This document shows positions 1 to 64,000 of a stretch of DNA of 64,000 nt, piece after piece. The notes under the pieces are model-generated. The model saw nothing but the letters and a program-made list of their open reading frames with translations, was not told where the DNA came from and made no database searches. Source of the DNA: Falsirhodobacter flavus (GTDB taxonomy: Bacteria > Pseudomonadota > Alphaproteobacteria > Rhodobacterales > Rhodobacteraceae); contig JARWBI010000001.1 in assembly GCA_029846755.1 (NCBI GenBank), positions 744,001 through 808,000 on the forward strand. The letters are read 5' to 3'. The position numbers and the translations under genes were made by a program. Each line of letters begins with the position of its first letter. Position 1 is the stretch's first letter.

Positions 1-357
1 ATGGGCGCGACGATCCGGGGGCCGGCGAGGCTTCGCCTGACCCCGGACCAGCACAGCCGTCGCAGTGCCATCCTTGGCAAGGCCAAGCGCAGTGGTCTGT
101 ATGATCTCGACGGGGATGGTGAAATCACCCTCAAGCACGGTGAGACGCTGGGGATTGACGATGCCCGGCGGCTGAACCGCTCGCTGTTCGAGGAAGTCGA
201 GACCGAGGAGCAGGCAGCTGCGCGGCTGAGAGCCGAGGAAGAGGCAGAAGCCGCGCGTAAACAGGCGATCATCGCTGGCGGTACGGGTGGGCAGGGCGGA
301 CCTGTGGGTGGTGATGGGCAGGGCGGGCCAGTGGCCACCGGCGGGCTCGGCGTATGA
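1..357 (+). CDS. Phage hypothetical protein with EF-hand-like loop
   Basis: A 118-residue protein in the head-tail joining region, not recognised as a named family. Residues about 36-47 read DLDGDGEIT, close to a calcium-binding EF-hand or dockerin loop, but the twelfth loop position is not acidic. An alanine/glutamate-rich helix follows (about 66-90), and the tail is a glycine-rich repeat (GGxGGQGGPVGG). It sits where lambda-like phages keep small head completion proteins. The start codon is the first base of the window, so a longer upstream start cannot be excluded. Its stop overlaps the next gene by 4 bases. Confidence 0.6.
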   Translation: MGATIRGPARLRLTPDQHSRRSAILGKAKRSGLYDLDGDGEITLKHGETLGIDDARRLNRSLFEEVETEEQAAARLRAEEEAEAARKQAIIAGGTGGQGGPVGGDGQGGPVATGGLGV

Positions 358-665
358 TCGACTTTGCCGCCGACACCGCCGCCATCTTCGCGGGACCGTT
401 GGCGGCACCTGTCCTCTACCTGCCCAAGGTGGGGGAGGTCCTGCACATCAGGGCGATTGTCACCGCTCCGGACGATACCATCAGCTTCGGATCGTCCACG
501 GTTTCCGCTGCAACCACGGTGTTCATGATCCAGACGGCGGATCTGGCAAATCCGGCAGCTGAAGACCGAATTCGCCACAACGACGTGGAATACGTGGTTC
601 AGGGCGTTCCTCGTCGTGACAGCCGCCGGCTGCGCTGGATGATCAACACAAGGCCAGCCCGATGA
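354..665 (+). CDS. Head-tail joining protein (gpFII-like)
   Basis: A 103-residue protein overlapping its upstream neighbour by ATGA. Size, position just before a DUF6441 minor tail protein and the motif VEYVVQGVPRRDSRRL resemble the lambda gpFII / phage head-tail adaptor family, which closes the filled head and docks the tail. The family call rests on context and overall beta-rich character rather than an alignment. Its stop overlaps the next start (ATGA at 662). Confidence 0.6.
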   Translation: MIDFAADTAAIFAGPLAAPVLYLPKVGEVLHIRAIVTAPDDTISFGSSTVSAATTVFMIQTADLANPAAEDRIRHNDVEYVVQGVPRRDSRRLRWMINTRPAR

Positions 666-1291
666 GAGTGCGGGCGTTTTTCGGCGCGGATCTCGAGGCT
701 CTCCTGGCACAGGAATATGCGGCGGGCGAACGCGCGGTCACCACGGCCATGCGCGGGGCGCAGGAAAAGCTCAAGGCTAACTGGCGGGGACAGGTGACAA
801 GCGCCGGGTTGACCCAGCGGCTAGCCAATACCGTGCGCGGGGCGACATACCCGAAGGGCACCGTCAGCATGAATGCTGCCTCCCTGGTATTTACCCGCGC
901 ACCGAAGATTTTGGCTGCCCATGAGACCGGGCCGGTGATCCGTTCGAACGACGGGTTTTGGCTGGCGATCCCCACCTCTGCCGCAGGTAACGGCAGGAGG
1001 GGGAGGAAGCTGACCCCGGGGGAGTGGGAAGCCCGCACCGGCCGTCGTTTGCGGTTCGTTTATCACGGTGGGCGAATTGCCTATCTGGTCGCGGACGATG
1101 TCCGCCTGTCGAAGCGTGGCGTCGCCGGCAGGGCTCGCGCGCGGCAAGGCCGCGTCGGGCAGCCGTCCATCGTCGTGTTCACCCTGCTGCCGCAGGTTCG
1201 TCTGAAAAAGAAGCTGAGCCTGATGGCTGCCGCCGACCAGGTTGCGACGCAGATCCCAGCCGATATCGCCGCCGCATGGCCGGAGACATGA
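662..1291 (+). CDS. DUF6441 family minor tail protein (gpZ-like)
   Basis: A 209-residue protein that looks like the DUF6441 family of alphaproteobacterial phages, thought to correspond to minor tail protein Z involved in tail completion. It has a basic helical N-terminus (KLKANWRGQV), a conserved HETG stretch near residue 87, and a basic loop (GNGRRGRKLTPGEWEARTGRRL). It is translationally coupled on both sides by ATGA overlaps. No catalytic motif is evident, consistent with a structural role. Confidence 0.65.
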   Translation: MRVRAFFGADLEALLAQEYAAGERAVTTAMRGAQEKLKANWRGQVTSAGLTQRLANTVRGATYPKGTVSMNAASLVFTRAPKILAAHETGPVIRSNDGFWLAIPTSAAGNGRRGRKLTPGEWEARTGRRLRFVYHGGRIAYLVADDVRLSKRGVAGRARARQGRVGQPSIVVFTLLPQVRLKKKLSLMAAADQVATQIPADIAAAWPET

Positions 1292-1710
1292 TGCCCAGCA
1301 CCGCTGAGACGGCCCTTCAAGCGCTTTACTCGCGCCTGTCCCTAATCCCGGTTCTGGTAATGCGTAACGAGGCTCTCGGGTTCGATGTGCCCGCCACGGG
1401 CGCTTTGAACCTGCGCGACGGCGATCCGGGCGAGCCAGACGTGACCTTGTCGCCGCTGCGCTACCATTTCGAGCATCTCGCAGAGTTGGAGGTGTTCGCC
1501 GAAGGGCCGGACGCCGATGACATCTTCGACGCCCTGAAAATCTCGGTCGGGGAGGCGCTGCTGGCAGACCGCACGCTGGGTGGCACGGTTGACTGGCTGG
1601 AAACGGCAGCTCCGGCACCGGAGGACCTTCCCATCCTGGGCGCCGATACGGTCAAGGCAGCGGTCATCCCGATCCGTCTCTTCTACGTCACCCCTGACCC
1701 ACTGATCTGA
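1288..1710 (+). CDS. Tail terminator-like protein (gpU-like)
   Basis: A 140-residue protein. The start at 1288 is chosen because ATG overlaps the preceding stop (ATGA); the open frame extends upstream only as an antiparallel artefact. Acidic, with FEHLAELEVFAEGPDADDIFDAL and a C-terminal IRLFYVTPDPL, typical of small phage tail terminator proteins that cap the tail tube before it joins the head. The position immediately before the tail tube gene matches gene U in lambda order. Assignment is by position and size. Confidence 0.6.
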   Translation: MMPSTAETALQALYSRLSLIPVLVMRNEALGFDVPATGALNLRDGDPGEPDVTLSPLRYHFEHLAELEVFAEGPDADDIFDALKISVGEALLADRTLGGTVDWLETAAPAPEDLPILGADTVKAAVIPIRLFYVTPDPLI

Positions 1711-1722
1711 AAGGAGCCCGTA

Positions 1723-2661
1723 ATGGCCCGCCAACAAGGTGCGCAGTCGCAGCTCGCGGTCGCGTTCGAATCGAATTACGGCGTCAGCCCGGCCTCGGGC
1801 TTCTCGCGCATGCCCTTCGCCAGCACGACGCTTGGGGCCGCGCAACCTCTGCTGGCCAATGAACTGCTCGGCTATGGTCGGGACCCCCTCGCGCCGCAGC
1901 GCGATGCGATCAGCGTGGATGGCGAGATCGTTGTTCCGATCGACGTGAACAGCTTCGGGTTCTGGCTGAAGGGCGCGTTCGGCAATCCGGCATCAACCGG
2001 CACGGGAACTGTTCAGCATGTCTTCACCTCCGGAGCGGAGGTTCTGCCCTCGCTCTCGATCGAAGTGCAGCAGCCGCGCGTTCCGTACTTTGCGATGTCG
2101 AAAGGCGCCATGGTGAACATGCTGTCCTGGACGATGCAGCGGTCCGGGCTCTTGACCGCGCGGGTGGGCCTGATCGCGCAGGATGAAACGAGCGGCGAGG
2201 CATCGGCGGCTGGTACGCTCGACGATATCGAGATCAAGCGCTTCGGTCATTTCAACGGGTCGATCCGTCGCAATGGCGCGGTGCTCGGGAACGTCGTGTC
2301 TGCCGAGATCACCTATTCGAACAACCTCGACCCCGTCGAGGTGATCCGTGGTGATGGCCTGATCGCCGGGGCGGACCCCTCCATCGCACAGCTGTCTGGC
2401 CGCATCACCGTCCGCTTCGACAACCGCATACTGATGGATCAGGCGCGTGATGGCGAACCATGCGCGTTCGAGTTTGGATACGAACTGGCCACAGGCGAGG
2501 CTTTGACCGTTTCCGTGCCCGCCGCGCACCTGCCGCGCGCGAAGGCCCCGGTGGAAGGGCCGGCGGGCGTGCAGGTCAGCTTCGACTGGCAGGCATCGCA
2601 GACGCTGAACGGCGATCCGATGATCCAAGTCCGCCTTGTCAACGAAAGGGCTTCCTACTGA
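1723..2661 (+). CDS. Major tail tube protein
   Basis: A 312-residue structural protein preceded by a strong Shine-Dalgarno AAAGGAG at 1710-1716. The N-terminal part (GVSPASGFSRMPFASTTLG) and repeated beta-strand pattern fit the phage tail tube family, which polymerises into the tube through which DNA is ejected. The C-terminal section from about residue 235 (VRFDNRILMDQARDGEPCAF) may be the Ig-like decoration often seen in this family. It directly precedes the G/GT chaperones, as in lambda (V then G). Confidence 0.75.
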   Translation: MARQQGAQSQLAVAFESNYGVSPASGFSRMPFASTTLGAAQPLLANELLGYGRDPLAPQRDAISVDGEIVVPIDVNSFGFWLKGAFGNPASTGTGTVQHVFTSGAEVLPSLSIEVQQPRVPYFAMSKGAMVNMLSWTMQRSGLLTARVGLIAQDETSGEASAAGTLDDIEIKRFGHFNGSIRRNGAVLGNVVSAEITYSNNLDPVEVIRGDGLIAGADPSIAQLSGRITVRFDNRILMDQARDGEPCAFEFGYELATGEALTVSVPAAHLPRAKAPVEGPAGVQVSFDWQASQTLNGDPMIQVRLVNERASY

Positions 2662-3116
2662 TGCTGCGCCTCAATCTCTCACGCGGTCCGGCTTGGCTCG
2701 ACCTTCGGCACGGGGTCAGGGTCGAGGTTCTGCCGCTCAACACCGAGATGCGGATGCGCGCCTCGAGGGCGATCACCGGCCCCGACGGCACGATGGAGCC
2801 GGACAGCGTTTTGCGCGATGTGGCCTATACGAAGGCCATCGCGCGTTCTGCCATCATCGCATGGGAAGGCGTGGGCGACGAAAGCGGGCAGATCGCGCCC
2901 CTGTCTCCCGACGGCGTCGATGCGCTTCTCGACATCTATGACTTCTACCACGAATTCCACGCCAAGTACGTCATCCCCGGCATTCTGGTGGAATCCGAGG
3001 GAAACGGCTCAGCGCCCTTGCCGAATGGCACTTCGGAGAGGGCGAAAGCTACTGCAACGCGTGCGAAACCCCGTGCGCGCAGTGCCCGAAAGTCGTCAAC
3101 GCCCCCCAAACCGTAG
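2661..3116 (+). CDS. Tail assembly chaperone G
   Basis: A 151-residue protein. The start at 2661 overlaps the tail tube stop (TGATG). In lambda-like phages the G protein coats the tape measure during tail assembly and is made in excess over the frameshifted GT form. The conserved part runs to about residue 115 (YDFYHEFHAKYVIPGILV). Beyond the slip site the unshifted tail is a low-complexity basic stretch (RAKATATRAKPRARSARK), as expected of sequence translated only in the unshifted product. The shifted product is given separately. Confidence 0.85.
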   Translation: MLRLNLSRGPAWLDLRHGVRVEVLPLNTEMRMRASRAITGPDGTMEPDSVLRDVAYTKAIARSAIIAWEGVGDESGQIAPLSPDGVDALLDIYDFYHEFHAKYVIPGILVESEGNGSAPLPNGTSERAKATATRAKPRARSARKSSTPPKP

Positions 3117-3340
3117 AGGGCCATCAGGTCTGGGATCTGGCCTTGAAAATGGGCCATCAGCTTCGGGTCATGTCGGGCGGCATGGGCGCCCCGGCCGTGA
3201 TCGGCTTCGACATGACCGCTGCCTTTGCCCTCGCAAGGGGGCTCGGCATTTCCGCCGCCGCCGTCGCGCAGTTGCTTCCGATCGTGGAGGCGGCCGCAAT
3301 CCCCGCAATGAACTCCAGGATGCGTCCCGAAGATGGCTGA
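2661..3340 (+). CDS. Tail assembly chaperone GT (via -1 frameshift at 3005)
   Basis: Joining 2661-3005 to 3005-3340 gives 226 residues. The T part has no credible start of its own before residue position 3143, yet reads as real protein from the slip site: EWHFGEGE, then four cysteines (C132, C135, C139, C142; C-x2-C-x3-C-x2-C, zinc-ribbon-like), then LKMGHQLRVMSGGMGAPAV and GFDMTAAFALARGLG, resembling DUF1799-type phage tail chaperones. GT recruits tail tube protein to the tape measure scaffold in lambda. The end overlaps the tape measure start at 3333. Confidence 0.82.
2999..3005 (+). promoter_or_regulatory. Programmed -1 frameshift slippery site G GGA AAC
   Basis: The heptamer fits the X XXY YYZ rule in the G reading frame (codons GGA, AAC). 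The -1 frame is open from 2942 to 3340 and encodes protein-like sequence that starts well before any methionine. Lambda uses GGGAAAG at the same gene junction, a precedent known from the literature. A stimulatory structure downstream was not resolved by eye. Confidence 0.85.
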
Positions 3341-5495
3341 GAAGAAAGTCTCCGTTCGCCTCGTCGCCGAGGGTGGGCAACAGGTCCGCGCCGAATTCGC
3401 GGGGATGGGGCGCGACGGACAGCAGGCTTTCCAGAAGATCGATGCGGGGCAGAAGACCGCTGCGGCCAGCGCGCAGGTGTTCGCCGCCGCGCTGGACGCG
3501 GAGGAGGCCCAGTTTCGGCAGCTTCGGGCAAGCCTTGACCCTGCCTACGCATCGATGCAGCGCTATGAGGATGTCCAGCAGCGGGTGACGATGGCCGTTC
3601 GGGCTGGGATCACGACGCAGGCCGAGGCGAACCGTATCCTCGCTATGGCGCAGACACGATACCTGTCTGCGGGGGCGGATGGCATGGCGCGATATGGGCA
3701 GGCCGCGACGAATGCCAGCTTTCAGGTGCAGGATTTCGCCGTGCAGGTCGCCTCTGGACAGTCGGCGATGATGGCCTTTGCGCAGCAGGCGCCGCAACTC
3801 ATGGGCGCGTTCGGCATGACTGGAAAGATTGCGCTCTACGGCTCCCTGATTGGGACGGCCATTGCGCTGACGGCCGCGATCGCGCCGGTGTTCTTCAAGG
3901 CCGGGGAAGAGGCAAAGAGCGCAGAAGACAAGATTTCGGATCTTGGCGACGCCGTTGATACCTTCTCGGACATCTCGGCTCGCGCGGGTGCGCCGATCGA
4001 TGAGTTGATCGACAAATACGGATCGCTCGCCGCCCAGGCGCGCGACGCGCTTGAAGCGCAGCGCGAATACCAGCAGGGCATTGCCATGGATGCGCTGCGG
4101 ACCGCGCTGACCCCAAGCATCGGCGATAGCCGGTTTGATGTGACCAATGATCTGAAGCTGATCGAGGGCGACGGGATCCGTGCGGCGCAGGCATTGGACC
4201 GGCTTCGCATCCAGTTCGAGCTCAATGATGATCAGGCGCGCTCGCTGTCGGACGCGTTCGCCTTGGTCCAGAGTTCTACGGGGATTGCTGATCAAACGCG
4301 GGCTGCGTCGGAACTGGCCGGGCTGCTGTTGGAAATCTACGGCACGGCCGACGCCATGCCGGAGGCGTTCCAGCAGGTGTACAACCAGATCAACGAAGCG
4401 GTGCCGAAAGGGGCAGAGTTCGCAGCGACGATCGAAAAGACCGAATGGACCCTTTGGAAGATCGTTGATGCGGCCAGCAATATTCCGGGTTGGTTCACGG
4501 ATGCTGACGGCGCCGCGCAGGGTCTTCTTGGGACCGTGACAGACGCCGCGCGGAAGATGTGGGAAATGGCGCGTGCGAAGGCGGCGATCGAAGGTGACGC
4601 TGCGGGCAATGAGACGCCCTTCGGTCCTGGAAGTCGCGCACGAAGCCCGGCGCAGAGACCCTCATTCGAGGCGACGGAACGGTGGGAACTCGGTCCCGTC
4701 GCAACCAACCGGGGGCGCGGCGGCAAAAGCGAGAGTGAGCGGGCCGCAGACCGCATCCAGCAGCAACGCGAACGGGCCATTCAGTCCCTCTATCAGAGCA
4801 CTCGGACACCAGAGGAGACCTATAGAGAGACGGTCGCGGAACTGAATGACCTTTTGAACGAGGGTTTCTTTACCGAGGCCGTGGGTGGCGCGGAGACCTA
4901 TGAGCGCGCCATGCAAGCCGCGAAAAAGACGATGGATGATGCCGCCAGAAGCTCGAACAAGATGGGCGAGACGATTGCTCAAGACTTCCGCAACATGGTG
5001 ATCGACGCCAAGAATGCCGGGGACCACCTGGTGAACATGGTCACGGGGATCTTCACACAAGTGCTGAACAATATGATGGCTGGTCCGACGCGGGTGCTTG
5101 GGGACGCTGCCTCGCAATTCATCACCGGGCTACTGCCCGGCTTCAGCATTGGCGGCGGGCCGGCGGTGAACACCCCGACATCTGCGGTGGGCACGGGTGC
5201 GATCTATGACGGCGGTGGATATACGGGCAATCGCCCTCGCACCGGCGGTCTGGACGGTCGCGGCGGCTTCTGGGCTGTCATGCATCCGCAAGAGCGGATC
5301 TATGATGAAAGCAAGGGGCAGAAGGCGGCGCCAGCTGCCTCGCGCTTCATCGTAGAGGCGGCGCCTAATCCGTATTTCGATGTGAGGGTGCGCGAGCTCT
5401 CGACGGCGGGCGATATTCGCGCTGCCCGGATCCAGCAGCGATATGCGCCAGCGCAGAATGCGGACAGTATGCGCAGAGGGCTGTCTGGCCGATGA
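3333..5495 (+). CDS. Tail length tape measure protein
   Basis: A 720-residue protein whose length sets tail length. The N-terminus is alpha-helical and charged. The block FQVQDFAVQVASGQSAMMAF near residues 130-150 is typical of lambda H-like tape measures and is followed by a hydrophobic segment (IALYGSLIGTAIALTAAIAP, about 165-185) that probably inserts in the host membrane. A long coiled-coil part rich in Arg/Glu/Gln lies at about 465-560, and a glycine-rich C-terminus contains GGFWAVMHPQERIYD. The start overlaps the end of GT by 8 bases. Confidence 0.9.
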   Translation: MAEKKVSVRLVAEGGQQVRAEFAGMGRDGQQAFQKIDAGQKTAAASAQVFAAALDAEEAQFRQLRASLDPAYASMQRYEDVQQRVTMAVRAGITTQAEANRILAMAQTRYLSAGADGMARYGQAATNASFQVQDFAVQVASGQSAMMAFAQQAPQLMGAFGMTGKIALYGSLIGTAIALTAAIAPVFFKAGEEAKSAEDKISDLGDAVDTFSDISARAGAPIDELIDKYGSLAAQARDALEAQREYQQGIAMDALRTALTPSIGDSRFDVTNDLKLIEGDGIRAAQALDRLRIQFELNDDQARSLSDAFALVQSSTGIADQTRAASELAGLLLEIYGTADAMPEAFQQVYNQINEAVPKGAEFAATIEKTEWTLWKIVDAASNIPGWFTDADGAAQGLLGTVTDAARKMWEMARAKAAIEGDAAGNETPFGPGSRARSPAQRPSFEATERWELGPVATNRGRGGKSESERAADRIQQQRERAIQSLYQSTRTPEETYRETVAELNDLLNEGFFTEAVGGAETYERAMQAAKKTMDDAARSSNKMGETIAQDFRNMVIDAKNAGDHLVNMVTGIFTQVLNNMMAGPTRVLGDAASQFITGLLPGFSIGGGPAVNTPTSAVGTGAIYDGGGYTGNRPRTGGLDGRGGFWAVMHPQERIYDESKGQKAAPAASRFIVEAAPNPYFDVRVRELSTAGDIRAARIQQRYAPAQNADSMRRGLSGR

Positions 5496-6136
5496 ACACG
5501 ATCATCAAAATCCCCCATGGGGTGATGCGGGTTCTGACCTGCAACTGGCAGATCGACTGGCGAACCCAATCGGCGGGGATGTCCACCGATGGTGGCGAGC
5601 AGATTTTCGGCATGGGCTTCCCGCGCTGGATTGGATCGCCCACCGTGTCCCTGCGCGGGGATACCGTTCGATTATGGCGGGCCACGCGTGCTCGGGCACG
5701 AGGGCGGATGAATGTCTATCGCGTCCCGCTAATCGACCGCGATGATATACGCGATGCCTATGGCCAGACGGATTATGCCGGTCGCGCGCTTGATGGCGCC
5801 TTCGGCGATGGACCCGTGGCGACTCTGGCTGCCGCCGCGGCCGCCGGCGCGACGGAGATCGTTGTGACAGAGCAGTTCTATCCTGCCTTGGTCGGCGCAT
5901 TCGTGAGCATCGCGGATTGGCCGTATATCGTCGTCGATCGCGTGCGCGAAGGCCAGAATTGGCGGCTGACGATCGAAATGCCCCTTCGCCGTGGGGCAGC
6001 GGCGGGTGCTGTTGTGAACCTGCGCGCACATGGGCTTTTCCGGGCTTCGGATGACCTGATGGGAAACCCGGAGATCGCGGCGAACGGGTTTTCACGCCCC
6101 GAACTGTCTTTTGAGGAATGGATCACTCGGCCATGA
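5492..6136 (+). CDS. Phage tail protein, distal tail region, unknown
   Basis: A 214-residue protein coupled to the tape measure stop (ATGA). No family recognised with certainty. Position immediately after the tape measure is that of distal tail or M-like minor tail proteins in lambda order. It is rich in tryptophan and beta-prone segments (TCNWQIDWRT, FGMGFPRWIGSP), with an alanine-rich stretch around residues 110-120. It is likely a baseplate ring component. Function is inferred from position only. Confidence 0.6.
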   Translation: MNTIIKIPHGVMRVLTCNWQIDWRTQSAGMSTDGGEQIFGMGFPRWIGSPTVSLRGDTVRLWRATRARARGRMNVYRVPLIDRDDIRDAYGQTDYAGRALDGAFGDGPVATLAAAAAAGATEIVVTEQFYPALVGAFVSIADWPYIVVDRVREGQNWRLTIEMPLRRGAAAGAVVNLRAHGLFRASDDLMGNPEIAANGFSRPELSFEEWITRP

Positions 6137-6702
6137 TTGACGCTCGCGCCGAAGTCCTTGCCGTGCTGCACCTCGTCGAGGTCACCACGACCGAAGGTCC
6201 GTTCCGCTTCATGTTGGGGCAGGACGGAATATTCACCGATGTGAATGGGCAAGAATGGGCAGGATCGACCATCCTTTCTGGCAGCGACGATGAATTTATG
6301 ATCGGCGATATCGCCCCGCGCGGTAGCCTGACCATGACGTGGTTGCAGGATCCGTCGATGCCGGATGTGGTGGCTGAACTGAAAGCGAAGGGATTCGCCT
6401 ATATCTACGGCCTGTCACTTCGGTTTTTTGTACAACCCATTGCCTCGGCCGAGGAAGTGTATGCGCCCGTTGCTCAGCCGGTGCATTACCTGACCCGCCA
6501 GCAGGTGGGCTTAAGCTTTGCGGCCGAGGGCCCTTCGCAGAGGTCGATCACGCTGGACTATGAAAGCGTGGGGCAGGGCCGGAACCACCAACGCCGCATG
6601 GCCCTCAACACCACCGACCACTCCCGACTGATCGGAAGGCAGAATCCAAGCCTTCAGTTCATGCCGCAGGAATATCAGAACCAAGAGCCGCTGATCGGAT
6701 GA
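6133..6702 (+). CDS. Phage minor tail protein (gpL-like position), unknown
   Basis: About 189 residues from the ATG at 6133, which overlaps the upstream stop; an alternative ATG lies at 6118. The beta-rich start (VLHLVEVTTTEGPFRFMLGQDG) and the conserved-looking segment DYESVGQGRNHQRRMALNTTDHSR suggest a minor tail or tip-assembly protein; in lambda this slot is gpL. The C-terminus is hydrophilic. No cysteine cluster typical of the gpL iron-sulphur domain is seen, so the equivalence is positional. Confidence 0.55.
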   Translation: MIDARAEVLAVLHLVEVTTTEGPFRFMLGQDGIFTDVNGQEWAGSTILSGSDDEFMIGDIAPRGSLTMTWLQDPSMPDVVAELKAKGFAYIYGLSLRFFVQPIASAEEVYAPVAQPVHYLTRQQVGLSFAAEGPSQRSITLDYESVGQGRNHQRRMALNTTDHSRLIGRQNPSLQFMPQEYQNQEPLIG

Positions 6703-7115
6703 CGCCCCTGTATCTGGAACTGAATCGCTGGCGGGTCACCCCGTGGGCTTGGGGACGCATGGACTGCATGATGGCCGTATCTGACTGGGCGGTTGTCTGC
6801 GGATGGCCGGATCCGGCAGCAGACGTACGTCTCACTTATCATGATCGTTCATCGTGTCAGCGAGAGACAGGTTTTTTGCGCGATCCATTGGCGATCACGG
6901 CGCGATGCTTTCAGAGGGTGGCCGGTATGCCCGTCGTGGACCGCCCCTTGGAGGGTGATATCGGTCTGCTGCACCTGGGCCAATACGAGTGTGTTGGCGC
7001 CGTTTGGACTGACGCTTACGGTTGGACTGCAAAAGGCGAAGGGGGTGTTTCTCATTTCCGCCCGGCTGCTATTCCCAAAGTGATACGCATTTGGGGGGTC
7101 GGCTATGCGGCCTAG
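6699..7115 (+). CDS. DUF6950 family protein (NlpC/P60-like)
   Basis: A 138-residue protein overlapping its neighbours at both ends (ATGA at 6699; 11 bases with the next gene). WAWGRMDCMMAVSDWAVVCGWPDP matches the pattern of DUF6950 proteins, phage relatives of NlpC/P60 peptidases placed between minor tail and tip genes like lambda gpK. The Asp-Cys at residues 22-23 could be the catalytic Cys. A candidate partner His lies in YDH or LLHLG, but the triad is not certain. Probable role is local peptidoglycan cleavage or tip assembly. Confidence 0.65.
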   Translation: MTPLYLELNRWRVTPWAWGRMDCMMAVSDWAVVCGWPDPAADVRLTYHDRSSCQRETGFLRDPLAITARCFQRVAGMPVVDRPLEGDIGLLHLGQYECVGAVWTDAYGWTAKGEGGVSHFRPAAIPKVIRIWGVGYAA

Positions 7116-9231
7116 CATTTTCATCGGCGTGCTTCTCCTATCGCTATCTACGCCGGAGGCTGCTGATGCCGGCCCCGCCATGGGACTTGTCGTTGCGATC
7201 GGCGGTGCATGGGCTGGCGGTGCTGCGGCAACTGCATTGGCCACTGCGGGCATCATCGGAGGTGCTGGGACGCTTGGCTTCGCTGCGGTTCAGATCGGCA
7301 TTGCAACTGTCATCGGGATGGCGGCGGCTAAGCTGCTTACCCCGAAGCTACCCACGCCGGAGGGACAGCAGGTCAACCTCGCTCAGTCAGTGGCTTATCA
7401 GGAGCGTGTCTATGGCCGTACCCGAAAGGGTGGGCCCTATGGTCTGATCCATTTCACCCGCGTGCAGTTTCCGAACTGGCGGAACGTGGATGTATACGTC
7501 TACACGATCATCCTCGCCGCCCATCAGATCAAGGGTGCGGTGGATCATTACCTTGATGATCGGTTTGTCGAGGTGGGGGAATACGCTGGGCGCGGCAAGC
7601 CGGATTACGTGTTGTCCTCGCCCTACATCAACGCCGATGGCATCACGATCACGGTGCATAACGGTGCCCTCGATCAGGCTGCGGATGAATTGCTCGTGCG
7701 CGAGGTCGATGGCTGGACGGCGCAGCACGATATGGCCGGTCTGGCCTATGGCGTCATCACCGCGCGGCAGCACATCGACAACGGCCCGCGCATGTATCCG
7801 ACCGGGCGTATCCCCACATGGGCGCCGGTGATCGATGGCAACGATCAGATCCTCGACCCGCGCACCGGGGAACGCGGCTTCACGCGCAACTGGGCGCTCT
7901 GCTTCGCGCATGAGCTGGTCGAATATCAGGGGCTGGACGTGGATTGGGACGCGGTCGCGCTGGAGGCGGATGTCTGCGACCAGCTGGTGATCACGGGGGA
8001 AGGGACGCAGCGCCCGCGGTGGCGGGTTGGCGGGACGATCAGCGATGAGACGGACTTCGCATCGGTGCGCGCGGCCTTCGCTACGGCGGCGGATGCCTAT
8101 CTGTTCGAGCGGCCGGACGGCAAGTTCGGGTTCTATGCCGGGCGGTGGATGGAGCCGCAGGTGTCGCTGGGCCCGCGCGACTTTATCGCGCTCCAGATCG
8201 GCATGGCGCGGGACATGGACACGGCGAACGAGTTCACCGTCCGCTATGTCGAGCCTGCGAACCACTGGAAGGAAAGCCCGTCGGGTGCCTTCGTGCATGA
8301 TGAGGATGGGGCGCGGACGCGGAAGGAAATCTCGGCCTATCTGGTGAACGATCACCATCAGGCCTGCGCCATCGCCAAGCGGGCGGCACGGGCGGATCAC
8401 GCGGAATACCGGATCAGCGGCACGCTGAACTTCGCCGGGTTCGATCTGATTGGGCATCGCTTCGTCAGCTTCAGCCATCCCGAGATGGGCGTGGCCTGCG
8501 TTCTCGAAATCCAGAAGCTGGTGCTGAACGCCGATCGCATGACCTGGGCATTCGAGGGCGTGTCCACGGCGGCGGCGGATTGGACGCTGCTGCCGGATGA
8601 GGAACCCGCGCGCCCGGAATATGGCCGGATCGACGGCGGCACCACGATCGACGTCATCGGCAGCCTGCGGGTTCGGGTGTCGCGCTCGACCTCCGGGTCG
8701 GCGGCACTGGTCGCGGAGTGGGATGAGCAGGAGGGCAACTATCGCCAGCAGCTGCGCTATGCCGTGGCCGGGTCCGAGGATTGGCAGCTGGTCGATATCC
8801 CCAGCGGATCGCAGCAGCATATCATGACCGGGCTTCTGGATGGTTCGACCTATGAGGTGCAGATCCGCAACATCCGTTCGGGCGAAGACGGGGAATGGTC
8901 GGCGCCAGTGTCCGCGCTGGCGGTGGCCAATACGGACGCGCCGCCCGCGCTGCCGCGGTTCGAGGTCACCGGCGGACCGGCGCAGGCTGTCGTGGACTTC
9001 GACACGCCGAACACGCCGCTTTATGCCGCTGCTCGGATATTCCGAGCACGCAACAGCACGAACTTCGCCAACGCGGTGCTGGTGCAGACGGTCTACGGAT
9101 CGCCCAACATCAGCGACGGCTGGACCGATACGGGCCTGACGGCGGCGAGCTACACCTATTGGGGGCGAGCCATCAACCAATCCGGCGTTCCGGGGCCGAT
9201 CAGCAATCCTGTGACCGTGGCGGTGCTCTGA
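7105..9231 (+). CDS. Tail tip attachment protein J-like
   Basis: A 708-residue host-specificity protein. The N-terminus is hydrophobic and Gly/Ala-rich (about residues 1-75), a feature also seen in other phage tip proteins of this type. The central part (YGRTRKGGPYGLIHF; residues about 100-480) forms the hub. A fibronectin type III-like domain follows at about 515-615 (LDGSTYEVQIRNIRSGEDGEWS), then a second beta-sandwich to the end. It should sit at the tail tip and contact the receptor. The start overlaps the DUF6950 gene by 11 bases. Confidence 0.8.
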   Translation: MRPSIFIGVLLLSLSTPEAADAGPAMGLVVAIGGAWAGGAAATALATAGIIGGAGTLGFAAVQIGIATVIGMAAAKLLTPKLPTPEGQQVNLAQSVAYQERVYGRTRKGGPYGLIHFTRVQFPNWRNVDVYVYTIILAAHQIKGAVDHYLDDRFVEVGEYAGRGKPDYVLSSPYINADGITITVHNGALDQAADELLVREVDGWTAQHDMAGLAYGVITARQHIDNGPRMYPTGRIPTWAPVIDGNDQILDPRTGERGFTRNWALCFAHELVEYQGLDVDWDAVALEADVCDQLVITGEGTQRPRWRVGGTISDETDFASVRAAFATAADAYLFERPDGKFGFYAGRWMEPQVSLGPRDFIALQIGMARDMDTANEFTVRYVEPANHWKESPSGAFVHDEDGARTRKEISAYLVNDHHQACAIAKRAARADHAEYRISGTLNFAGFDLIGHRFVSFSHPEMGVACVLEIQKLVLNADRMTWAFEGVSTAAADWTLLPDEEPARPEYGRIDGGTTIDVIGSLRVRVSRSTSGSAALVAEWDEQEGNYRQQLRYAVAGSEDWQLVDIPSGSQQHIMTGLLDGSTYEVQIRNIRSGEDGEWSAPVSALAVANTDAPPALPRFEVTGGPAQAVVDFDTPNTPLYAAARIFRARNSTNFANAVLVQTVYGSPNISDGWTDTGLTAASYTYWGRAINQSGVPGPISNPVTVAVL

Positions 9232-9779
9232 TGCGGACCTCGCCAGATTACACTGACATCAACCGTCAGGCCCTGCCGCCGCGGGACGATGACCGTATGC
9301 CGATCTACCAACGCGACCCCAAGACAGGGCTTTGGTCGCAACGGTGGATCACCCGAGATGTAAGCGAAGAGCGGACGCTGCTGATCGTCGATCAGGACCG
9401 GGCCGAGTTAACCGAACAGATCACGACCATGGTGGCGGCGCAGGCTACGCAACAGAAGGCAACGGATGCAATCATCGCCCAGCAAGCGGCGCTTCTTGCC
9501 GAACTCGCGGCCCGTAAGCAGCTGGTGGCCCTGCCAGACGTTACCGTCACCGCCAACCAGCTGCTGAACCTTGCCGGGGAGCGCAGCTTCACGAACCTGC
9601 CCTGCGCCGGGGTGCGAACCACGGATAACATCTATGTCGCGATCAAGTCGCGGCCCCAGAACGTGGGCATCATCAGCTGGGCGATCCCTGCCAACGGGCG
9701 TGTCAACCTGACCGTCCAGGTGCCCCTTATCACGCTTCTCAGCGCCCCGCTGATCGTGACCGTCACCGCCTTCCGATAG
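9231..9779 (+). CDS. Phage tail fibre-associated protein, unknown
   Basis: A 182-residue protein with start chosen at 9231 because it overlaps the J-like stop (TGATG). The central part (about 55-100) is an alanine/glutamine-rich helix likely to form a coiled coil (EQITTMVAAQATQQKATDAI). The C-terminal half is beta-rich (VALPDVTVTANQLLNLAGER; VNLTVQVPLITLL). Such helix-plus-beta proteins are common trimeric tail-tip accessories. No family name assigned. Confidence 0.6.
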   Translation: MRTSPDYTDINRQALPPRDDDRMPIYQRDPKTGLWSQRWITRDVSEERTLLIVDQDRAELTEQITTMVAAQATQQKATDAIIAQQAALLAELAARKQLVALPDVTVTANQLLNLAGERSFTNLPCAGVRTTDNIYVAIKSRPQNVGIISWAIPANGRVNLTVQVPLITLLSAPLIVTVTAFR

Positions 9780-9787
9780 GAGCATCC

Positions 9788-10405
9788 ATGCCGACGATCA
9801 TTACAGGCCCCGTCCAGCTTCCGGACGGGACCATACCTTCGCATGGGCGGCTGATTTTCCGCCGCAAGACGCCCCGTATTGCCAGCCCTTTGGTGGTGCC
9901 CGGTCCGGTCGAGGCACGGATCGGGGCCAATGGCAGCTTTTCCGTGACGCTGGATGGCGAGGCCGAGGGCACTGCCTATGCCGTGCTCGTGGAATACTGG
10001 GATGACAGCGATCAGGCGCCGAAGTCGGTTCATCTGCCGGATGCAGTCGCGGGTCGCAATGTGGCAGGGCCGGTGCCCTTGGCGGACGTATCGGCGGTCC
10101 AGATGTCCACGGCGCGCGAGTATGTGCTGCACAAGGGTGACAGCGCCCTTTTGCCCGTCACCCTGCTGGACGTGCTCGATCGGCCTGCAGACATCAGCGA
10201 CAGCAGCGTGTCTTCCTGGCTGGAGCGAGGGGCAGAGCGCATCCCGATCGCGGCTGCCAAGTCGAACGCTGCCGCCGGGTTGATTGAGGTGACGATCAGC
10301 GCGGCCGTGTCGGCGGCGCTTCAGCCTGGATCTTACACGGCAGTCATCCGGCTGGCGGTCGGCGGGCGGGTCAACACCCTGCGCGGCATCATCAAAGTTA
10401 TCTGA
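9788..10405 (+). CDS. Phage tail protein with Ig/baseplate-like folds
   Basis: A 205-residue all-beta protein, unrecognised by name. It opens with a carboxypeptidase-regulatory or BppU-like pattern (GRLIFRRKTPRIASP; FSVTLDGEAEGTAYAVLVEYW) and contains a second beta module from about residue 110 (EYVLHKGDSALLPVTLLDVLDRP). It is likely an adaptor between the tail tip and the fibre encoded by the next gene. A Shine-Dalgarno-like AGGAG lies at 9779-9783, 4 bases before the ATG. Confidence 0.55.
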   Translation: MPTIITGPVQLPDGTIPSHGRLIFRRKTPRIASPLVVPGPVEARIGANGSFSVTLDGEAEGTAYAVLVEYWDDSDQAPKSVHLPDAVAGRNVAGPVPLADVSAVQMSTAREYVLHKGDSALLPVTLLDVLDRPADISDSSVSSWLERGAERIPIAAAKSNAAAGLIEVTISAAVSAALQPGSYTAVIRLAVGGRVNTLRGIIKVI

Positions 10406-10414
10406 GGAAGAACC

Positions 10415-12232
10415 ATGTCGGGATTGGACGTGAAGAATGCCATCGGCTGGGCCGGTGGCGCGCAGGTCATTGGTGGGGCCAGCGCCGGGGAGTTGGCCGC
10501 GACGGCAGCGGAGCTGTGGAACCGGGACGCCCGCGCCTATATCAACCGGAACGATGCCATCGCATATCTTCCCACGGTGCCGTCCACGGTTCACCGCGCG
10601 CTGGTGATCGAGAATGGCGAGCTGGTCGTGCGCGGGCGGGACTTCTCGGCCAATGATCCATTGTTCGAGACGGGCTTTCGCTGGGGCGTTGCCTATCGCG
10701 CTGCCTCGATCGAAGGGCTGAACGCCAAGGCGGCGCAAGAGGATGTCGATGCGCTGAACGATCTGATCACGTCGGGCGATGATTTTCAGGCGAATGCGCT
10801 GGCGGTGTTCGCCGATGGCGGGCGCCGCGTCTTCGGCAAGGTCTCGCAAAGCGGTGGCTGGGACATTCTTCTGTCGCGGCTGGCGCGGGAAGACGGGCTG
10901 TCCGTCGAAACCTACACGCGGAACGGCAGTGGGGGCCTGATCTCGGTCGATGGGTCGGGACAGATCACATATGACCCTTCCGCGCCCATGGAACGGCTGG
11001 AAATGCGATCGGGCGCGGTGATCGAGAGCTATGATCGCAATGGCGATCCCATGCTGCTGGTGACCGATGCGAACGGCCGGGTGCTGAACGATGCGGAGGC
11101 CGTCGCCCCCACGGTCGATGCTCTGCCCGTTTATGCCTTTGGCGAGGAAACGCTGCGCCAGCTTCGCTACCGCCTGACGGGGCGCAAGCGCGGGGCGAAC
11201 ATCCAGTGCAACATTGCCGCCATCGGCGACAGCTACACCCAGAGCGCGACGCGCTGGTCGGGACCGGTCGCGGAAATGCTGATCGCGGAGTATGGCGATG
11301 GCGGCGGCGGCTGGACGGGGTATGGCTATTTCGGGGCCTATTCCGGCCCCTATGTCGCCAATGGCGCGCAGCCTCTTGGGCGCAACGGAAACGCCCGCCC
11401 CAACCTTTACCCGCTGACCTTTGTCGGGGCGTGGCAGCGCAGCTACAACAATTCGGTGTCTCCGGACCTGTCGCACGTCACGAGTGCCACGCCCGGCGAC
11501 CAGATCCGCGTCGGGGTTCCCGCCGCTCCGGATCATACCGGCCTGCGGCTGATCTGGGTGGCCTCGGCAGACGGGATTGTCCGGCACCGGGTCGATGGCG
11601 GCAGCTGGACGGAATTGCCGGTGCAGGGGAGCGTCGGCTCGATCCAGAGCGCCGTGATCCCGCTAACGGCTGGCGCGCATTCGGTTGAGATCGAAGTGGT
11701 GTCGGGCACCGTGAACCTTTGCGGGCACGATGCGCTGTCGTCGGCACCGGGGGTGCGGTTCCACAAGCTGGGCGGCAGCGGGTCGCGGATCGACCAGTGG
11801 GCAAGCCGGAACGCCGCGCAGCAGCAGGCGGGATGGGCTTTGCTGGCGATCGATGCCGCGGTTCTCATGGACGGCACGAACAGCCAGACGGTCGCGACCC
11901 CGCCCGGTGTCTGGCGCGGCCACATGGAGACCATCATCACCCGCCTTCGCGCCGCGCTAAATCAGCCTGACATCGCCATCGTCATCCCCCCAGAAAACCA
12001 GCGCACCGACAACCCGGTGGCGATGCGCGATTACGCCGCTGCGGGTCTGGACCTTGCCCTCGATCTTGGGGCCGCGTTCCGCGACCTTCAACCGGACTTC
12101 GGCCGGGTGCCTGCTGACTATGCTGCCGGGTCCAGCCTGCCACTGTTCAACGCGGATGGCCTTCATCCCGAACCCGCTACGGGCGGCGTCGTCATGACCG
12201 GCGCGCTGTTCCAGTTCCTCAATCCGCTCTGA
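10415..12232 (+). CDS. Tail fibre with SGNH/GDSL-type hydrolase domain
   Basis: A 605-residue protein. The N-terminal half is fibre-like. From residue 268 it reads as an SGNH esterase: block I AAIGDSYTQ with nucleophile Ser273, an oxyanion-type Asn489 in MDGTNSQ, and the terminal catalytic pair Asp581-x-x-His584 in NADGLHPE. Such domains in tail fibres usually deacetylate or cleave surface polysaccharide during adsorption; the substrate is unknown. An inserted beta module (about 330-450) separates the blocks. AGGAAGAACC precedes the ATG. Confidence 0.75.
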   Translation: MSGLDVKNAIGWAGGAQVIGGASAGELAATAAELWNRDARAYINRNDAIAYLPTVPSTVHRALVIENGELVVRGRDFSANDPLFETGFRWGVAYRAASIEGLNAKAAQEDVDALNDLITSGDDFQANALAVFADGGRRVFGKVSQSGGWDILLSRLAREDGLSVETYTRNGSGGLISVDGSGQITYDPSAPMERLEMRSGAVIESYDRNGDPMLLVTDANGRVLNDAEAVAPTVDALPVYAFGEETLRQLRYRLTGRKRGANIQCNIAAIGDSYTQSATRWSGPVAEMLIAEYGDGGGGWTGYGYFGAYSGPYVANGAQPLGRNGNARPNLYPLTFVGAWQRSYNNSVSPDLSHVTSATPGDQIRVGVPAAPDHTGLRLIWVASADGIVRHRVDGGSWTELPVQGSVGSIQSAVIPLTAGAHSVEIEVVSGTVNLCGHDALSSAPGVRFHKLGGSGSRIDQWASRNAAQQQAGWALLAIDAAVLMDGTNSQTVATPPGVWRGHMETIITRLRAALNQPDIAIVIPPENQRTDNPVAMRDYAAAGLDLALDLGAAFRDLQPDFGRVPADYAAGSSLPLFNADGLHPEPATGGVVMTGALFQFLNPL

Positions 12233-12246
12233 CAGGAGACACCCAT

Positions 12247-13116
12247 ATGGGCACGACCATCCTCATCAAATCGCCGTCGATCAGCTCCAACCCCAATCTG
12301 CCGCGCCTGCGCCGCGACCCGATCTGGGATGATGCGGGCAATGGTGGCCGCTTCGGCTTCGATCTGGCGTTTCCGTGGAGCTACCCTTTGCAAGCTGCCC
12401 CGGTTGCGGGCACGCCGATCATGGACACCTCGGAATTTGCCAACGGGCTTTTCCAGTTCGCGAACGGGACGGGCGTGACCTTTTCCGGGAACGGCTTCGA
12501 CTTTTCCGCGATCGACAATGAGGGCGCGGTGGTGAAGGGCGGCAGCGGCTCGCTCGCCAGCATCTTCTCCGGTGCGCAGCATTTCCTTGTCACCGGCTGG
12601 ATGAAGATGCCGACGCAGGCCAACTGGAACACCCATTCGGACATCGCGCCGGTGTTTGGCACGTCCGAGCTTCCGCGCGGATACACATCTGGCCCCGAGC
12701 TGCTGACGGTCGTGCAGGGCCGCACGCCGGGTCTGCAATTCCGGCGGCAGACGGCGGCGGGCGCGGCGCAGATCGTCGAGATCACTGACCTCGCCCCATT
12801 CTATGGTCGGGTCTGCCAATGGGCCTATTGGCGGAACGCCAAGGGCGTCGGCGCTCAGGTCCGATCGTCGGAGGGGGTCCGCACAGTTGCTGACGTGGTG
12901 GGCGCGAACAATGCCGGGGATTTCTCCGGGCAGGCTCCGATGTGGGGCGTGATGCGGGCGTTTAACGCGATCCCCGATCGCCCGGAGCATGTCAACGCGG
13001 CTAAGTGGCGGCTGTATCGCGGGCACCTGGAGGATTTGGCCGTGTCGGGCCGTGATCCTCTCGTCGTGGTCAACCGAGATTGGGAGTTCGCGTCGCGTCT
13101 CGCGCGCTACAGCTGA
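12247..13116 (+). CDS. Phage tail fibre / receptor-binding protein, unknown
   Basis: A 289-residue protein with SD CAGGAGACACCC before ATG. It is beta-rich with aromatic and glycine residues (FQFANGTGVTFSGNGFDF; HFLVTGWMKMPTQANW), reminiscent of concanavalin-like (LamG) lectin folds that bind sugars. The ending KWRLYRGHLEDLAVSGRDP occurs in a helix-turn typical of fibre tips. The lectin idea is inference from pattern; no specific family is claimed. Confidence 0.55.
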   Translation: MGTTILIKSPSISSNPNLPRLRRDPIWDDAGNGGRFGFDLAFPWSYPLQAAPVAGTPIMDTSEFANGLFQFANGTGVTFSGNGFDFSAIDNEGAVVKGGSGSLASIFSGAQHFLVTGWMKMPTQANWNTHSDIAPVFGTSELPRGYTSGPELLTVVQGRTPGLQFRRQTAAGAAQIVEITDLAPFYGRVCQWAYWRNAKGVGAQVRSSEGVRTVADVVGANNAGDFSGQAPMWGVMRAFNAIPDRPEHVNAAKWRLYRGHLEDLAVSGRDPLVVVNRDWEFASRLARYS

Positions 13117-13133
13117 GGGGGGCGGTGCCGAAC

Positions 13134-13163
13134 CTGCGCTGGCGGGGAAGCCCTCCGGCGCAG
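13134..13163 (+). other. Stable RNA hairpin between fibre genes
   Basis: CTGCGCTGG pairs with CCGGCGCAG (one G-U), extended by an inner GGG/CCC pairing, giving about 12 base pairs. No T-run follows, so it is not a standard terminator. It lies between the stop at 13116 and the next start at 13230 and could modulate mRNA stability or partial termination. Confidence 0.45.
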
Positions 13164-13229
13164 CAAGGGTTCGTTTCGTGAGTGAAGGCGTGTTCGGCCG
13201 GACCTTGCCGCGGGGAGGCGCGGATCACT

Positions 13230-13985
13230 ATGCATTTCATTCTTGGATTACCTATGCCTAATCGACCATCGCGCGCATCATGGGGCGCCTTCTTTCGCAA
13301 CTTTGTCGCCACGCTGGTCGCAGCAGGCACGCTTTGCGTGATCATTTGGACGTGGGTGGGCCCGTCCGTTACCGGGTGGGCGCAGAGGGAACTCGGAACG
13401 GCCTATATGGCCGAGGCGCTTGGGAAGATCGAGGCAACGCAAGCCAAGCAGGCCGAGACGCAGCAGCAGCAGGCGGATACGCAAAAGCAGCAACAGCAGA
13501 CCATCGCGACCATCAGCGACACGCAAAGCCGCACCGCGCAGACGCTGAATGCCGTGGTCGAGCGCATAGCCTCGCTCGAAGAGACGAGTCGCGACAGCCG
13601 GATCGCCCCGGTCCGTTTCATGGAAGAGGGGAACTCGATCACCAACGGCCAGATCGGCGGCTTTGTTCAGTTCCACTTTCGCTATGTGAAGTCCCGAGAC
13701 TGCGGGCGACCGATCTCGGTGGCGTATTTCCGTAATGGTGGCGGGATCGTTCACGCGTTTGAGGCTTCTTCCACCACCGCCGAAGATGGGCGTGGATCCT
13801 CGGGCCCGGTCAGCAGCGAAGTGCAGAGCGCGCGGTTCATCGCACGCATCCCATCGGATGAGGGCGTGCAGCCCACGCCGGAAGGCTATGCGATGGGGTG
13901 GGTGCTCTTGTCCTGGCCGAACTGCCCAAACGTGCCGGAGGTGCGCAGCCCGCAGGTTCCGTTTCAGATATTTCCGCCCGCCTGA
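13230..13985 (+). CDS. Phage membrane-anchored coiled-coil protein, unknown
   Basis: About 251 residues from ATG 13230 (GGGGAGG 11 bases upstream; ATG 13254 is an alternative). One transmembrane segment near the N-terminus (NFVATLVAAGTLCVIIWTWV), then a glutamine-rich coiled coil with heptad-like repeats (QAETQQQQADTQKQQQQ), then a beta-rich periplasmic-side domain with two conserved cysteines. The stop overlaps the next small gene. Possible roles are superinfection exclusion or envelope interaction; nothing decides between them. Confidence 0.6.
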   Translation: MHFILGLPMPNRPSRASWGAFFRNFVATLVAAGTLCVIIWTWVGPSVTGWAQRELGTAYMAEALGKIEATQAKQAETQQQQADTQKQQQQTIATISDTQSRTAQTLNAVVERIASLEETSRDSRIAPVRFMEEGNSITNGQIGGFVQFHFRYVKSRDCGRPISVAYFRNGGGIVHAFEASSTTAEDGRGSSGPVSSEVQSARFIARIPSDEGVQPTPEGYAMGWVLLSWPNCPNVPEVRSPQVPFQIFPPA

Positions 13986-14077
13986 TGCGATCCGGCTGGT
14001 GGATTTTGTGGTTCGCGGCGATGGCCGCGGCCCTATGGCTTGGCATCGCTTGGTGTGCCGTCTCGAAACCCTTCTGA
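13985..14077 (+). CDS. Tiny phage membrane peptide (30 aa)
   Basis: ATG at 13985 overlaps the upstream stop (TGATG). The 30-residue product is one hydrophobic helix (GWWILWFAAMAAALWLGIAW) with a basic C-terminus. The overlap and the fact that the coding potential is a clean transmembrane helix support translation, but length makes the call uncertain. Confidence 0.45.
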   Translation: MRSGWWILWFAAMAAALWLGIAWCAVSKPF

Positions 14078-14091
14078 CATAGGAGTCTGCC

Positions 14092-14148
14092 TTGGTCCCT
14101 TCATTCACCGTCGCAGTCTGCGGCGATAGCGTCGCCGTGTCCGCATGA
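14092..14148 (+). CDS. Possible leader micro-ORF (18 aa, TTG start)
   Basis: A TTG codon preceded by AGGAG (14081-14085) opens an 18-codon frame whose stop overlaps the ATG of the next gene (ATGA at 14145). The arrangement suggests translational coupling for the downstream Ig-repeat protein. The peptide itself (MVPSFTVAVCGDSVAVSA) has no recognisable function. Confidence 0.35.
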   Translation: MVPSFTVAVCGDSVAVSA

Positions 14149-15953
14149 GCCGTCAATTTGTTTCGATCACCCAAGGCAACACTCGGCCGCCGCTGCGTTG
14201 GACACCTGAGTTGAAGCATGGGTCGCTGCGTGACGGCGGCGTGCGCGTCGTATTCAGCATGACGCTGGATGGCCGCCTGATCGTGGATCAGGGCGAGTGC
14301 AGCATTGAAAACGGGCAGGCCGTCTATGAGTGGCGTCCAGAAGATGTCCGTGTCGATGGCGTCGCGCAGGGAGAGTTCACGGCGATCTATGCCGATGGGG
14401 GCACTGAATCGGATCCCAAGGCTGGATATGTCCACATCACGATAAAGCGTGCTCTGTCTCTTGTCGAAGCTTCGCCTATTGCGCCGCCCGAGCCTGTCGC
14501 ACCGGAACTAACCGGCGGCAGCATTGTGCAAGACGGGGTGGATCTGGTCATCACGCCCCCTTCCGCCACCGGCACCCCGGCGCCGAACGTCGATCGCACA
14601 GTCGCTCGCGCGGGCCAGCCGTTTGCGCTGGTGGGCAATCGGATCGTGAATGCCGCTCTGGACGTGCCCTATGCCGTGACGTGGGTCGCGACGAACGGCG
14701 CCGGATCGGACAGCGTCTCGGTCAGCATCACCATCCCGTCGCCGGAGATCGTCGCGCCCTTCGTCGTGTCGCAGGGATCGCTCGCCATGGACGGTGATGA
14801 TCTGCTGGTAGCATTGCCGGTGTTCGGCGGGGATGAGCCCCTTGCGACAGAGATCGCCGTCCTGCGCGATGGGGCGGACGTGTCTGGCGAGCTTCTGGAG
14901 GGTCGGATCGCCGCTGCGCGTCGCTCGGTGGACGTCACCTATCGAATCGAGGGCGCGGCCGAGAACGCGGGGGGCAGCGTTGAGGCCGATACGGTGGAGC
15001 TTCTGGTCGAGGCGGAGATTGTCATCCCTGAGCCCGCAGCCCCGACCTTCACCGTGCAACCCAGCATCACGCCTGCCACGGGCGAGGAAGGCACAACCTT
15101 CACCTTGTCCGAGGGCACTTCGCCCGGAGGCGTCATCACGTTGGAATACCTGCGGCTGGACGATGCGGACGTCAGCGGCGATCTTGGAGGTCTGGACTAT
15201 GTCTCCACCGCCCCCGGCACGCTGTCGGCGCGCTTCCGCACAACGCACCCCGATGATGCCGCGCTGTTCACCCTGTCGGGTGAGGTGACTGCGGTCATCG
15301 AGGCGACGGTCGAGCCAGAGCCGGAGGATATACCACCGTCTCTGTCCGGCGGATCTTTGACCCTCGCTGGTGACGACGTGGTAATCGTTGAGCCTGACGC
15401 CTCTGGGCAACCGCCGCCCATCATCACCCGGGCCGTGTCGCTGGATGGGTCACCAATAACTGTCGTCGGTCAACGCATATCTAATGCTGCGCCCGGAGAA
15501 TATGAGGTATCTTGGCGCGCTGAAAACGGCATTGGTCAACCTGCGACCCTGACACGCGCTATATCTGTAGAGCCAGAGCCGGTGATGATCCCGCCGACGC
15601 TCGTGGGCGGGTCTGTCGCACAAGACGGGGCGGACTTTGTCATCACAGAGCCTGAGGCGAGTGGGACACCCAGCCCGACCGTCACTCGATCCGTAATGCG
15701 TGACGGACAGGCGGTGACGATTGCAGGGCAGAGGGAGCCAAACGCCCGACCGGGGGAATATGTCGTCACATGGGTCGCGCAAAACGATGTGCCGCCGGAT
15801 GCCACGCTAACTCGCACTGGCACGATCATCTCCCCGCCAAAAGCGCAGCTAGAAGCCACTGCCGGTGGCTTCCAACTCAATCACTACGACGACCCGGGGT
15901 ATGCGCTGACGCCGACCCCCGAAGGTTTTAACTTGGAGGGTGCAAATGGTTAA
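14145..15953 (+). CDS. Phage tail protein with tandem Ig-like repeats
   Basis: A 602-residue protein. Residues 1-110 resemble a BppU-type baseplate/upper-fibre domain (LDGRLIVDQGECSIENGQAV). It then has several tandem Ig-like domains; copies near residues 125-200, 400-475 and 485-560 share GGS-x3-DG-x-D-x-VI-x-P and a closing PGEY-x-V-(T/S)W-x-A-x-N. Acidic linkers (EPEPED) join the domains. Such Ig repeats decorate phage fibres and bind surface carbohydrates weakly. The end overlaps the next gene (ATGGTTAA). Confidence 0.65.
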   Translation: MSRQFVSITQGNTRPPLRWTPELKHGSLRDGGVRVVFSMTLDGRLIVDQGECSIENGQAVYEWRPEDVRVDGVAQGEFTAIYADGGTESDPKAGYVHITIKRALSLVEASPIAPPEPVAPELTGGSIVQDGVDLVITPPSATGTPAPNVDRTVARAGQPFALVGNRIVNAALDVPYAVTWVATNGAGSDSVSVSITIPSPEIVAPFVVSQGSLAMDGDDLLVALPVFGGDEPLATEIAVLRDGADVSGELLEGRIAAARRSVDVTYRIEGAAENAGGSVEADTVELLVEAEIVIPEPAAPTFTVQPSITPATGEEGTTFTLSEGTSPGGVITLEYLRLDDADVSGDLGGLDYVSTAPGTLSARFRTTHPDDAALFTLSGEVTAVIEATVEPEPEDIPPSLSGGSLTLAGDDVVIVEPDASGQPPPIITRAVSLDGSPITVVGQRISNAAPGEYEVSWRAENGIGQPATLTRAISVEPEPVMIPPTLVGGSVAQDGADFVITEPEASGTPSPTVTRSVMRDGQAVTIAGQREPNARPGEYVVTWVAQNDVPPDATLTRTGTIISPPKAQLEATAGGFQLNHYDDPGYALTPTPEGFNLEGANG

Positions 15954-18420
15954 GGTTATCGCGTTCGAGGCAGGCGCGCTGCCTGCTGGCGTCACTGAGT
16001 TTGCAGATCAGACGTTGCCCGTCGAGGCGACGGGCCTTCTCGGCAGCACGTCATATCGGGTCTTCGTGGAGGTAGGTCTCGTTGAGACGGGTGCCGTGAT
16101 CGCGCCCGACCCTATGGAAGTGCAGTTCACCGGCTCGGAAGCGAAGTTTGACAGCACTTCCGTGGCGGGGAACCGTCAGCGAACGATCGATTTCATGTCG
16201 CCTAAAGCGGACGGCACGAGCGATTACATTGTGCTTCGTGGGTTTGTCGCGCAACACGAGACTTCCAATACTTCGAGCTCGTCTCCGGCCACCGACACGC
16301 CGAATACGTCCTTCCGGCTCGCAGGCGGCACGGTCGGCGCTCCGGCTGGCGAAACGGTTGCTGGCTCTATCGCGCTACGCTCCGACGGCGTTGTAAACAA
16401 ACGCAACCAGCATTTGCTGATCTCGAAGTTTGACGCGCCGCCCGCCGAATCCACGGTGGCTTCCTATTATCTTGCCAGCTATCAGGCAGGTACGGTCGTT
16501 GCTGGCTTCCGTTTGAAGAACCACGACTATGACGGCATCACCGGGCACAACAGCCTGACCAATACCATTGAGATCGCAAATGTGCCGAAAGGTGCTGCCG
16601 TGTTCGCTATTGCGGGCGTTTACAATAGTTCAACGGCGTTCGCGTGGGCCGGTGGCCTTGTCGTAGACGCTTCTGAATCCGGCACCGCCGGCGTTCCCAT
16701 CCGCTTTGAAATCGCACACCTCGAAAACTATTCAGGTGGGGCGCTGACCATCACCGCGGCGGGCGCAATGTTCGTTTCTGCTGTCGTTGTGCCTATAGGC
16801 ACAGATGGTGAGGTGCCGCCGCCGCCCGATCCGGGTGAATCGTTCACAGCGCAAAATGGCGATGTGACTTTCACGGGCACGGGCGTGACAGGCGAGGGGT
16901 GGGGCTATACTCGCGATGGACAGATCGGCGCGGCTTCAGTGCCAAACGGTCTTGTGCTGACCTCCGTCTCTCCGGCCACGACGACCGAGAACGGCAAGGT
17001 GAAGCACGGCATGCAGCTTGATATGAACGGTCGCTCGCAAGGTCTCGATCAACGGTCCAAGGGCACCGATCAAAACTTTTTCTGGGACGCCTCAAAAACT
17101 GCCCAGCTGCCGCTGATTGTGCCGCGCGGCTCAATCGTCAACAAGAGTGTCGGAATGCCGGGGCCATTCGTTGAGAAGAACGGAGAGCCAAATGACACCC
17201 GCGCGGGAATTATCAAGCAACATGCTGCAATTATCGCGGCCGACCGTATTCCAGGGCCGAACGACTTCTTGGCACCTGTGGCGGCCAACCTTCGCAAGCT
17301 AGGTGTTTACTATATTACGGTGGACGTGGAGGCCATTGTTGCCACACTGCCGAACGACGTCATCACCGGCGCACCTGCGTTGGACGTTGAAAAGCTGATC
17401 ACCCACCTTGAAGGCAAATTCAACCCAGTCGGCGGGTGGATGAACTCGCCGCTCGCAACGTCCGGATATGAGGTTATGATGCCCCATGACCTCGGTATCG
17501 ATCGGAACTACGGTCAGAACTTGGGCGAACTGATCAATACCTGCCTGGCATTGCTTACAATGGATCTGGCGACCTTCTCACAAAAGGTTCGGATTGCGGT
17601 TTGGCTCATCAGCATGGGCATTCAAACGGATGGCAACAGTTTCACGCCGGATGGCGGCCACTTCCAATGGCCCTCTGGCCCCGTGATCTTCAAACGCTGG
17701 TGTTGCGGCGAGCCGATCAATACGCTGCGCCTGGATCAAACTGGCAACTATGGCGAGCAATTCTTCCTGCACACTCAGCGCACGCTCGACGAATACTACT
17801 TGCCCCACAGCGACCCGAACAAGTTCCACTTGTCGCGGCGTCGCACAGTCCTCGCAGTGAACGGGAACAGCGTGACGCTCAACTTCAACCGCGACCAGGG
17901 CGATGAAGATGTGACCGGCATGAACGGCGTGGATCTTGTGAAGGAGGGTTCGTCGAGCGTTCGGGCGCGCGTTACGCAGGTCAGTGTCGGTTTCCCTGAT
18001 GAAGTCCGGAACATGGATGTTCCTGTCGCTCTAGCAGCACAACCTTCTACGCCGTTCGCGATCGGTGATACTGTCTACATGGTCCCGCGCTACACTATGA
18101 ACATCAACGATCCCGACTGGCACATTCGCTATACGCTCGCATCCATGAACTCGTTCGGCAGCCCTGCGCTCAATGCTAAGTATCGAAGCCTGAGCAACCC
18201 CTCTACCTTCATCTACGCCATGACCCGCCTTGGGTTGCTACCCTCTCTGTTTGAGCCCGTGAAAGCATACACAGAGAAGGTAGCTGCCGGTAACTACCCG
18301 AATGCGGAAAACCAGTTTCCAAGTGTCCATGGCCCGATCGATGGCATTTACTGGATCGGCAGTGTTTGGAATGCGAACTGGTCTCGGGTGAGGGACACGC
18401 CCACTAAAATTGCGGCTTAA
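15946..18420 (+). CDS. Large phage fibre protein, unknown
   Basis: About 824 residues; ATG 15946 chosen because GGAGGG lies 5 bases upstream and it overlaps the previous stop; GTG 15940 is an alternative. The N-terminal 270 residues are beta-rich and Ser/Thr-rich. A proline linker (PPPPDPG) near residue 286 leads to a larger C-terminal domain with WPSGPVIFKRWCCGEP and RRRTVLAVNGNSVTLNF. It is the last tail gene, so probably the distal receptor-binding or depolymerase fibre. No catalytic motif recognised. Confidence 0.6.
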   Translation: MVKVIAFEAGALPAGVTEFADQTLPVEATGLLGSTSYRVFVEVGLVETGAVIAPDPMEVQFTGSEAKFDSTSVAGNRQRTIDFMSPKADGTSDYIVLRGFVAQHETSNTSSSSPATDTPNTSFRLAGGTVGAPAGETVAGSIALRSDGVVNKRNQHLLISKFDAPPAESTVASYYLASYQAGTVVAGFRLKNHDYDGITGHNSLTNTIEIANVPKGAAVFAIAGVYNSSTAFAWAGGLVVDASESGTAGVPIRFEIAHLENYSGGALTITAAGAMFVSAVVVPIGTDGEVPPPPDPGESFTAQNGDVTFTGTGVTGEGWGYTRDGQIGAASVPNGLVLTSVSPATTTENGKVKHGMQLDMNGRSQGLDQRSKGTDQNFFWDASKTAQLPLIVPRGSIVNKSVGMPGPFVEKNGEPNDTRAGIIKQHAAIIAADRIPGPNDFLAPVAANLRKLGVYYITVDVEAIVATLPNDVITGAPALDVEKLITHLEGKFNPVGGWMNSPLATSGYEVMMPHDLGIDRNYGQNLGELINTCLALLTMDLATFSQKVRIAVWLISMGIQTDGNSFTPDGGHFQWPSGPVIFKRWCCGEPINTLRLDQTGNYGEQFFLHTQRTLDEYYLPHSDPNKFHLSRRRTVLAVNGNSVTLNFNRDQGDEDVTGMNGVDLVKEGSSSVRARVTQVSVGFPDEVRNMDVPVALAAQPSTPFAIGDTVYMVPRYTMNINDPDWHIRYTLASMNSFGSPALNAKYRSLSNPSTFIYAMTRLGLLPSLFEPVKAYTEKVAAGNYPNAENQFPSVHGPIDGIYWIGSVWNANWSRVRDTPTKIAA

Positions 18421-19134
18421 TCAGACTTTCGCCCGACGTTGGCGCTGGATCTTCGCGATGCTTATGCCCGCGATCCCGGTCAACAGAAGCAGCGCGCTCG
18501 CTGGAAGCGGAACCGGTGACGGCGGGGGTGCCATTTCGCCGTCGTCGAGGCGGATAGCGGTCAGTCGTTCAACTTCGAAGAACACGTCGGTGGTGACTAG
18601 GACGTCGCCATTGCCCGGATCTGGGAAGAGATAGGTGATGGCGTTGTCCTGACGAAGGAAGCCGAAACGTTCGGCGGTGAACTCGGATTCGAACGTGGAG
18701 CCCTCCGGGAAGGCGAACTCTTGGAAAAATACGTGATTAACGATTTGACCGGGGAAGCGGCCATCAGACAACGATCCATCGATTTGGATCATTCTGCTGG
18801 CTTCCATCTTGATGCCATAGCTATCTAGAGACGCCGTTAGGTCTTTGTCGAATGAGTAGGTGATCTTTCCGGGATCTTTCGTTCCCGCCGCGAAGTCTTC
18901 TTTTGTCGTAACGATCCATTCCCCGTCGCGACCGATGTTCGTGTCAAACACCACATCAATGGTGAACGGCGATCCGACTTGGGGAGCATATAGGTCCGCA
19001 TAGGACCCTCTCTCTCCAATCTTGCCGGTGATGCGCGCATCGAATTGCCAATGCATCGTGGCCGCGTTCGCCGAAGTCGTCATGGGTATTGCTGCCGCCA
19101 GCGCAATCGCGCCTGCCGCCAAAAGCGTCTTCAT
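18421..19134 (-). CDS. VPLPA-CTERM sorting domain protein (prophage cargo)
   Basis: About 237 residues. It has a signal peptide (KTLLAAGAIALAAAIPMTTSANA), a soluble beta-rich middle, and a C-terminal tripartite sorting signal: PVPLPA, a hydrophobic helix (SALLLLTGIAGISIA) and a basic tail (KIQRQRRAKV). This is the VPLPA variant of PEP-CTERM, processed by an exosortase and used for surface or exopolysaccharide-associated proteins in Rhodobacterales. ATG 19134 is preferred, with GGAG 7 bases upstream. It faces against the phage late genes, abuts the last fibre gene and is a likely lysogenic-conversion gene. Confidence 0.8.
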   Translation of the reverse strand: MKTLLAAGAIALAAAIPMTTSANAATMHWQFDARITGKIGERGSYADLYAPQVGSPFTIDVVFDTNIGRDGEWIVTTKEDFAAGTKDPGKITYSFDKDLTASLDSYGIKMEASRMIQIDGSLSDGRFPGQIVNHVFFQEFAFPEGSTFESEFTAERFGFLRQDNAITYLFPDPGNGDVLVTTDVFFEVERLTAIRLDDGEMAPPPSPVPLPASALLLLTGIAGISIAKIQRQRRAKV

Positions 19135-19225
19135 CGTCAATCTCCAAAATTGTTAACGCCGGGACGATGAACCCCGGCCCATGATTCTGGCAAGCGGCTA
19201 TGCCCTTGCTGCGACAGTCTTTCCC

Positions 19226-19250
19226 GCCCCGCCACTGCGCGGGGCTTTTT
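19226..19250 (+). terminator. Rho-independent terminator before lysis genes
   Basis: GCCCCGC pairs with GCGGGGC around a six-base loop, followed directly by TTTTT. It lies between the divergent cargo gene start and the amidase gene, so it would stop plus-strand late transcription crossing the cargo unless antitermination acts. Confidence 0.85.
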
Positions 19251-19263
19251 CATGCGAGGTCGA

Positions 19264-19857
19264 ATGGAAAGGATCATCATCCACTGGACCGCCGGCGCGC
19301 ACCGCGCTTCGGTCGAGGATCGGAAGCACTATCACTTCATTATCGAGGGCAATGGCATCGTGGTGAAAGGGGATCACCCTGTCATCGCGAATGCGGGCAC
19401 GCTCCAATCCGGGAAGTATGCCGCGCATACCTTGAACTGCAACACCGGCAGCATTGGCGTCGCCGTCGCCGCCATGGCGGGGGCCGAGGAACGGCCTTTC
19501 CGCGCCGGGGCCTATCCGATCTTTCCGACACAACTGGACGCACTGGCTGTCCTCTGTGCCGACCTGTGCCGTCGTTATGAAATCCCGGTCACCCGCCACA
19601 CGGTCCTGACGCATGCCGAGGTGCAGCCCACCCTGGGGATCAAGCAGCGCGGCAAATGGGACATCACATGGCTCCCCGGCATGTCGTCGGCGGGTGACCC
19701 GATCAAGGTGGGCGACGATCTGCGCGCCCGGATCACCGATCGCCTTCGTCCCCTGCAGCCGCCGCCGGCACCGCCAGCGCCAGCCCAACCAGCGGCCACC
19801 GTCGGCTGGTGGTCGACCTTCATCGCCGCCGTCGCGCGGCTCTTTCGGAGAACCTGA
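19264..19857 (+). CDS. N-acetylmuramoyl-L-alanine amidase endolysin
   Basis: A 197-residue phage lysin of the amidase_2/PGRP type, which cuts the MurNAc-L-Ala bond of peptidoglycan. Zinc ligands are visible: His7 in IIIHWTAG and His117 in LTHAEV, with Asp133 in GKWDITW as the third likely ligand and Lys131 near it. The C-terminus has a proline/alanine linker and a hydrophobic-basic end (WWSTFIAAVARLFRR). ATG 19264 has GAGG close upstream; ATG 19252 is an alternative. It begins the lysis cassette. Confidence 0.88.
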   Translation: MERIIIHWTAGAHRASVEDRKHYHFIIEGNGIVVKGDHPVIANAGTLQSGKYAAHTLNCNTGSIGVAVAAMAGAEERPFRAGAYPIFPTQLDALAVLCADLCRRYEIPVTRHTVLTHAEVQPTLGIKQRGKWDITWLPGMSSAGDPIKVGDDLRARITDRLRPLQPPPAPPAPAQPAATVGWWSTFIAAVARLFRRT

Positions 19858-19858
19858 C

Positions 19859-20068
19859 ATGATCGGCACCGTCGCACTCGTTGTGCGCTTCATCCTCTTC
19901 CCGCTCTTGGGCGCGCTGGCCGCGGCCGGGATCGGCGTCATCGATGACGCCAATGGCACCTTCACCATCCACATCGAAAACGCGGTCCAGGTGATCTCGG
20001 CCGCCGTCCTCTACGGCTTGACCATCGTCTGGTCGCGTATCGCGAAGAAGCGCGGAGGCAAGACGTGA
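19859..20068 (+). CDS. Putative holin
   Basis: A 69-residue membrane protein starting 1 base after the amidase stop. Two hydrophobic segments (VALVVRFILFPLLGALAAAGIGV and AVQVISAAVLYGLTIVWSRI) are followed by a basic tail KKRGGKT, the usual class II holin layout. Between endolysin and spanin genes this is the expected position. The stop overlaps the next start (GTGA). Confidence 0.7.
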   Translation: MIGTVALVVRFILFPLLGALAAAGIGVIDDANGTFTIHIENAVQVISAAVLYGLTIVWSRIAKKRGGKT

Positions 20069-20295
20069 TCGGGCTGGACGTGGCCGTTGCCGCGATCGTG
20101 GCCGCGATCGGCGCGGTGTGGCTCGCGTTCCGGCGCGGAAAGACCAGAGGCGCGGCCGAGGTCCGGGCCGATCAAGCGGCCGGGTCTATTGCGGCCGAAC
20201 GTCAACGAAAGGAGATCAGGGATGACATCGCTGAAGACGAAGACCTTGCTGCCCGTGCTCGCCGTGGTGGGCTCGTGCGGACTGAACGTCGCTGA
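20065..20295 (+). CDS. Rz-like inner-membrane spanin
   Basis: A 76-residue protein with GTG start overlapping the holin stop (GTGA). One N-terminal transmembrane helix (VAVAAIVAAIGAVWLAF) is followed by a charged alpha-helix (RADQAAGSIAAERQRKEIRDDIAEDEDLA), the i-spanin design that links inner and outer membrane in the final lysis step. The next gene is nested in its 3' part in another frame, typical of Rz/Rz1 pairs. Confidence 0.65.
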   Translation: MIGLDVAVAAIVAAIGAVWLAFRRGKTRGAAEVRADQAAGSIAAERQRKEIRDDIAEDEDLAARARRGGLVRTERR

Positions 20296-20428
20296 TGGTT
20301 GCGCGGGTTGGGAACAGATCCGCGTGGCGGATGCGACGGTGGATTACCTGGCCGCGAACGATCCGACGACGCTTGAAGAGCTGATTGGACATCATGAATT
20401 CGGGAGGGGCCGGGGGTGCTGGCGTTAA
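20222..20428 (+). CDS. Rz1-like small phage lipoprotein
   Basis: A 68-residue protein whose start lies inside the Rz-like gene (overlap 74 bases, different frame), with AGGAGATCAGG upstream. The N-terminus ends in VVGSC, a plausible lipobox. The C-terminal part has CAGWEQIR, HHEFGRGRGCW, a pattern common in small proteins at the end of alphaproteobacterial phage lysis modules. It is therefore likely the outer-membrane spanin partner, although o-spanins are usually proline-rich and this one is not. Confidence 0.6.
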   Translation: MTSLKTKTLLPVLAVVGSCGLNVADGCAGWEQIRVADATVDYLAANDPTTLEELIGHHEFGRGRGCWR

Positions 20429-20431
20429 CGG

Positions 20432-21319
20432 CTACGCATCAGCACCGACTGTCTCCAAAGCGGCTCTGACCGCGTTTTGTTCAAATCCGATCATTGACGG
20501 CAATGACAGCGAGTCGCTGAGGTAGATTACCTCTTTGCCCGAGCCCACCGCGCCGGCGCTGTAATTTAGCGAGTAAAGCACAGGTTCGAACTTTGAATAT
20601 ATCTCAAGAATTGGTTTCACCGCATCGTAAGATACGACCCAATGCGCCTGCCGATAGTTAGAGACCGCAGCCATTACTGCCACATGATCGTTGTGAGCAT
20701 AGGCGTTCCGGTAGAGCTTACTTCCTTTGACGTAATATGGAGGATCTAGATATGTAAGTGCAGTCTCGTCAGCTAATGATCCGGAGAGAAAGTCGAGCGC
20801 GTCAAGGTGGCTCATTGAAATGCGAGATTTAAATGGTGCCAGCGCGCGTATTGCAGCGGATTGCTTCTCACGATCAAACCGAGCATCCAGTCGCCATTTA
20901 CCTGATTGCGAGTAGCCTCCGACAGGACCAGCACCTTCGATGATCCCTGACCTATTTGTGCGATTAAGATAAAAAGTAGCGAACCCGAGCTTTAAAATAT
21001 CCGAGGTGTCTTTTGCACGCCAAATCTCTCGCTGTCGATACCACTCTGAGATACTGAGATCAGCGGTTTCAACCATGCGGCATAATTCGGAATTATAGGT
21101 AAGTGCGCTGAACCAGAACGCCCAAATCGCGTCATCCACATCGTTTAACGAAATGCGGTCAACCAAGCCCGATGATAGCAGCTTCAGCGCGAGGCCAGCC
21201 CCACCAGCGTAGGGCTCACAGTAATGACACTCTCTAATTTTGTTATGGCTCATCAACTCGGCAAAGAATGGGAAAAGCTTCCCTTTACCCCCAGGGTAGC
21301 GCAGCGGGGACGCCAGCAT
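20432..21319 (-). CDS. D12 class DNA adenine methyltransferase
   Basis: A 295-residue N6-adenine methyltransferase of the Dam/D12 family. It has N-terminal SPLRYPGGKGKL, AdoMet motif I CEPYAGGAG, and catalytic motif IV LDPPYY, all in the expected order; length is typical. The start overlaps the stop of the ParB-like gene upstream (ATGA at 21319), so the two are co-translated. Base composition is clearly lower in GC than the flanking genes (one 60-base line at 20581 counts 25 G+C), a sign of recent transfer. No restriction endonuclease of a known type is next to it. Recognition sequence unknown. Confidence 0.85.
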   Translation of the reverse strand: MLASPLRYPGGKGKLFPFFAELMSHNKIRECHYCEPYAGGAGLALKLLSSGLVDRISLNDVDDAIWAFWFSALTYNSELCRMVETADLSISEWYRQREIWRAKDTSDILKLGFATFYLNRTNRSGIIEGAGPVGGYSQSGKWRLDARFDREKQSAAIRALAPFKSRISMSHLDALDFLSGSLADETALTYLDPPYYVKGSKLYRNAYAHNDHVAVMAAVSNYRQAHWVVSYDAVKPILEIYSKFEPVLYSLNYSAGAVGSGKEVIYLSDSLSLPSMIGFEQNAVRAALETVGADA

Positions 21320-22737
21320 CAGATGTTCCGCTTTACAAAGGCATCGATCGTATCTCTTGCCATCATCAGCCTGTGAAAGTTTGGCACGACTGTCGCGTGA
21401 GTACTCAAGTTCATATAAGAAAGATGTGATTTTTTGAACTCTTGTAGCACTTTGACGTCATCGGATGGCAGCTGTCCTTGGCCAATGACCAAGTTGAGAG
21501 CACCCTCGATATCTAAAAGCTTACCTTGCTTATTAAGGCCTTTTTCTTCGATGATCAGCTTCAATATTACCTCGACGATACTCCGGAGTAGTGCAGATCC
21601 TGCCGCTGGGAACGTTTTGGTGTTGATAGTTTTAGCCTCTTTCATCACCTGTCTTAGAGTGAGGTCGTTTCTGGTTAGGGGATAAGAAAATAGCGCATTT
21701 GCTTTCAGCCCGATTGAAGCACCAGATCCACTTGACCCATTCGATCCATTTCCTCCGGCGTGCCCACCGGTGCCTCCCGTACCGCTAGTCCCGCTGGTCG
21801 CTCCTCCACTGCCCACATTGCCGTTGCTTCCGCTAGTGCCACCGGTGCCTTGGGCGGAGGTGCCTCCAGAGCTCCCTCCCGTGCCATTACCTGTCGGCTT
21901 TGGTGGAACATAATCGGCGAAGACTTCTGAGTATGACGCTGTTGCACTAGGACCGCTTTGATCGATGACCGTGCGCTTAACAAGATGTTTCAGTTTACTT
22001 TCGCTATCGCTAGTCGTGAACTTGACTTGCATATTCACTTTGTCGAGTTCCAAGCCCACGAGTTGCTTGTGTCCTGTAGACTGGAGAAATCGAACCGGTG
22101 GGTTGAATTCGATCGAGGGCTGCTGAAGAGCTTCTAGCTCGGCAGGAGTCCAATCCAACTTGAGTGCCTCGATGTAAAGCAAGTATTCGAGCAGCAAGTC
22201 TCGGATAACACCGGGCGTCCGGCCATAAACGGACGCAAGTGTATTTATACCCTTTCCAGCTTGCCAGTCTTCATAGACAGCTTTGCGACTGCCGAGGTAG
22301 CCCCATTTCGATTTATCACCGCGACCAAAATGCGCTCGCGCCATAATGGCCATAAGAGAATCGCGGTTGGGTGCTATGGTCACATCGACGGTGACCAGCT
22401 CGTCCTTCACAGCTTGGTCTACGAGAGGCACCGCAGCCTCGAACTGCGGTGGAGCTGTGAGCTGACCTGTCAGTAACTTGTAAGCTGCGACACGAGTATT
22501 GCCCTCTATCACGACATAACCTTTGCCGTCTTTGACGACATACGGTCGTTCCGCCCCCGGGTTCCGTCCTTCGGTCGCTATAACTTTGAGGAAATCGCTC
22601 AAGCCTTCGTGCTCGAAAAAGTACTCTAGAATGTCATTCTCGTCTGTCAGCTTCGCCTGAGTAACGATGCGAGGATTGCGATCGTCCAGTCGTATCAGGG
22701 ATAGTGCAACACGTTCGTACTTAAATTTTTCGTACAT
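21319..22737 (-). CDS. ParB/Srx-like domain protein with Gly-rich linker
   Basis: About 472 residues from ATG 22737; a TTG at 22803 could extend it by 22. The N-terminal domain has the ParB/sulfiredoxin-fold signature (IRLDDRNPR ... GYVVIEGNTRVAAYKLL, equivalent of the GEHR-type motif), used by ParB CTPases and by ParB-like nucleases. A region with an HTH-like GINTLASVYGRTPGVIRDLL follows. About 65 residues of Gly/Ser/Thr repeats (residues about 285-350) lead to a helical C-terminal domain (ALLRSIVEVILKLIIEE). Coupled to the methyltransferase. Role unknown; a modification-linked defence or regulatory module is an inference. Confidence 0.7.
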   Translation of the reverse strand: MYEKFKYERVALSLIRLDDRNPRIVTQAKLTDENDILEYFFEHEGLSDFLKVIATEGRNPGAERPYVVKDGKGYVVIEGNTRVAAYKLLTGQLTAPPQFEAAVPLVDQAVKDELVTVDVTIAPNRDSLMAIMARAHFGRGDKSKWGYLGSRKAVYEDWQAGKGINTLASVYGRTPGVIRDLLLEYLLYIEALKLDWTPAELEALQQPSIEFNPPVRFLQSTGHKQLVGLELDKVNMQVKFTTSDSESKLKHLVKRTVIDQSGPSATASYSEVFADYVPPKPTGNGTGGSSGGTSAQGTGGTSGSNGNVGSGGATSGTSGTGGTGGHAGGNGSNGSSGSGASIGLKANALFSYPLTRNDLTLRQVMKEAKTINTKTFPAAGSALLRSIVEVILKLIIEEKGLNKQGKLLDIEGALNLVIGQGQLPSDDVKVLQEFKKSHLSYMNLSTHATVVPNFHRLMMARDTIDAFVKRNI

Positions 22738-23130
22738 CAGGAAGCTCGCTTGATCCGTCACAATAGATCCATAAGCAATGCACCGCCCCGAAATTTGTGA
22801 CAAGGGTTGAATCCCTCACGCTGAGGGTGAGAACAGCATTGGATTGGGTTGAAGGCTGGGTCTATCAAGGCGCTGTAAGTGCGCCGCCAGCGCTCAGCGC
22901 CCCCCCACCTCTGGAGTGCCGCGCCCGCCCTGCCTGGTGCGCACTGCTCTCGGTGACATCCGAGACGGTACCGGGCAGGCAGTCGTGCGCTCGCCATCGA
23001 CGTCTTCAACGAAGGCAAGACGGTGCGTTTTTGGTTCCCAAATTCCCGGTCTGTTCCGGCCAAAACAGGCCATTTCCGGGGTTTCGGTGGGAACATCTAT
23101 CGTCGGATATTCAGATGCTTAGCTCTGTTC
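22738..23130. other. Prophage end without convincing gene
   Basis: About 390 bases between the ParB-like gene and the tRNA remnant. It should hold the promoter of the ParB-methyltransferase operon. Visible are the palindrome at 22813-22827, a GGCGCTG...CAGCGCC inverted repeat around 22868-22904, and GGTTCCCA...TGGGAAC at about 23032-23096 close to attR, which might be integrase arm sites or host operator sequence. Short frames here have poor coding character. Confidence 0.5.
22813..22827. promoter_or_regulatory. Palindrome upstream of ParB-methylase operon
   Basis: CCCTCA-CGC-TGAGGG is a perfect 6+6 inverted repeat about 75 bases upstream of the ATG at 22737. Position suggests an operator for autoregulation, perhaps by the HTH-like region of the ParB-like protein. 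Inference only. Confidence 0.4.
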
Positions 23131-23183
23131 ATGTCTCGTTTACACCGAAAATGTCGGCGGTTCGAGCCCGTCACGGCCCACCA
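23131..23183 (+). repeat. Probable attR: 3' half of tRNA-Val(TAC)
   Basis: The sequence can be read as the tRNA 3' half: anticodon loop TTTACAC (anticodon TAC), 3' anticodon stem CGAAA, variable ATGTC, T-stem GGCGG/CCGTC around TTCGAGC, 3' acceptor strand ACGGCCC, then A and CCA at 23181-23183. The 5' half (acceptor GGGCCGT, D-arm) is absent upstream. Prophages that integrate in tRNA 3' ends leave exactly such a partial copy, and it lies where phage genes stop and chromosomal genes start. Confidence 0.75.
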
Positions 23184-23317
23184 TTTCCTTGATCGATCGC
23201 GTGCGGATTGCCGCTGTCCTGCGGGATGTCGGTTTCCTGTTCGCCCATCGATCCGATGCCGAAGATCACGAAACCCAGGACGACAAGCGCGGCGACGAGG
23301 ATAAGGGTGCGGTTCAT
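23171..23317 (-). CDS. Small single-span membrane protein
   Basis: A 48-residue protein with AAGGAG 7 bases before ATG 23317. MNRTLILVAALVVLGFVIFGIG is a transmembrane helix; the rest is hydrophilic. Its last codons overlap the tRNA remnant. It is the first chromosomal gene after the prophage; function unknown. Confidence 0.6.
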   Translation of the reverse strand: MNRTLILVAALVVLGFVIFGIGSMGEQETDIPQDSGNPHAIDQGNGGP

Positions 23318-23453
23318 CTGTGCTCCTTCATGCGGCGCGTGGTCGCGCCTTTGGGGTAATCTGGGCGGCAAGAGGCGTTCGTAAAGGCGCGAGTGGTTTA
23401 CAAATTTGGTCGGCTATGGTTTCAGCATCCTCGGATTTTGCCAGGGGATCGCG

Positions 23454-24356
23454 ATGAGAGCCGTTCTTTCCGTTTGCCTTTCGATCATGCTTGCCATGCC
23501 TGCGGCGGCCGAAATCACCGTGACGCATCGGCAGGGCGAGGTGACCCTGCCTGCTGTTCCGCAGAAGGTGCTGGTGCTGGACTGGGCAAGCGTCGACAAT
23601 CTGGATGCGCTGGGCGTGCCTGTTGCGGGCGTTCCGGGCGGGAACGTCCCGGATTACCTGTCGAAGTATGCGGACGACGATTACCTGAAGGTCGGATCGC
23701 TGTTCGAGCCGGATTTCGAAACGGTGGCGGGGGCGGGCGCGGACCTGATGATCGTCGCCGCCCGCTCTCGCGAGGCGCAGCCGCAACTGAACCAGATTCT
23801 TCCGACCATCGATCTGACGGTGGACAGTGCCGACATGATCGCCAGCGTGAAGGCCAATCTGACGGAGCTGGGTGCGATCTTCGGCAAGGAAGAGCGGGCA
23901 GCGGAACTGGTGGCCGACCTTGATGCCAAGGTGGAGCGGCTGCGCGCGGCGGCGGATGGCAAGGGCACGGCGCTGACTTTGGTGACCAACGGCGGCAAGA
24001 TCGGCGTCTATGGTGAAGGCTCGCGCACGGGCTGGCTGCATTCGGCCATCGGTTTTCCGGCGGTGAAGGAGAACGTGGATGACCGGAGCCATACCGGGGA
24101 CGGGGCCAGCTTCGAATATATCCTTGAAAGCAATCCCGACTGGCTGTTCGTGGTAGATCGCGATGCGGGCGTCGGCGGCGATACCGGGGCGGCGCGGGCG
24201 CTGCTGGACAACGAACTCGTCCGGCAGACGACAGCGTGGCAGAAGGATCAGGTCGTCTATCTGGAGCCGACGCGCGCCTATATCGTGATGAACGGCTATA
24301 CCGCGCTGACCAGCCTGCTTGATCAGGTCCAGAACAAGGTTGCCGCCGCCGAATGA
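23454..24356 (+). CDS. Siderophore ABC transporter, substrate-binding protein
   Basis: A 300-residue periplasmic protein with a cleavable signal peptide (MRAVLSVCLSIMLAMPAAAEI). The class III binding-protein fold is suggested by VLDWASVDNLDALGVPVAGVP near the N-terminus, the long central helix, and the DWLFVVDRD...LVRQTTAWQ...VVYLEP end, as in FatB/CeuE/VctP proteins for catecholate or other ferric siderophores. It is the first gene of a four-gene importer and overlaps the permease by ATGA. ATG 23454 chosen as it starts the signal peptide. No obvious Fur or iron-response box was identified upstream. Confidence 0.85.
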   Translation: MRAVLSVCLSIMLAMPAAAEITVTHRQGEVTLPAVPQKVLVLDWASVDNLDALGVPVAGVPGGNVPDYLSKYADDDYLKVGSLFEPDFETVAGAGADLMIVAARSREAQPQLNQILPTIDLTVDSADMIASVKANLTELGAIFGKEERAAELVADLDAKVERLRAAADGKGTALTLVTNGGKIGVYGEGSRTGWLHSAIGFPAVKENVDDRSHTGDGASFEYILESNPDWLFVVDRDAGVGGDTGAARALLDNELVRQTTAWQKDQVVYLEPTRAYIVMNGYTALTSLLDQVQNKVAAAE

Positions 24357-25306
24357 AGCTGACGCTGGCAGCCCTCGCCACCCTTGCCGTCGCTGTGCTG
24401 AGCCTGTTCGTCGGAGTGAGCGACGTCACCCCGCTGTCGATCCTGAGCAACGAGCGCGCGGCGCAGGTATTCTTTGCCAGCCGCCTGCCGCGCACGCTGG
24501 CGCTGGTGCTGGCGGGCACGTCGATGGCGGTGGCGGGGCTGGTCATGCAGATGATCGTGCGCAACCGCTTCGTCGAGCCGTCTACGGCGGGCACGACGGA
24601 ATCGGCCGGGCTGGGGCTGCTGGTCGTCACGATCCTTGCGCCGGGCTGGCCGCTGATGGCGAAGATGGCGGTGGCGGCGGTCTTTGCGCTGGCGGGGACG
24701 GCGCTGTTCCTGCGCATCTTGCGAATGGTGCCGCTGCGCGACGTGCTGCTGGTGCCGCTGGTCGGGATCATGCTGGGCGGGATCATCGGGGCGATCACGA
24801 CCTTCTTCGCCTATAGGTTCGAGCTTCTCGGCTCGCTCAATGCATGGACCATGGGCGATTTTTCGGGCGTTCTGCGCGGGCGATACGAGCTTTTGTGGAT
24901 CGGGGGCCTGCTGGCCGTGCTGGCCTATCTTGCAGCGGACCGGCTGACGGTCGCGGGGATGGGGCGGGATTTCACCGTGAACCTCGGGATGAATTACCGC
25001 GCTGCCGTGGTGCTGGGATTGGTGATCGTGGCGCTGGTCAGCGCGGTCGTGCTGGTATCGGTGGGGGCGATCCCGTTTCTGGGGCTGGTCGTCCCGAACA
25101 TGGTCAGCATGGTCATCGGCGACAACATGCGCCGCAGCGTGCCTTGGGTCGCGATCACGGGGGCGGCGTTCGTTCTGGTCTGCGACATCGTCGGGCGCAC
25201 GCTGCGATACCCTTACGAGATCCCGATCTCGATGGTGCTGGGCGTCGTCGGGGCGGCGATGTTCCTGGCCCTGCTGCTGCGGAGCCGTCACCATGCGCGC
25301 GCATGA
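24353..25306 (+). CDS. Siderophore ABC transporter permease 1 (FecCD family)
   Basis: A 317-residue inner-membrane protein of the FecCD/BtuC type with about nine hydrophobic segments. The family hallmark SRLPRTLALVLAGTSMAVAGLVMQ near residues 43-65 (RxPR...AGxxLAxxGxxxQ) is present, as is the coupling region LGMNYR...VGAIPFLGLVVPN. It pairs with the next permease as a heterodimer, equivalent to FatD/VctD. Start overlaps the binding-protein stop; the end overlaps the next gene by 14 bases. Confidence 0.88.
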   Translation: MKLTLAALATLAVAVLSLFVGVSDVTPLSILSNERAAQVFFASRLPRTLALVLAGTSMAVAGLVMQMIVRNRFVEPSTAGTTESAGLGLLVVTILAPGWPLMAKMAVAAVFALAGTALFLRILRMVPLRDVLLVPLVGIMLGGIIGAITTFFAYRFELLGSLNAWTMGDFSGVLRGRYELLWIGGLLAVLAYLAADRLTVAGMGRDFTVNLGMNYRAAVVLGLVIVALVSAVVLVSVGAIPFLGLVVPNMVSMVIGDNMRRSVPWVAITGAAFVLVCDIVGRTLRYPYEIPISMVLGVVGAAMFLALLLRSRHHARA

Positions 25307-26258
25307 GCGGCGGGCGCGGGGCGCGCTGTGCATCCTTGGCGTGATGGCGGCGCTGTCCTGCATCTGTTTCATGGTGCTGGGGGTGAAGGCAAATTGGACC
25401 TTCATCCTGCCGTTCCGCGGCACCAAGCTGCTGGCGCTGGTGCTGGTCGCCTATTCCATCGCCGTGTCCACGGTGCTGTTCCAGACGGTGACGAACAACC
25501 GCATCCTGACCCCGTCGATCATGGGGTTCGACGCGCTGTTCGTGCTGATCCAGACGATGGTGGTGTTCTTCCTCGGCTCGGTGGCGCTGGTCGCGGTCGA
25601 TCCGGTGCCGAAGTTTCTGGCCGAGGTGGTGGTGATGACCGCCTTCGCCGGGCTGCTGTTCCGCTGGCTGTTTCTGGGGGCCGAGCGCAGCCTGCATCTG
25701 ATGGTGCTGGTCGGGATCGTCTTCGGCATTCTTTTTCGCAACCTTTCAGCCTTCATGGCGCGGCTGCTGGACCCGAATGAGCAGGTGACGCTTCAGGATG
25801 CGCTGTTCGCCAGCTTCAACCAGATCGATGCGACGTTGCTCTGGGTGTCCTGCGTCATCGTGGCGGCGGTCAGCCTGCTGGGGCTGCGCCTTGTCCTTAG
25901 CCTTGATGTGCTGGCGCTGGGCCGGGCGCAGGCGGTCAGCCTCGGCGTCGATTACAGGCGGACGGTGGCGATGATCCTTGCCATCGTCGCGGTGATGGTC
26001 GCGGTCTCGACGGCGCTGGTGGGGCCGATCACCTTCTTTGGGCTGCTGGTCGTCAGTCTTGCACATCTGATGGTCGGGTCGGGGCGGCATGTCTGGGTGC
26101 TGCCCGCCTCGGTGCTGCTGGGGATCATCTGTCTTGTCGGGGGGCAAACGGTGCTGGAGCGAGTCTTCGCCTTCGACACCGCGCTTGCCATCGTCATCGA
26201 ATTCCTGGGGGGCCTGATGTTCATCGCCCTTCTGATGAAAGGAGCCGCCCGCAGATGA
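25293..26258 (+). CDS. Siderophore ABC transporter permease 2 (FecCD family)
   Basis: A 321-residue FecCD-type permease (FatC/VctG-like), second half of the membrane heterodimer. The conserved region KLLALVLVAYSIAVSTVLFQTV replaces the usual RLPR block, as is typical of the C-type partner. The coupling region LGVDYRRTV and TALVGPITFFGLLVVSLA are visible. The start lies 14 bases inside the preceding gene and the stop overlaps the ATPase start (ATGA). Confidence 0.87.
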   Translation: MRAHERRARGALCILGVMAALSCICFMVLGVKANWTFILPFRGTKLLALVLVAYSIAVSTVLFQTVTNNRILTPSIMGFDALFVLIQTMVVFFLGSVALVAVDPVPKFLAEVVVMTAFAGLLFRWLFLGAERSLHLMVLVGIVFGILFRNLSAFMARLLDPNEQVTLQDALFASFNQIDATLLWVSCVIVAAVSLLGLRLVLSLDVLALGRAQAVSLGVDYRRTVAMILAIVAVMVAVSTALVGPITFFGLLVVSLAHLMVGSGRHVWVLPASVLLGIICLVGGQTVLERVFAFDTALAIVIEFLGGLMFIALLMKGAARR

Positions 26259-27013
26259 TCGCCGCCCAGCAGATCCGGAAGACTTATGGAACCATGACGG
26301 TGCTGGATGGGGTGACGCTGCGGATACCCGCCCGTGGCATCACCTCTATCATCGGGCCGAACGGGGCGGGGAAGTCGACGCTGCTGTCGATCATGGCCCG
26401 GCTGATGGAGGCGGATGACGGGCGCGTCACCGTGGACGGGCTGGATGTGGCAAGCGCAAAAAGCGACGTGCTGGCCCGCCGCCTGTCGATCCTGCGGCAG
26501 GAGAATCACATTTCATCGCGCCTGACGGTGCGCGATCTGGTTGGTTTCGGGCGCTATCCCCATTCCAAGGGGCGGTTGACGCCCGAGGATGTGGGCCATA
26601 TCGACCGTGCCATCGGCTACTTGCATCTTGAAGATCTGGCGGATCGGTTTCTGGACGAACTTTCGGGCGGCCAGCGCCAGCGCGCTCATATCGCCATGGT
26701 GCTCTGTCAGGACACCGACTACGTCCTGCTGGACGAGCCGCTGAACAACCTGGACATGCGGCATGCGCGTGGGATGATGCAGCTGCTGCGCCGTGCGGCG
26801 GACGATCTGGGCAAGACGATCGTGCTGGTGATGCACGACATCAACTTCGCTTCGTGGTATTCGGACGCGATCGTCGCGATGAAGGCGGGCAGGGTGGCGC
26901 ATCACGGATCGCCCGCAGAAATCATCCGGCCGGAGGTGCTGTCTGCCATCTATGACATGCCCATCGCCGTGCAGGATGTGGGCGGGAAACAGGTCGCGCT
27001 CTATTACGAGTGA
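26255..27013 (+). CDS. Siderophore ABC transporter ATP-binding protein
   Basis: A 252-residue ATPase that powers the importer. Walker A GPNGAGKST (about residues 34-42), Q-loop LRQENH, signature LSGGQRQR, Walker B YVLLDEP and H-switch VMHD are all intact, in the expected order. Best compared with FatE/VctC/FepC. Start overlaps the permease stop (ATGA), so the four genes form one operon. Confidence 0.92.
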   Translation: MIAAQQIRKTYGTMTVLDGVTLRIPARGITSIIGPNGAGKSTLLSIMARLMEADDGRVTVDGLDVASAKSDVLARRLSILRQENHISSRLTVRDLVGFGRYPHSKGRLTPEDVGHIDRAIGYLHLEDLADRFLDELSGGQRQRAHIAMVLCQDTDYVLLDEPLNNLDMRHARGMMQLLRRAADDLGKTIVLVMHDINFASWYSDAIVAMKAGRVAHHGSPAEIIRPEVLSAIYDMPIAVQDVGGKQVALYYE

Positions 27014-27023
27014 CTGGACATTT

Positions 27024-27038
27024 GTTCATGTTCCGTTC
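27024..27038. promoter_or_regulatory. LexA (SOS) box upstream of mmcB
   Basis: GTTC-ATGTTCC-GTTC is an exact match to the alphaproteobacterial LexA operator GTTC-N7-GTTC and ends 11 bases before the mmcB start. mmcB is an SOS-regulated, mitomycin-inducible gene in Caulobacter (established), which supports a functional site. About two chance matches are expected per 64 kb of random sequence. Confidence 0.75.
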
Positions 27039-27049
27039 ATATATCGGTC

Positions 27050-27490
27050 ATGGATATGGAACCGATCCTCCCGGGGTTTCGTCTTGCAAGGGGCGTCGCA
27101 CGGCATCTGCGCGGCCATGATTTCGTGACCGTTACCGAACTCGTGCCCGCACCGGGGCTGCGGGTGGATGTGATGGCGCTTGGGCCGAAGGGAGAGATCT
27201 GGATCGTCGAATGCAAATCCAGCCGCGCTGACTATCTTTCGGACCGCAAATGGCAGGGCTATCTGGAATGGTGCGACAGGTTCTTTTGGGCGGTAGATGC
27301 CGATTTCCCGACCGAGCTGTTGCCTGCGGAAACCGGGTTGATGCTTGCCGACGGCTATGATGCCGAGATCATGCGCATCGGGCCCGAGGCGCGCCTTGCA
27401 CCGGCGCGGCGCAAGGCGGTCACGCATTGCTTCGCCCGCCACGCGGCGGCGCGGCTTCAGGGCCTGCGCGATCCCGGCTTCGGGCTTTAG
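27050..27490 (+). CDS. mmcB: MmcB family DNA repair protein
   Basis: A 146-residue protein of the MmcB family (mitomycin C inducible). The core RVDVMALGPKGEIWIVECKSS has the D...E-x-K arrangement of PD-(D/E)XK nucleases, followed by KWQGYLEWCDRFFWAVDADFP, characteristic of the family. A LexA box lies directly upstream. The stop overlaps by 4 bases the stop of the convergent DUF6324 gene. Probable role is cross-link repair. Confidence 0.85.
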   Translation: MDMEPILPGFRLARGVARHLRGHDFVTVTELVPAPGLRVDVMALGPKGEIWIVECKSSRADYLSDRKWQGYLEWCDRFFWAVDADFPTELLPAETGLMLADGYDAEIMRIGPEARLAPARRKAVTHCFARHAAARLQGLRDPGFGL

Positions 27491-27693
27491 CGCTTTTTCT
27501 TCGGCGTGTCGTCCATGGCGCGCGCGCGTTCGGCGGCGGCCAGCAGTTCCTCGGCGATTTCCTCGGCTTCTTCCGGATCGAAGTCGAGCGGCAGGTCCAC
27601 GCCCTCAGCCTCGACATAAATGCGGACCATCCCGGCGCTGGTGGGGCCGATCTGAAGGTTCGCGGCGACTTCGCTTTGCTTGTTGATGCCCAT
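27487..27693 (-). CDS. DUF6324 family protein
   Basis: A 68-residue acidic protein. MGINKQSEVAANLQIGPT and GMVRIYVEAEGVDLPLDF, then an EEAEEIAEEL helix, match the small DUF6324 family found next to mmcB in Rhodobacterales. It ends in a basic KKKR. Function unknown. SD AAGGAG lies about 8 bases before the start. Confidence 0.8.
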   Translation of the reverse strand: MGINKQSEVAANLQIGPTSAGMVRIYVEAEGVDLPLDFDPEEAEEIAEELLAAAERARAMDDTPKKKR

Positions 27694-27798
27694 TGACGCT
27701 GTCTCCTTTTGACCGATCAGGTAGCTGTCGCAGAAACGCCATGCAAGTGTCGGAAGGGTCTTGCATTCCGATTTCAGCAGCGTTACATCGCCCGCAGT

Positions 27799-27875
27799 GC
27801 CGACTTAGCTCAGTTGGTTAGAGCACCAGATTGTGGATCTGGGGGTCCCCCGTTCGAGCCGGGGAGTCGGTACCA
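27799..27875 (+). tRNA. tRNA-His (GTG)
   Basis: A full cloverleaf of 77 bases including CCA: acceptor GCCGACT/AGTCGGT, D-stem GCTC/GAGC, anticodon stem CCAGA/TCTGG with loop TTGTGGA (anticodon GTG), T-stem CCCCG/CGGGG with TTCGAGC. Base 73 is A and the base before position 1 is T, so the usual G-1:C73 identity pair is not encoded, as known for many alphaproteobacteria. Confidence 0.96.
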
Positions 27876-27925
27876 TTCCTCTCAGGCACTTGAAAAATAA
27901 GATGCGGCACCGTGGTGCCGCGGGC

Positions 27926-29705
27926 TTATCTTTCGGTCTTCTTCAGCCATTGCGTGGAATAGAGCGAGCAGATCAGGAAGACGCGCAGCAGCACCTGCTG
28001 GTGCGACGCTTTGGTCGTGGTCAGCGAGGCCCAATAGCCTGTATCGCCCTTGCCCGCCGCCTGCGCCTCGATCTGATCGCGCAATTCGTGTGACAGGCTG
28101 GATTTGATATCGTGCCAAGTGGCGGTGTCCAGGGTCGCGCCGCAGATTTTGCGGGTGGTCGGGCGGAATCGGTGGGGGTTCTCGTCGAAGGTCAGACCTT
28201 CGGCGTTGGATTTCGATTTCGGCAGGGGCAGGCGGTCGTCATAGCCGGGGATGTCCGCATCCGCAGCGTCGAGTTCGAACCGCCAGCGATCATTGTAAAG
28301 GCCGAGCTTGCCCAGACGAGGCGCGGTATCCGAGATCATGGCGAAGTTCATCTTCTCCGACATCCTCTCGTGCGCGCCGGTCGCCGCCACAAAGCTGCAG
28401 ACGGCATCGTCCAGCAGTGGCATCAGCGGCCTCGTGATCCCCTCCATCGCCATGAAGGTGGAGGCATACCAATAGCCGAGGCGGAAATCCGCGCTGCCCC
28501 AGTGGAAAACGTCCGCCGCCGACAGCTTTGCCTTCCGCCCGCGTTCCGCAGCCCAGGTATCGACGGCGGCAAGGTTGGCGGCGTTGATCTCGTCGTTCAC
28601 CAGGCCAGACCTGACCTTGGTCTTGAGATAGCGGATCGCACGCGCGGCGTCCCATGACGCCGCTTGCAGGCCGGGGGCATAGCCGCCGCGTTGCAGATGG
28701 CCTTGGCCGGTCATGACCAGCCCGCCATCGCCCGGCAGGTCCAGCGCATGGGCGAACTGGTGAGGCACCGCAGTGACCAACCCTTCGGTCGACATGTTGG
28801 ATTGGCAGGCGGCGCGGATAGGATCGGCAATCACCAGCTGCGGGCGGATTTCATGCCGAAAACCGCAGGCTTCGGCGACGCGCGCGGCTGTCCGAGCCTC
28901 GCCCGATTCGGGGGCGCCCATGGTCACTGCAGAAACGGTCATTCCGGTCCCGCAAGCAATTGCCGAGATGGTGCGGCTGTCCTTTCCGCCGCTGAGTCGA
29001 AGTGTCACATCCCGGCTTCCTGCGACCGACACTGCGGTTTCCAGCTTCTCCCTGTATCGCCGTGCCACCTCGCCCAGCGGGCCTTCGACGCTTTCGTGCC
29101 GGGGATGAGGGTGATCGATCAGGGTGGGGTCACCATCCTCGACCAGTAATGCGTTCGTGACGGGAATGCGGCGGGTATCGGCATAGGGTGTCGACCCGAT
29201 CGCATATCCGCTTGCGAGCATTTCGAATGCGTAATCGCGCCTGACGTGGATGGCGTCGCTGCGTGTGGAGGCGAGATAGGCGATAAGCGGGCGCGGTGCG
29301 ACGACCGTATATTCGGCGCGCGACTGCGAAGTATAGATGCCATGAACAGGCGGCTGCGTGGACCATGCGAACAATCGCTCGCTTTGGTCGATCAGACAAA
29401 AGGCTGCGACACCACCGGGGCTTTCGGGCAGCGAAACTCCGCCACGCGCGATGGTCGTCTTTTCAAGAATGCCCTGCGATGAGAGAACGGTTGTGTATCC
29501 CGCCATCGCCAACACGAGGCCGTTCCCGCGTGACAAATTCGCTTGCTGTGGGCCAAACCACCAATGCGGATTTCTTGCCAATCCAAACCTCGGGTTGGCT
29601 AGAATAGATATGGGGGAGATAATCCTGGCAGATTTGAACCGCCTTTTCGACGGTTCGGGCTATGTGGATTGGCTTCTTAAAGGAAAATGCGACGAACGTA
29701 CTCAC
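27926..29705 (-). pseudogene. Asparagine synthase-like protein, apparent frameshift
   Basis: From about 29560 to 27926 the frame encodes an asparagine synthetase (AsnB C-domain-like) with PP-loop LRLSGGKDSR and a long helical C-terminus. That frame has only a TTG start at 29581. A different frame, +1 away, starts with ATG at 29705 and encodes a natural-looking N-terminus (MSTFVAFSFKKP...VWIGKKSALVVW) of the amidotransferase-like domain these proteins carry. Together they suggest one gene split by a single-base indel between about 29560 and 29470. The N-terminal Cys2 nucleophile of true AsnB is absent, so it would be a nonclassical member, perhaps for cell-surface polysaccharide or peptide modification. 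A sequencing error is the alternative. Confidence 0.6.
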
Positions 29706-29810
29706 TTAGACCTCATAGCCATGACATTCAGTTGATACTCGCGTGTAAGCTGCGGGTTATCAATCAACTTTGTCGGCGGGTGGTCTGTTGGTTCGGTCGT
29801 GGCGGCGTGG

Positions 29811-29837
29811 GCCGGGCGCGTGCCCGGCCTGCCTTTT
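29811..29837 (+). terminator. GC-rich hairpin beside entericidin gene
   Basis: GCCGGGC-GCGT-GCCCGGC forms a strong stem; on the plus strand a TTTTT run follows 4 bases later. No plus-strand gene ends here, so it may serve the minus-strand entericidin only as a mRNA-end stabilising hairpin or be bidirectional. Confidence 0.45.
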
Positions 29838-29975
29838 TCAGGGCTGCTGCGCCTGGTTGGCTTCGTTGGTGATCGCCTGACCTGCCGAGGTGAGGTCGCG
29901 GCCCGCACCGGCCGTGGTCTCGCAAGCGGCAAGCGCCAGCAGGGCGATGATCGGCAGAACAGTAAGATTGCGCAT
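29838..29975 (-). CDS. Entericidin-like small lipoprotein
   Basis: A 45-residue lipoprotein. MRNLTVLPIIALLALAAC provides a signal peptide with lipobox LAAC; the mature part (ETTAGAGRDLTSAGQAI) matches the entericidin A/B family, small envelope lipoproteins linked to stress responses. AAGGGAAC lies upstream of ATG 29975. Divergent from the parA-like gene. Confidence 0.8.
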   Translation of the reverse strand: MRNLTVLPIIALLALAACETTAGAGRDLTSAGQAITNEANQAQQP

Positions 29976-30057
29976 TTTGCATGTTCCCTTCAAAGTTTGC
30001 GGGTGCTTAACGCGTGATCGGCAGTGCCGGTTCCGCAAGGTTTCGAAGGGAAGAACG

Positions 30058-30681
30058 ATGGGCAGGGTGATCACGGTGGCGCAGCAGAAGGGCGGCGCGG
30101 GCAAGACGACGCTTGCCGTGACGCTTGCCGTTGCATTCGCACGCGATGGCGCACGCGTGGCCGTGCTGGACACCGATCCTCAGGGAAGCCTCGGCCGCTG
30201 GTTCATGCAGCGGCGCGACCGTCTGGGCGATCCGGGTCTGGATTTCGCCACGGCTTCGGCATGGGGCGTGTCCTATGAATGCGAAAAGCTGCGGCGCGCC
30301 AGTGACATCGTCATCGTCGATACCCCGCCCAAGGTAGATGCCGACCTGCGCCCGGCACTGCGCGAGGCGGATCTGGTTCTGATCCCGGTGGCGGGCAGCC
30401 ATCTGGATCTTTGGGCGACCGATGGGGTTCTGGATCTGGCCGCACGAGAGAGCCGGCGCACGATGATCGTGCTTAACCGGATGAAGGCGGGCACCCGCCT
30501 GGCCGAGGAGGTGGCGGGCGCGGCAGCGAAGACGGGATCGGGCGTCGCCCAGACGCGTTTTGGCCACCGCACTGCCTTTGCGGAATCGCTTGGGCAGGGA
30601 ATAGCGGTATCCGAGATGGGCCGCAGCCCCGCCGCGACCGAGGCGGCGGCGCTGGCGGCAGAGCTTCGCGCGCTGCTTTAG
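30058..30681 (+). CDS. ParA family ATPase (orphan)
   Basis: A 207-residue ParA/MinD-type P-loop ATPase. The deviant Walker A KGGAGKTT is near residue 11, switch I DTDPQGS near 37-43 and Walker B IVIVDTPP near 85. No ParB gene is adjacent, so it is probably an orphan positioning ATPase (protein cargo or chemoreceptor partition) rather than a chromosome or plasmid partition system. AAGGGAAG lies upstream. Stop overlaps by 4 bases the convergent uvrB stop. Confidence 0.85.
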
Positions 30682-32936
30682 CGTTTGCGTCGCTTGTTGC
30701 CGCCGCGCTGGCCCGCACGGCCCGCGGTGGACCGGCCCGAGGATTTGACTGCGGCTTCGGCAGCTTCCTCGACCGCCGATTGGCGGGCGAGGGGGTCGTC
30801 CGACACCGCAAGCTCCACCGCCTCAAGCCGCTTGACCTCGTCGCGCAGGCGGGCGGCCTCCTCGAATTCGAGGTTCTCGGCAGCCTTGCGCATCTGGGTC
30901 CGCAGCGCGTCCAGATGCGCAGCAAGGTTCGAGCCGACATTCTCGACCTTGGCCGTGACGCGGGACTGGTCCGTATCGCCCTGCCAGAGACCCGCCAGCA
31001 CATCCTCGACGTTCTTGCGGACGGTCTGGGGCGTGATCCCGTGTTCGAGGTTGTAAGCCATCTGCTTTTCGCGTCGACGATCGGTTTCGGCCATCGCGCG
31101 TTCCATCGACCCGGTGATGCGGTCGGCATACATGATGACGCGCCCGTCCGCGTTCCGCGCGGCCCGCCCGATCGTCTGGATCAGCGAGGTTTCCGACCGC
31201 AGGAAGCCTTCCTTGTCGGCATCAAGAATCGCCACAAGCCCGCATTCGGGGATGTCCAGCCCCTCGCGCAGAAGGTTGATCCCGACCAGAACGTCGAAAG
31301 CGCCCAGACGCAGATCGCGCAGGATCTCGATCCGTTCGATCGTGTCGATGTCGGAATGCATATATCGGATGCGGATGCCTTGTTCGTGGAAATACTCGGT
31401 CAGATCCTCGGCCATGCGCTTGGTCAGAACCGTCACCAGCACGCGAAGATCCTGCTTCGCCACGCGCCGGATTTCGTCCAGCAGGTCGTCCACCTGCATC
31501 TCTACGGGGCGGATTTCCACCACCGGGTCCAGAAGGCCGGTGGGGCGGATCACCTGTTCGGCAAAGGTCCCGCCCGCCTGCTCCAATTCCCACGCGGCGG
31601 GGGTGGCGGATACGAAGACCGATTGCGGACGCATCGCGTCCCATTCCTCGAACTTCAGCGGGCGGTTGTCCATGCAGGATGGCAGTCGGAAGCCGTGTTC
31701 GGCCAGCGTGAACTTGCGGCGGTAGTCGCCTTTGTACATCGCGCCGATCTGCGGGACCGAGACGTGGGATTCGTCGGCGAAGACGATGGCATTGTCGGGG
31801 ATGAATTCGAACAGGGTCGGCGGCGGCTCTCCGGGGGCGCGTCCGGTCAGGTAACGCGAGTAGTTCTCGATGCCGTTGCAGACGCCCGTGGCCTCCAGCA
31901 TCTCGATGTCGAAGCTGGTGCGCTGTTCCAGCCGCTGCGCCTCCAGCAGCTTTCCTTCGGCGACAAGCTGGTCCAACCGCACCCGCAGCTCTTTCTTGAT
32001 GCCGATCACGGCCTGCTGCATCGTCGGGCGCGGCGTGACATAGTGGCTGTTGGCATAGATGCGGATCTGCTTGAACGTGTCGGTCTTGGCCCCGGTCAGG
32101 GGATCGAACTCCACGATGCTCTCAAGCTCCTCGCCGAAGAAGCTGAAGCGCCATGCCCGGTCTTCAAGGTGGGCGGGCCAGACTTCGACCGAATCGCCGC
32201 GCACGCGGAAGCTGCCGCGCTGGAAGGCCTGATCGTTGCGGCGGTATTGCTGCGCGACCAGCTCGCCCAGCATCTGGCGCTGTTCGTAATTCTGTCCGAC
32301 GACCAGATCCTGCGTCATCGCCGAATAGGTTTCGACCGAACCGATACCATAGATGCAGCTGACCGAGGCCACGATGATGACGTCGTCGCGTTCCAGAAGC
32401 GCCCGGGTGGCCGAGTGGCGCATCCGGTCGATCTGCTCGTTGATCTGCGATTCCTTCTCGATGAAGGTGTCGGACCGGGGGACATAAGCCTCCGGCTGAT
32501 AATAATCGTAGTAGCTGACGAAGTATTCGACGGCGTTGTCGGGGAAGAAGCCCTTGAATTCGCCGTAAAGCTGGGCTGCGAGCGTCTTGTTGGGGGCAAG
32601 GATGATCGCGGGGCGCTGCGTCTCCTCGATGATCTTGGCCATCGTGAAGGTCTTGCCGGTGCCCGTCGCGCCCAGCAGCACTTGATCGCGTTCGCCCGCG
32701 TTCACACCTGCGGCAAGTTCCGCAATCGCCGTCGGCTGGTCGCCCGCCGCCGTGAACGGCGTCTGCATCACGAACTGCCGCCCGCCCTCCAGCTTCGGCC
32801 GGGTCAGGACCTCGGGGCGGAACATGGGCATGCTCATGTTGTTGTGCGGCATCTGCTTCCCTTTCGACCGCTTGTATTTGATCCGTTTTTGTTCCCGTTC
32901 AAGGGGGTCTTGCACTGGCGGGGGTGTTTCGATCAT
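30678..32936 (-). CDS. uvrB: Excinuclease ABC subunit B
   Basis: A 752-residue UvrB, the damage-verifying helicase-like subunit of nucleotide excision repair. Walker A GATGTGKT, beta-hairpin [14 protein letters not shown]-like box DESHVSVPQ, motif [11 protein letters not shown], and a C-terminal UvrC-binding UVR motif ([23 protein letters not shown]) are all visible. A basic Gly-rich tail ([19 protein letters not shown]) ends it. Start 32936 leaves only 32 bases to the divergent NDUFS4 start; ATG 32852 with AAGGGA upstream is a credible shorter start. Confidence 0.95.
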
Positions 32937-32968
32937 AAGTCGTTCAGGTTCAGCGAAGGAGCTTCCCC

Positions 32969-33280
32969 ATGCGTGCCCGCATCTATCAACCCGCCAAGAC
33001 CGCAATGCAATCGGGCACCGCCAAGACAAAGGGCTGGACGCTGGAATTCGCCCGCGCCTCGGCCCGGGAAATCGACCCGCTGATGGGCTGGACATCTTCC
33101 GACGACACGCAAAGCCAGGTGCGCCTTCGCTTCGATACCCGCGAAGCGGCCGAAGAATACGCGCGCGAGAACGGGATCGAGTTCGAGGTGACCGAACCCA
33201 AGGCCCGCAAACCCGTGATCCGCCCCCGCGGCTATGGCGAGAATTTCGCGACCGACCGCAAGGGTGCGTGGACGCACTGA
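32969..33280 (+). CDS. Complex I accessory subunit, NDUFS4 (ETC complex I) family
   Basis: A 103-residue homologue of mitochondrial NDUFS4. [25 protein letters not shown], then [18 protein letters not shown] and the basic [10 protein letters not shown] are family hallmarks. It is a supernumerary subunit of alphaproteobacterial NADH dehydrogenase, often encoded away from the nuo operon as here. SD AAGGAG is present. Divergent from uvrB. Confidence 0.92.
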
Positions 33281-33370
33281 GACGTGTTGCTCGGGGCAAA
33301 GTTAGTGCCGGCTGGGGCATGTTCGTCGCCAGTTCGGGGCAAAGGTTTTGCAAGTCGTTGATTTCGTGAT

Positions 33371-33391
33371 GACCGCCTTCGGGCGGTCTTT
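33371..33391 (+). terminator. Rho-independent terminator after NDUFS4 gene
   Basis: GACCGCC-TTCG-GGCGGTC with a stable TTCG tetraloop followed by TTT. It lies about 90 bases after the NDUFS4 stop and 15 bases before the DUF429-like gene. The interval also carries two direct copies of TCGGGGCAAAG about 44 bases apart. Confidence 0.75.
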
Positions 33392-33406
33392 GCATATCGG
33401 GGGGCC

Positions 33407-34429
33407 ATGCAGTTCCAGCGCACCATCGGCATCGACTATTCCGGCGCCGAGACGGCCGATTCGAGCCTGAAGGGTCTGCGCGTCTACATGACCGAAGGCG
33501 GAGGTCCGGCAGCCGAGGTCCCGCCGCCGGTCGGCCCCAAGCGCTATTGGACGCGGCGGGGGCTGGCTTCGTGGCTGACCGACCGTCTGGCCGAGGACAT
33601 CCCGACCATCGCCGGTATCGACCATTCCTTCTCCTTCCCCGAGGCGTATTTCGCCCGCCACGACCTGCCGCGCGACTGGGACATGTTCCTTGAGGACTTC
33701 CACGCGCATTGGCCGACGGATCAGAAGAACCTCTATGTCGATTTCATCCGCGACGGCATCGCGGGGCTGGCCTATAAGCGCGGGGGCGAAACCCGCTGGC
33801 GGCGAAAGGCCGAGGAAATCGCCCGCGCGAAATCCGTGTTCCATTTCGACGTGACGGGGCAGGTGGCAAAATCCACCCACGCCGGTCTGCCGTTCATCCG
33901 CGCCATCCGCCTCGCGCTGCCCGCGTTGCATGTCTGGCCGTTCGATGGCTGGACGATCCCCGCCGACACGTCGGCGTTGGTCGAGATCTACCCGCGCCTT
34001 TGGGCAGCCGATTATCCCAACGAAGGCCGCACGCAGGATCAGCAGGACGCCTTCGTCGCCGCCTCATGGCTCAGGGATGCTGATCGGGACGGGCGGCTCG
34101 CAGCCGCCCTGCAGCCCGAATTAGGAGAGCAGACGCTGCGTCTTGCCCGCCACGAAGGTTGGATACTCGGCGTCGTGGCCGACGTGATGTCTGCGCCGAA
34201 AGGGCGAAGCAAAAAGGGTGCGTCACGCGGCACCACCACGCCTGGTTATCGTAATCAGAACGCACAGATCGTCATAGGCCCGACTGGGCGCCCGGGAACG
34301 GACCACAATCAGCAGATCTATTACCTGCACTGCGGGTCGTGTGGTCTGAACTACGGCGCGAATGGCTCGGACATCCATATCCGGAAATGCCCGCGATGTA
34401 GCGGTGGGGTGCCTGGACTGATCATCTGA
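33407..34429 (+). CDS. DUF429-like RNase H-fold protein with C-terminal zinc ribbon
   Basis: A 340-residue protein. The N-terminus [20 protein letters not shown] and later [26 protein letters not shown] and [13 protein letters not shown] follow the pattern of DUF429 predicted nucleases (RNase H-like fold with scattered acidic residues). After a basic linker ([17 protein letters not shown]) the last 50 residues form a CxxC...CxxC zinc ribbon (HCGSCG ... KCPRC). The fusion suggests a nucleic acid-binding enzyme; substrate unknown. No convincing partner gene next to it. Confidence 0.7.
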
Positions 34430-34495
34430 AGGTCGGCACCACCTGGTCGTCTACTTCGGCTCGTGGGACAATCCAGACGTTCAGCCCACCTGAAT

Positions 34496-34548
34496 GTAAA
34501 GTAACCTTGGCACCTTCAATATCGCGGGTGATGTAAAGGTAGCTTTAC
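34496..34548. promoter_or_regulatory. GTAAAG operator repeats upstream of HTH gene
   Basis: GTAAAG-GTAG-CTTTAC at 34533-34548 is a perfect 6+6 palindrome just before the AAGGAG of the next gene, and another GTAAAG half site lies at 34496-34501. This looks like an autoregulatory site for the small XRE-type regulator encoded downstream. Confidence 0.55.
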
Positions 34549-34557
34549 TTAAGGAGA

Positions 34558-34927
34558 TTGACGACGCGCAGCCTTGTCTTTTTTGCATTCGGACTGATCG
34601 CCTATGGCATCGTTCTCATCGTGTCGCAGCGGACGCTCGCCAGCATCGGGTCCGACAACCCGATCCAATCTTCTGGCCATGGCACCGATCATCCCAGCCT
34701 TCTTCATCTGTGGGGTCGTGATCCATGCCATCCGCAACCTCGATGAGATGCAGCGGAAGCTACAACTGGAGGCGTTGGCCGTCGCGTTTGCCGGAACGGC
34801 CCTGATCACCTTCAGCTATGGTTTTCTGGAAGGCAACGGGATGCCCAAGCTCTCGATGTTCGCAGTCTGGCCCCTCATGTCCGCCTTGTGGGTCACTGGA
34901 GTGGTGGTGGGGCGTTTGGCGCCACCG
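34558..34927 (+). pseudogene. Small membrane protein partner of HTH regulator, frame-broken
   Basis: The region encodes a membrane protein of the type usually paired with a 65-residue XRE regulator: first helix TRSLVFFAFGLIAYGIVLIV in one frame (TTG 34558), then, one base shifted, MAPIIPAFFICGVVIHAIRN, NLDEMQRKLQLEALAVAFAG and LSMFAVWPLMSALWVTG. The frame change falls near 34660-34678. Downstream of the break the frame runs without stop into the HTH gene, which is unusual. Possibly translated from ATG 34679 as a shortened fusion of 148 residues. Confidence 0.55.
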
Positions 34928-35125
34928 ATGAACAATCGCATTCAGGAATTGCGGCAGCGGCAAGGGTGGTCGCAACAGAATCTGGCGCTTTATCTCGGCG
35001 TGTCGCGGCAGACCGTCAACGCTCTCGAAAGGGGGCGCTACGATCCGAGCCTCCCGCTCGCGTTCAGCATCTCGAAACTGTTTTCCTTGGCAATCGAGGC
35101 CATTTTCCAGCCGGATGATCCCTAA
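34928..35125 (+). CDS. XRE-type transcriptional regulator
   Basis: A 65-residue HTH protein: MNNRIQELRQRQGWSQ, then the helix-turn-helix LALYLGVSRQTVNALERGRYDPSLPLAF, typical of the small Cro/XRE regulators coupled to a membrane protein gene. ATG 34928 is the family's normal start, but the upstream membrane frame is open into it, so it may also be made as the end of a fusion. Probable autoregulator through the GTAAAG palindrome. Confidence 0.75.
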   Translation: MNNRIQELRQRQGWSQQNLALYLGVSRQTVNALERGRYDPSLPLAFSISKLFSLAIEAIFQPDDP

Positions 35126-35209
35126 CCTCATCAACGTCCGCAAAGGGCTCAGGACATTGATCGTGAGACATTGCCGCCATTCGCTGCGTTTCAGAGAAGT
35201 AGTGAAGTA

Positions 35210-36508
35210 TCAGGTTTTGGCTCTGTCTGTGTGGCCTGATTTGATAGCGCTCGACGAAGATGGGACCTCTTTTGCGAGCACGATCACCTCGAACCCTTGA
35301 TCAGATCCCTCGCGCGGCGAACGAAGATGCAATTTCAGCCCCGCATTTTCGGCGATGGCCGAGACAATCGCCAGCCCCAGGCCCGACCCCGCAGTCCGCG
35401 CGCCTGCACGTTCGAAACGCCTGGTCAGGAGTGTCAGTGTTTCGGCTGGGACCATGGTGCCGTCATTGGCGACGTGTAGCGTGCCGTCGGCCTGCAGACG
35501 GATCGTTGCACCGGTGCCATGCGTGACGGCATTCTCGATCAGGTTGCGAGCGAGGATTGCAAAGGCGTCGGGGTCGATATGCAGGGGCGCCGGCACATCC
35601 GGCACATCTGCGGTCAGACGGAAATCCCCAGCGACAAGCCGCAGGATCGGGGCGACATCCACCGGCGATGCGACGGTCTTCGCATGGTCGGCCCGCGCCA
35701 GTTGCAACAGCTTCTCTGCCAGCCGGGCCACGCGATTCAATTCGGCCTCGGTCTTTTCAGCCCGCTCGCGCAACGGGCCGTCCGAGGCGTCACGCAAAAG
35801 CTGCACATGGGCCAACGAGGCGGCGATAGGAGTGCGAAGTTCATGCGCGGCATTGGCAGAGAACGCTTTTTCCGCCTCCAAAGTAGCTGCCAGATCAGCC
35901 ATCAGGCGGTTCATCTCATCCCGAACGGGGGTAAGCTCAGCGGGCAGCGCGGGGGTCGTCAGCGCGCGTAGATCGCCGGGACTGCGGCCCGCTACCTCGG
36001 CCGACAGGGCGGCGACAGGGCGCAGTCGGCGGTTCGTGAATCCCACGATCCCCAACAGGCACAGCGGCAGAAGCGCCAGTGCGGGCAGGATCAGGGCGGT
36101 CATTACACCGCGCAGCGCCTCGCGGCGTTCCTGCAAGGGGCTTGCGATGTCCAGCACAATGTCGCCCAAGCGGCGGACGAAATGGCGCTGGTCGCCCGCC
36201 GTGCTGAACCCCTCGGGCGGGTCTACGGGGAAATCGGCGGGGTCGGCATCATCGGAATATCGCACACCGTCGGCGTCGTGGAGCGCCCATGTCAGCAGCG
36301 CCTCGGCTCGTGGCGGCAAGGCGGGCATCTCGGGGCCCGCCACGAAGGGCAGAAGGCGGTCGGCGGTTTCCTCCATCAGGCTGTCGTAAACTTCGTCCAG
36401 TTCCTCGCGCACGATCAGGGCGGCACCCAGCATTGCCACGATCCACAGAACCGTCAGCCCCGCCCCAAGGCCGAGCGCCAGATCGCGCCGTAGGCTGCGG
36501 GCCTTCAT
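35210..36508 (-). CDS. Two-component sensor histidine kinase
   Basis: A 432-residue kinase. The start at 36508 overlaps the response regulator stop (ATGA). There are two membrane helices (LALGLGAGLTVLWIVAMLGAALIV and ALILPALALLPLCLLGIVGF) around a periplasmic domain, then HAMP-like linker, HisKA with NAAHELRTPIAASLA, and HATPase with NLIENAVTHG and SGLGLAIVSAIA. Overall it resembles QseC/TctE-type kinases. The signal is unknown. Confidence 0.9.
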   Translation of the reverse strand: MKARSLRRDLALGLGAGLTVLWIVAMLGAALIVREELDEVYDSLMEETADRLLPFVAGPEMPALPPRAEALLTWALHDADGVRYSDDADPADFPVDPPEGFSTAGDQRHFVRRLGDIVLDIASPLQERREALRGVMTALILPALALLPLCLLGIVGFTNRRLRPVAALSAEVAGRSPGDLRALTTPALPAELTPVRDEMNRLMADLAATLEAEKAFSANAAHELRTPIAASLAHVQLLRDASDGPLRERAEKTEAELNRVARLAEKLLQLARADHAKTVASPVDVAPILRLVAGDFRLTADVPDVPAPLHIDPDAFAILARNLIENAVTHGTGATIRLQADGTLHVANDGTMVPAETLTLLTRRFERAGARTAGSGLGLAIVSAIAENAGLKLHLRSPREGSDQGFEVIVLAKEVPSSSSAIKSGHTDRAKT

Positions 36509-37161
36509 CGCGCGATCCGGTAGCCGAGGCCGCGTAGCGTCTCCACGCTGTTTTTGCCCAGTTTCTTGCGCAGGCGGCTGACATAGACCTCGATCGTGTT
36601 GCTCTCGACCTCGGCATCGAAGGAATAGAGGCGGTCTTCGAGCCGAGATTTCGACACGATGGTTCCTTTCGCCTGCACCAGGGTCTCGAATATGATCCAT
36701 TCGCGCTGGCTCAGATCGATTGCGCCTTCGGGGCCGGTGATCTGCCGCCCCGCAAGGTTCACCCCGAACCCCGCGACGGTTATGTGCGGGCTGGGATCGC
36801 GCGCATAGCGGCGGGCCACTGAACCGATCCGCGCGGTCAGCTCCGACAGATCGAAGGGCTTGACCAGATAATCATCGGCCCCCGCGTTCAGGCCATCGAT
36901 CCGATCGGTGATGCGGTCCATCGCCGTCAGAATGATGACCGGAACCGCGTTCCGCGCCTGCCGCATCTGGCGCAGCAAATCCAGCCCGTGACCGTCCGGC
37001 AGCATCATGTCCAGCAGCACCAGATCGTAGGTGACAGTCGCTAGAAGGTCGCGGGCTGTCGCCAGATCCTCGGCCCAGTCGGGCAGGTGGCCGTCGCCCG
37101 CGATGCGGTCGCGCACGGCAGGGCCAAGGCCCGCATCATCCTCGATCAGCAATATCCGCAT
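36505..37161 (-). CDS. OmpR-family response regulator
   Basis: A 218-residue regulator. Receiver domain with acidic pair in LLIEDD, phospho-acceptor Asp in YDLVLLDMMLPDG, Thr in VIILTAMD and Lys in YLVKPFD. The C-terminal winged helix has REWIIFETLVQAKG and TIEVYVSRLRKKLG. It is cotranscribed with the kinase and divergent from the phosphatase gene at 37249. Confidence 0.93.
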   Translation of the reverse strand: MRILLIEDDAGLGPAVRDRIAGDGHLPDWAEDLATARDLLATVTYDLVLLDMMLPDGHGLDLLRQMRQARNAVPVIILTAMDRITDRIDGLNAGADDYLVKPFDLSELTARIGSVARRYARDPSPHITVAGFGVNLAGRQITGPEGAIDLSQREWIIFETLVQAKGTIVSKSRLEDRLYSFDAEVESNTIEVYVSRLRKKLGKNSVETLRGLGYRIAR

Positions 37162-37248
37162 CCGTGCCTCCGCCCCGCCAGCATAATCGCCGAGGCGGCG
37201 AAGGCCAGCGTTCAGCTTCGTGTCAGCTTGGCGCGCGAACAGGGCGGC

Positions 37249-37800
37249 ATGATGTATCGCAAGCTTCTCCTCGCCGCCGGTTTGTGCCTTGCCCTGCCGG
37301 GCGGGTATCTGGCCAACCTTCAAATGAGTGGCAATTTCCATCCGGTGGTGGACGGGGTCGCCTATCGTTCGGCCCAACCCTCGGGGGACGATCTGGACCG
37401 CTGGGTGGCTAGCACCGGCATCCGCAGCGTCATCAACTTGCGTGGCGATCATGTCGGGACGGATTGGTATGACGAAGAACTTGCGGCCTCAGCGCGTCTT
37501 GGCATCGCGCATTACGATTTCGGCATGTCGGCAGGCAAGGCGCTGCCGCAGGACCGCGCGGCCCAGCTTGTGGCTCTGCTGCGCACGGCCCCCAAGCCGG
37601 TGCTGATCCATTGCAAGTCGGGGGCGGACCGCACGGGCCTTGCCTCGGCGCTTCTTCTTTCGACGCTCGGCCATGACGAGGATGCCGCCGAGGCGCAGAT
37701 CTCGTTTCGCTACGGACACATTTCCATTCCCCACACTGCCGCATGGCCGATGGACCAAAGCTGGGAAGCTCTGGAGCCGTGGCTCGGCTATACATCCTGA
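37249..37800 (+). CDS. Dual-specificity/tyrosine phosphatase family protein
   Basis: A 183-residue protein with an N-terminal membrane or signal segment (KLLLAAGLCLALPGGYL). The catalytic loop HCKSGADRTG gives CX5R with Cys122 and Arg128. The fold start VDGVAYRSAQPS is typical of bacterial DSP-like phosphatases acting on the periplasmic side. It stands divergent to the two-component genes and 7 bases before a methyltransferase-like gene, suggesting an envelope-modification operon. Start 37249 (ATGATG) has AGGG upstream. Confidence 0.82.
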   Translation: MMYRKLLLAAGLCLALPGGYLANLQMSGNFHPVVDGVAYRSAQPSGDDLDRWVASTGIRSVINLRGDHVGTDWYDEELAASARLGIAHYDFGMSAGKALPQDRAAQLVALLRTAPKPVLIHCKSGADRTGLASALLLSTLGHDEDAAEAQISFRYGHISIPHTAAWPMDQSWEALEPWLGYTS

Positions 37801-37807
37801 GGGTTCC

Positions 37808-38419
37808 ATGACCGCAACGCTTGCCCGCCCGTTCAACCAGAAAATCCGCATCGCCGGATTGCGTCTAGCCACGCTGTCTCTGTTGCCGGTGCTGCTGTTC
37901 ACCGCGCCCGCCGCCGGTGGTCTGCCTGCCGCGCTTCTGCATGGCGCGGGCATTCTGTGCGTCGTCGCAGCGGTGCTGGGGCGGTTCTGGGCAATCTTGT
38001 ATATTGGCGGGCGCAAGAACCGAACCGTGATGCAGGACGGTCCGTATTCTATCTGTCGCCATCCTCTTTACCTTTTCTCGACCATCGGAGCGGCGGGGTT
38101 CGGGCTGATGCTGGAAAGCGTAACGCTGACCTTTCTGGTGGGCGGAATGGTGGTGGCGATCCTGACCGCAACCGCCACGCGCGAGGAGCGTGACCTGCGG
38201 CAGATGTTCGGCGCGGCTTACAATGCCTATGCCGCGCGGGTGCCGCGGATTGTGCCGGACCTCTCGGGGTTCCGCACCCCGCCGCGCGTCACTGTCGACA
38301 TGGGCACGCTGGCCCGCAATACGCGGGATGCGTTGGTGTTTCTGTCCCTGATCCCGTTGGCCGAGACGTTGAACTGGCTGCACGCGGCACATCTACTTCA
38401 CGCTCTTGCGATCTGGTAA
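37808..38419 (+). CDS. Isoprenylcysteine carboxyl methyltransferase family protein
   Basis: A 203-residue integral membrane protein with several hydrophobic helices. MQDGPYSICRHPLYLFS and the later ATREERDLRQMFGAAYNAY are the cofactor-binding signature of the ICMT/PEMT-like family. Bacterial members methylate unknown small or lipid substrates. It follows the phosphatase gene closely, likely cotranscribed. Confidence 0.82.
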   Translation: MTATLARPFNQKIRIAGLRLATLSLLPVLLFTAPAAGGLPAALLHGAGILCVVAAVLGRFWAILYIGGRKNRTVMQDGPYSICRHPLYLFSTIGAAGFGLMLESVTLTFLVGGMVVAILTATATREERDLRQMFGAAYNAYAARVPRIVPDLSGFRTPPRVTVDMGTLARNTRDALVFLSLIPLAETLNWLHAAHLLHALAIW

Positions 38420-38443
38420 GCGCTTGAAGCAGCCGCGCGTCCG

Positions 38444-38737
38444 GTGAATGATCCACGGATGCAGGTTCTGCTGACCCTTTTGCGCGCGGCCATGATCGCG
38501 CTTGTGCTGGTGACCGCGATTGGCGGATCCGGCGCAATGGCCTGCGCGGATATGCCGGACCATGAGAAGGCCGTCTGCGCCTCGCACCTGTGCTGCGCTG
38601 CAACTCCGGAAAGGGCCGAGATCACGCAGAATGTCCACGTCGTCGTGTTTCCTTGGGCGACGCCGGAGCCGCACATCCTGCCCTCGACCACGCCCCAGCC
38701 GTTGTTCCGGCCACCCATAACCGTCTTCTTTGTCTGA
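38444..38737 (+). CDS. Small secreted or membrane protein, unknown
   Basis: A 97-residue protein from GTG 38444 (ATG 38459 alternative). The hydrophobic N-terminus (VLLTLLRAAMIALVLVTAIGG) looks like a signal or anchor. The middle is Cys-rich (ACADMPDHEKAVCASHLCC), and the end is Pro/Thr-rich. Neighbouring DUF305 suggests metal (copper) handling, but no family is recognised. Confidence 0.5.
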   Translation: MNDPRMQVLLTLLRAAMIALVLVTAIGGSGAMACADMPDHEKAVCASHLCCAATPERAEITQNVHVVVFPWATPEPHILPSTTPQPLFRPPITVFFV

Positions 38738-38765
38738 ACCCCGTTTTCGAACAGAGAGAGATGAC

Positions 38766-39116
38766 ATGAACATTCTGAAACCTCTGGCCGCGATCCTGCT
38801 GATCGCCGGCCCCGCTGCTGCGCAAGATCATTCCGGGCACGCGATGGAGGGCGCGATGCCCGCCTACATGGCGACCATGGACACGATGATGCAGTCGATG
38901 GACGGCATGGAAAGCACCGGGAATCCCGATGCCGATTTCCTGCTCATGATGATCCCGCATCACCAGTCCGCCATCGACATGGCCGAGGTGGAACTGGAAC
39001 ATGGCACGGATGACGAGACGCGCGAAATGGCGCAAAAGATCCTCGATGCCCAAAAGGAAGAGATTGCCGAAATGACGGCGATGCTTGACCGCATGGGCGT
39101 CGCAATGCCCAAGTAA
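38766..39116 (+). CDS. DUF305 family protein (copper-associated)
   Basis: A 116-residue exported protein with signal peptide (KPLAAILLIAGPAAAQD). The domain LMMIPHHQSAIDMAEVELEHG and AQKILDAQKEEIAEM is diagnostic of DUF305, a ferritin-like helical bundle often found with copper resistance genes. It is Met/His-rich in DHSGHAMEGAMPAYMATMDTMMQ, suited to Cu binding. Start 38766 follows GAGAGAG. Confidence 0.88.
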   Translation: MNILKPLAAILLIAGPAAAQDHSGHAMEGAMPAYMATMDTMMQSMDGMESTGNPDADFLLMMIPHHQSAIDMAEVELEHGTDDETREMAQKILDAQKEEIAEMTAMLDRMGVAMPK

Positions 39117-39122
39117 GCGGAT

Positions 39123-39151
39123 GGACCCGCTTATGGCGGGTCCACTCTTTT
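39123..39151 (+). terminator. Rho-independent terminator after DUF305 gene
   Basis: GGACCCGC and GCGGGTCC form an 8-bp stem with a short loop, followed by a T-rich stretch (ACTCTTTTC). It lies 6 bases after the DUF305 stop. Confidence 0.85.
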
Positions 39152-39453
39152 CAGTAGGTGGAAACGCACGTCGCTTCTTTGCCAGATCTGCGGTGGTGAA
39201 AGCCACCATCTCGCGCTGAAAATTCAGGAAGGTCAGGCCCGGAATCATTTACAGCGACTGCCTTTCAGGTGACAGGTGCGCGGAACGTCAACCCCATCGG
39301 GATGTTTTGACGTCCAAGAATGCGGCACCGCGAAATCGCTGATATTGGGAACGACCGCAAAGGGCTCGACGCGACGGGACTGGCCTTTTGTGCTATCCTT
39401 CGCATGCATCATTCCGAAAGGCGGGCGGGAGCGGTGGATCGGAAGGCACTGCC
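39152..39453. other. Intergenic before recombinase remnant
   Basis: No complete gene seen. On the minus strand 39248-39166 encodes a protein-like fragment (IPGLTFLNFQREMVAFTTADLAKK) that may be a gene remnant. The rest probably carries the promoter of the recombinase. Confidence 0.4.
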
Positions 39454-39816
39454 ATGTCCACCGAACTTATCACTACCCCTCTACCACCACCACGCATCGC
39501 CTGGAACAAAGGCCGCATCGTCGGCCAGAAACGACCACTGCAGCTGAAGCACGTGTGGTCCATCCGAATTCGGCTGGAGATGCCCGGCGACCTCCGAGAT
39601 CTTGCGCTATTCAACACGGCAATCGACAGCAAGTTGCGGGGCTGTGATCTCGTTCGTCTCCAGGTGCGCGATGTGTTCGCAGCCGGACAGGTCCGCGAAC
39701 GAGCGTCGGTCGTTCAACAGAAGACCGGACGCCCTGTCAGGTTCGAGATCACCGAGACCACCCGCGTCTGCCTCAAGCAGTGGATCGCCAGTCCGTCGAT
39801 GACCGGCATGCAGTAA
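39454..39816 (+). pseudogene. Tyrosine recombinase (phage integrase family), truncated
   Basis: About 120 residues equal the N-terminal half of a small site-specific recombinase: AWNKGRIVGQKRPLQLKHVWSIRIRL, FNTAIDSKLRGCDLVRLQV (with the first catalytic Arg) and QQKTGRPVRFEITE. The C-terminal half with the HxxR and Tyr nucleophile is missing. The frame ends at TAA inside the GTAA end of the IS66 element at 39813, so the insertion cut the gene. SD GGAAGG precedes ATG 39454. Confidence 0.8.
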
Positions 39817-39874
39817 CTGTAGCCGAGCCGGTTCCATGACCTTAACCGCCCGATTGCCACCGCCTGCCTGAGTT

Positions 39875-40324
39875 TTGGCTGATCCGGTATGGGACGTGCA
39901 TAACTACGTCGTTAGTGACGTGTCCTATGCGGGGTTGAGGATGCGTGGCGATGTCCTTGGGTTGGAACGGCGGCGTCGGTGGGATGACGAGGAGAAGCTC
40001 GGGATCGTGCTGTCGGTCGGTGCCGATGGTGCGACAGTCACGCAGGTGGCGCAGCGCCATGACGTAACGCGCCAGCAGATCTACGCCTGGCGGCACGAGC
40101 TGAAGAAGAAAGGGCTGATCTTTCCGGCCGCCGATGCGCTGTTCCTGCCGATCGCAACGCCCGAGCCGATGGAGGCGGCTCTGCCGGAAGCCGCGATGAA
40201 CCGCCGGCTCGAAGCCGATCCGCAGATCGAGCTGATGCTGGCCAATGGCCGCTGCCTGCGGTTCGGGCAGAATCTGGACCCCGCCGCGCTGATGCTGCTG
40301 ATCCGGGTGGTGGAGGCGGCATGA
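39875..40324 (+). CDS. tnpA: IS66 TnpA (HTH accessory protein)
   Basis: About 149 residues from TTG 39875 (start uncertain). RRRWDDEEKLGIVLS followed by the helix-turn-helix VTQVAQRHDVTRQQIYAWRHELKKKG is the IS66 OrfA pattern. The C-terminal LANGRCLRFGQNLDPAALMLLI is also typical. Overlaps tnpB by ATGA. Confidence 0.85.
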   Translation: MADPVWDVHNYVVSDVSYAGLRMRGDVLGLERRRRWDDEEKLGIVLSVGADGATVTQVAQRHDVTRQQIYAWRHELKKKGLIFPAADALFLPIATPEPMEAALPEAAMNRRLEADPQIELMLANGRCLRFGQNLDPAALMLLIRVVEAA

Positions 40325-40668
40325 TCAGCCCCGGAACCGGCGTCCGTGTTTATCTGGCCTGCGGCGTGACCGACATGCGGAAGGGGATCGAAGGCCTGGC
40401 GGCGCTGGCTCAGGACGTGCTGCGCCAGAAGCCGACCTGCGGCGCGGTCTTCGCCTTCCGTGGCCGTCGCGGTGACAGGTTGAAGCTGCTTTACTGGGAC
40501 GGTCAGGGCTTCTGTCTCTACTATAAGATCCTGGATCGCGGGTGCTTCCCTTGGCCCGGCAGCAGCGAAGGATCGATGCGCCTGACCTCGGCGCAACTTG
40601 CCATGCTTTGGGAGGGAATTGACGGGCGCAGACCGGACTGGGGCGCACCGCCAGCGCGGGTTGGGTAA
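40321..40668 (+). CDS. tnpB: IS66 TnpB (Orf2-like protein)
   Basis: A 115-residue protein diagnostic of IS66: VRVYLACGVTDMRKGIEGLA, RRGDRLKLLYWDGQGFCLYYK and the WPG element. Required for transposition but without known catalysis. Complete and in frame. Confidence 0.93.
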   Translation: MISPGTGVRVYLACGVTDMRKGIEGLAALAQDVLRQKPTCGAVFAFRGRRGDRLKLLYWDGQGFCLYYKILDRGCFPWPGSSEGSMRLTSAQLAMLWEGIDGRRPDWGAPPARVG

Positions 40669-40687
40669 GCCGGAAAGCGTTGTTTTT

Positions 40688-41480
40688 ATGGCTGTTCGGA
40701 CCAATCTGTGCTATCAGATCGCATGTCGAACATGCCCGCATCTGCCCGATGACCCCGCGCTTCTGAAGGCGCTGATCGTGGCGTTGCAGGCCGAGAATGC
40801 GCAGATATCGGCGACCTTGCGGGCCCATGACCATCTGATCCAGACGCTGCGGGCGCGGATCGCAAAGCTGCGCAAGCAGGTATTCGGCCAATCCTCGGAG
40901 AAGATCGAACGCGAGATCGCACAGCTGGAACTGGCGCTCGAGGATCTCATGGTCGCGACCGCAGAAAGCAGTGCTGCACCGCCCGTCGAGGTCCCGGAAG
41001 AGAGCATCGCCGAGACGGGGTCTAACACGGCAGAGCGTCCCACACGCCGCCGTCCTCGGGTTTCGGCGGACACGCCGCGCGAGCGTCGGGAACTCGCCCC
41101 CGGAAACTGTTGCCCCGATTGCGGCGGTGATCTGCGGTTGGTGGGAGAAGACGTCAGCGAGATGCTCGATCTGGTCGCGGCACAGTTGAAGGTCGTGCAG
41201 ATCGCCCGGCTCAAGAAGTCCTGCCGCCGTTGCGAGCGTATGGTGCAGCAACCCGCGCCCAGCCGTCCGATCCCCGGCAGCATGGCGGGTGCGGGGCTTC
41301 TGGCCCATGTGCTGGTCTCGAAGTTTGACGATCACCTTCCCCTGTATCGCCAGAACGAGATCTTCGCCCGAATGGGCGCCGACATCCCAGACAGCACCCT
41401 CGTCGACTGGTGCGGACGGGCGATGCGGGTGCTGCAGCCACTGACCGAGCGGATCGAGGCGACGGCGAGCCATGGTCCGC
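40688..41480 (+). pseudogene. tnpC: IS66 transposase TnpC, truncated
   Basis: The first about 263 residues of TnpC are present: coiled-coil start, KLRKQVFGQSSEKIERE, zinc-finger CCPDCGGDLRLVGEDVSE with second cysteine pair CRRCE, and DHLPLYRQNEIFARMG. The reading breaks off after LTERIEATAS, before the DDE catalytic core. The frame stays open beyond this point only through antisense IS21 sequence. Confidence 0.85.
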
Positions 41481-41500
41481 CATTGGTCCGAGGACAATGG
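41481..41500. repeat. 20-bp palindromic repeat, copy 1
   Basis: CATTGGTCCGAGGACAATGG, extended to CGCC/GGCG arms, sits exactly at the IS66/IS21 junction. A 17-of-20 match in the same orientation lies at 42389-42408. Confidence 0.6.
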
Positions 41501-42031
41501 CGAGCGGTGCGTTCCATAATGGCTTGTCCTCCTGAGATTATCGTAGCGCGCGCAGTCGGCCACGGGCTCATGGGTCAGGCGCAACGCGGTTGGGGTGAGC
41601 AGAAAGGCCGGTGGCGCGGGGTCGCGCTGGCGGGCGAGGATATTGATGACGACCGGCGCGGAATGCACGCCGTGATCGAGCGCTTCACGGCAGGCGGTCT
41701 CGACAGCCTGAAGGCCGTCCTCCGGCACGCAGGCCAGGATCTGGACCTTCTGCCGATCACCGTCATCGCTGCCCTTCAACTTGCGACGGATCGCCGACAT
41801 GGCAACGGGCAAGGCCCAGTCCCGGAAGGGCGCGCCATTGCGCAGCGCTCCGGGTTTGCGCGCCAGAACGGGCACATAATGCCAGGGGTCATAAACGGTT
41901 TGGCCTCGCCCGAAGACGCGGGCATGCTCGCCGACGACCACACCGTCCTGCCGGATGGTGATGCGGTCGGCATAGGCATGCACCTCGACCGGACGGCCGA
42001 CAGCGGTGGCCAGCACCGAGTATTTGTTCCT

Positions 42032-42063
42032 CAGGAAAACGATCCCCCCCGGATCGTTTTCTG
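42032..42063. repeat. Hairpin insertion inside istA
   Basis: AAAACGATCC and GGATCGTTTT are perfect 10-base arms around CCCCC, with CAGG/CTG flanks. Compared with the expected IstA reading (RFD-NNKYSV) about 45 bases are extra here. Confidence 0.6.
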
Positions 42064-42388
42064 ATCTTCGTCACTGTCGAACCGCACTGTGCAGGTCTTC
42101 GAGACCGATGCCGGAACGCTGTGGAAGCCGTCGAAGAGCCCCGCGTAGGGCACAAGGTGCGGGCGTTCCGCTTCGAACATCTCCCAGACCGTCTTCTCGC
42201 TTACCTCGGGATGACGATGGGTCTTGGCATAGGCCACGCATTTGTCGAGCAACCATGCGTTCAGCTCCTCGAGGCTCTTCACGCGCAAACGCGGCGTGAA
42301 GAAGCGCTCCCGCACCAGCCCGACCTGGTTCTCGACTTGGCCCTTCTCTCATCCGGAAGCCGGGGTGCAGGGCCGTTCATTGCGGCGC

Positions 42389-42408
42389 TATTGGTCCGAG
42401 CCCAATGG
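42389..42408. repeat. 20-bp palindromic repeat, copy 2
   Basis: TATTGGTCCGAGCCCAATGG, matching copy 1 at 17 of 20 positions, lies within the extra sequence that breaks istA between its first and second blocks. Confidence 0.6.
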
Positions 42409-43186
42409 ACGGCGGCTGCACCAAGTAATGGCTGCACATCTGCAGGAAACGGCGGTTGTATTGGCGTTCCTTGCCACTGAAGATCGCTTCAACGGCTGTC
42501 TTCGTTCGGCGGGGCCTCGGACCGATGGCGGCGCACGCCTCACTGTCGTAGATCCCGCGGGTGCAGGCCCCCTTCAGGAACGCGAAAGCACGGTCATGGG
42601 CGTCGAACACCATCTCCTGGCTCTCGCGCATATAGGCGCGGGCGAACATCATCCGGCTGTGGCAAAGCCGGAGATGGGCAACCTTCACCGTGACGGTCAC
42701 GCCCGAAATCAGCACGACCTCATGGCTCCAGTCGAACTGGTAAGCTTCGCCGGGAGCGTAGTAGAGCGGCACATAGGCCTCGGCCGTCACCGCCCCTCGG
42801 GTCTGTGACCAGGTTCGCGCAAACCGCCGCACCGCATCGTATCCGCCTTCATATCCGAGGGCCTGCAGCTTCTCGAAGATGCGGATCAGCGTCAGCCGCT
42901 CACGAGATGCCTTCGACGCATTCGAGGACAGAAACTGCTCGAGCGGACCCTGCCACGGCCCGATCCGGGGCAGCGGCTGGCGGCTGCGTTCATAACTGAA
43001 ATCCGTCTCGTCCGACCGAAGTATCTTGCGCACCGTATTACGCGACACGTGCAGTTCCCGGACGATCTTCTTCACCGACCAGCCATGAACATAGAAGGCA
43101 CGCCGGACCCGCGCGATCGTATCCACCCGCTTCATCTCCCCCTCCGCTCGCTGATCCTCCAGCGCACGGTCCGACAAAACATCAGA

Positions 43187-43247
43187 GGGGTCAAAATTGG
43201 ATGCCGATACCCCCCTCTAAGGGGTCAAGATTGCATGCCGAAACACA
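43187..43247. repeat. IS21 subterminal direct repeats and left end
   Basis: GGGGTCAAAATTGGATGCCG at 43187 and GGGGTCAAGATTGCATGCCG at 43221 are the multiple terminal repeats of IS21 elements that bind transposase; the outer one ends in AAACACA at the element boundary. Confidence 0.75.
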
Positions 43248-43297
43248 CCTGATACGACAGGTTGCCGAAGGTGTTCCTGCCCGTCGTGTAGCCCTCG

Positions 43298-44515
43298 CTA
43301 TGAAAATGAACGAGCCGTGAAACCCGGGCGTGATCCCCGGCACCGTGCCACGATGCAAAGGAGGGCGACGAGCGATAGTCCTGCGCCCGCGAGAAACGGC
43401 ATCTGCGATCCGAAGCTGTGCCACAGGAAACCGGCCATGGTGTTTCCCGACAGCACGACCGCGCCCGTCACAAGGTTGAAGCAGCCGAAGGCGCTGCCCT
43501 TCAGGTGATCGGGCGTTGCGCCGGCAATCATTGCGCCTAGCAGGCCTTGGGAGAATCCCATGTGCAGGCCCCACAGCACCGTCCCAAGGACATAGACCCA
43601 GATCCCCGCTGCGAAGGCGAGCGCAAGATGCGCCGCGATGAGGAACCCGAGGCTGCAGATCAGCAGGCCGGAAGTTCCGATCCGGTCGGCCAGCCTGCCC
43701 ACTGGAAACGCGGTCAATCCATAGGCCGCGTGCATGACGACAAGGGACAAGGGGACCCAAGCCGGGGCGAAACCCGCCTCCATCGACTTCAGAAGGACGA
43801 AAGCCTCGCTGAACCGCGCAAGCATGATGATGGAGGCCAGCCCGATCACGGCCCAGACCGCGCGATTGAGCCGGAACGCGTCTGCAAGGCGGAAGCCCCC
43901 TCGCTTTGCCGGGCGGCGGCCTGCGGGTTCCTTGACGAAGAAGATCAACACCAGCATGCACAATGCAGCGGGGATGGCGGCCACCCAGAAGACCGACTGG
44001 ATATCCCCCGCCAGGAGGATCATCGCGGCAACGGCGATGATCGGGCCGACGAACCCGCCCACCGTGTCGAGCGACTTGCGCAGCCCGAAGCTGGCGCCCC
44101 GGATCTCCGGCGGGCTGACGGCGGCGACGATGGCATCGCGCGGGGTGCCGCGGATGCCCTTTCCCACGCGGTCCATCGCCTTGGCCAGCACGATCTGGTC
44201 AAGGCTGGCCGCCCAGGGAAAAACGAGCCGTGACAAGGCACCCAGCCCGTAACCCAGCACCGCAATCGGCTTTGCGCGCCCGCCGATGTCGGACAGGAGC
44301 CCGGACAGGAATTTCACCGCCGTGGCGATCGCGACCGACAGCCCTTCGATGAAGCCGATGGCCAAGGCCGAAGCGCCCAGCCCGCCGGCAAGATACAGCG
44401 GCAGCAGGGCATTTATCATCTCGGACGAGATATCCATCAGCAGGCTGACGAATCCCAGCATCCAAACCGTCATCGGAATGGCAGGACGCGAGTCGGGGCG
44501 GGGCAAACTGGTCAT
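43298..44515 (-). CDS. MFS transporter
   Basis: A 405-residue major facilitator with about twelve hydrophobic helices. Conserved turns include DISSEMINALLPLYLAGGLGAS, SDIGGRAKP (loop 2-3 motif A) and DRVGKGIRGTPRDAIVAAVSP, the last typical of the YbfB/AraJ-like drug or sugar exporter subgroup seen near metal-resistance genes. Start 44515 is the first ATG before the first helix. The IS21 remnant lies just downstream. Confidence 0.85.
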   Translation of the reverse strand: MTSLPRPDSRPAIPMTVWMLGFVSLLMDISSEMINALLPLYLAGGLGASALAIGFIEGLSVAIATAVKFLSGLLSDIGGRAKPIAVLGYGLGALSRLVFPWAASLDQIVLAKAMDRVGKGIRGTPRDAIVAAVSPPEIRGASFGLRKSLDTVGGFVGPIIAVAAMILLAGDIQSVFWVAAIPAALCMLVLIFFVKEPAGRRPAKRGGFRLADAFRLNRAVWAVIGLASIIMLARFSEAFVLLKSMEAGFAPAWVPLSLVVMHAAYGLTAFPVGRLADRIGTSGLLICSLGFLIAAHLALAFAAGIWVYVLGTVLWGLHMGFSQGLLGAMIAGATPDHLKGSAFGCFNLVTGAVVLSGNTMAGFLWHSFGSQMPFLAGAGLSLVALLCIVARCRGSRPGFTARSFS

Positions 44516-44558
44516 GGGCGTCCCGGGTGCGGTGTCACATCCCAAGACCACGATCCTG

Positions 44559-44573
44559 TGTTGCAAGGCAACA
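44559..44573. promoter_or_regulatory. Palindrome in divergent promoter region
   Basis: TGTTGC-AAG-GCAACA is a perfect 6+6 inverted repeat between the MFS start (44515) and the small gene at 44684. Likely a regulator site; the regulator is unknown. Confidence 0.4.
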
Positions 44574-44683
44574 GGTATCGGTTCGTCCGGTCACAGCCGC
44601 CGCCCGGGCAGGGGCATTCTGACCACTTGTGGCGGGATCCGCGATCTTTCAAGTTCGGGGGGGAAACAGGATAAGGCACGTCC

Positions 44684-44824
44684 ATGACACGACATCCTTC
44701 GGACGAAGACCGGCAAGACCCCAAGACACCCCGGCAGCGCGCCATCTGGGTTATGATATTCTGCGTGGTCGGGATGTCGGTCATGGCCTCCGTCATCATG
44801 GCGTTTCGGCTGATGTCGCTTTGA
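44684..44824 (+). CDS. Small single-span membrane protein (46 aa)
   Basis: ATG at 44684. A hydrophilic N-terminus (TRHPSDEDRQDPKTPRQRA) is followed by one helix (IWVMIFCVVGMSVMASVIMAF). It is between the MFS and TerC genes; unknown function. Upstream purine-rich GGGGGGGAAACAGGA may act as ribosome site, though distant. Confidence 0.5.
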   Translation: MTRHPSDEDRQDPKTPRQRAIWVMIFCVVGMSVMASVIMAFRLMSL

Positions 44825-44840
44825 CCGGCTCGGCCTGCCC

Positions 44841-45473
44841 CTAGTGCAGGCAGAGCGCCGGGAGGATGCCTGCGCAGGCGACTTCCTCGGTCCCTTCAAA
44901 GATCATCCGCAGGGCGACGAACAGGATCACGGCAAGGCCGATCCACGCGATGAAGCGATATTTGTGCAGCAGTCGGGCGATCAGGGTCGCGGCAGCGCCC
45001 ATCAGCACGACCGAGATGATGAGCCCGATGACCAGCACCTCGGCATGTTCGCGGGCGGCCCCGGCGACGGCAAGGACGTTGTCCAGCGACATCGACAGAT
45101 CTGCGATGATGATCTGGATCATCGCCTGACGGAAGCCCTTCTTCGGCCCCTGCGATGCGGCATCGACGGCATCCGGATCCTCGCCGCCCTCGCGAATCTC
45201 GCGATACATCTTCCAGCAGACCCAGAGCAGCAGGATGCCCCCTGCAAGCGTCAGCCCGACAATGGCCAGAAGCTGGACGGCGACGAGCGCGAGCAGAATG
45301 CGCAGGATGACCGCGCCGCCGATGCCCCAGAAGATCACCCGGCGGCGGATCGAAGGGTCGACGCCCGCCGCCGCCATTCCGACGACGACCGCATTGTCCC
45401 CTGCAAGGACGACGTCGATGAAAAGCACCTGCAAAAGGGCATAGAATTCCGCAGTGAGAAAATCCTGGGTCAA
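44841..45473 (-). CDS. TerC family integral membrane protein
   Basis: A 210-residue membrane protein. The paired family motifs DVVLAGDNAVVVGMA and DLSMSLDNVLAVAGAA, each with conserved Asp and Asn, mark TerC/Alx/YjbE-type proteins implicated in manganese export or metal insertion. The start is TTG 45473 (AATTC-coding region follows). The upstream region has an inverted repeat at 45549-45573 but no recognisable yybP-ykoY riboswitch. Confidence 0.85.
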   Translation of the reverse strand: MTQDFLTAEFYALLQVLFIDVVLAGDNAVVVGMAAAGVDPSIRRRVIFWGIGGAVILRILLALVAVQLLAIVGLTLAGGILLLWVCWKMYREIREGGEDPDAVDAASQGPKKGFRQAMIQIIIADLSMSLDNVLAVAGAAREHAEVLVIGLIISVVLMGAAATLIARLLHKYRFIAWIGLAVILFVALRMIFEGTEEVACAGILPALCLH

Positions 45474-45548
45474 GCCGGGTATCCGTTATGGTTCTGGGTG
45501 AATGTTCGCCCGGCACTGTGACCCGACACGGGCTGGCTTGTCGAGGAC

Positions 45549-45573
45549 AAACTGCGACAGTCTGCCGCAGTTT
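45549..45573. promoter_or_regulatory. Inverted repeat upstream of TerC gene
   Basis: AAACTGCG-N9-CGCAGTTT is a perfect 8+8 repeat about 75 bases upstream of the TerC start, able to form an RNA hairpin in the minus-strand leader or serve as a dimer operator. Confidence 0.45.
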
Positions 45574-45693
45574 CTTCACAAGCCACTGCCGCTTTTCCAC
45601 ACGATTCCACGTTTCTGGACGGCCCACGGCCTATGGAGTGGTTTACGATAAGCGGGAAGAACTTGCGTAAACAAAGATCGGTTCCGCGGCAGA

Positions 45694-45711
45694 TTGTCAC
45701 AACTTCGTTAT
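45694..45711 (+). promoter_or_regulatory. Possible Pho box
   Basis: TTGTCAC-AACT-TCGTTAT has the 7-4-7 layout of PhoB boxes (CTGTCAT repeats); the first half matches well, the second weakly. It lies 53 bases upstream of the PstS-like start. Confidence 0.35.
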
Positions 45712-45763
45712 GACCCGGCGATAGCTGATGCGAGGAAAGCGTTGCCTCGTGGGAGATCGCCGA

Positions 45764-46876
45764 ATGCTCGCATCACGTCCCGACGGAATGGAAGTCGCCC
45801 GTCAGCCCTGGAGCCTCGGTCGCCGGATCGCGACTTCAGCGCTTGCCTTCACTGCCATTGGCTTCATCGTCTTCGCCGCTGCGGGTAGCAGCGACGAAGG
45901 GCGGCTGCGGGGGGCCGGATCGACACTGGCCAACCCGATCCTGCAACGGGTGTCCACCTCGTATCAGGGTTACCTTGCGGCAGACCGCGTCGATCCGGCC
46001 CAGCAGCAGGGAAACAGCGCCGACTGGGTCGCCGGGGCCGGCGCGCTCGATTACGATCCGGTCGGATCGGTGGGCGGACTGGTCCGGCTGGACGATCCCG
46101 CGACCGTCTTCGCCGTGACCGAAGTGCCGATGTCGCCCGCCGATCTGAACCGGGAAGGGCGGATGCAATTCCCGCTGATCCTTGGCGCAACGGCCCCGGT
46201 CGTGAACCTCGATCTGGGGGGTGGCACGCTGGTGCTGGATGCCGGATTGCTGTCGGCGATCTATTCCGGGCAGATCACTCGCTGGTCCGACCCCGCGATT
46301 GCGGCATTGAACGGCGGCGCCGCGCTGCCCGATCAGCCGATCGCGGTCCATCACCGCAGCGACGGTTCGGGATCGAGCTGGACCTTCACAGGCTATCTGG
46401 CGCAGGAACCGGGCTGGGCGCCAGGGCAGGCGGCCCAGATGGATTGGCCCGTGGGCGAAGGTGCCAAGGGCAGCCGCGGCATGATCGACGCGGTCAAGGC
46501 TGTGGACGGCGCCATCGGCTATGCCGAGGTCGGGCAGGCCAGCCGCGCGGGGCTGAAGGTTGTGCGTCTGGTCGATGCCGGGGGACGGACGGTCGAACCC
46601 TCGCCCGAAACGATCCGCGCCGCAGCCACCGTCGATGGCTGGAGCGCCGAGACGCAGGCCACCCCGCCCGACAGCGAAGGCTGGCCCATGACGGCCACCG
46701 TCTATGTCGTCATGCGCAAGGACGAGCCGCAGAACCCGCGGGCGCTGGCCTTCTTCCGTTATTTCTATGCCGAGGCCGCCCGCCGTGCCGATGTCCTCGG
46801 CTATGTCCCGCTGCCGGATGACACGGTGCGGGCCATCGAAGCCCATTGGGGCGAAATTCTTAACAAGCAGTCCTGA
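45764..46876 (+). CDS. PstS-like phosphate-binding protein
   Basis: About 370 residues. It begins with a basic region and a membrane/signal helix (IATSALAFTAIGFIVFAAAG). LRGAGSTLANPILQRVSTSYQ is the phosphate-binding start of PstS proteins. Typical later motifs are YSGQITRWSDPAIAALNGG, HHRSDGSGSSWTFTGYL and GAIGYAEVGQA. There are no pstCAB genes; instead a Na/Pi cotransporter gene follows after 32 bases. Start 45764 has GGGAGA 8 bases upstream; ATG 45728 is possible. Confidence 0.85.
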   Translation: MLASRPDGMEVARQPWSLGRRIATSALAFTAIGFIVFAAAGSSDEGRLRGAGSTLANPILQRVSTSYQGYLAADRVDPAQQQGNSADWVAGAGALDYDPVGSVGGLVRLDDPATVFAVTEVPMSPADLNREGRMQFPLILGATAPVVNLDLGGGTLVLDAGLLSAIYSGQITRWSDPAIAALNGGAALPDQPIAVHHRSDGSGSSWTFTGYLAQEPGWAPGQAAQMDWPVGEGAKGSRGMIDAVKAVDGAIGYAEVGQASRAGLKVVRLVDAGGRTVEPSPETIRAAATVDGWSAETQATPPDSEGWPMTATVYVVMRKDEPQNPRALAFFRYFYAEAARRADVLGYVPLPDDTVRAIEAHWGEILNKQS

Positions 46877-46908
46877 ACCGGCGCATCGCGCCAATCAGAG
46901 GTGGTATC

Positions 46909-48633
46909 GTGGAAGTCGATCTGTTCAAGGAAATACTCGTTCCCGTGATAGGGGGGCTGGGAATCTTTCTTCTTGGCCTCGAATTCATGGCTAGCGGGAT
47001 TCAGGCCCTTTCGGTCAACAAGATGCGCGAGTGGCTGGCCAAGATGGCCGGCACCCCGATCAAGGGCGTGATGGCGGGAACGATCATCACGGGGATCATC
47101 CAGTCCTCGACCGCGATGACGGTGATGACGGTCGGCCTTGTGAATGCCGGGGTGCTGGGCCTGCGCTCGGCCATTTCGGTCATCATGGGTGCCAATATCG
47201 GCACCACGCTGGGCAACGGGCTGATCGCGTTGCCGCTTGGCCCGCTGGGTCTGCTGTTCGGCGGCATCTTCGCGACGGTCTATTGTTTCGCGAAATCGGA
47301 CCGGGTCCGGAACATCTCGTTGGCGGCGATGGGCTTCTCGCTGATCTTCTATGGTCTGAACCTGATGACAGGGGGCCTCAAGCCGCTGCGCAAGATGCCC
47401 GAGGTGCTGGATCTGATCCAGTCGCTGGACGCGGGCAGCTTCGGCGGGGTCATCGCCTGCGTGCTGATCGCGGCGCTGATCACGGCGCTGATCCATTCGT
47501 CCTCGGCGACCATCGGCATCGTGATGGGCCTTGGCGCGTCTGGCATCCTGTCGTGGGAAACCGCCATCGCCTTTGCCGTCGGCGCCGACCTTGGCACCAC
47601 GATCACCTCGTGGCTCGCCTCGCTCAACCTGTCCAAGAACGCCAAACGGGCGGCCTATGCCCATATCAGCTTCAACTTCATCGGTGTCGCTGTGGTGCTG
47701 GCGCTGTTCTTCCCGGCGATCTGGCTGCTGAAAAGCGCGCTTGGCCTCTGGGGGATCGATCCGGGCGCAGTGGTCATGGTGGACGGGCAGGAAACCTATC
47801 CCGGCGTTCCGGTCGTGATCGGCGTCTTCTCGATCGTGTTCAACATCTTCAACGTGTTGATCCTGTTCCCCTTCGTGAACACCTTCGACCGCGTCCTGTC
47901 GCGGGTCGGGCATAACCAGGCCGACGATATCGAGGATTATTCGGTTCCGCGTTTCCTTGACCGCAAGCTGATCGCGGATTTCAACGCCGCGCTGCCGACC
48001 GTCCAGCAAGAGGCGCATCGCCACCTGCAGGCCGGTGCGATCTTCCTCGATATCGCGCGCGGCAAGAAGGGCGCGCCTGCCGATCCGGTGGAACATTACA
48101 ACGCCACCGACCTGCTGAGCCGCGAGATCCGGTCCTATTCCTCGCAACTGTTCCAGGACGGGCTGTCGCGCGAACAGCTGGACCTCGTCGCCTCTCTGAT
48201 CGAGGAGGTGGACTTCACCTCGGCCCTGTCGGAATCGCTGTATCAGATCGCCCGCCGGGTGAAGCGCGAGCCTTTTTCGGATGCCGCGCGCGAAGTGCTG
48301 GCCCTGGGGCTGGAGCGTCTGGACCAGCAGGTGAACACGGTCCTGTTCGCACCGGGGATGCAGCCGCGCATGCCCGCCGGGCACAGCACCGTTCCGGGGG
48401 TCGAGGAACTGCGCTGGAAGGCGCTGCAAAGCCGCGAGGTGGCCGCGACCGAGAAGGGCGCGCTGCTGGCACTGCTGGGGTCGATCGAGCGGGCCGAGGG
48501 CCTTATCGACCGGATCAAGGCGGAACGCGCATCGGTCGACCGCGACGCGATCATCCACAATGCGCCGCCGTCGACCCCCGTGCAGCCGCGCCGCGACGCC
48601 TCCTCGACCGACGGGCTGGTTCCTGCGGAATAG
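46909..48633 (+). CDS. Na+/phosphate cotransporter family protein (NptA/YjbB-like) with PhoU-like tail
   Basis: A 574-residue protein. The N-terminal 330 residues hold two Na_Pi_cotrans repeats with the inverted QSST-type motifs (TGIIQSSTAMTVMTVGLVNAG; TALIHSSSATIGIVMGLGASG) and GANIGTT / GADLGTT. The C-terminal part (about 350-550) is a helical PhoU-like domain. GTG start at 46909 with AGAGGTGG upstream. Family members mediate Na-coupled phosphate uptake or export; pairing with a PstS-like protein suggests uptake. Confidence 0.9.
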   Translation: MEVDLFKEILVPVIGGLGIFLLGLEFMASGIQALSVNKMREWLAKMAGTPIKGVMAGTIITGIIQSSTAMTVMTVGLVNAGVLGLRSAISVIMGANIGTTLGNGLIALPLGPLGLLFGGIFATVYCFAKSDRVRNISLAAMGFSLIFYGLNLMTGGLKPLRKMPEVLDLIQSLDAGSFGGVIACVLIAALITALIHSSSATIGIVMGLGASGILSWETAIAFAVGADLGTTITSWLASLNLSKNAKRAAYAHISFNFIGVAVVLALFFPAIWLLKSALGLWGIDPGAVVMVDGQETYPGVPVVIGVFSIVFNIFNVLILFPFVNTFDRVLSRVGHNQADDIEDYSVPRFLDRKLIADFNAALPTVQQEAHRHLQAGAIFLDIARGKKGAPADPVEHYNATDLLSREIRSYSSQLFQDGLSREQLDLVASLIEEVDFTSALSESLYQIARRVKREPFSDAAREVLALGLERLDQQVNTVLFAPGMQPRMPAGHSTVPGVEELRWKALQSREVAATEKGALLALLGSIERAEGLIDRIKAERASVDRDAIIHNAPPSTPVQPRRDASSTDGLVPAE

Positions 48634-48654
48634 CCGTCTGAAGATCAGTCTCGG

Positions 48655-48679
48655 GGCCCGGCAGAAATGCCGGGCCTTT
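48655..48679 (+). terminator. Rho-independent terminator after Na/Pi gene
   Basis: GGCCCGGCA and TGCCGGGCC form a 9-bp stem with GAAA loop, followed by TTT. It lies 22 bases after the cotransporter stop. Confidence 0.85.
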
Positions 48680-48792
48680 GGCATTTGCCCGCGTGATAAA
48701 TCCGTCGCCCCGCCGTCGCACAGCCGACACGCGCCTGAGGCAAACGCCTGATCTTCTTCAACTGTCGATTCTGACACATGAAGGAATGCAGG

Positions 48793-49113
48793 ATGAAAGA
48801 CGATCGCGACTTCGAAACGGTGCTTGATCTGACGGCATTCGTTGCCGAACTTCGGCGCCTTGCCGATACGCTGGAGGCGAACGAGACCTTCACCATCGAA
48901 ATGGGCGGCGAGATGGTGGAGATCCCCGCCGATGCCGGCTTCTCGATCGAGCTGGAGACCGAGGGCGACCGCGGCGAGCTGGAATTTCAGCTTAAATGGG
49001 GCACCGAGGAGGAAGACGACGAAGAAGAAGGCGAGGACGAGACCCAGCCGGACGACCGCGCCGAGGTAGAGAACGAGGCCGAGATCGCGCCTTCGACCGA
49101 GAAGGTTCACTGA
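48793..49113 (+). CDS. Amphi-Trp domain protein
   Basis: A 106-residue acidic protein. The segment LTAFVAELRRLADTLEANETF, then VEIPADAGFSIELETEGDRGELEFQLKW, ends at the Trp that names the amphi-Trp domain. A very acidic C-terminal tail follows (EEEDDEEEGEDE). ATG 48793 preferred over 48778 because AAGGA lies 8 bases upstream. Function unknown. Confidence 0.8.
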   Translation: MKDDRDFETVLDLTAFVAELRRLADTLEANETFTIEMGGEMVEIPADAGFSIELETEGDRGELEFQLKWGTEEEDDEEEGEDETQPDDRAEVENEAEIAPSTEKVH

Positions 49114-49157
49114 GAATCGATGCTGCCCGGATCGCGCCGCGATCCGGGCAACGCCTT

Positions 49158-50315
49158 TCAGGTCGGATCGTCGCGGTGGATGTCATGCACCGTCATGCCC
49201 ACGCTTTCGGGTGGCTTTTCCAACCACGGCTTGTGGCGCAGCGTGCGGACCGTGTCGCGATAGCCTGAAGCCCAATGTTCGCGCATCGACATCCCCGAGA
49301 ATTCATAATCCTTGGCGTCGCTTTCATAGATGCGCGGCTGATAGATCAGATGGACGATGTTGATCTGCGGCACATCCTCCATCTGACGCAGGAAGGCCTT
49401 CTCCTCGGCGCTGCGCTGATCCTCGGGGACCTTCAGCAGCGCGTCGTGCAGTCGCAGGTTCAGATTGTGCAGCCGGCGGAAGGTGTCGGTGTTGTTGCGC
49501 GTGCGGCTGGAATACATGATGTCCTTGTGCCGCGTCATCACGGCGCCCATGTCGCGGGGAAGGGCGCCGCGGGCGCTGAACAGGTCGATCTGGAACGCCA
49601 GCGTGTCGCGCAGCGTGTCCTGTTCCAGCAGGTATTGCAGCGGCGTGTTCGACACGATGCCGCCGTCCCAATAGAAGTCGTTGTCGATCTCCACCGGCGG
49701 GAAAGCCGGGGGCAGCGCGCCCGAGGCCATGACGTGCCGCGCGTCCAATTCTTCCAAAGCGCTGTCGAAGTAACGAAAGTTGCCCGTCGCCACATTCACC
49801 GCCCCGACGCTGAGCCGCCGTTCGCCGTTGTTGACGATGCGCCAGTCCACCAGCCGGTTCAGCGTGATCTCCAGCTCTGCCGTGTCATAGAAGCTGGTCG
49901 CCCCCGCCGCGCCCGCCATCGCAAACCACGGGTTCGTCTGGCGCGGGGCGAAGAAGCCGGGCAGGCCGGTCGTCATCGTCATCATGGCGCTGTGCTGGTT
50001 GCGCCAGCGGCGGAACATGTCGCCCTCGGGGGTGAAGGCCCAGACCTTGCGTTTGGACACGGTTTCCCAAAAATCGCGAAGCCGGTCGACCTGATCGCCC
50101 GGCTTGTTGCCCGCGATGATGGCCGCATTGATCGCGCCGATCGACACGCCCGACAGCCAGCTTGCGTTGATCCCGGCTTCGTGCAGCGCCTCGAACACGC
50201 CGGCCTGATAGGCGCCAAGCGCACCGCCGCCCTGAAGCACCAGCGCGACGGTGTGATAGGGTTTCAGGATCTCGGCGATATGCTGCGACTGTCTTGCCTC
50301 GGGCATATCCTTCAC
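49158..50315 (-). CDS. Patatin-like phospholipase (DUF3734 type)
   Basis: A 385-residue hydrolase. The oxyanion GGGALGAYQ and nucleophile GVSIG give the patatin Ser; the partner Asp is in [10 protein letters not shown] (DGG). The C-terminal third ([24 protein letters not shown]) is the DUF3734 extension. GTG 50315 is chosen because GGAGG lies 7 bases upstream and it overlaps the decarboxylase stop (GTGA). It is the last gene of an operon with hydroxybutyrate genes, so PHB or lipid hydrolysis is plausible. Confidence 0.85.
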
Positions 50316-51055
50316 TTCGTATCCTCCAGGTAATCGTGGACGACCTCGCCCATGGCGAGGGTCAGGTCGGCGGTGAAATGCAGGGCCGAGACGACCTCCA
50401 GCACCGGAAGGCGCGCGACATCCGCGATGACATGGCGGAACAGTTGCAGATCGGCGGGCGCGCTCCAAGCCTCCTTCACCGTGATGTCGGTCAGGTGATA
50501 GCGGACAAGCTCGCAGATGCGGGGGGTGGCATCGACATGCGGGATGATCTTCACGAGGAAGTTCGGCTTTTCCATCGCATGACGAACGTCCTCGGTGCTG
50601 ACGGCCTGATGCTTGTAGCCCATCGTCGCCGTGGCACAGAGGACCGATCCGTAATGCAGCGTGCCCAGCAGCACCTCGCCCTCATGCGACAGCTTGGGCG
50701 AGGCGAGCTTCTTCGGGAAACCCCAGATCTCGCGCCCGCCCGCGATAGGGGCATCGTCGTCCAGATACATGGCATGGACATAGACGCCGTCCTGCCCGTC
50801 GTGACGCACCGGGATCACCTGACCGGATTCGGTGTAATCGCCGAAGCCGGTCGAATCCGGCATGCGGATGAACTCGTATTTCACCAGCGGTTCGGTCGCC
50901 TCCAGCGGTTCGGGAACCACGGCGCGCAGGGCGTCCATATCGGTGCGATAGGTGATGATGACGTATTCGCGGTTGAAGAACCGATACGGCCCCTTGGGAT
51001 AGGCCGGGTTGGTCAGCGGCATCGCATAGGCGCTGCGGATATCCTGCGGTTTCAT
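50312..51055 (-). CDS. adc: Acetoacetate decarboxylase
   Basis: A 247-residue enzyme converting acetoacetate to acetone and CO2. The Schiff-base lysine region [15 protein letters not shown] is intact; upstream [25 protein letters not shown] and [22 protein letters not shown] are typical. It lies between the hydroxybutyrate dehydrogenase (10-base gap) and the patatin (GTGA overlap), supporting a ketone body branch. Confidence 0.92.
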
Positions 51056-51065
51056 CTGGGCCCCC

Positions 51066-51851
51066 TCAATGCGCCGTCCAGCCGCCTTCGATCGGAAGGA
51101 CCGCCCCCGTGATCGAGGCAGCACCATCCGAACAAAGGAAGCCTGCAAATGCCGCCACTTCGTCGATCTGCACGAATTTCTTGGTCGGCTGGGCGGCCAG
51201 AAGCACGTCGCCGATCACCTGCTCGCGCGTCAGGCCGCGCGCCGCCATCGTGTCGGGGATCTGGCTTTCGACCAGCGGCGTCCAGACATAGCCGGGGCAG
51301 ATCGCGTTGACGGTGATGCCCTGCGCCGCCACCTCCAGCGCCACGGATTTCGTCAGACCGGCGATCCCGTGCTTGCTGGCGACATAGGCGGATTTGAAGG
51401 GCGATGCGACCAGCGCATGGGCCGACGCGATGTTGACGATCCGGCCCCACCCGGCGGCCTTCATATGCGGAAGGGCGGCCTTGATCGCGTGGAAGGGCGC
51501 GACGAGGTTGATAGCGATGATCGCATCAAACCGATCTTCGGGGAATTCATCGACCGGAGAGACGAACTGGATCCCCGCATTGTTCACAAGGATGTCGCAG
51601 CCGCCCGCCATCTCGATCATGCCCCGGATTTCCTCGGGGTTCAGCATGTTCGCGGGGGAATAGTGGCAGCGCGTGCCGAAATCCGCCTCGATCTGCGCGC
51701 GGATCGTCTCGATCGCGCCTGCGTCGCCAAGCCCGTTGATGACGACGTCCGCGCCGCGCTCTGCCAGCATGCGCGCGACGCCCAATCCGATACCGCTGGT
51801 CGATCCCGTGACGACGGCGACCTTTCCAGCCAGAGTTTTCGAGGAGATCAT
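51066..51851 (-). CDS. bdhA: 3-hydroxybutyrate dehydrogenase
   Basis: A 261-residue short-chain dehydrogenase interconverting D-3-hydroxybutyrate and acetoacetate with NAD. Cofactor motif [23 protein letters not shown], catalytic Ser in [17 protein letters not shown], Tyr-x3-Lys in YVASKHG, and the substrate region [13 protein letters not shown] are as in bacterial HBDH. It starts the three-gene operon and lies 67 bases after cobF on the same strand, so some cotranscription is possible. Confidence 0.93.
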
Positions 51852-51918
51852 GACGGCTCCCTATGCCGATGGCGATGTTCCCCCGGAAATGAGCATCGGG
51901 TTGTAACAGGCGCGCGAA

Positions 51919-52644
51919 CTATGACCTGCGCCGCATCAGATAGATGTCCATGATCCAGCCATGGATCGCGCGCGCCTCGTGCCGCGCCGCGACGATCCGG
52001 GCCGCGACCTCGGGCAGCGGTCCGGCGATCGAGATCTGCTGCGGCATCCCGGCATAGGCGGACCACCAGATATCGATGCCGGCCGGGTCCAGACAGCCAA
52101 AGCTGCATTCCCCGTCCAGCATCACGACAACGGTTGCCGCATCGGACGGCCAGCCGCCATCCCGCAGCCGTCGCCCAGTCGTCACCAGCACGGGCTCGCC
52201 GACCTCGTTCAGCGGAATGCCATGCGCCGCGCAAAGCGCCTGCACCGAGGTGATGCCGGGAATCACCCGCACATCCACCGAAAGACGCGCCGCGATCCGC
52301 AGCGTCGAATCGTAAAGCGATGGATCGCCCCAGACCATCATCGCCGCCCGTCCTTGGGGCGGGATCGCCTGCGCCCAGACCTGCGCGATGGCATCGTGCC
52401 ATGCCGCCACCCGCGCAGCATATTCGGCGATCGCCGGGTCGCGCTTGGGCAGGTCGAACTCGACCATGGGAACTGGGCGGTCCAGCACCTCGGCCAGTAT
52501 CGCACGGCGCAGAGTGGCGAGGCCCGGCGCGTCCTCCTTGCGGGGGATCAGGATCACGTCGGCCCCGTTCAGCGCGCGGATCGCCTCGCGCGTCAGGTGA
52601 TCGGGATTTCCTGTGCCGATGCCGACAAGCACAAGCTCGGTCAT
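51919..52644 (-). CDS. cobF: Precorrin-6A synthase (deacetylating)
   Basis: A 241-residue methyltransferase of aerobic cobalamin synthesis, methylating C1 with acetyl loss. GIGTGNPDHLTREAIRALN, IPRKEDAPGLATLRR, VWGDPSLYDSTLRI and VIPGITSVQALCAAHGIPL mark CobF specifically. Start overlaps the cobA stop (ATGA). Last gene of the block. Confidence 0.93.
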   Translation of the reverse strand: MTELVLVGIGTGNPDHLTREAIRALNGADVILIPRKEDAPGLATLRRAILAEVLDRPVPMVEFDLPKRDPAIAEYAARVAAWHDAIAQVWAQAIPPQGRAAMMVWGDPSLYDSTLRIAARLSVDVRVIPGITSVQALCAAHGIPLNEVGEPVLVTTGRRLRDGGWPSDAATVVVMLDGECSFGCLDPAGIDIWWSAYAGMPQQISIAGPLPEVAARIVAARHEARAIHGWIMDIYLMRRRS

Positions 52645-53351
52645 GCCAGCGGCCCATAGAGGATCAGCGCCGGCAGATCGCCCTGCCGCGCCGCGATTTC
52701 GTCCGCAAGACCCGCCACTGTGCCGCGATGGATATGCTGCCCCGGCTGCCCGACCCCTTCTGCCAGAATGGCAGGCGTGTCCGGCGGCAGCCCTTCGGCG
52801 ATCAACCGCGCGGCCATGCGGGCAAACGTCCGCTTGCCCATGAACACCACCGTCGTCGCAGAAGGATCGGCCAGCGCCGGCCAGTTCAACTCCGGCATGT
52901 CGCCCGTCACATCCGCCCCGGTCACGAACTGCACGCGCCGTGCCGTCAGCCGCCGCGTCAGCGGAATGGCGGCCGCCGCTGCCGCCGCGCAGGCCGAAGG
53001 CACGCCGGGAACGATCTCGAACCCGATACCCGCCGCACGCAAGGCGTCGATCTCCTCCTCCAGCCGCCCGAAGATGCCGCAATCGCCCGATTTCAGCCGT
53101 ACGACGCGCTGGCCCGTCAAGGCGTGGTCCACCAGCAGCCGGCTCACATGGTCCTGCCTGGGGCTGACACGCCCAGCGCGCTTGCCGACGCCGATCAGGT
53201 CGGCCCCGGGCCCAGCGTGGGACAGGACAGGCCCGGCGGCCAGATCGTCGAACAGCACCACATCGGCAGCCCGCAGTCGCGATACCGCCTTCAGCGTCAA
53301 AAGCTCCGGGTCGCCCGGTCCTGCCGAGACGAAGGAGACGAAACCGCTCAT
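52641..53351 (-). CDS. cobA: Uroporphyrinogen-III C-methyltransferase
   Basis: A 236-residue SUMT, making precorrin-2 from uroporphyrinogen III with two SAM. VSAGPGDPELLTLKAVSRLRAADVVLFDDL, VRLKSGDCGIFGR and VPGVPSACAAAAAA are the family blocks. No siroheme (CysG) extension. ATGA overlaps on both sides. Confidence 0.93.
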   Translation of the reverse strand: MSGFVSFVSAGPGDPELLTLKAVSRLRAADVVLFDDLAAGPVLSHAGPGADLIGVGKRAGRVSPRQDHVSRLLVDHALTGQRVVRLKSGDCGIFGRLEEEIDALRAAGIGFEIVPGVPSACAAAAAAAIPLTRRLTARRVQFVTGADVTGDMPELNWPALADPSATTVVFMGKRTFARMAARLIAEGLPPDTPAILAEGVGQPGQHIHRGTVAGLADEIAARQGDLPALILYGPLA

Positions 53352-54652
53352 GCCGCACCGTCGATCAGGTGAAAGAACGTCCCGGTCGCATGGCCCCGTC
53401 GCGATCCAGTCTCCGGCACAGGGGCGTCGGACGCATCGGTCACCGATGCCAGCGGCGCATCCGGCTGGTTCAGGATCGAGGCATAGTGGAACTCGTGCCC
53501 CGCAAGCACCGCACCTGCATCATGGCCCGGAACAGACGCCTCCAGCACGGCGCGGCGATATCCCAGATGCATACGCCGTCTGGCAAAGGAAGTCTCCAGC
53601 CCCAGAAGGCCGGTCATCCGGTGCCGTGATCCATCCGCAGCCTCGAGCCCGGCGCCCATCACCATGTATCCGCCGCATTCGCCGTGAACGGGTCGGGTCT
53701 GTGCGAAACGCCGCAGCGCATCGCCGAAGCGATGGGCAGATGCGATGCGCTCGGCATGAAGCTCGGGGTATCCCCCCGGAAGCCAGCAGACATCCGCCGC
53801 CTCGTCCGGCTCTTCGTCGCCAAGCGGAGAGAAGGGAAGGATCTCCGCCCCCGATGCGTGCCATGCGTCCAGCAGATGAGGATAGGTGAAGGTGAATGCC
53901 GCATCCCGAGCCAATGCGATCCGTTGCCCGGGGGGGCGGATCGGGCGGCCCTTGCCGTGCAGGGGAAGCGATGCGGCCGAAGCCGCGATTGCAGAGACAT
54001 CCAGATGCGCGGCGACCAGATTCGCCGCCCGGTCCAGAAACAGCGGCAGCGCGGAATGCTCGCCCGCCTGAACGAGCCCGAGATGCCGCTCAGGCAGGCA
54101 GACATCCGCATTGCGGGGAAGCGCGCCGAAGACCGCGATCCCCGCCGCCTCCATCCCCGCGCGCAGCAGCGCCTCGTGGCGGGGGGAGGCGACCTTGTTC
54201 AGCACCGCACCGGCAACCCTGATGCCCGGACGATAGCATGCCATGCCCAGCGCCACCGCGCCCGCCGTCTGCGCCTGACCCGATGCGTCGATCACCAGAA
54301 CAACCGGCCACCCCGTCAGGGCCGACACATCCGCGCTGGCCCCGGTGCCGCACGCCCCTTGCACGGCGACCCCGTCATGAAGGCCCATTGATCCTTCGGC
54401 CAGAATGATATCGGCATCGGCGCCTCGGAGGATCAGCTCTGCGATCCGGCCTCTTTCCATCGCCCAGCTGTCCAGATTGAACGATGCGCGCCCCGTCGCG
54501 GCATGGTGGAACGCCGGGTCGATATAGTCCGGCCCCGATTTGAAGCATTGAACGCGGCGCCCCTCGCGGCACAGCGCCCGGGCAAGCCCCAGCATCACGG
54601 TGGTCTTCCCGCTGCCCGAGGCAGGGGCGGCGATCATCAGCCCGGGCGTCAT
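53348..54652 (-). CDS. cobB: Cobyrinic acid a,c-diamide synthase (hydrogenobyrinate)
   Basis: A 434-residue amidotransferase. P-loop [19 protein letters not shown] at the N-terminus, [18 protein letters not shown], then in the glutaminase half the Cys nucleophile in [11 protein letters not shown] and closing His region GHEFHYAS. In the aerobic route it amidates hydrogenobyrinate side chains a and c before cobalt insertion. ATGA overlaps both neighbours. Confidence 0.94.
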
Positions 54653-55431
54653 TCCCCGGCCCCCGGGAAACGCGGGGCCGTGCCCACCGGGCGGAAACGG
54701 CGATCGTAATCGCCCGCATACAGGCGGCTTTCGCCAAATCCCTCATGCCCGAGGGTATGACCGACCAGAATCAGCGCCGTCCTGTCCACGCCCTCGCAAA
54801 GCCCCGCTATGGAGCCGAGCGATCCGCGGATCACGCGTTCGTCCGGCCAGCTGGCCCGCCAGACGACCGCCGCCGGACACTCCGCGCCATAGTGCGGCAG
54901 CAGGTCCGCAACCACGCGGTCCAGCACGTGAATCGACAGGTGGATTGCAAGCACCGACCCCGTCCGCGCGAAAGTGTCCAGCGTCTCGGCCTCGGGCATG
55001 GCCGTCGCGCGGCCGGATGTCCGGGTCAGCACCACCGATTGCGCAACGCCGGGAAGCGTCAGTTCCGCCCCCAGCGCGGCAGAGGCAGCGGCAAAGGACG
55101 GCACCCCCGGCGTCACGTCATAGGGAATGCCCAATCCGCGCAGCCGTCGCAGCTGCTCTCCCATCGCCGACCAGACCGACAGATCGCCGGAATGCAGCCG
55201 CGCGACGTCCTGCCCTGCCGCATGGGCGGCAGAAATCTCGTCGATGATCTCGTCAAGGCTCAGCGGGGCGGTGTTGATGATCCGGCACCCCTCTGGGCAG
55301 TGGGCCAGAACGCCTTCCGGCACCAGCGATCCGGCATAGAGGCAGACGGGTGAGGCCGCGATCAGGTCGCGCCCCCGCAGGGTCAGTAGGTCCGGTGCGC
55401 CCGGTCCGGCGCCGATGAAATGGACGGTCAT
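54649..55431 (-). CDS. cobM: Precorrin-4 C11-methyltransferase
   Basis: A 260-residue SAM methyltransferase. [57 protein letters not shown] and [22 protein letters not shown] are characteristic of CobM. ATG 55431 overlaps the cobE stop. Confidence 0.94.
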
Positions 55432-55778
55432 GTATTGGCCTTTCGGGCCGCAGCCCATGTGGTGCCGCCAAGGGCAAGACGGGTCCGGACGATCACCGAT
55501 CCGGGACCGGCAGCCACAAGCGCACAGGCTTCGGCCACTGATCCGCAGCGATGAAGCGCCATGATGCGCGCCGACGCGCTGGGGGTCGCGACCCCCGCGA
55601 GATCGCCCGCCGGAATGGCCAGAAGCGGCAGGCCCAGACGGCGGGCAAGCGGCTCCAGCTGCGCCGCACGGATCTCGATGGTTGCGAGGGCGGCGATCCC
55701 CGGCATGCCATGCAGAACCTCCTCCAGAGCGTTGAAGTCCGCGCCGGATCGCGTGCCGATGCCGATCACCAGGCTCAT
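55428..55778 (-). CDS. cobE: Cobalamin biosynthesis protein CobE
   Basis: A 116-residue protein with [17 protein letters not shown] and the later [24 protein letters not shown], fitting CobE/CbiG C-terminal-like proteins of the aerobic operon. Its exact role is unsettled. Start 55778 chosen by ATGA overlap with cobL. Confidence 0.85.
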
Positions 55779-56941
55779 GCCGGTCGTATCCACTGGATCA
55801 GCGGGCGCTGGGGGGCCCAAGCGCGGGATCGGCCCAGCGGCTCGGCCTTTGCGATGTCGATGCGCAGCAGTGTGCCGCCATGGGCCGCATGCAGCCTTTC
55901 GACCAGCGCCCCCGTTTCCAGCGTGACCGCGTTGACGACCAGCCGCGACTTCGGAAGCCGCGCAAACAGGTCCGCAGAGAAACCGCCGCCTACAAAGATC
56001 GCATCCGGCGCCGGAAGCCTGCCAAGCGCGTCGCCGCTATCTGCCACGGTCACCGACACGCGATCCTCCACCCCGAAATGCAGGGCGTTTGCGCGTATGT
56101 TCTCGGCACGGTCCTCACGTATCTCGACCGCCGCCGCCCGTCCGCCCGCCAATGCCCATTCGACCGAAACCGAGCCGGACCCTGCGCCCAGATCCCACAG
56201 CATGCTTTCGCACCGGGGGGCGAGGGCGGCCAGCGTCATTGCGCGGATGGGGGATTTGGTGATCTGCCCGTCGTGAAGGAAGAGGCTTTCGTCGCGCCCG
56301 GGGACCGAGGGGAGGGCATCGCCCCCTTCGGCGACCAGCGCGACCGCGACGGGGGCCGCAATCTCGGCCAGCGCGAACCCTTCCGCGCGCGCGGATTGCA
56401 GGCGTTCATGCGGGCCGCCCAGCCGTTCCATCACGGTCAGCGCACTTCCGCCCCATCCGGCACCGTCCAGCCAGATCGCCAGATCGCGCACCGCGGAGGC
56501 ATCGCGCAGCAGCAGGACTGCCCGCAACCCCTGACGCAGATGCGGGCGCAGCCGTTGAAAGGGCGCAGCGTGCAGGCCAAGGCAAAGCGTATCCTCGATC
56601 CGCCAGCCCATCCGCGCGGCGGCAAGCGAAAAGGTGCCGGGGGCTGGGTATGCCACCCATTCGCCGGGGGGCAGGACCTCGGCGATCGTGCCGCCCGCGC
56701 CATGCCAGAACGGATCGCCCGAAACCAGCGCCGCCGTGGGCCGTCCCCGCAGCGCCAGAAGCGGGGCCAGATCGAACGGCACCGGCCATGGGCGGCCGCG
56801 ATCGCCAACCGCTGCCAGCGCAAGATGGCGGGGCGCGCCAAAGACCGCCTCGGCCCGCGACAGCGCTTGCAGGCTTGCACCCGGCAGGCCGGACAGGGCA
56901 TCTTCGCCCAGACCTATGACAGACAGCCACGGATCAGCCAT
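55775..56941 (-). CDS. cobL: Precorrin-6Y C5,15-methyltransferase (decarboxylating)
   Basis: A 388-residue bifunctional enzyme. The N-terminal CobE/CbiE-like methyltransferase ([26 protein letters not shown]) is fused to a C-terminal CbiT domain ([28 protein letters not shown]), standard CobL architecture. The ATG at 56941 shares its bases CATG with the divergent cobK start, so its promoter must lie inside cobK unless transcription enters from elsewhere. Confidence 0.94.
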
Positions 56942-57662
56942 GACGCGCATCCTTCTTCTGGGCGGCACGACCGAGGCGAGCCGCATGGCGGAGGCGCTCG
57001 CCAAGGCGGGCATCCCTGCAATCTTCTCCTATGCCGGACGAACGGCCGCACCGGTCGCGCAGCCCTTGCCCATGCGTATCGGGGGGTTCGGCGGGGCGGA
57101 GGGGCTGGCGGCGTTCCTGCGCCGCGAGGCGATCACCACGGTCATCGACGCGACCCATCCCTTCGCCGCACAGATCAGCCGCAACGCGATCGCCGCCTGC
57201 GATGCCGCCGGGATGCCGCTGCTGGCGCTGGAGCGCCCCGCGTGGGCCGTCGATCCGGGCTGGCTGCGTGTTCCCGATGTCCAGAGCGCCGCCCTTGCGC
57301 TGCCGCCGGAGCCGTCGCGCGTCTTTCTTGCCATCGGGCGGCAGAACCTCGAACCCTTCGCCGCCCATCCCCATGCCTACTTGCTGCGGCTTGTCGATCC
57401 GCCCGAGGCGCTGCCCTTGCGGGCCGATCATGTGGTCGCGCGTGGTCCCTTCACCGTGCTGGGCGATCTGGCACTTCTGCGGGACTGGCGTGCGCACATC
57501 GTCGTGGCGAAGAACGCAGGCGGCGCGGGGGCCGAGGCGAAGATTACCGCCGCACGCCAGCTTGGCCTGAGCGTCATTCTGATCGACCGTCCCGTATTGC
57601 CGCCCCGCCGCGTGGTGCGCACGGTGGAGGAGGCACTTCATTCCATCCCCCTTGGCGTATAG
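56940..57662 (+). CDS. cobK: Precorrin-6A reductase
   Basis: A 240-residue NADPH-dependent reductase and the only plus-strand gene in the cluster. ILLLGGTTEASRMAEALAKAG, then TTVIDATHPFAAQISRNA, SRVFLAIGRQNLEPF and VVAKNAGGAGAEAKITAARQL are CobK blocks. The 3' end overlaps convergent cobJ by 25 bases. The start shares CATG with cobL. Confidence 0.93.
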   Translation: MTRILLLGGTTEASRMAEALAKAGIPAIFSYAGRTAAPVAQPLPMRIGGFGGAEGLAAFLRREAITTVIDATHPFAAQISRNAIAACDAAGMPLLALERPAWAVDPGWLRVPDVQSAALALPPEPSRVFLAIGRQNLEPFAAHPHAYLLRLVDPPEALPLRADHVVARGPFTVLGDLALLRDWRAHIVVAKNAGGAGAEAKITAARQLGLSVILIDRPVLPPRRVVRTVEEALHSIPLGV

Positions 57663-58369
57663 ACCCAAGGGCCGACCTGCCGCGTGGCTGAATTGCCGAG
57701 GATGACGACCGTGCGCATATCCGCCATCTCGGGCGTTGCTCGCTCCAGCGTCGTCGTGACGACCTGCTGATCCGGGGTCGAGACGGCGCGGGCAAAAATG
57801 ATGATCCGCCCGTTGCCGCAGCATTCGCGCAGAATGGCAAGCGCCCGCGCAAAGCCATCGGGCCGCGAGCGGGAGCGGGGGTTGTAGAAGGCCATCGCGA
57901 AATCCGCATCTGCCGCCAGCCGCAGCCGCCGCTCGATCAGGGCGAAGGGTTTGAGATTGTCCGAAAGGTTGATCGCGCAGAAATCATGGCCCAGCGGCGC
58001 TCCCGCCGCCGCTGCCGCCGCCAGCATCGCGGTGATGCCGGGCAGGATGCGGATATCGGGCGGGGGGGCGGTCCAGCCCTCCAGCGCCTCGAACAGGGCC
58101 GAGGCCATGGCGAAGACGCCCGGATCGCCCGAGGATACGACCACCACCCGCCGCCCCGCCGCTGCCAGTTCCAGCGCGTGGCGGGCGCGCCGAAGCTCCT
58201 CGCGATTGTCGGTCGGATGCAGGGTCAGGCCCGGTCGCGGGGCGATGCGGGCGACATAGGGAATGTAGCCCACGATGTCCGTTGCCGCTTCCAGCGCGGC
58301 ACTGACTTCGGGCGTGACCGCCCCCTCCGATCCAGGGCCGAGGCCCGCGACGACGACCCAGCCGCTCAT
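57638..58369 (-). CDS. cobJ: Precorrin-3B C17-methyltransferase
   Basis: A 243-residue ring-contraction methyltransferase. VVVAGLGPGSEGAVTPEVSAALE, DIVGYIPYVARI, VVVVSSGDPGVFAMASALFEA, ILPGITAMLAAAAAAGAPLGHDFCAINLSD and AFYNPRSRSRP identify CobJ. ATG 58369 overlaps the cobI stop. Confidence 0.95.
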   Translation of the reverse strand: MSGWVVVAGLGPGSEGAVTPEVSAALEAATDIVGYIPYVARIAPRPGLTLHPTDNREELRRARHALELAAAGRRVVVVSSGDPGVFAMASALFEALEGWTAPPPDIRILPGITAMLAAAAAAGAPLGHDFCAINLSDNLKPFALIERRLRLAADADFAMAFYNPRSRSRPDGFARALAILRECCGNGRIIIFARAVSTPDQQVVTTTLERATPEMADMRTVVILGNSATRQVGPWVYTPRGME

Positions 58370-59079
58370 GGCCGTCGCCCCTGTCCGGGAACCAGCACGA
58401 TGGCGAAATAGGGGCAGTCGCCTTCCTCGGCCTCGGCCAGGCGGATGACGCGCTGGCCGGGCATGGTGCCGCGTTCCACCAGCCATGCGGCGTCCAGCCG
58501 CCCGGCGGCCTGCAATGCGCGGCGCACCTTGGGCAGGTTGCGGCCTGTCTTCATCACCACCAGCGCATCGGCATCCGCGGCGCGCCGGGCCAGATCCGCT
58601 TCGGGCAGGGTGCCGGGCAGGACGGTCATCACGTCGTCGCCCCATGTGATCGGCAGCCCCGATGCGTTCCAGCATCCCGCCATGCCGGGAATGCCGGGGA
58701 TCACCTCCACCTCGGCCCGGCCCTGAAGGCGGCAATGAAGATGCATAAATGATCCGTAGAAGAAGGGATCGCCCTCGCACAGCACGACGACCTCGCCCTC
58801 CATCGCGGCAAGCCGGTCGGTCCAGCAATCGTAGAACGCGGCCATCATCGCGCCGTATCGGGGATCGCTGACGGGGATTTCGGTGGTGACGGGGTATTCC
58901 ATCGCCAGTTCCTCGGCATCCGGGCGCAGCATGCCTTCGACGATGCGGCGGGCCTGTCCGGGGCGGCCCTTCTTGCGGAAATAGGCGATGCGGTTTGCGC
59001 TGCGGATCGCGCGGTCGGCCTTCACGCTCAGAAGATCGGGATCGCCAGGGCCCAGACCAGCGCAGATCACCTTGGCCAT
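58366..59079 (-). CDS. cobI: Precorrin-2 C20-methyltransferase
   Basis: A 237-residue SAM methyltransferase: VICAGLGPGDPDLLSVKADRAI, RIAYFRKKGRPGQARRIV, LCEGDPFFYGSFMHLHCRL and VIPGIPGMAGCWNASGLPI. Length and motif order are normal. It starts 1 base after the cobH stop. Confidence 0.95.
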   Translation of the reverse strand: MAKVICAGLGPGDPDLLSVKADRAIRSANRIAYFRKKGRPGQARRIVEGMLRPDAEELAMEYPVTTEIPVSDPRYGAMMAAFYDCWTDRLAAMEGEVVVLCEGDPFFYGSFMHLHCRLQGRAEVEVIPGIPGMAGCWNASGLPITWGDDVMTVLPGTLPEADLARRAADADALVVMKTGRNLPKVRRALQAAGRLDAAWLVERGTMPGQRVIRLAEAEEGDCPYFAIVLVPGQGRRP

Positions 59080-59080
59080 A

Positions 59081-60751
59081 TCACTCGCTCCGGCTGGCGA
59101 GGGCATTGACGGCGGCGACGGTGATGGCCGATCCGCCCAGCCGCCCCCGCACGATCAACGACGGCACCGGGGGCGCCTCCATCAGCGCATCCTTGGATTC
59201 CGCCGCGCCGACGAAACCGACCGGGCAGCCGATGATCGCTGCGGGGCGCGGGCAGGCTGGGTCCAGCAGCATGTTCAAAAGATGAAACAGCGCGGTCGGG
59301 GCATTGCCGATGGCGACGATCGCGCCGTCCAGATGCGGCCGCCACAGTTCGAGCGCGGCGGCGGAGCGGGTCGTGCCCATCCGCGCGGCAAGGTCCGGCA
59401 CGGCTGGATCGTGGAGGGTGCAGACGACCTTGTTCGCCCCAGGCAGGCGCGGGCGGGTGATCCCTTCGCTGACCATGCGTGCGTCGCACAGGATCGGCGC
59501 GCCTTTCGCCAGTGCCGTGCGGGCGGCGGCCGCCATTCCGGGGGTGAAAGCCACGTCACGCTCCAGCCCGACCAGCCCCGCCGCGTGGATCATGCGCACG
59601 ACCACGGGTTCCTCGTCGGGGGTGAAGCGCGCCAGGTCCGCCTCGGCACGGATAGTGGCGAAGGATTGGCGATAGATCGCGGCCCCGTCGGTTTCGAAGA
59701 TATGCGGCATGGACCCTCGGGGGTGGTTGGTTTGGACGGGATCGCGGGCGGTTCCGCCGCGTGTTGCGGCAAGGCCCTGCGGATGGGTGGTCAGGGTCAG
59801 CCACGCTGGCGCAGGATGCGCGCAGCCCTTGGTGCAGCCCGAGACATGCAGAACGCGGCCCAGCGGCACCCGGGGCGCAAGGGTCCGCGCGATGGCACGC
59901 GCGGGGCCGAGGCCCTGTGCGCAATCGGGGGCACCGGGGCAGGCGATCACCCGGAGGCGCCGGTCCTGCGCATCCGCGATCAGGCCCGGATGGTGCGGGA
60001 CGGCTTCCGCCCCCTCGATCAGCAGCATGCGCCATGGGGTGATGCGCAACGGGCGGCCGAGCGCGGCCAGGATCTCCAGCACCTGCGCATCCATCTGCCC
60101 GAATTCGGGTGCGACGAGCATGCCTTCGGCCACAGGGCCGGGCGCGGGCGTTTCCGCTTGGGGCAGGGGCGCGGTCGTCCCGGCAAGGTCGGCGGGAAGC
60201 GGCATCGTGGCCAGATGCGCGGCCATCCGGCCCGCGCCGCCGGACCGCAGGAACCAGTGCGCCATTTCTTCGATCATGCCGTCCCGCAGGGGGATACCAA
60301 GGTCGGCGCCGTCGGCGCGCAGCAGCGGCCCGCATGGGCCGCCCTCGATCCGGATATCGGCAGAGACGCGGGCAAGCCAGCGGCGCGGACCCGGATCAAT
60401 CGCAAAGCCGAACTTGTCGGGCAGGACCGGCAGCGCGGGAAGCCGCATCGCGGGACCGAAGGGCGAGGCGACCACGTTCGGGCGCGCATCCTCGTCCGCC
60501 GTCACGAGCCGAAGTTCGCGCAGGGCGCCGATCAGCGCGCCATGGTTCGTCACGCCCCGGATCTGCAGGTTCGCCCGCGCCGTCAGGTCGATGCGCCCAC
60601 CGGCAAAGCTCCGCGCTGCCGCCGCCAGCCCCGCTGCCTGCGCCGCATCCATTCGCCCGTCCGGAACGCGGACGCGAACCAGCCAGCCATCGCCGGACTC
60701 CATCGGGCGCAGCGCGGTGGGGCACCAGCCGCGGGTCGCGAAACCGTTCAT
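59081..60751 (-). CDS. cobG-cobH: Precorrin-3B synthase / precorrin-8X methylmutase, one open frame
   Basis: A 556-residue frame without stop. Residues 1 to about 346 are CobG: nitrite/sulphite reductase-like half domains and the Fe-S/siroheme-like cysteines CPGAPDCAQ ... HVSGCTKGCAHPAPA. Residues from about 348 are CobH: PHIFETDGAAIYRQSFATIRAEADL, RMIHAAGLVGLERDVAF (active-site His), PRPAAIIGCPVGFVGAAESKDAL. CobG looks shortened after GGTARDPVQ. CobH retains its normal Met at 59710 with GAGGG upstream, so both a fusion and separate products are possible. Confidence 0.88.
   Translation of the reverse strand: MNGFATRGWCPTALRPMESGDGWLVRVRVPDGRMDAAQAAGLAAAARSFAGGRIDLTARANLQIRGVTNHGALIGALRELRLVTADEDARPNVVASPFGPAMRLPALPVLPDKFGFAIDPGPRRWLARVSADIRIEGGPCGPLLRADGADLGIPLRDGMIEEMAHWFLRSGGAGRMAAHLATMPLPADLAGTTAPLPQAETPAPGPVAEGMLVAPEFGQMDAQVLEILAALGRPLRITPWRMLLIEGAEAVPHHPGLIADAQDRRLRVIACPGAPDCAQGLGPARAIARTLAPRVPLGRVLHVSGCTKGCAHPAPAWLTLTTHPQGLAATRGGTARDPVQTNHPRGSMPHIFETDGAAIYRQSFATIRAEADLARFTPDEEPVVVRMIHAAGLVGLERDVAFTPGMAAAARTALAKGAPILCDARMVSEGITRPRLPGANKVVCTLHDPAVPDLAARMGTTRSAAALELWRPHLDGAIVAIGNAPTALFHLLNMLLDPACPRPAAIIGCPVGFVGAAESKDALMEAPPVPSLIVRGRLGGSAITVAAVNALASRSE
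59708..59718 (-). promoter_or_regulatory. cobH: Internal RBS and start of cobH
   Basis: GAGGG lies 3 bases before ATG 59710, the normal CobH start (MPHIFETDG). It would allow independent synthesis of a 209-residue CobH inside the continuous cobG frame. Confidence 0.55.
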
Positions 60752-63700
60752 AGCGCCGCCGCGATGGAGTTGCGCCGGGTTTGCCAAAGCCCCTCATCCG
60801 CCATCCGGCGGAACAGATCGCGCAGGGCCGCCAATGCGGCGGGATTGTGATCGGCCATGAAGCCTGCAACGGGCCCCGAGCCGAGCGTCGCGTCATGGCA
60901 CAGGTCGAACAGATGCGGCGGCACCGCATGGGTCAACCGGGCGAAGGCGGCAAGATGTTCGACCGTCGCCGCGATCTCTGCCGCGCCGCGAAAGCCGTGG
61001 CGCATCATACCCGCCGCCCAGTCGGGATTTGCGGCCCGCGCGCGGACGATGCGGGCGATCTCCTCGGGCAGGGCGCGGGCGCCGGGGGCGCTGCCGGTCG
61101 CGTCCAGATGGTAAAGCGCAGGCGCGGTTCCAAGCGAGGCTGCCGCGGCGGCAAATCCCCCCAGATGCGCTGCGTAATCGGCGGCCAGCAGCAGATCGCT
61201 TTCGGCAAGGTCGTGCGAATGGACGAAGGCATCGGCCCCGCGCACCCGATCCGCAATTGCGCCGGGGGTGTGCCGGGATTCGCCATCCGTGCCGATCGCC
61301 CATGAGGAGGCGGCAAGCCATGCCTCTGCCGCTGCCTTGCGGTCGGTCTCGTTCAGCCCCAGCCCGTATTGCCCCGGCTGCGGGCCGAACACGCGCGGGC
61401 CGCGTGCGGCATAGGGGTTGGCCGCCTCATTGCGCGCCGACAGAGCGGCGGCGCCCATTTCAAACATTTGCGCCAGACCGGGAAAGACGTCGCGGAACAG
61501 GCCCGACACGCGCAGCGTCACGTCGATGCGGGGTCGGTCCAGCAGCGCGGGCGCGATGATCGCGATCCCGGTCACGCGGCCCGTCGCCTCGTCCCAGATC
61601 GGCTCCAGCCCCGCCAAATGCAGGGCCATCGCGAAATCCTCGCCCGCCGTCCGCATCGTCGCGCTGGCCCAGAGGTCCACGACCAGCCCGCGCGGCCAGT
61701 CGCCGTGATCCTGAAGATGGCGGCGCAGCAGCTCGTCCGCGAGGCGGATGCCCTGCGCATGGGCGGCGGGGCTGGGAACGGCGCGCGGATCGACCGAGAA
61801 CATGTTGCGCCCCGTCGGCAGCACGTCGCTGCGCCCCCGCGCGGGCGATCCGGCGGGCCCGGGCGCCACGCGCAGGCCGGACAGGGCGGCCATCAGCCCC
61901 TCGCGCTCGCCCTTCGCCTGGCCATAGATGTGCAGCCCGTCGCCGAAACGGCTTTCCTTCAGATCGCAGACGAAACGGTCGATGCGCGGGATCGCATCCA
62001 TCGCGTCCGGCGGAAGGGCAAGGTCATCCTCGACCCCTTGCGCCCGCGCCTCGTCGCGGATCGCGCCGACCAGCCGGTCGCGGCGGGCGGGGTCCAGCCC
62101 GTCGGCGGTCGAATATTCGTCCAGCAGCCGCTCCAACCGCGCAAGCCCCTCGGGCAGCGCAGCCGGGGCAAGCGGGGGTGGCAGGTGGCCCAGTGTGACC
62201 GCGCCGATCCTGCGCTTGGCTTGAGCAGCCTCGCCCGGATCGTTGACGATAAAGGGGTAGATGACGGGCATCGCGCCCACCAAGGCCTCGGGCCAGCACG
62301 CATCTGACAGGGCGACTGATTTCCCGGGCAGCCATTCCAGCGTGCCATGCGCGCCCATATGGACCATCGCGTCCATCCTCTGCGCCCGCAGCCACAGATA
62401 GAAGGCGACATATCCATGACCCGGCACCCGCGACAGATCGTGATAGCCGTCGGCCGCACCGCCGCGTTCGGGCTGCAAGGCCACCAGCACGTCGCCGCAG
62501 CGGGTGGCTGCGAATCGGAACGCGCCATCCACGCAATGGTCGGCAGGGTCGCCCTCCAACCCATCCCGCAATCTGGGGGGCAGCGCGGCGAGGTATTCCG
62601 CCAGTGGCCATGAGATTTCGCCCAAGGCTTCGAAGGAGGGCGCACCAAGATCGTCCAGCAGCGCCCGCGCCGATGCCAGCGCATCCAGCCCGATGGCATG
62701 GGCCATCTGGTGCGGGCGCCCGGGATAGGTCGAAAGCACCACCGCGATCTTGCGCTTGGGCGTCTCGCGCAGCCTGATCCATGCCATGACACGCGCAACC
62801 GCCGCTTCGATCCGGGCCGGGTCGGGGCGATGCACGAAACGCGAATATTGCAGATCGGGATCGCGGGGCGATGGGGCCTTGAAGCTGACCACCCCCGCAA
62901 AGATGCGGCCATCCACCTCGGGCAGCACGACGTTCATCGCAAGATCGGGCGGCGACATGCCGCGATCCGACGCAGCCCAGTCCTTGCGCCGGGCCGAGGA
63001 GAGTGCGACCTGAAACACCGGGCTGTCCATCCCGTCGAAAGGCGTCCGCCCCGCGGCATCCTGCGCCGAAAACGCAGTGGCGTTGACCACGGCCTTCACC
63101 GCGAACCCTGCCAGCCAATCCGCCACCCCCTCGGCCTTCAGCGAGGGGACGAACGCCCCCACCGCCGCGATGCCCCGCGCGCGGAACGCGTCGATCAGCG
63201 CGTCGATGGGGGCGGTATCGGCGGCGACGAGCCAGCTGCGATAGAAGACGACCAGCAGCTCGGGCGTCTCGATCCCTTCGGCCCGCCAAAGCCCCATCGG
63301 CGGCACTGTCTTTACCCCCGCGACCGGGCCGGCATAGAACCCCGCCGCCAGCGCAAGCTGCGCCAGCGCGGCATGGGCGGCAACCTCGCCCCCCGCCTCG
63401 CACAGCGCCGACAGCCGCCGAAGGGTCGAGACCGGCAAAGTGGAGAGCGCGTCCAGCCGCGCATCCTCGCGCCCATCGCCGGGAATGACTGCCAGCGCGA
63501 TCCCCTTTCGGCGCGCGATGTCCTGCACCACCGCCAGCCCATGCGACCAATAGGATTCGCCCCCGATCACCCGGATCAGGATCGCCCGCGCATGGGTCAG
63601 AACCGTCTCGGCATAGGCGTCGACGGAGACCGGATGCCGCAACGCCGACAGGTTGCACAGGCGCAGCGAGGGCAGATCGCCCGCCCGATGCCAGCCCGCC

Positions 63701-63822
63701 GCGAAAGCGCCAAGGTCACTGTCGGAAAAGGACAGCACCACCAAGTCCGCAGGCGTCTGCCCGGGATCGAAGGGGGTGGCCGTTTCCTCCAGCCCATGGC
63801 TTTCGCGGAAGACGACGTGCAT
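60748..63822 (-). CDS. cobN: Cobaltochelatase subunit CobN
   Basis: A 1024-residue large subunit that inserts cobalt into hydrogenobyrinate a,c-diamide with CobS/CobT (not in this window). Typical segments are RVIGGESYWSHGLA, VVLSTYPGRPHQMAHAIGLDA, MVHMGAHGTLEWLPGKSVALSD and VIYPFIVNDPGEAAQAKRRIGAVT. It is on the short side for the family (many are 1080-1280). Ends overlap cobG (ATGA) and cobW (1 base). Confidence 0.94.
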   Translation of the reverse strand: MHVVFRESHGLEETATPFDPGQTPADLVVLSFSDSDLGAFAAGWHRAGDLPSLRLCNLSALRHPVSVDAYAETVLTHARAILIRVIGGESYWSHGLAVVQDIARRKGIALAVIPGDGREDARLDALSTLPVSTLRRLSALCEAGGEVAAHAALAQLALAAGFYAGPVAGVKTVPPMGLWRAEGIETPELLVVFYRSWLVAADTAPIDALIDAFRARGIAAVGAFVPSLKAEGVADWLAGFAVKAVVNATAFSAQDAAGRTPFDGMDSPVFQVALSSARRKDWAASDRGMSPPDLAMNVVLPEVDGRIFAGVVSFKAPSPRDPDLQYSRFVHRPDPARIEAAVARVMAWIRLRETPKRKIAVVLSTYPGRPHQMAHAIGLDALASARALLDDLGAPSFEALGEISWPLAEYLAALPPRLRDGLEGDPADHCVDGAFRFAATRCGDVLVALQPERGGAADGYHDLSRVPGHGYVAFYLWLRAQRMDAMVHMGAHGTLEWLPGKSVALSDACWPEALVGAMPVIYPFIVNDPGEAAQAKRRIGAVTLGHLPPPLAPAALPEGLARLERLLDEYSTADGLDPARRDRLVGAIRDEARAQGVEDDLALPPDAMDAIPRIDRFVCDLKESRFGDGLHIYGQAKGEREGLMAALSGLRVAPGPAGSPARGRSDVLPTGRNMFSVDPRAVPSPAAHAQGIRLADELLRRHLQDHGDWPRGLVVDLWASATMRTAGEDFAMALHLAGLEPIWDEATGRVTGIAIIAPALLDRPRIDVTLRVSGLFRDVFPGLAQMFEMGAAALSARNEAANPYAARGPRVFGPQPGQYGLGLNETDRKAAAEAWLAASSWAIGTDGESRHTPGAIADRVRGADAFVHSHDLAESDLLLAADYAAHLGGFAAAAASLGTAPALYHLDATGSAPGARALPEEIARIVRARAANPDWAAGMMRHGFRGAAEIAATVEHLAAFARLTHAVPPHLFDLCHDATLGSGPVAGFMADHNPAALAALRDLFRRMADEGLWQTRRNSIAAAL

Positions 63823-64000
63823 CAGAGGGCGGCCAGCAGGTCCGCGCGGATCGCCTCGGCGTCGATGTGGTCATGTTCCGCGATCACGACCAGCCGCGAT
63901 TGGCGCGCACCGGGCCACGGGCGGTCGAACTGATGACGCACGCGTTCGCCCACCGCCTGCACCAGAAGGCGCATCGGCTTGCCTGCGACGGCGACATGGC
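63822..64000 (-). CDS. cobW: CobW GTPase, C-terminal part
   Basis: Only the last 58 or so codons are inside the window. They read AGKPMRLLVQAVGERVRHQF, DRPWPGARQSRLVVIAEHDH and IRADLLAAL before TGA, the C-terminal domain of CobW/COG0523 metallochaperone GTPases. The gene is first in the visible operon; its start and any cobalamin riboswitch lie to the right. Confidence 0.85.
   Translation of the reverse strand, partial: HVAVAGKPMRLLVQAVGERVRHQFDRPWPGARQSRLVVIAEHDHIDAEAIRADLLAAL

What the first reader, a model, noticed from the sequence alone, without database searches (positions are those of the whole stretch)
20432..22737. Prophage-end ParB-like plus D12 methyltransferase cargo
A two-gene, translationally coupled, AT-richer operon opposes the phage genes right beside attR, the usual location of prophage defence or conversion cargo. 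The ParB/Srx-fold protein with a long Gly/Ser/Thr linker and a helical C-terminal domain has no chromosome-partition context and is tied to an adenine methyltransferase. I do not recognise this as a described restriction, BREX or Dnd system; it could be a methylation-guided nuclease/NTPase defence, anti-restriction or regulatory module.
Basis: partly seen in the sequence, partly recalled or inferred. Interest (0 to 1): 0.72.

Follow-up and report, generated by a model that had tools for sequence, protein, structure and literature searches.

The report
Prophage-borne PD-lambda-5 anti-phage defence pair
Next to one end of a dormant virus in this bacterial genome sits a two-gene cassette, a DNA methylase plus a ParB-like protein with a toxin-like tail, that is a distant relative of PD-lambda-5, a pair already shown in the laboratory to protect E. 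coli from phages, so it is a real defence cargo but not a new kind.

Summary
Two overlapping minus-strand genes (21319-22737 ParB-like, 20432-21319 D12 adenine methylase) form the lowest-GC stretch of the window. They lie at the right end of a 42.9-kb prophage whose attR (23133-23183) repeats the 3' part of a tRNA-Val gene. The pair is not undescribed: PADLOC models name both proteins PD-Lambda-5 (A 1.7e-24, B 4.8e-104), a system found by functional selection in E. [quoted passage not shown] HEPN fused to ParB, and HEPN in operon with ParB and methylase, were tabulated in 2013. The window's A protein has a ParB/Srx-like N-terminal domain, a low-confidence Gly/Ser/Thr linker and a HEPN-like C-terminal bundle (weak Foldseek matches; canonical HEPN motif absent). 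The pairing recurs: of the 80 best viral relatives of the methylase, 36 have this ParB-like gene within 700 bases and 41 an AAA ATPase instead. Best reading: methylation marks self DNA, and the ParB-HEPN protein acts on DNA or RNA when the mark is missing. Family identity is well supported; the mechanism is inferred. Low novelty; the exchangeable-effector pattern is the most interesting part.

The parts
21319..22737 (-). Component A: ParB/Srx-like N-terminal domain, possible HTH at about residues 155-190, Gly/Ser/Thr linker (about 279-352), HEPN-like C-terminal bundle (359-472)
   Evidence: PADLOC PD-Lambda-5_A 1.7e-24; AF2 models; Foldseek; HTH only sub-threshold and partly pLDDT below 50
20432..21319 (-). 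Component B: D12-class adenine-N6 DNA methyltransferase with EPYAGG (35-40) and DPPY (192-195)
   Evidence: Pfam PF02086 4.6e-13; PADLOC PD-Lambda-5_B 4.8e-104, also MTase_II 1.9e-84; D192 P193 P194 Y195 invariant in the 11 aligned sequences, window included
21317..21321 (-). TGATG overlap of A stop and B start (likely translational coupling)
   Evidence: sequence
23133..23183 (+). attR: duplicated 3' part of tRNA-Val(tac)
   Evidence: 50/51 identical to the tRNA-Val end at G000:C11:724278-724328; intact tRNA found there, none in the 3080-base locus around this end
19252..19857 (+). phage N-acetylmuramoyl-L-alanine amidase, the gene that the pair faces with small ORFs between
   Evidence: DNA match (13-14% of the query, 72-75% identity) to the annotated amidase of Paracoccus phages Pkon1 and Pthi1

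Best explanation
A divergent member of the PD-lambda-5 anti-phage system carried as cargo by a prophage. Component B methylates an adenine in a specific motif and so marks the lysogen's DNA. Component A is a ParB/Srx-like nucleotide- and DNA-binding sensor joined by a flexible linker to a HEPN-like effector. When unmarked DNA enters, or when marking collapses during infection, A is switched on and either cuts DNA through its ParB-like domain or cuts RNA through the HEPN-like domain, stopping the phage and perhaps the cell. Shown here: gene pair, family membership by profile, fold class of the N-terminal domain (and, weakly, of the C-terminal one), prophage location, recurrent linkage. Shown elsewhere for the E. 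coli system: phage protection. Inferred: methylation as the self mark, nucleotide switching, HEPN as effector, the trigger.
For: Both proteins match PADLOC PD-Lambda-5 models; so do 15 of 15 members of the A alignment, but most of these had been found with one of those models, so this is partly circular. One order, TGATG overlap. An E. coli pair in a P2-type prophage has the same order, matches the models at 1.5e-167 and 7.9e-122, and its B is 44% identical to the window's. Linkage: of 10 genomes with strong B (E<=1e-80, a cut chosen after seeing the list; the window's own included) among 385 sampled, 9 have A in the neighbourhood and the tenth ends at a contig edge; 4 weaker B hits have none. 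In the 80 best viral B loci 36 have A within 700 bases. ParB-like: profile to 4umk 1.6e-4, Foldseek top hit ParB-CDP 6sdk E 2.3e-3 prob 1.00. HEPN-like tail: 16 of the first 18 Foldseek rows are chains of seven entries titled HEPN or known to me as HEPN toxin-antitoxin. N21, R23, G79, N80, R82, H136, H447 identical in 24 of 24 rows. E. [quoted passage not shown]).
Against: No experiment exists on this copy, and I did not see the sequence of the tested E. coli clone; the link runs through PADLOC names. A is 23% identical to the E. coli relative (104 of 446 aligned positions) and BLAST aligns mainly one 86-residue stretch. Fold matches are weak: no match at E<=0.001 for either model, TM-scores for the full model 0.11-0.23 of the query, C-terminal best E 0.18, with cytochrome b562 and designed bundles also in the list. 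The canonical HEPN RX4-6H motif is in 0 of 24. H447 is H in 12 of 15 of the other alignment, three gapped there. A occurs without B: 7 of 15 genomes with A had no B-like gene in the fetched flanks, one of them a 5-kb contig. In viral loci the commonest partner of B is not A but an AAA ATPase (41 against 36 of 80). The E. coli system acted more strongly on T-even phages than on lambda-vir, and the paper notes that T4 resists most RM systems, which simple cutting of unmethylated DNA does not explain. Whether the E. coli system is abortive is marked only in a figure that I did not see.
Confidence: 0.72

Rival explanations
1. Guarded toxin-antitoxin, a narrower form nested in the best explanation (so the odds overlap): B's methylation, or B itself, holds A in check; phages that degrade host DNA, block the methylase or drain SAM release A, whose HEPN-like domain kills the cell. 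B is the antidote and not a sorter of self from non-self DNA.
For: HEPN-like C-terminus resembling HepT toxins; founding paper calls it RM+Abi; stronger on T-even phages than on lambda-vir; in phage ValB1MD-2 the C-terminal part is a separate gene next to the methylase (the second gene assigned by eye).
Against: A exists without B in 7 of 15 sampled genomes, odd for an obligate antidote unless another methylase serves; RX4-6H absent.
Confidence: 0.3
2. Phage self-protection or regulation: B is an orphan methylase shielding the phage from host restriction or timing phage genes, and A is a ParB-like regulator or partition factor.
For: Orphan D12 methylases are common in phages (recalled); B also matches PADLOC oMTase at 1.6e-14; ParB-like fold; possible HTH.
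Against: Opposes phage genes and has foreign GC; no ParA-like ORF next to it (by eye); HEPN-like tail; the E. coli system was selected as anti-phage.
Confidence: 0.07
3. A decayed or inactive remnant of the system.
For: T81 where 23 of 24 aligned sequences have R; A diverged from the E. coli relative.
Against: Both frames open and coupled; the residues identical in 24 of 24 are kept; T81 is shared by L064 and by the closest relative L068, which is 62% identical over 248 residues.
Confidence: 0.08

Closest known systems
PD-lambda-5 (E. coli, Vassallo et al. 2022, PMC9519451; passages and section 7 seen)
   Same: PADLOC models of both parts match the window pair and an E. coli pair in the same gene order; D12 methylase; prophage-borne
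   Different: A only 23% identical over 446 aligned positions; window A has an extra segment of about 25 residues with sub-threshold HTH scores; slot is the prophage end facing the amidase, not the place beside the portal gene seen in the one E. coli genome opened
ParB-HEPN fusions, and MAE_28990 HEPN genes in operon with ParB and DNA methylase (Anantharaman et al. 2013, PMC3710099, table passages)
   Same: Same combination of ParB-like domain, HEPN and DNA methylase
   Different: MAE_28990 is a separate gene in the operon; whether the fused Saro_3948 is the same family was not tested
Paracoccus phage vB_PkoS_Pkon1 genes p76-p75
   Same: A and B relatives in the same order, facing the amidase with one small gene between
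   Different: A tail has a GNxxKH form of the motif (by eye); B 42.5% identical
Marinobacter phage AS1 genes 27-26
   Same: A and B relatives in the same order, one small gene away from the integrase
   Different: B 34.4% identical
Type II restriction-modification
   Same: A DNA methylase (B also matches PADLOC MTase_II at 1.9e-84) paired with a putative nucleic-acid-cleaving partner
   Different: Partner matches no restriction-endonuclease model in the four libraries scanned; ParB/Srx-like and HEPN-like domains instead

Membership tests
PD-lambda-5 | Component A homologue | tested here: met
   PD-Lambda-5_A 1.7e-24; best stretch residues 7-259
PD-lambda-5 | Component B homologue | tested here: met
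   PD-Lambda-5_B 4.8e-104, residues 3-280 on positions 5-282 of 291
PD-lambda-5 | A and B adjacent, one operon | tested here: met
   TGATG overlap; same-strand A upstream within 700 bases in 33 of 80 viral B loci
PD-lambda-5 | Prophage-borne | tested here: met
   att repeat at tRNA-Val, integrase-like ORF
PD-lambda-5 | Protects against phages | not testable with these tools
   Shown only for the E. coli system
HEPN superfamily (C-terminal domain of A) | HEPN helical bundle | tested here: inconclusive
   Model mean pLDDT 85; HEPN chains lead the list but best E 0.18, prob up to 0.97
HEPN superfamily (C-terminal domain of A) | Catalytic RX4-6H motif | tested here: not met
   No R at -5 to -7 of H447 in 24 of 24; N, Q or H at -4 in 22 of 24; R385 in an earlier helix in 21 of 24. 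Motif definition recalled
ParB/Srx superfamily (N-terminal domain of A) | ParB-like fold with G-x-x-R box | tested here: met
   EGNTR 78-82, G79 N80 R82 in 24 of 24; 4umk 1.6e-4 by profile; Foldseek 6sdk E 2.3e-3. Against: no Pfam ParB_N match for P0001, ParB_N only 0.11 for the AS1 relative
Chromosome or plasmid partition ParB | Adjacent ParA and parS sites | tested here: not met
   No ParA-like ORF next to it; nearest seen is 7 kb away outside the prophage (by eye, 14000-30000 only); parS not searched
D12-class adenine methyltransferase | Pfam model and DPPY motif | tested here: met
   PF02086 4.6e-13, 49.9 bits against cut-off 22; DPPY 192-195. NCBIfam dam TIGR00571 below its cut-off
Dnd or BREX system | DndACDE/FGH or PglZ/BrxC genes | tested here: not met
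   No PADLOC hit of the two proteins is of these systems; neighbouring ORFs only read by eye

The most novel reading that the evidence does not exclude
The PD-lambda-5_B clade of methylases is a shared self-marking module into which prophages plug different effectors: ParB-HEPN (this window), an AAA_15-like ATPase, or a HerA-linked protein. If the same mark licenses all of them, methylation would be a common safety catch for unrelated killing proteins, and phages could swap effectors without changing the mark.
Probability: 0.35. Interest if true: 0.55.

Novelty: new member of a known kind. Interest (0 to 1): 0.27.

Why it matters
It puts a name and a testable domain model on a cassette whose larger gene has no Pfam or NCBIfam match, places PD-lambda-5 in a tRNA-Val prophage with a cargo slot shared with Paracoccus phages, and shows that its methylase clade is also paired with another kind of protein, which makes the question 'does the methyl mark license the effector?' directly testable by swapping partners in laboratory strains.

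Tried and rejected
Close relatives in viral contigs from single proteins: none confirmed. P0001 by tblastn at 1e-5: no match in plasmids, one record (AS1) in phages. Order-wide scan with P0001: matches in 9 of 292 genomes, the window's own included; 5 of the 9 lie mainly in the low-complexity linker region of the query and were not taken as relatives; the local profile search therefore used a linker-masked query. Family names for A in Pfam and NCBIfam: none for P0001; the NCBIfam parB_part model matches 2 of the 15 A members at up to 2.3e-4. Promoter and terminator scan of 20250-23200: 2 of each, shuffles 2.1 and 2.3, so no support for a promoter. The slot region in the genus: 4 of 7 genomes match the 2-kb amidase region, three of them only in short pieces, so no empty-site comparison. 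Paper searches for ParB-like + D12 + methyltransferase + anti-phage, and for ParB + HEPN + methyltransferase + phage defence + prophage: 0 papers each. An Acinetobacter paper with a methylase and AbiD describes a putative type II RM system (passages); whether it is related was not tested. Partition function, Dnd and BREX rejected (see membership).

Rows dropped: the A alignment used for folding holds the window plus 23 of the 36 viral A loci; the other 13 (near repeats, or cut or split genes) were left out by choice.

Full report
OBSERVATION. A runs from an ATG at 22737 to a stop at 21321-21319; B starts at 21319, giving a TGATG overlap, and ends at 20432. The pair has 50.8% GC, against 62.9% for window 1-20400 and 65.3% for 23401-64000. 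Of 617 windows of the same size at 100-base steps, only one, starting at 20501 and so on the pair itself, is as low; the lowest that does not overlap the pair is 56.3%.

PROPHAGE END. Near 23150 I recognised by eye the end of a tRNA. A search of the window's own genome with 80 bases gave, besides itself, one long match: 51 bases at 98% at C11:724278-724328; 14 further matches are short, the best at E 0.012. ARAGORN finds an intact tRNA-Val(tac) there and none in the locus around the window end. A 380-aa integrase-like ORF (by eye) lies 21 bases beyond that copy, on the minus strand. So attL and attR are 42.9 kb apart (C11:724278 to 767183), and 395 bases separate the start of A from attR. Relatives show that this is a cargo slot: Paracoccus phage Pkon1 has an A-B pair facing the amidase, and Paracoccus phage Pthi1 has a DNA polymerase IV gene there, also opposing. 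Both phages match the window's amidase region over only 13-14% of the query at 72-75% identity.

WHAT IT IS. Pfam finds MethyltransfD12 in B and nothing in A. PADLOC names A PD-Lambda-5_A (best 1.7e-24) and B PD-Lambda-5_B (4.8e-104), with MTase_II second for B at 1.9e-84. All 15 members of the A alignment, the window's included, match PD-Lambda-5_A models; most were found with one of those models, so this is partly circular. Near-identical copies (at least 99%) of one viral-contig pair, L111, are in 22 of 5426 complete E. coli genomes; it matches the models at 1.5e-167 and 7.9e-122, and in the one genome opened it sits in a P2-type prophage between the replication endonuclease and the portal gene. 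Window B is 44% identical to it over 282 residues. Window A is 23% identical (104 of 446 aligned positions); BLAST aligns mainly 86 residues at 33%, E 4e-5 for the single comparison. I did not see the sequence of the clone tested in the paper.

The founding paper (PMC9519451; [quoted passage not shown] A second paper repeats this view (PMC10799925, one passage). A 2013 survey of HEPN domains (PMC3710099, passages) lists fusions of HEPN to ParB and a HEPN family in operon with ParB nuclease and DNA methylase genes. Of 11 papers that hold the name PD-Lambda-5 I saw titles and abstract starts, and passages of two; none of the titles announces a mechanism. Most subscription journals are not in that library.

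ANATOMY OF A. The AF2 model (24 sequences, mean pLDDT 68, pTM 0.44) has a confident N-terminal domain, a linker under 50 at 281-353, and a C-terminal bundle mostly at 74-89. Foldseek's best matches are ParB bound to CDP (6sdk, E 2.3e-3, prob 1.00), then other ParB-family proteins and sulfiredoxins, with SbnI and free serine kinases lower; no match reaches E 0.001, and TM-scores are low. The profile of 15 A proteins matches ParB 4umk at 1.6e-4. For the C-terminal domain alone (mean pLDDT 85) 16 of the first 18 rows are chains of seven entries: three are titled HEPN, two MntA-HpeT, and two (7bxo, 5yep) I know as HEPN toxin-antitoxin complexes. The best E is 0.18, and four-helix proteins such as cytochrome b562 appear lower (50 of 305 rows shown). 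Residues identical in 24 of 24 rows: N21, R23, G79, N80, R82, H136, H447. In the other alignment H447 is H in 12 of 15, and the three exceptions are gapped there and carry a GNTTKH by eye. The textbook HEPN motif RX4-6H is in 0 of 24; N, Q or H stands at -4 in 22. Window A, L010, L053, L068 and L077 have an extra segment near residues 155-190; different HTH models score it sub-threshold in window A, L068 and L077 (E 0.003 to 0.18), and none in L010 or L053, and part of it is below pLDDT 50. In Vibrio phage ValB1MD-2 A is two genes, a ParB-like one and, by eye, a C-terminal one, followed by the methylase, so the halves look separable.

CONSERVED TOGETHER. Class sample, 385 genomes: A model (PDLC04017, E<=1e-5) in 15, B model (PDLC04018, E<=1e-40) in 14. 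Of the 10 with B at E<=1e-80 (a cut chosen after seeing the list; the window's own genome is one), 9 have A in the neighbourhood: in G386 B is on the opposite strand with a gene between, in G381 the order is B then A. In the tenth, G443, the contig ends 162 bases upstream of B and no A was found. The 4 weaker B hits have no A in the 2.8-3.8 kb held. Viewed from A, 8 of 15 genomes have B near and 7 do not. Viral contigs: 432 relatives of B, best 80 kept. Of these 80, within 700 bases of B: A upstream on the same strand 33, A on the opposite strand 3, an AAA ATPase 41 (31 upstream, 10 downstream), neither 3. After clustering B at 90% identity, 47 clusters counted on one member each: 24, 3, 18, 2. 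The A profile came from genomes outside this set plus phage AS1 and the window; the AAA profile was built from the set itself.

MECHANISM. I think most likely that B's methyl mark tells self from non-self and that A is the responder. Which half of A acts, DNA cutting by the ParB-like half or RNA cutting by the HEPN-like half, is open; the RM+Abi phrase of the founding paper and the HEPN-like fold favour the latter, the missing RX4-6H speaks against it. The close rival, B as antidote to A, uses the same parts, is nested in the best explanation, and is not separated by sequence data.

VERDICT. Observation confirmed; the system is a known kind, and this is a divergent member. The part worth following is that one methylase clade is paired with unrelated partners. 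I did not establish whether the AAA-methylase pair is described: PADLOC gives the ATPases only broad matches to many ATPase families (best 25 of about 100 shown each), and one paper search found nothing relevant.

Noticed in passing
L069-L076, L081, L082, L087, L091, L094, L096, L099, L120, L131, L146 and others; L149 (Citrobacter phage phiNP): The same methylase clade sits within 700 bases of an AAA_15/AAA_21-type ATPase gene of about 565-595 aa in 41 of 80 viral loci; a related pair is in 85 of 5426 E. coli genomes at 80-90% identity. Possibly another methylase-licensed defence pair.
   Followed up: partly
L150 3986-8428; L142 4986-7267: The methylase faces a roughly 460-aa gene whose product looks NurA-like by eye and, in L150, a gene noted as HerA helicase: a third kind of neighbour.
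   Followed up: no
L048, L050, L051, L056, L065: Short ParB-like genes (360-387 aa) are followed by a 310-355-aa gene with no confident Pfam match and, nearby, a methylase that varies (D12 in L048 and L051; C5-like or other by eye in the rest). It resembles the 2013 'HEPN in operon with ParB and methylase'; the L048 gene matches PADLOC PDC-M38A at 1.1e-19.
   Followed up: partly
L174 6717-7919 (Paracoccus phage Pthi1): A DNA polymerase IV gene occupies the slot that holds the A-B pair in Pkon1 and in the window.
   Followed up: no
window 18421-19140 (-): ORF inside the prophage whose C-terminus looks like a VPLPA/PEP-CTERM sorting signal (by eye), opposing the phage genes: possibly another cargo gene.
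   Followed up: no
window 23406-27013 (+): Iron-siderophore-type ABC transporter operon (by eye) directly outside attR.
   Followed up: no
window 29890-30681 (+): ParA-like ATPase ORF about 7 kb from the pair and outside the prophage (by eye).
   Followed up: no
L068 3653-4531 (-) and 4965-5855 (+): Closest relative of the window pair found (A 62% over 248 residues, B 55%) has A and B divergently oriented, with A's open frame ending before the C-terminal domain.
   Followed up: partly
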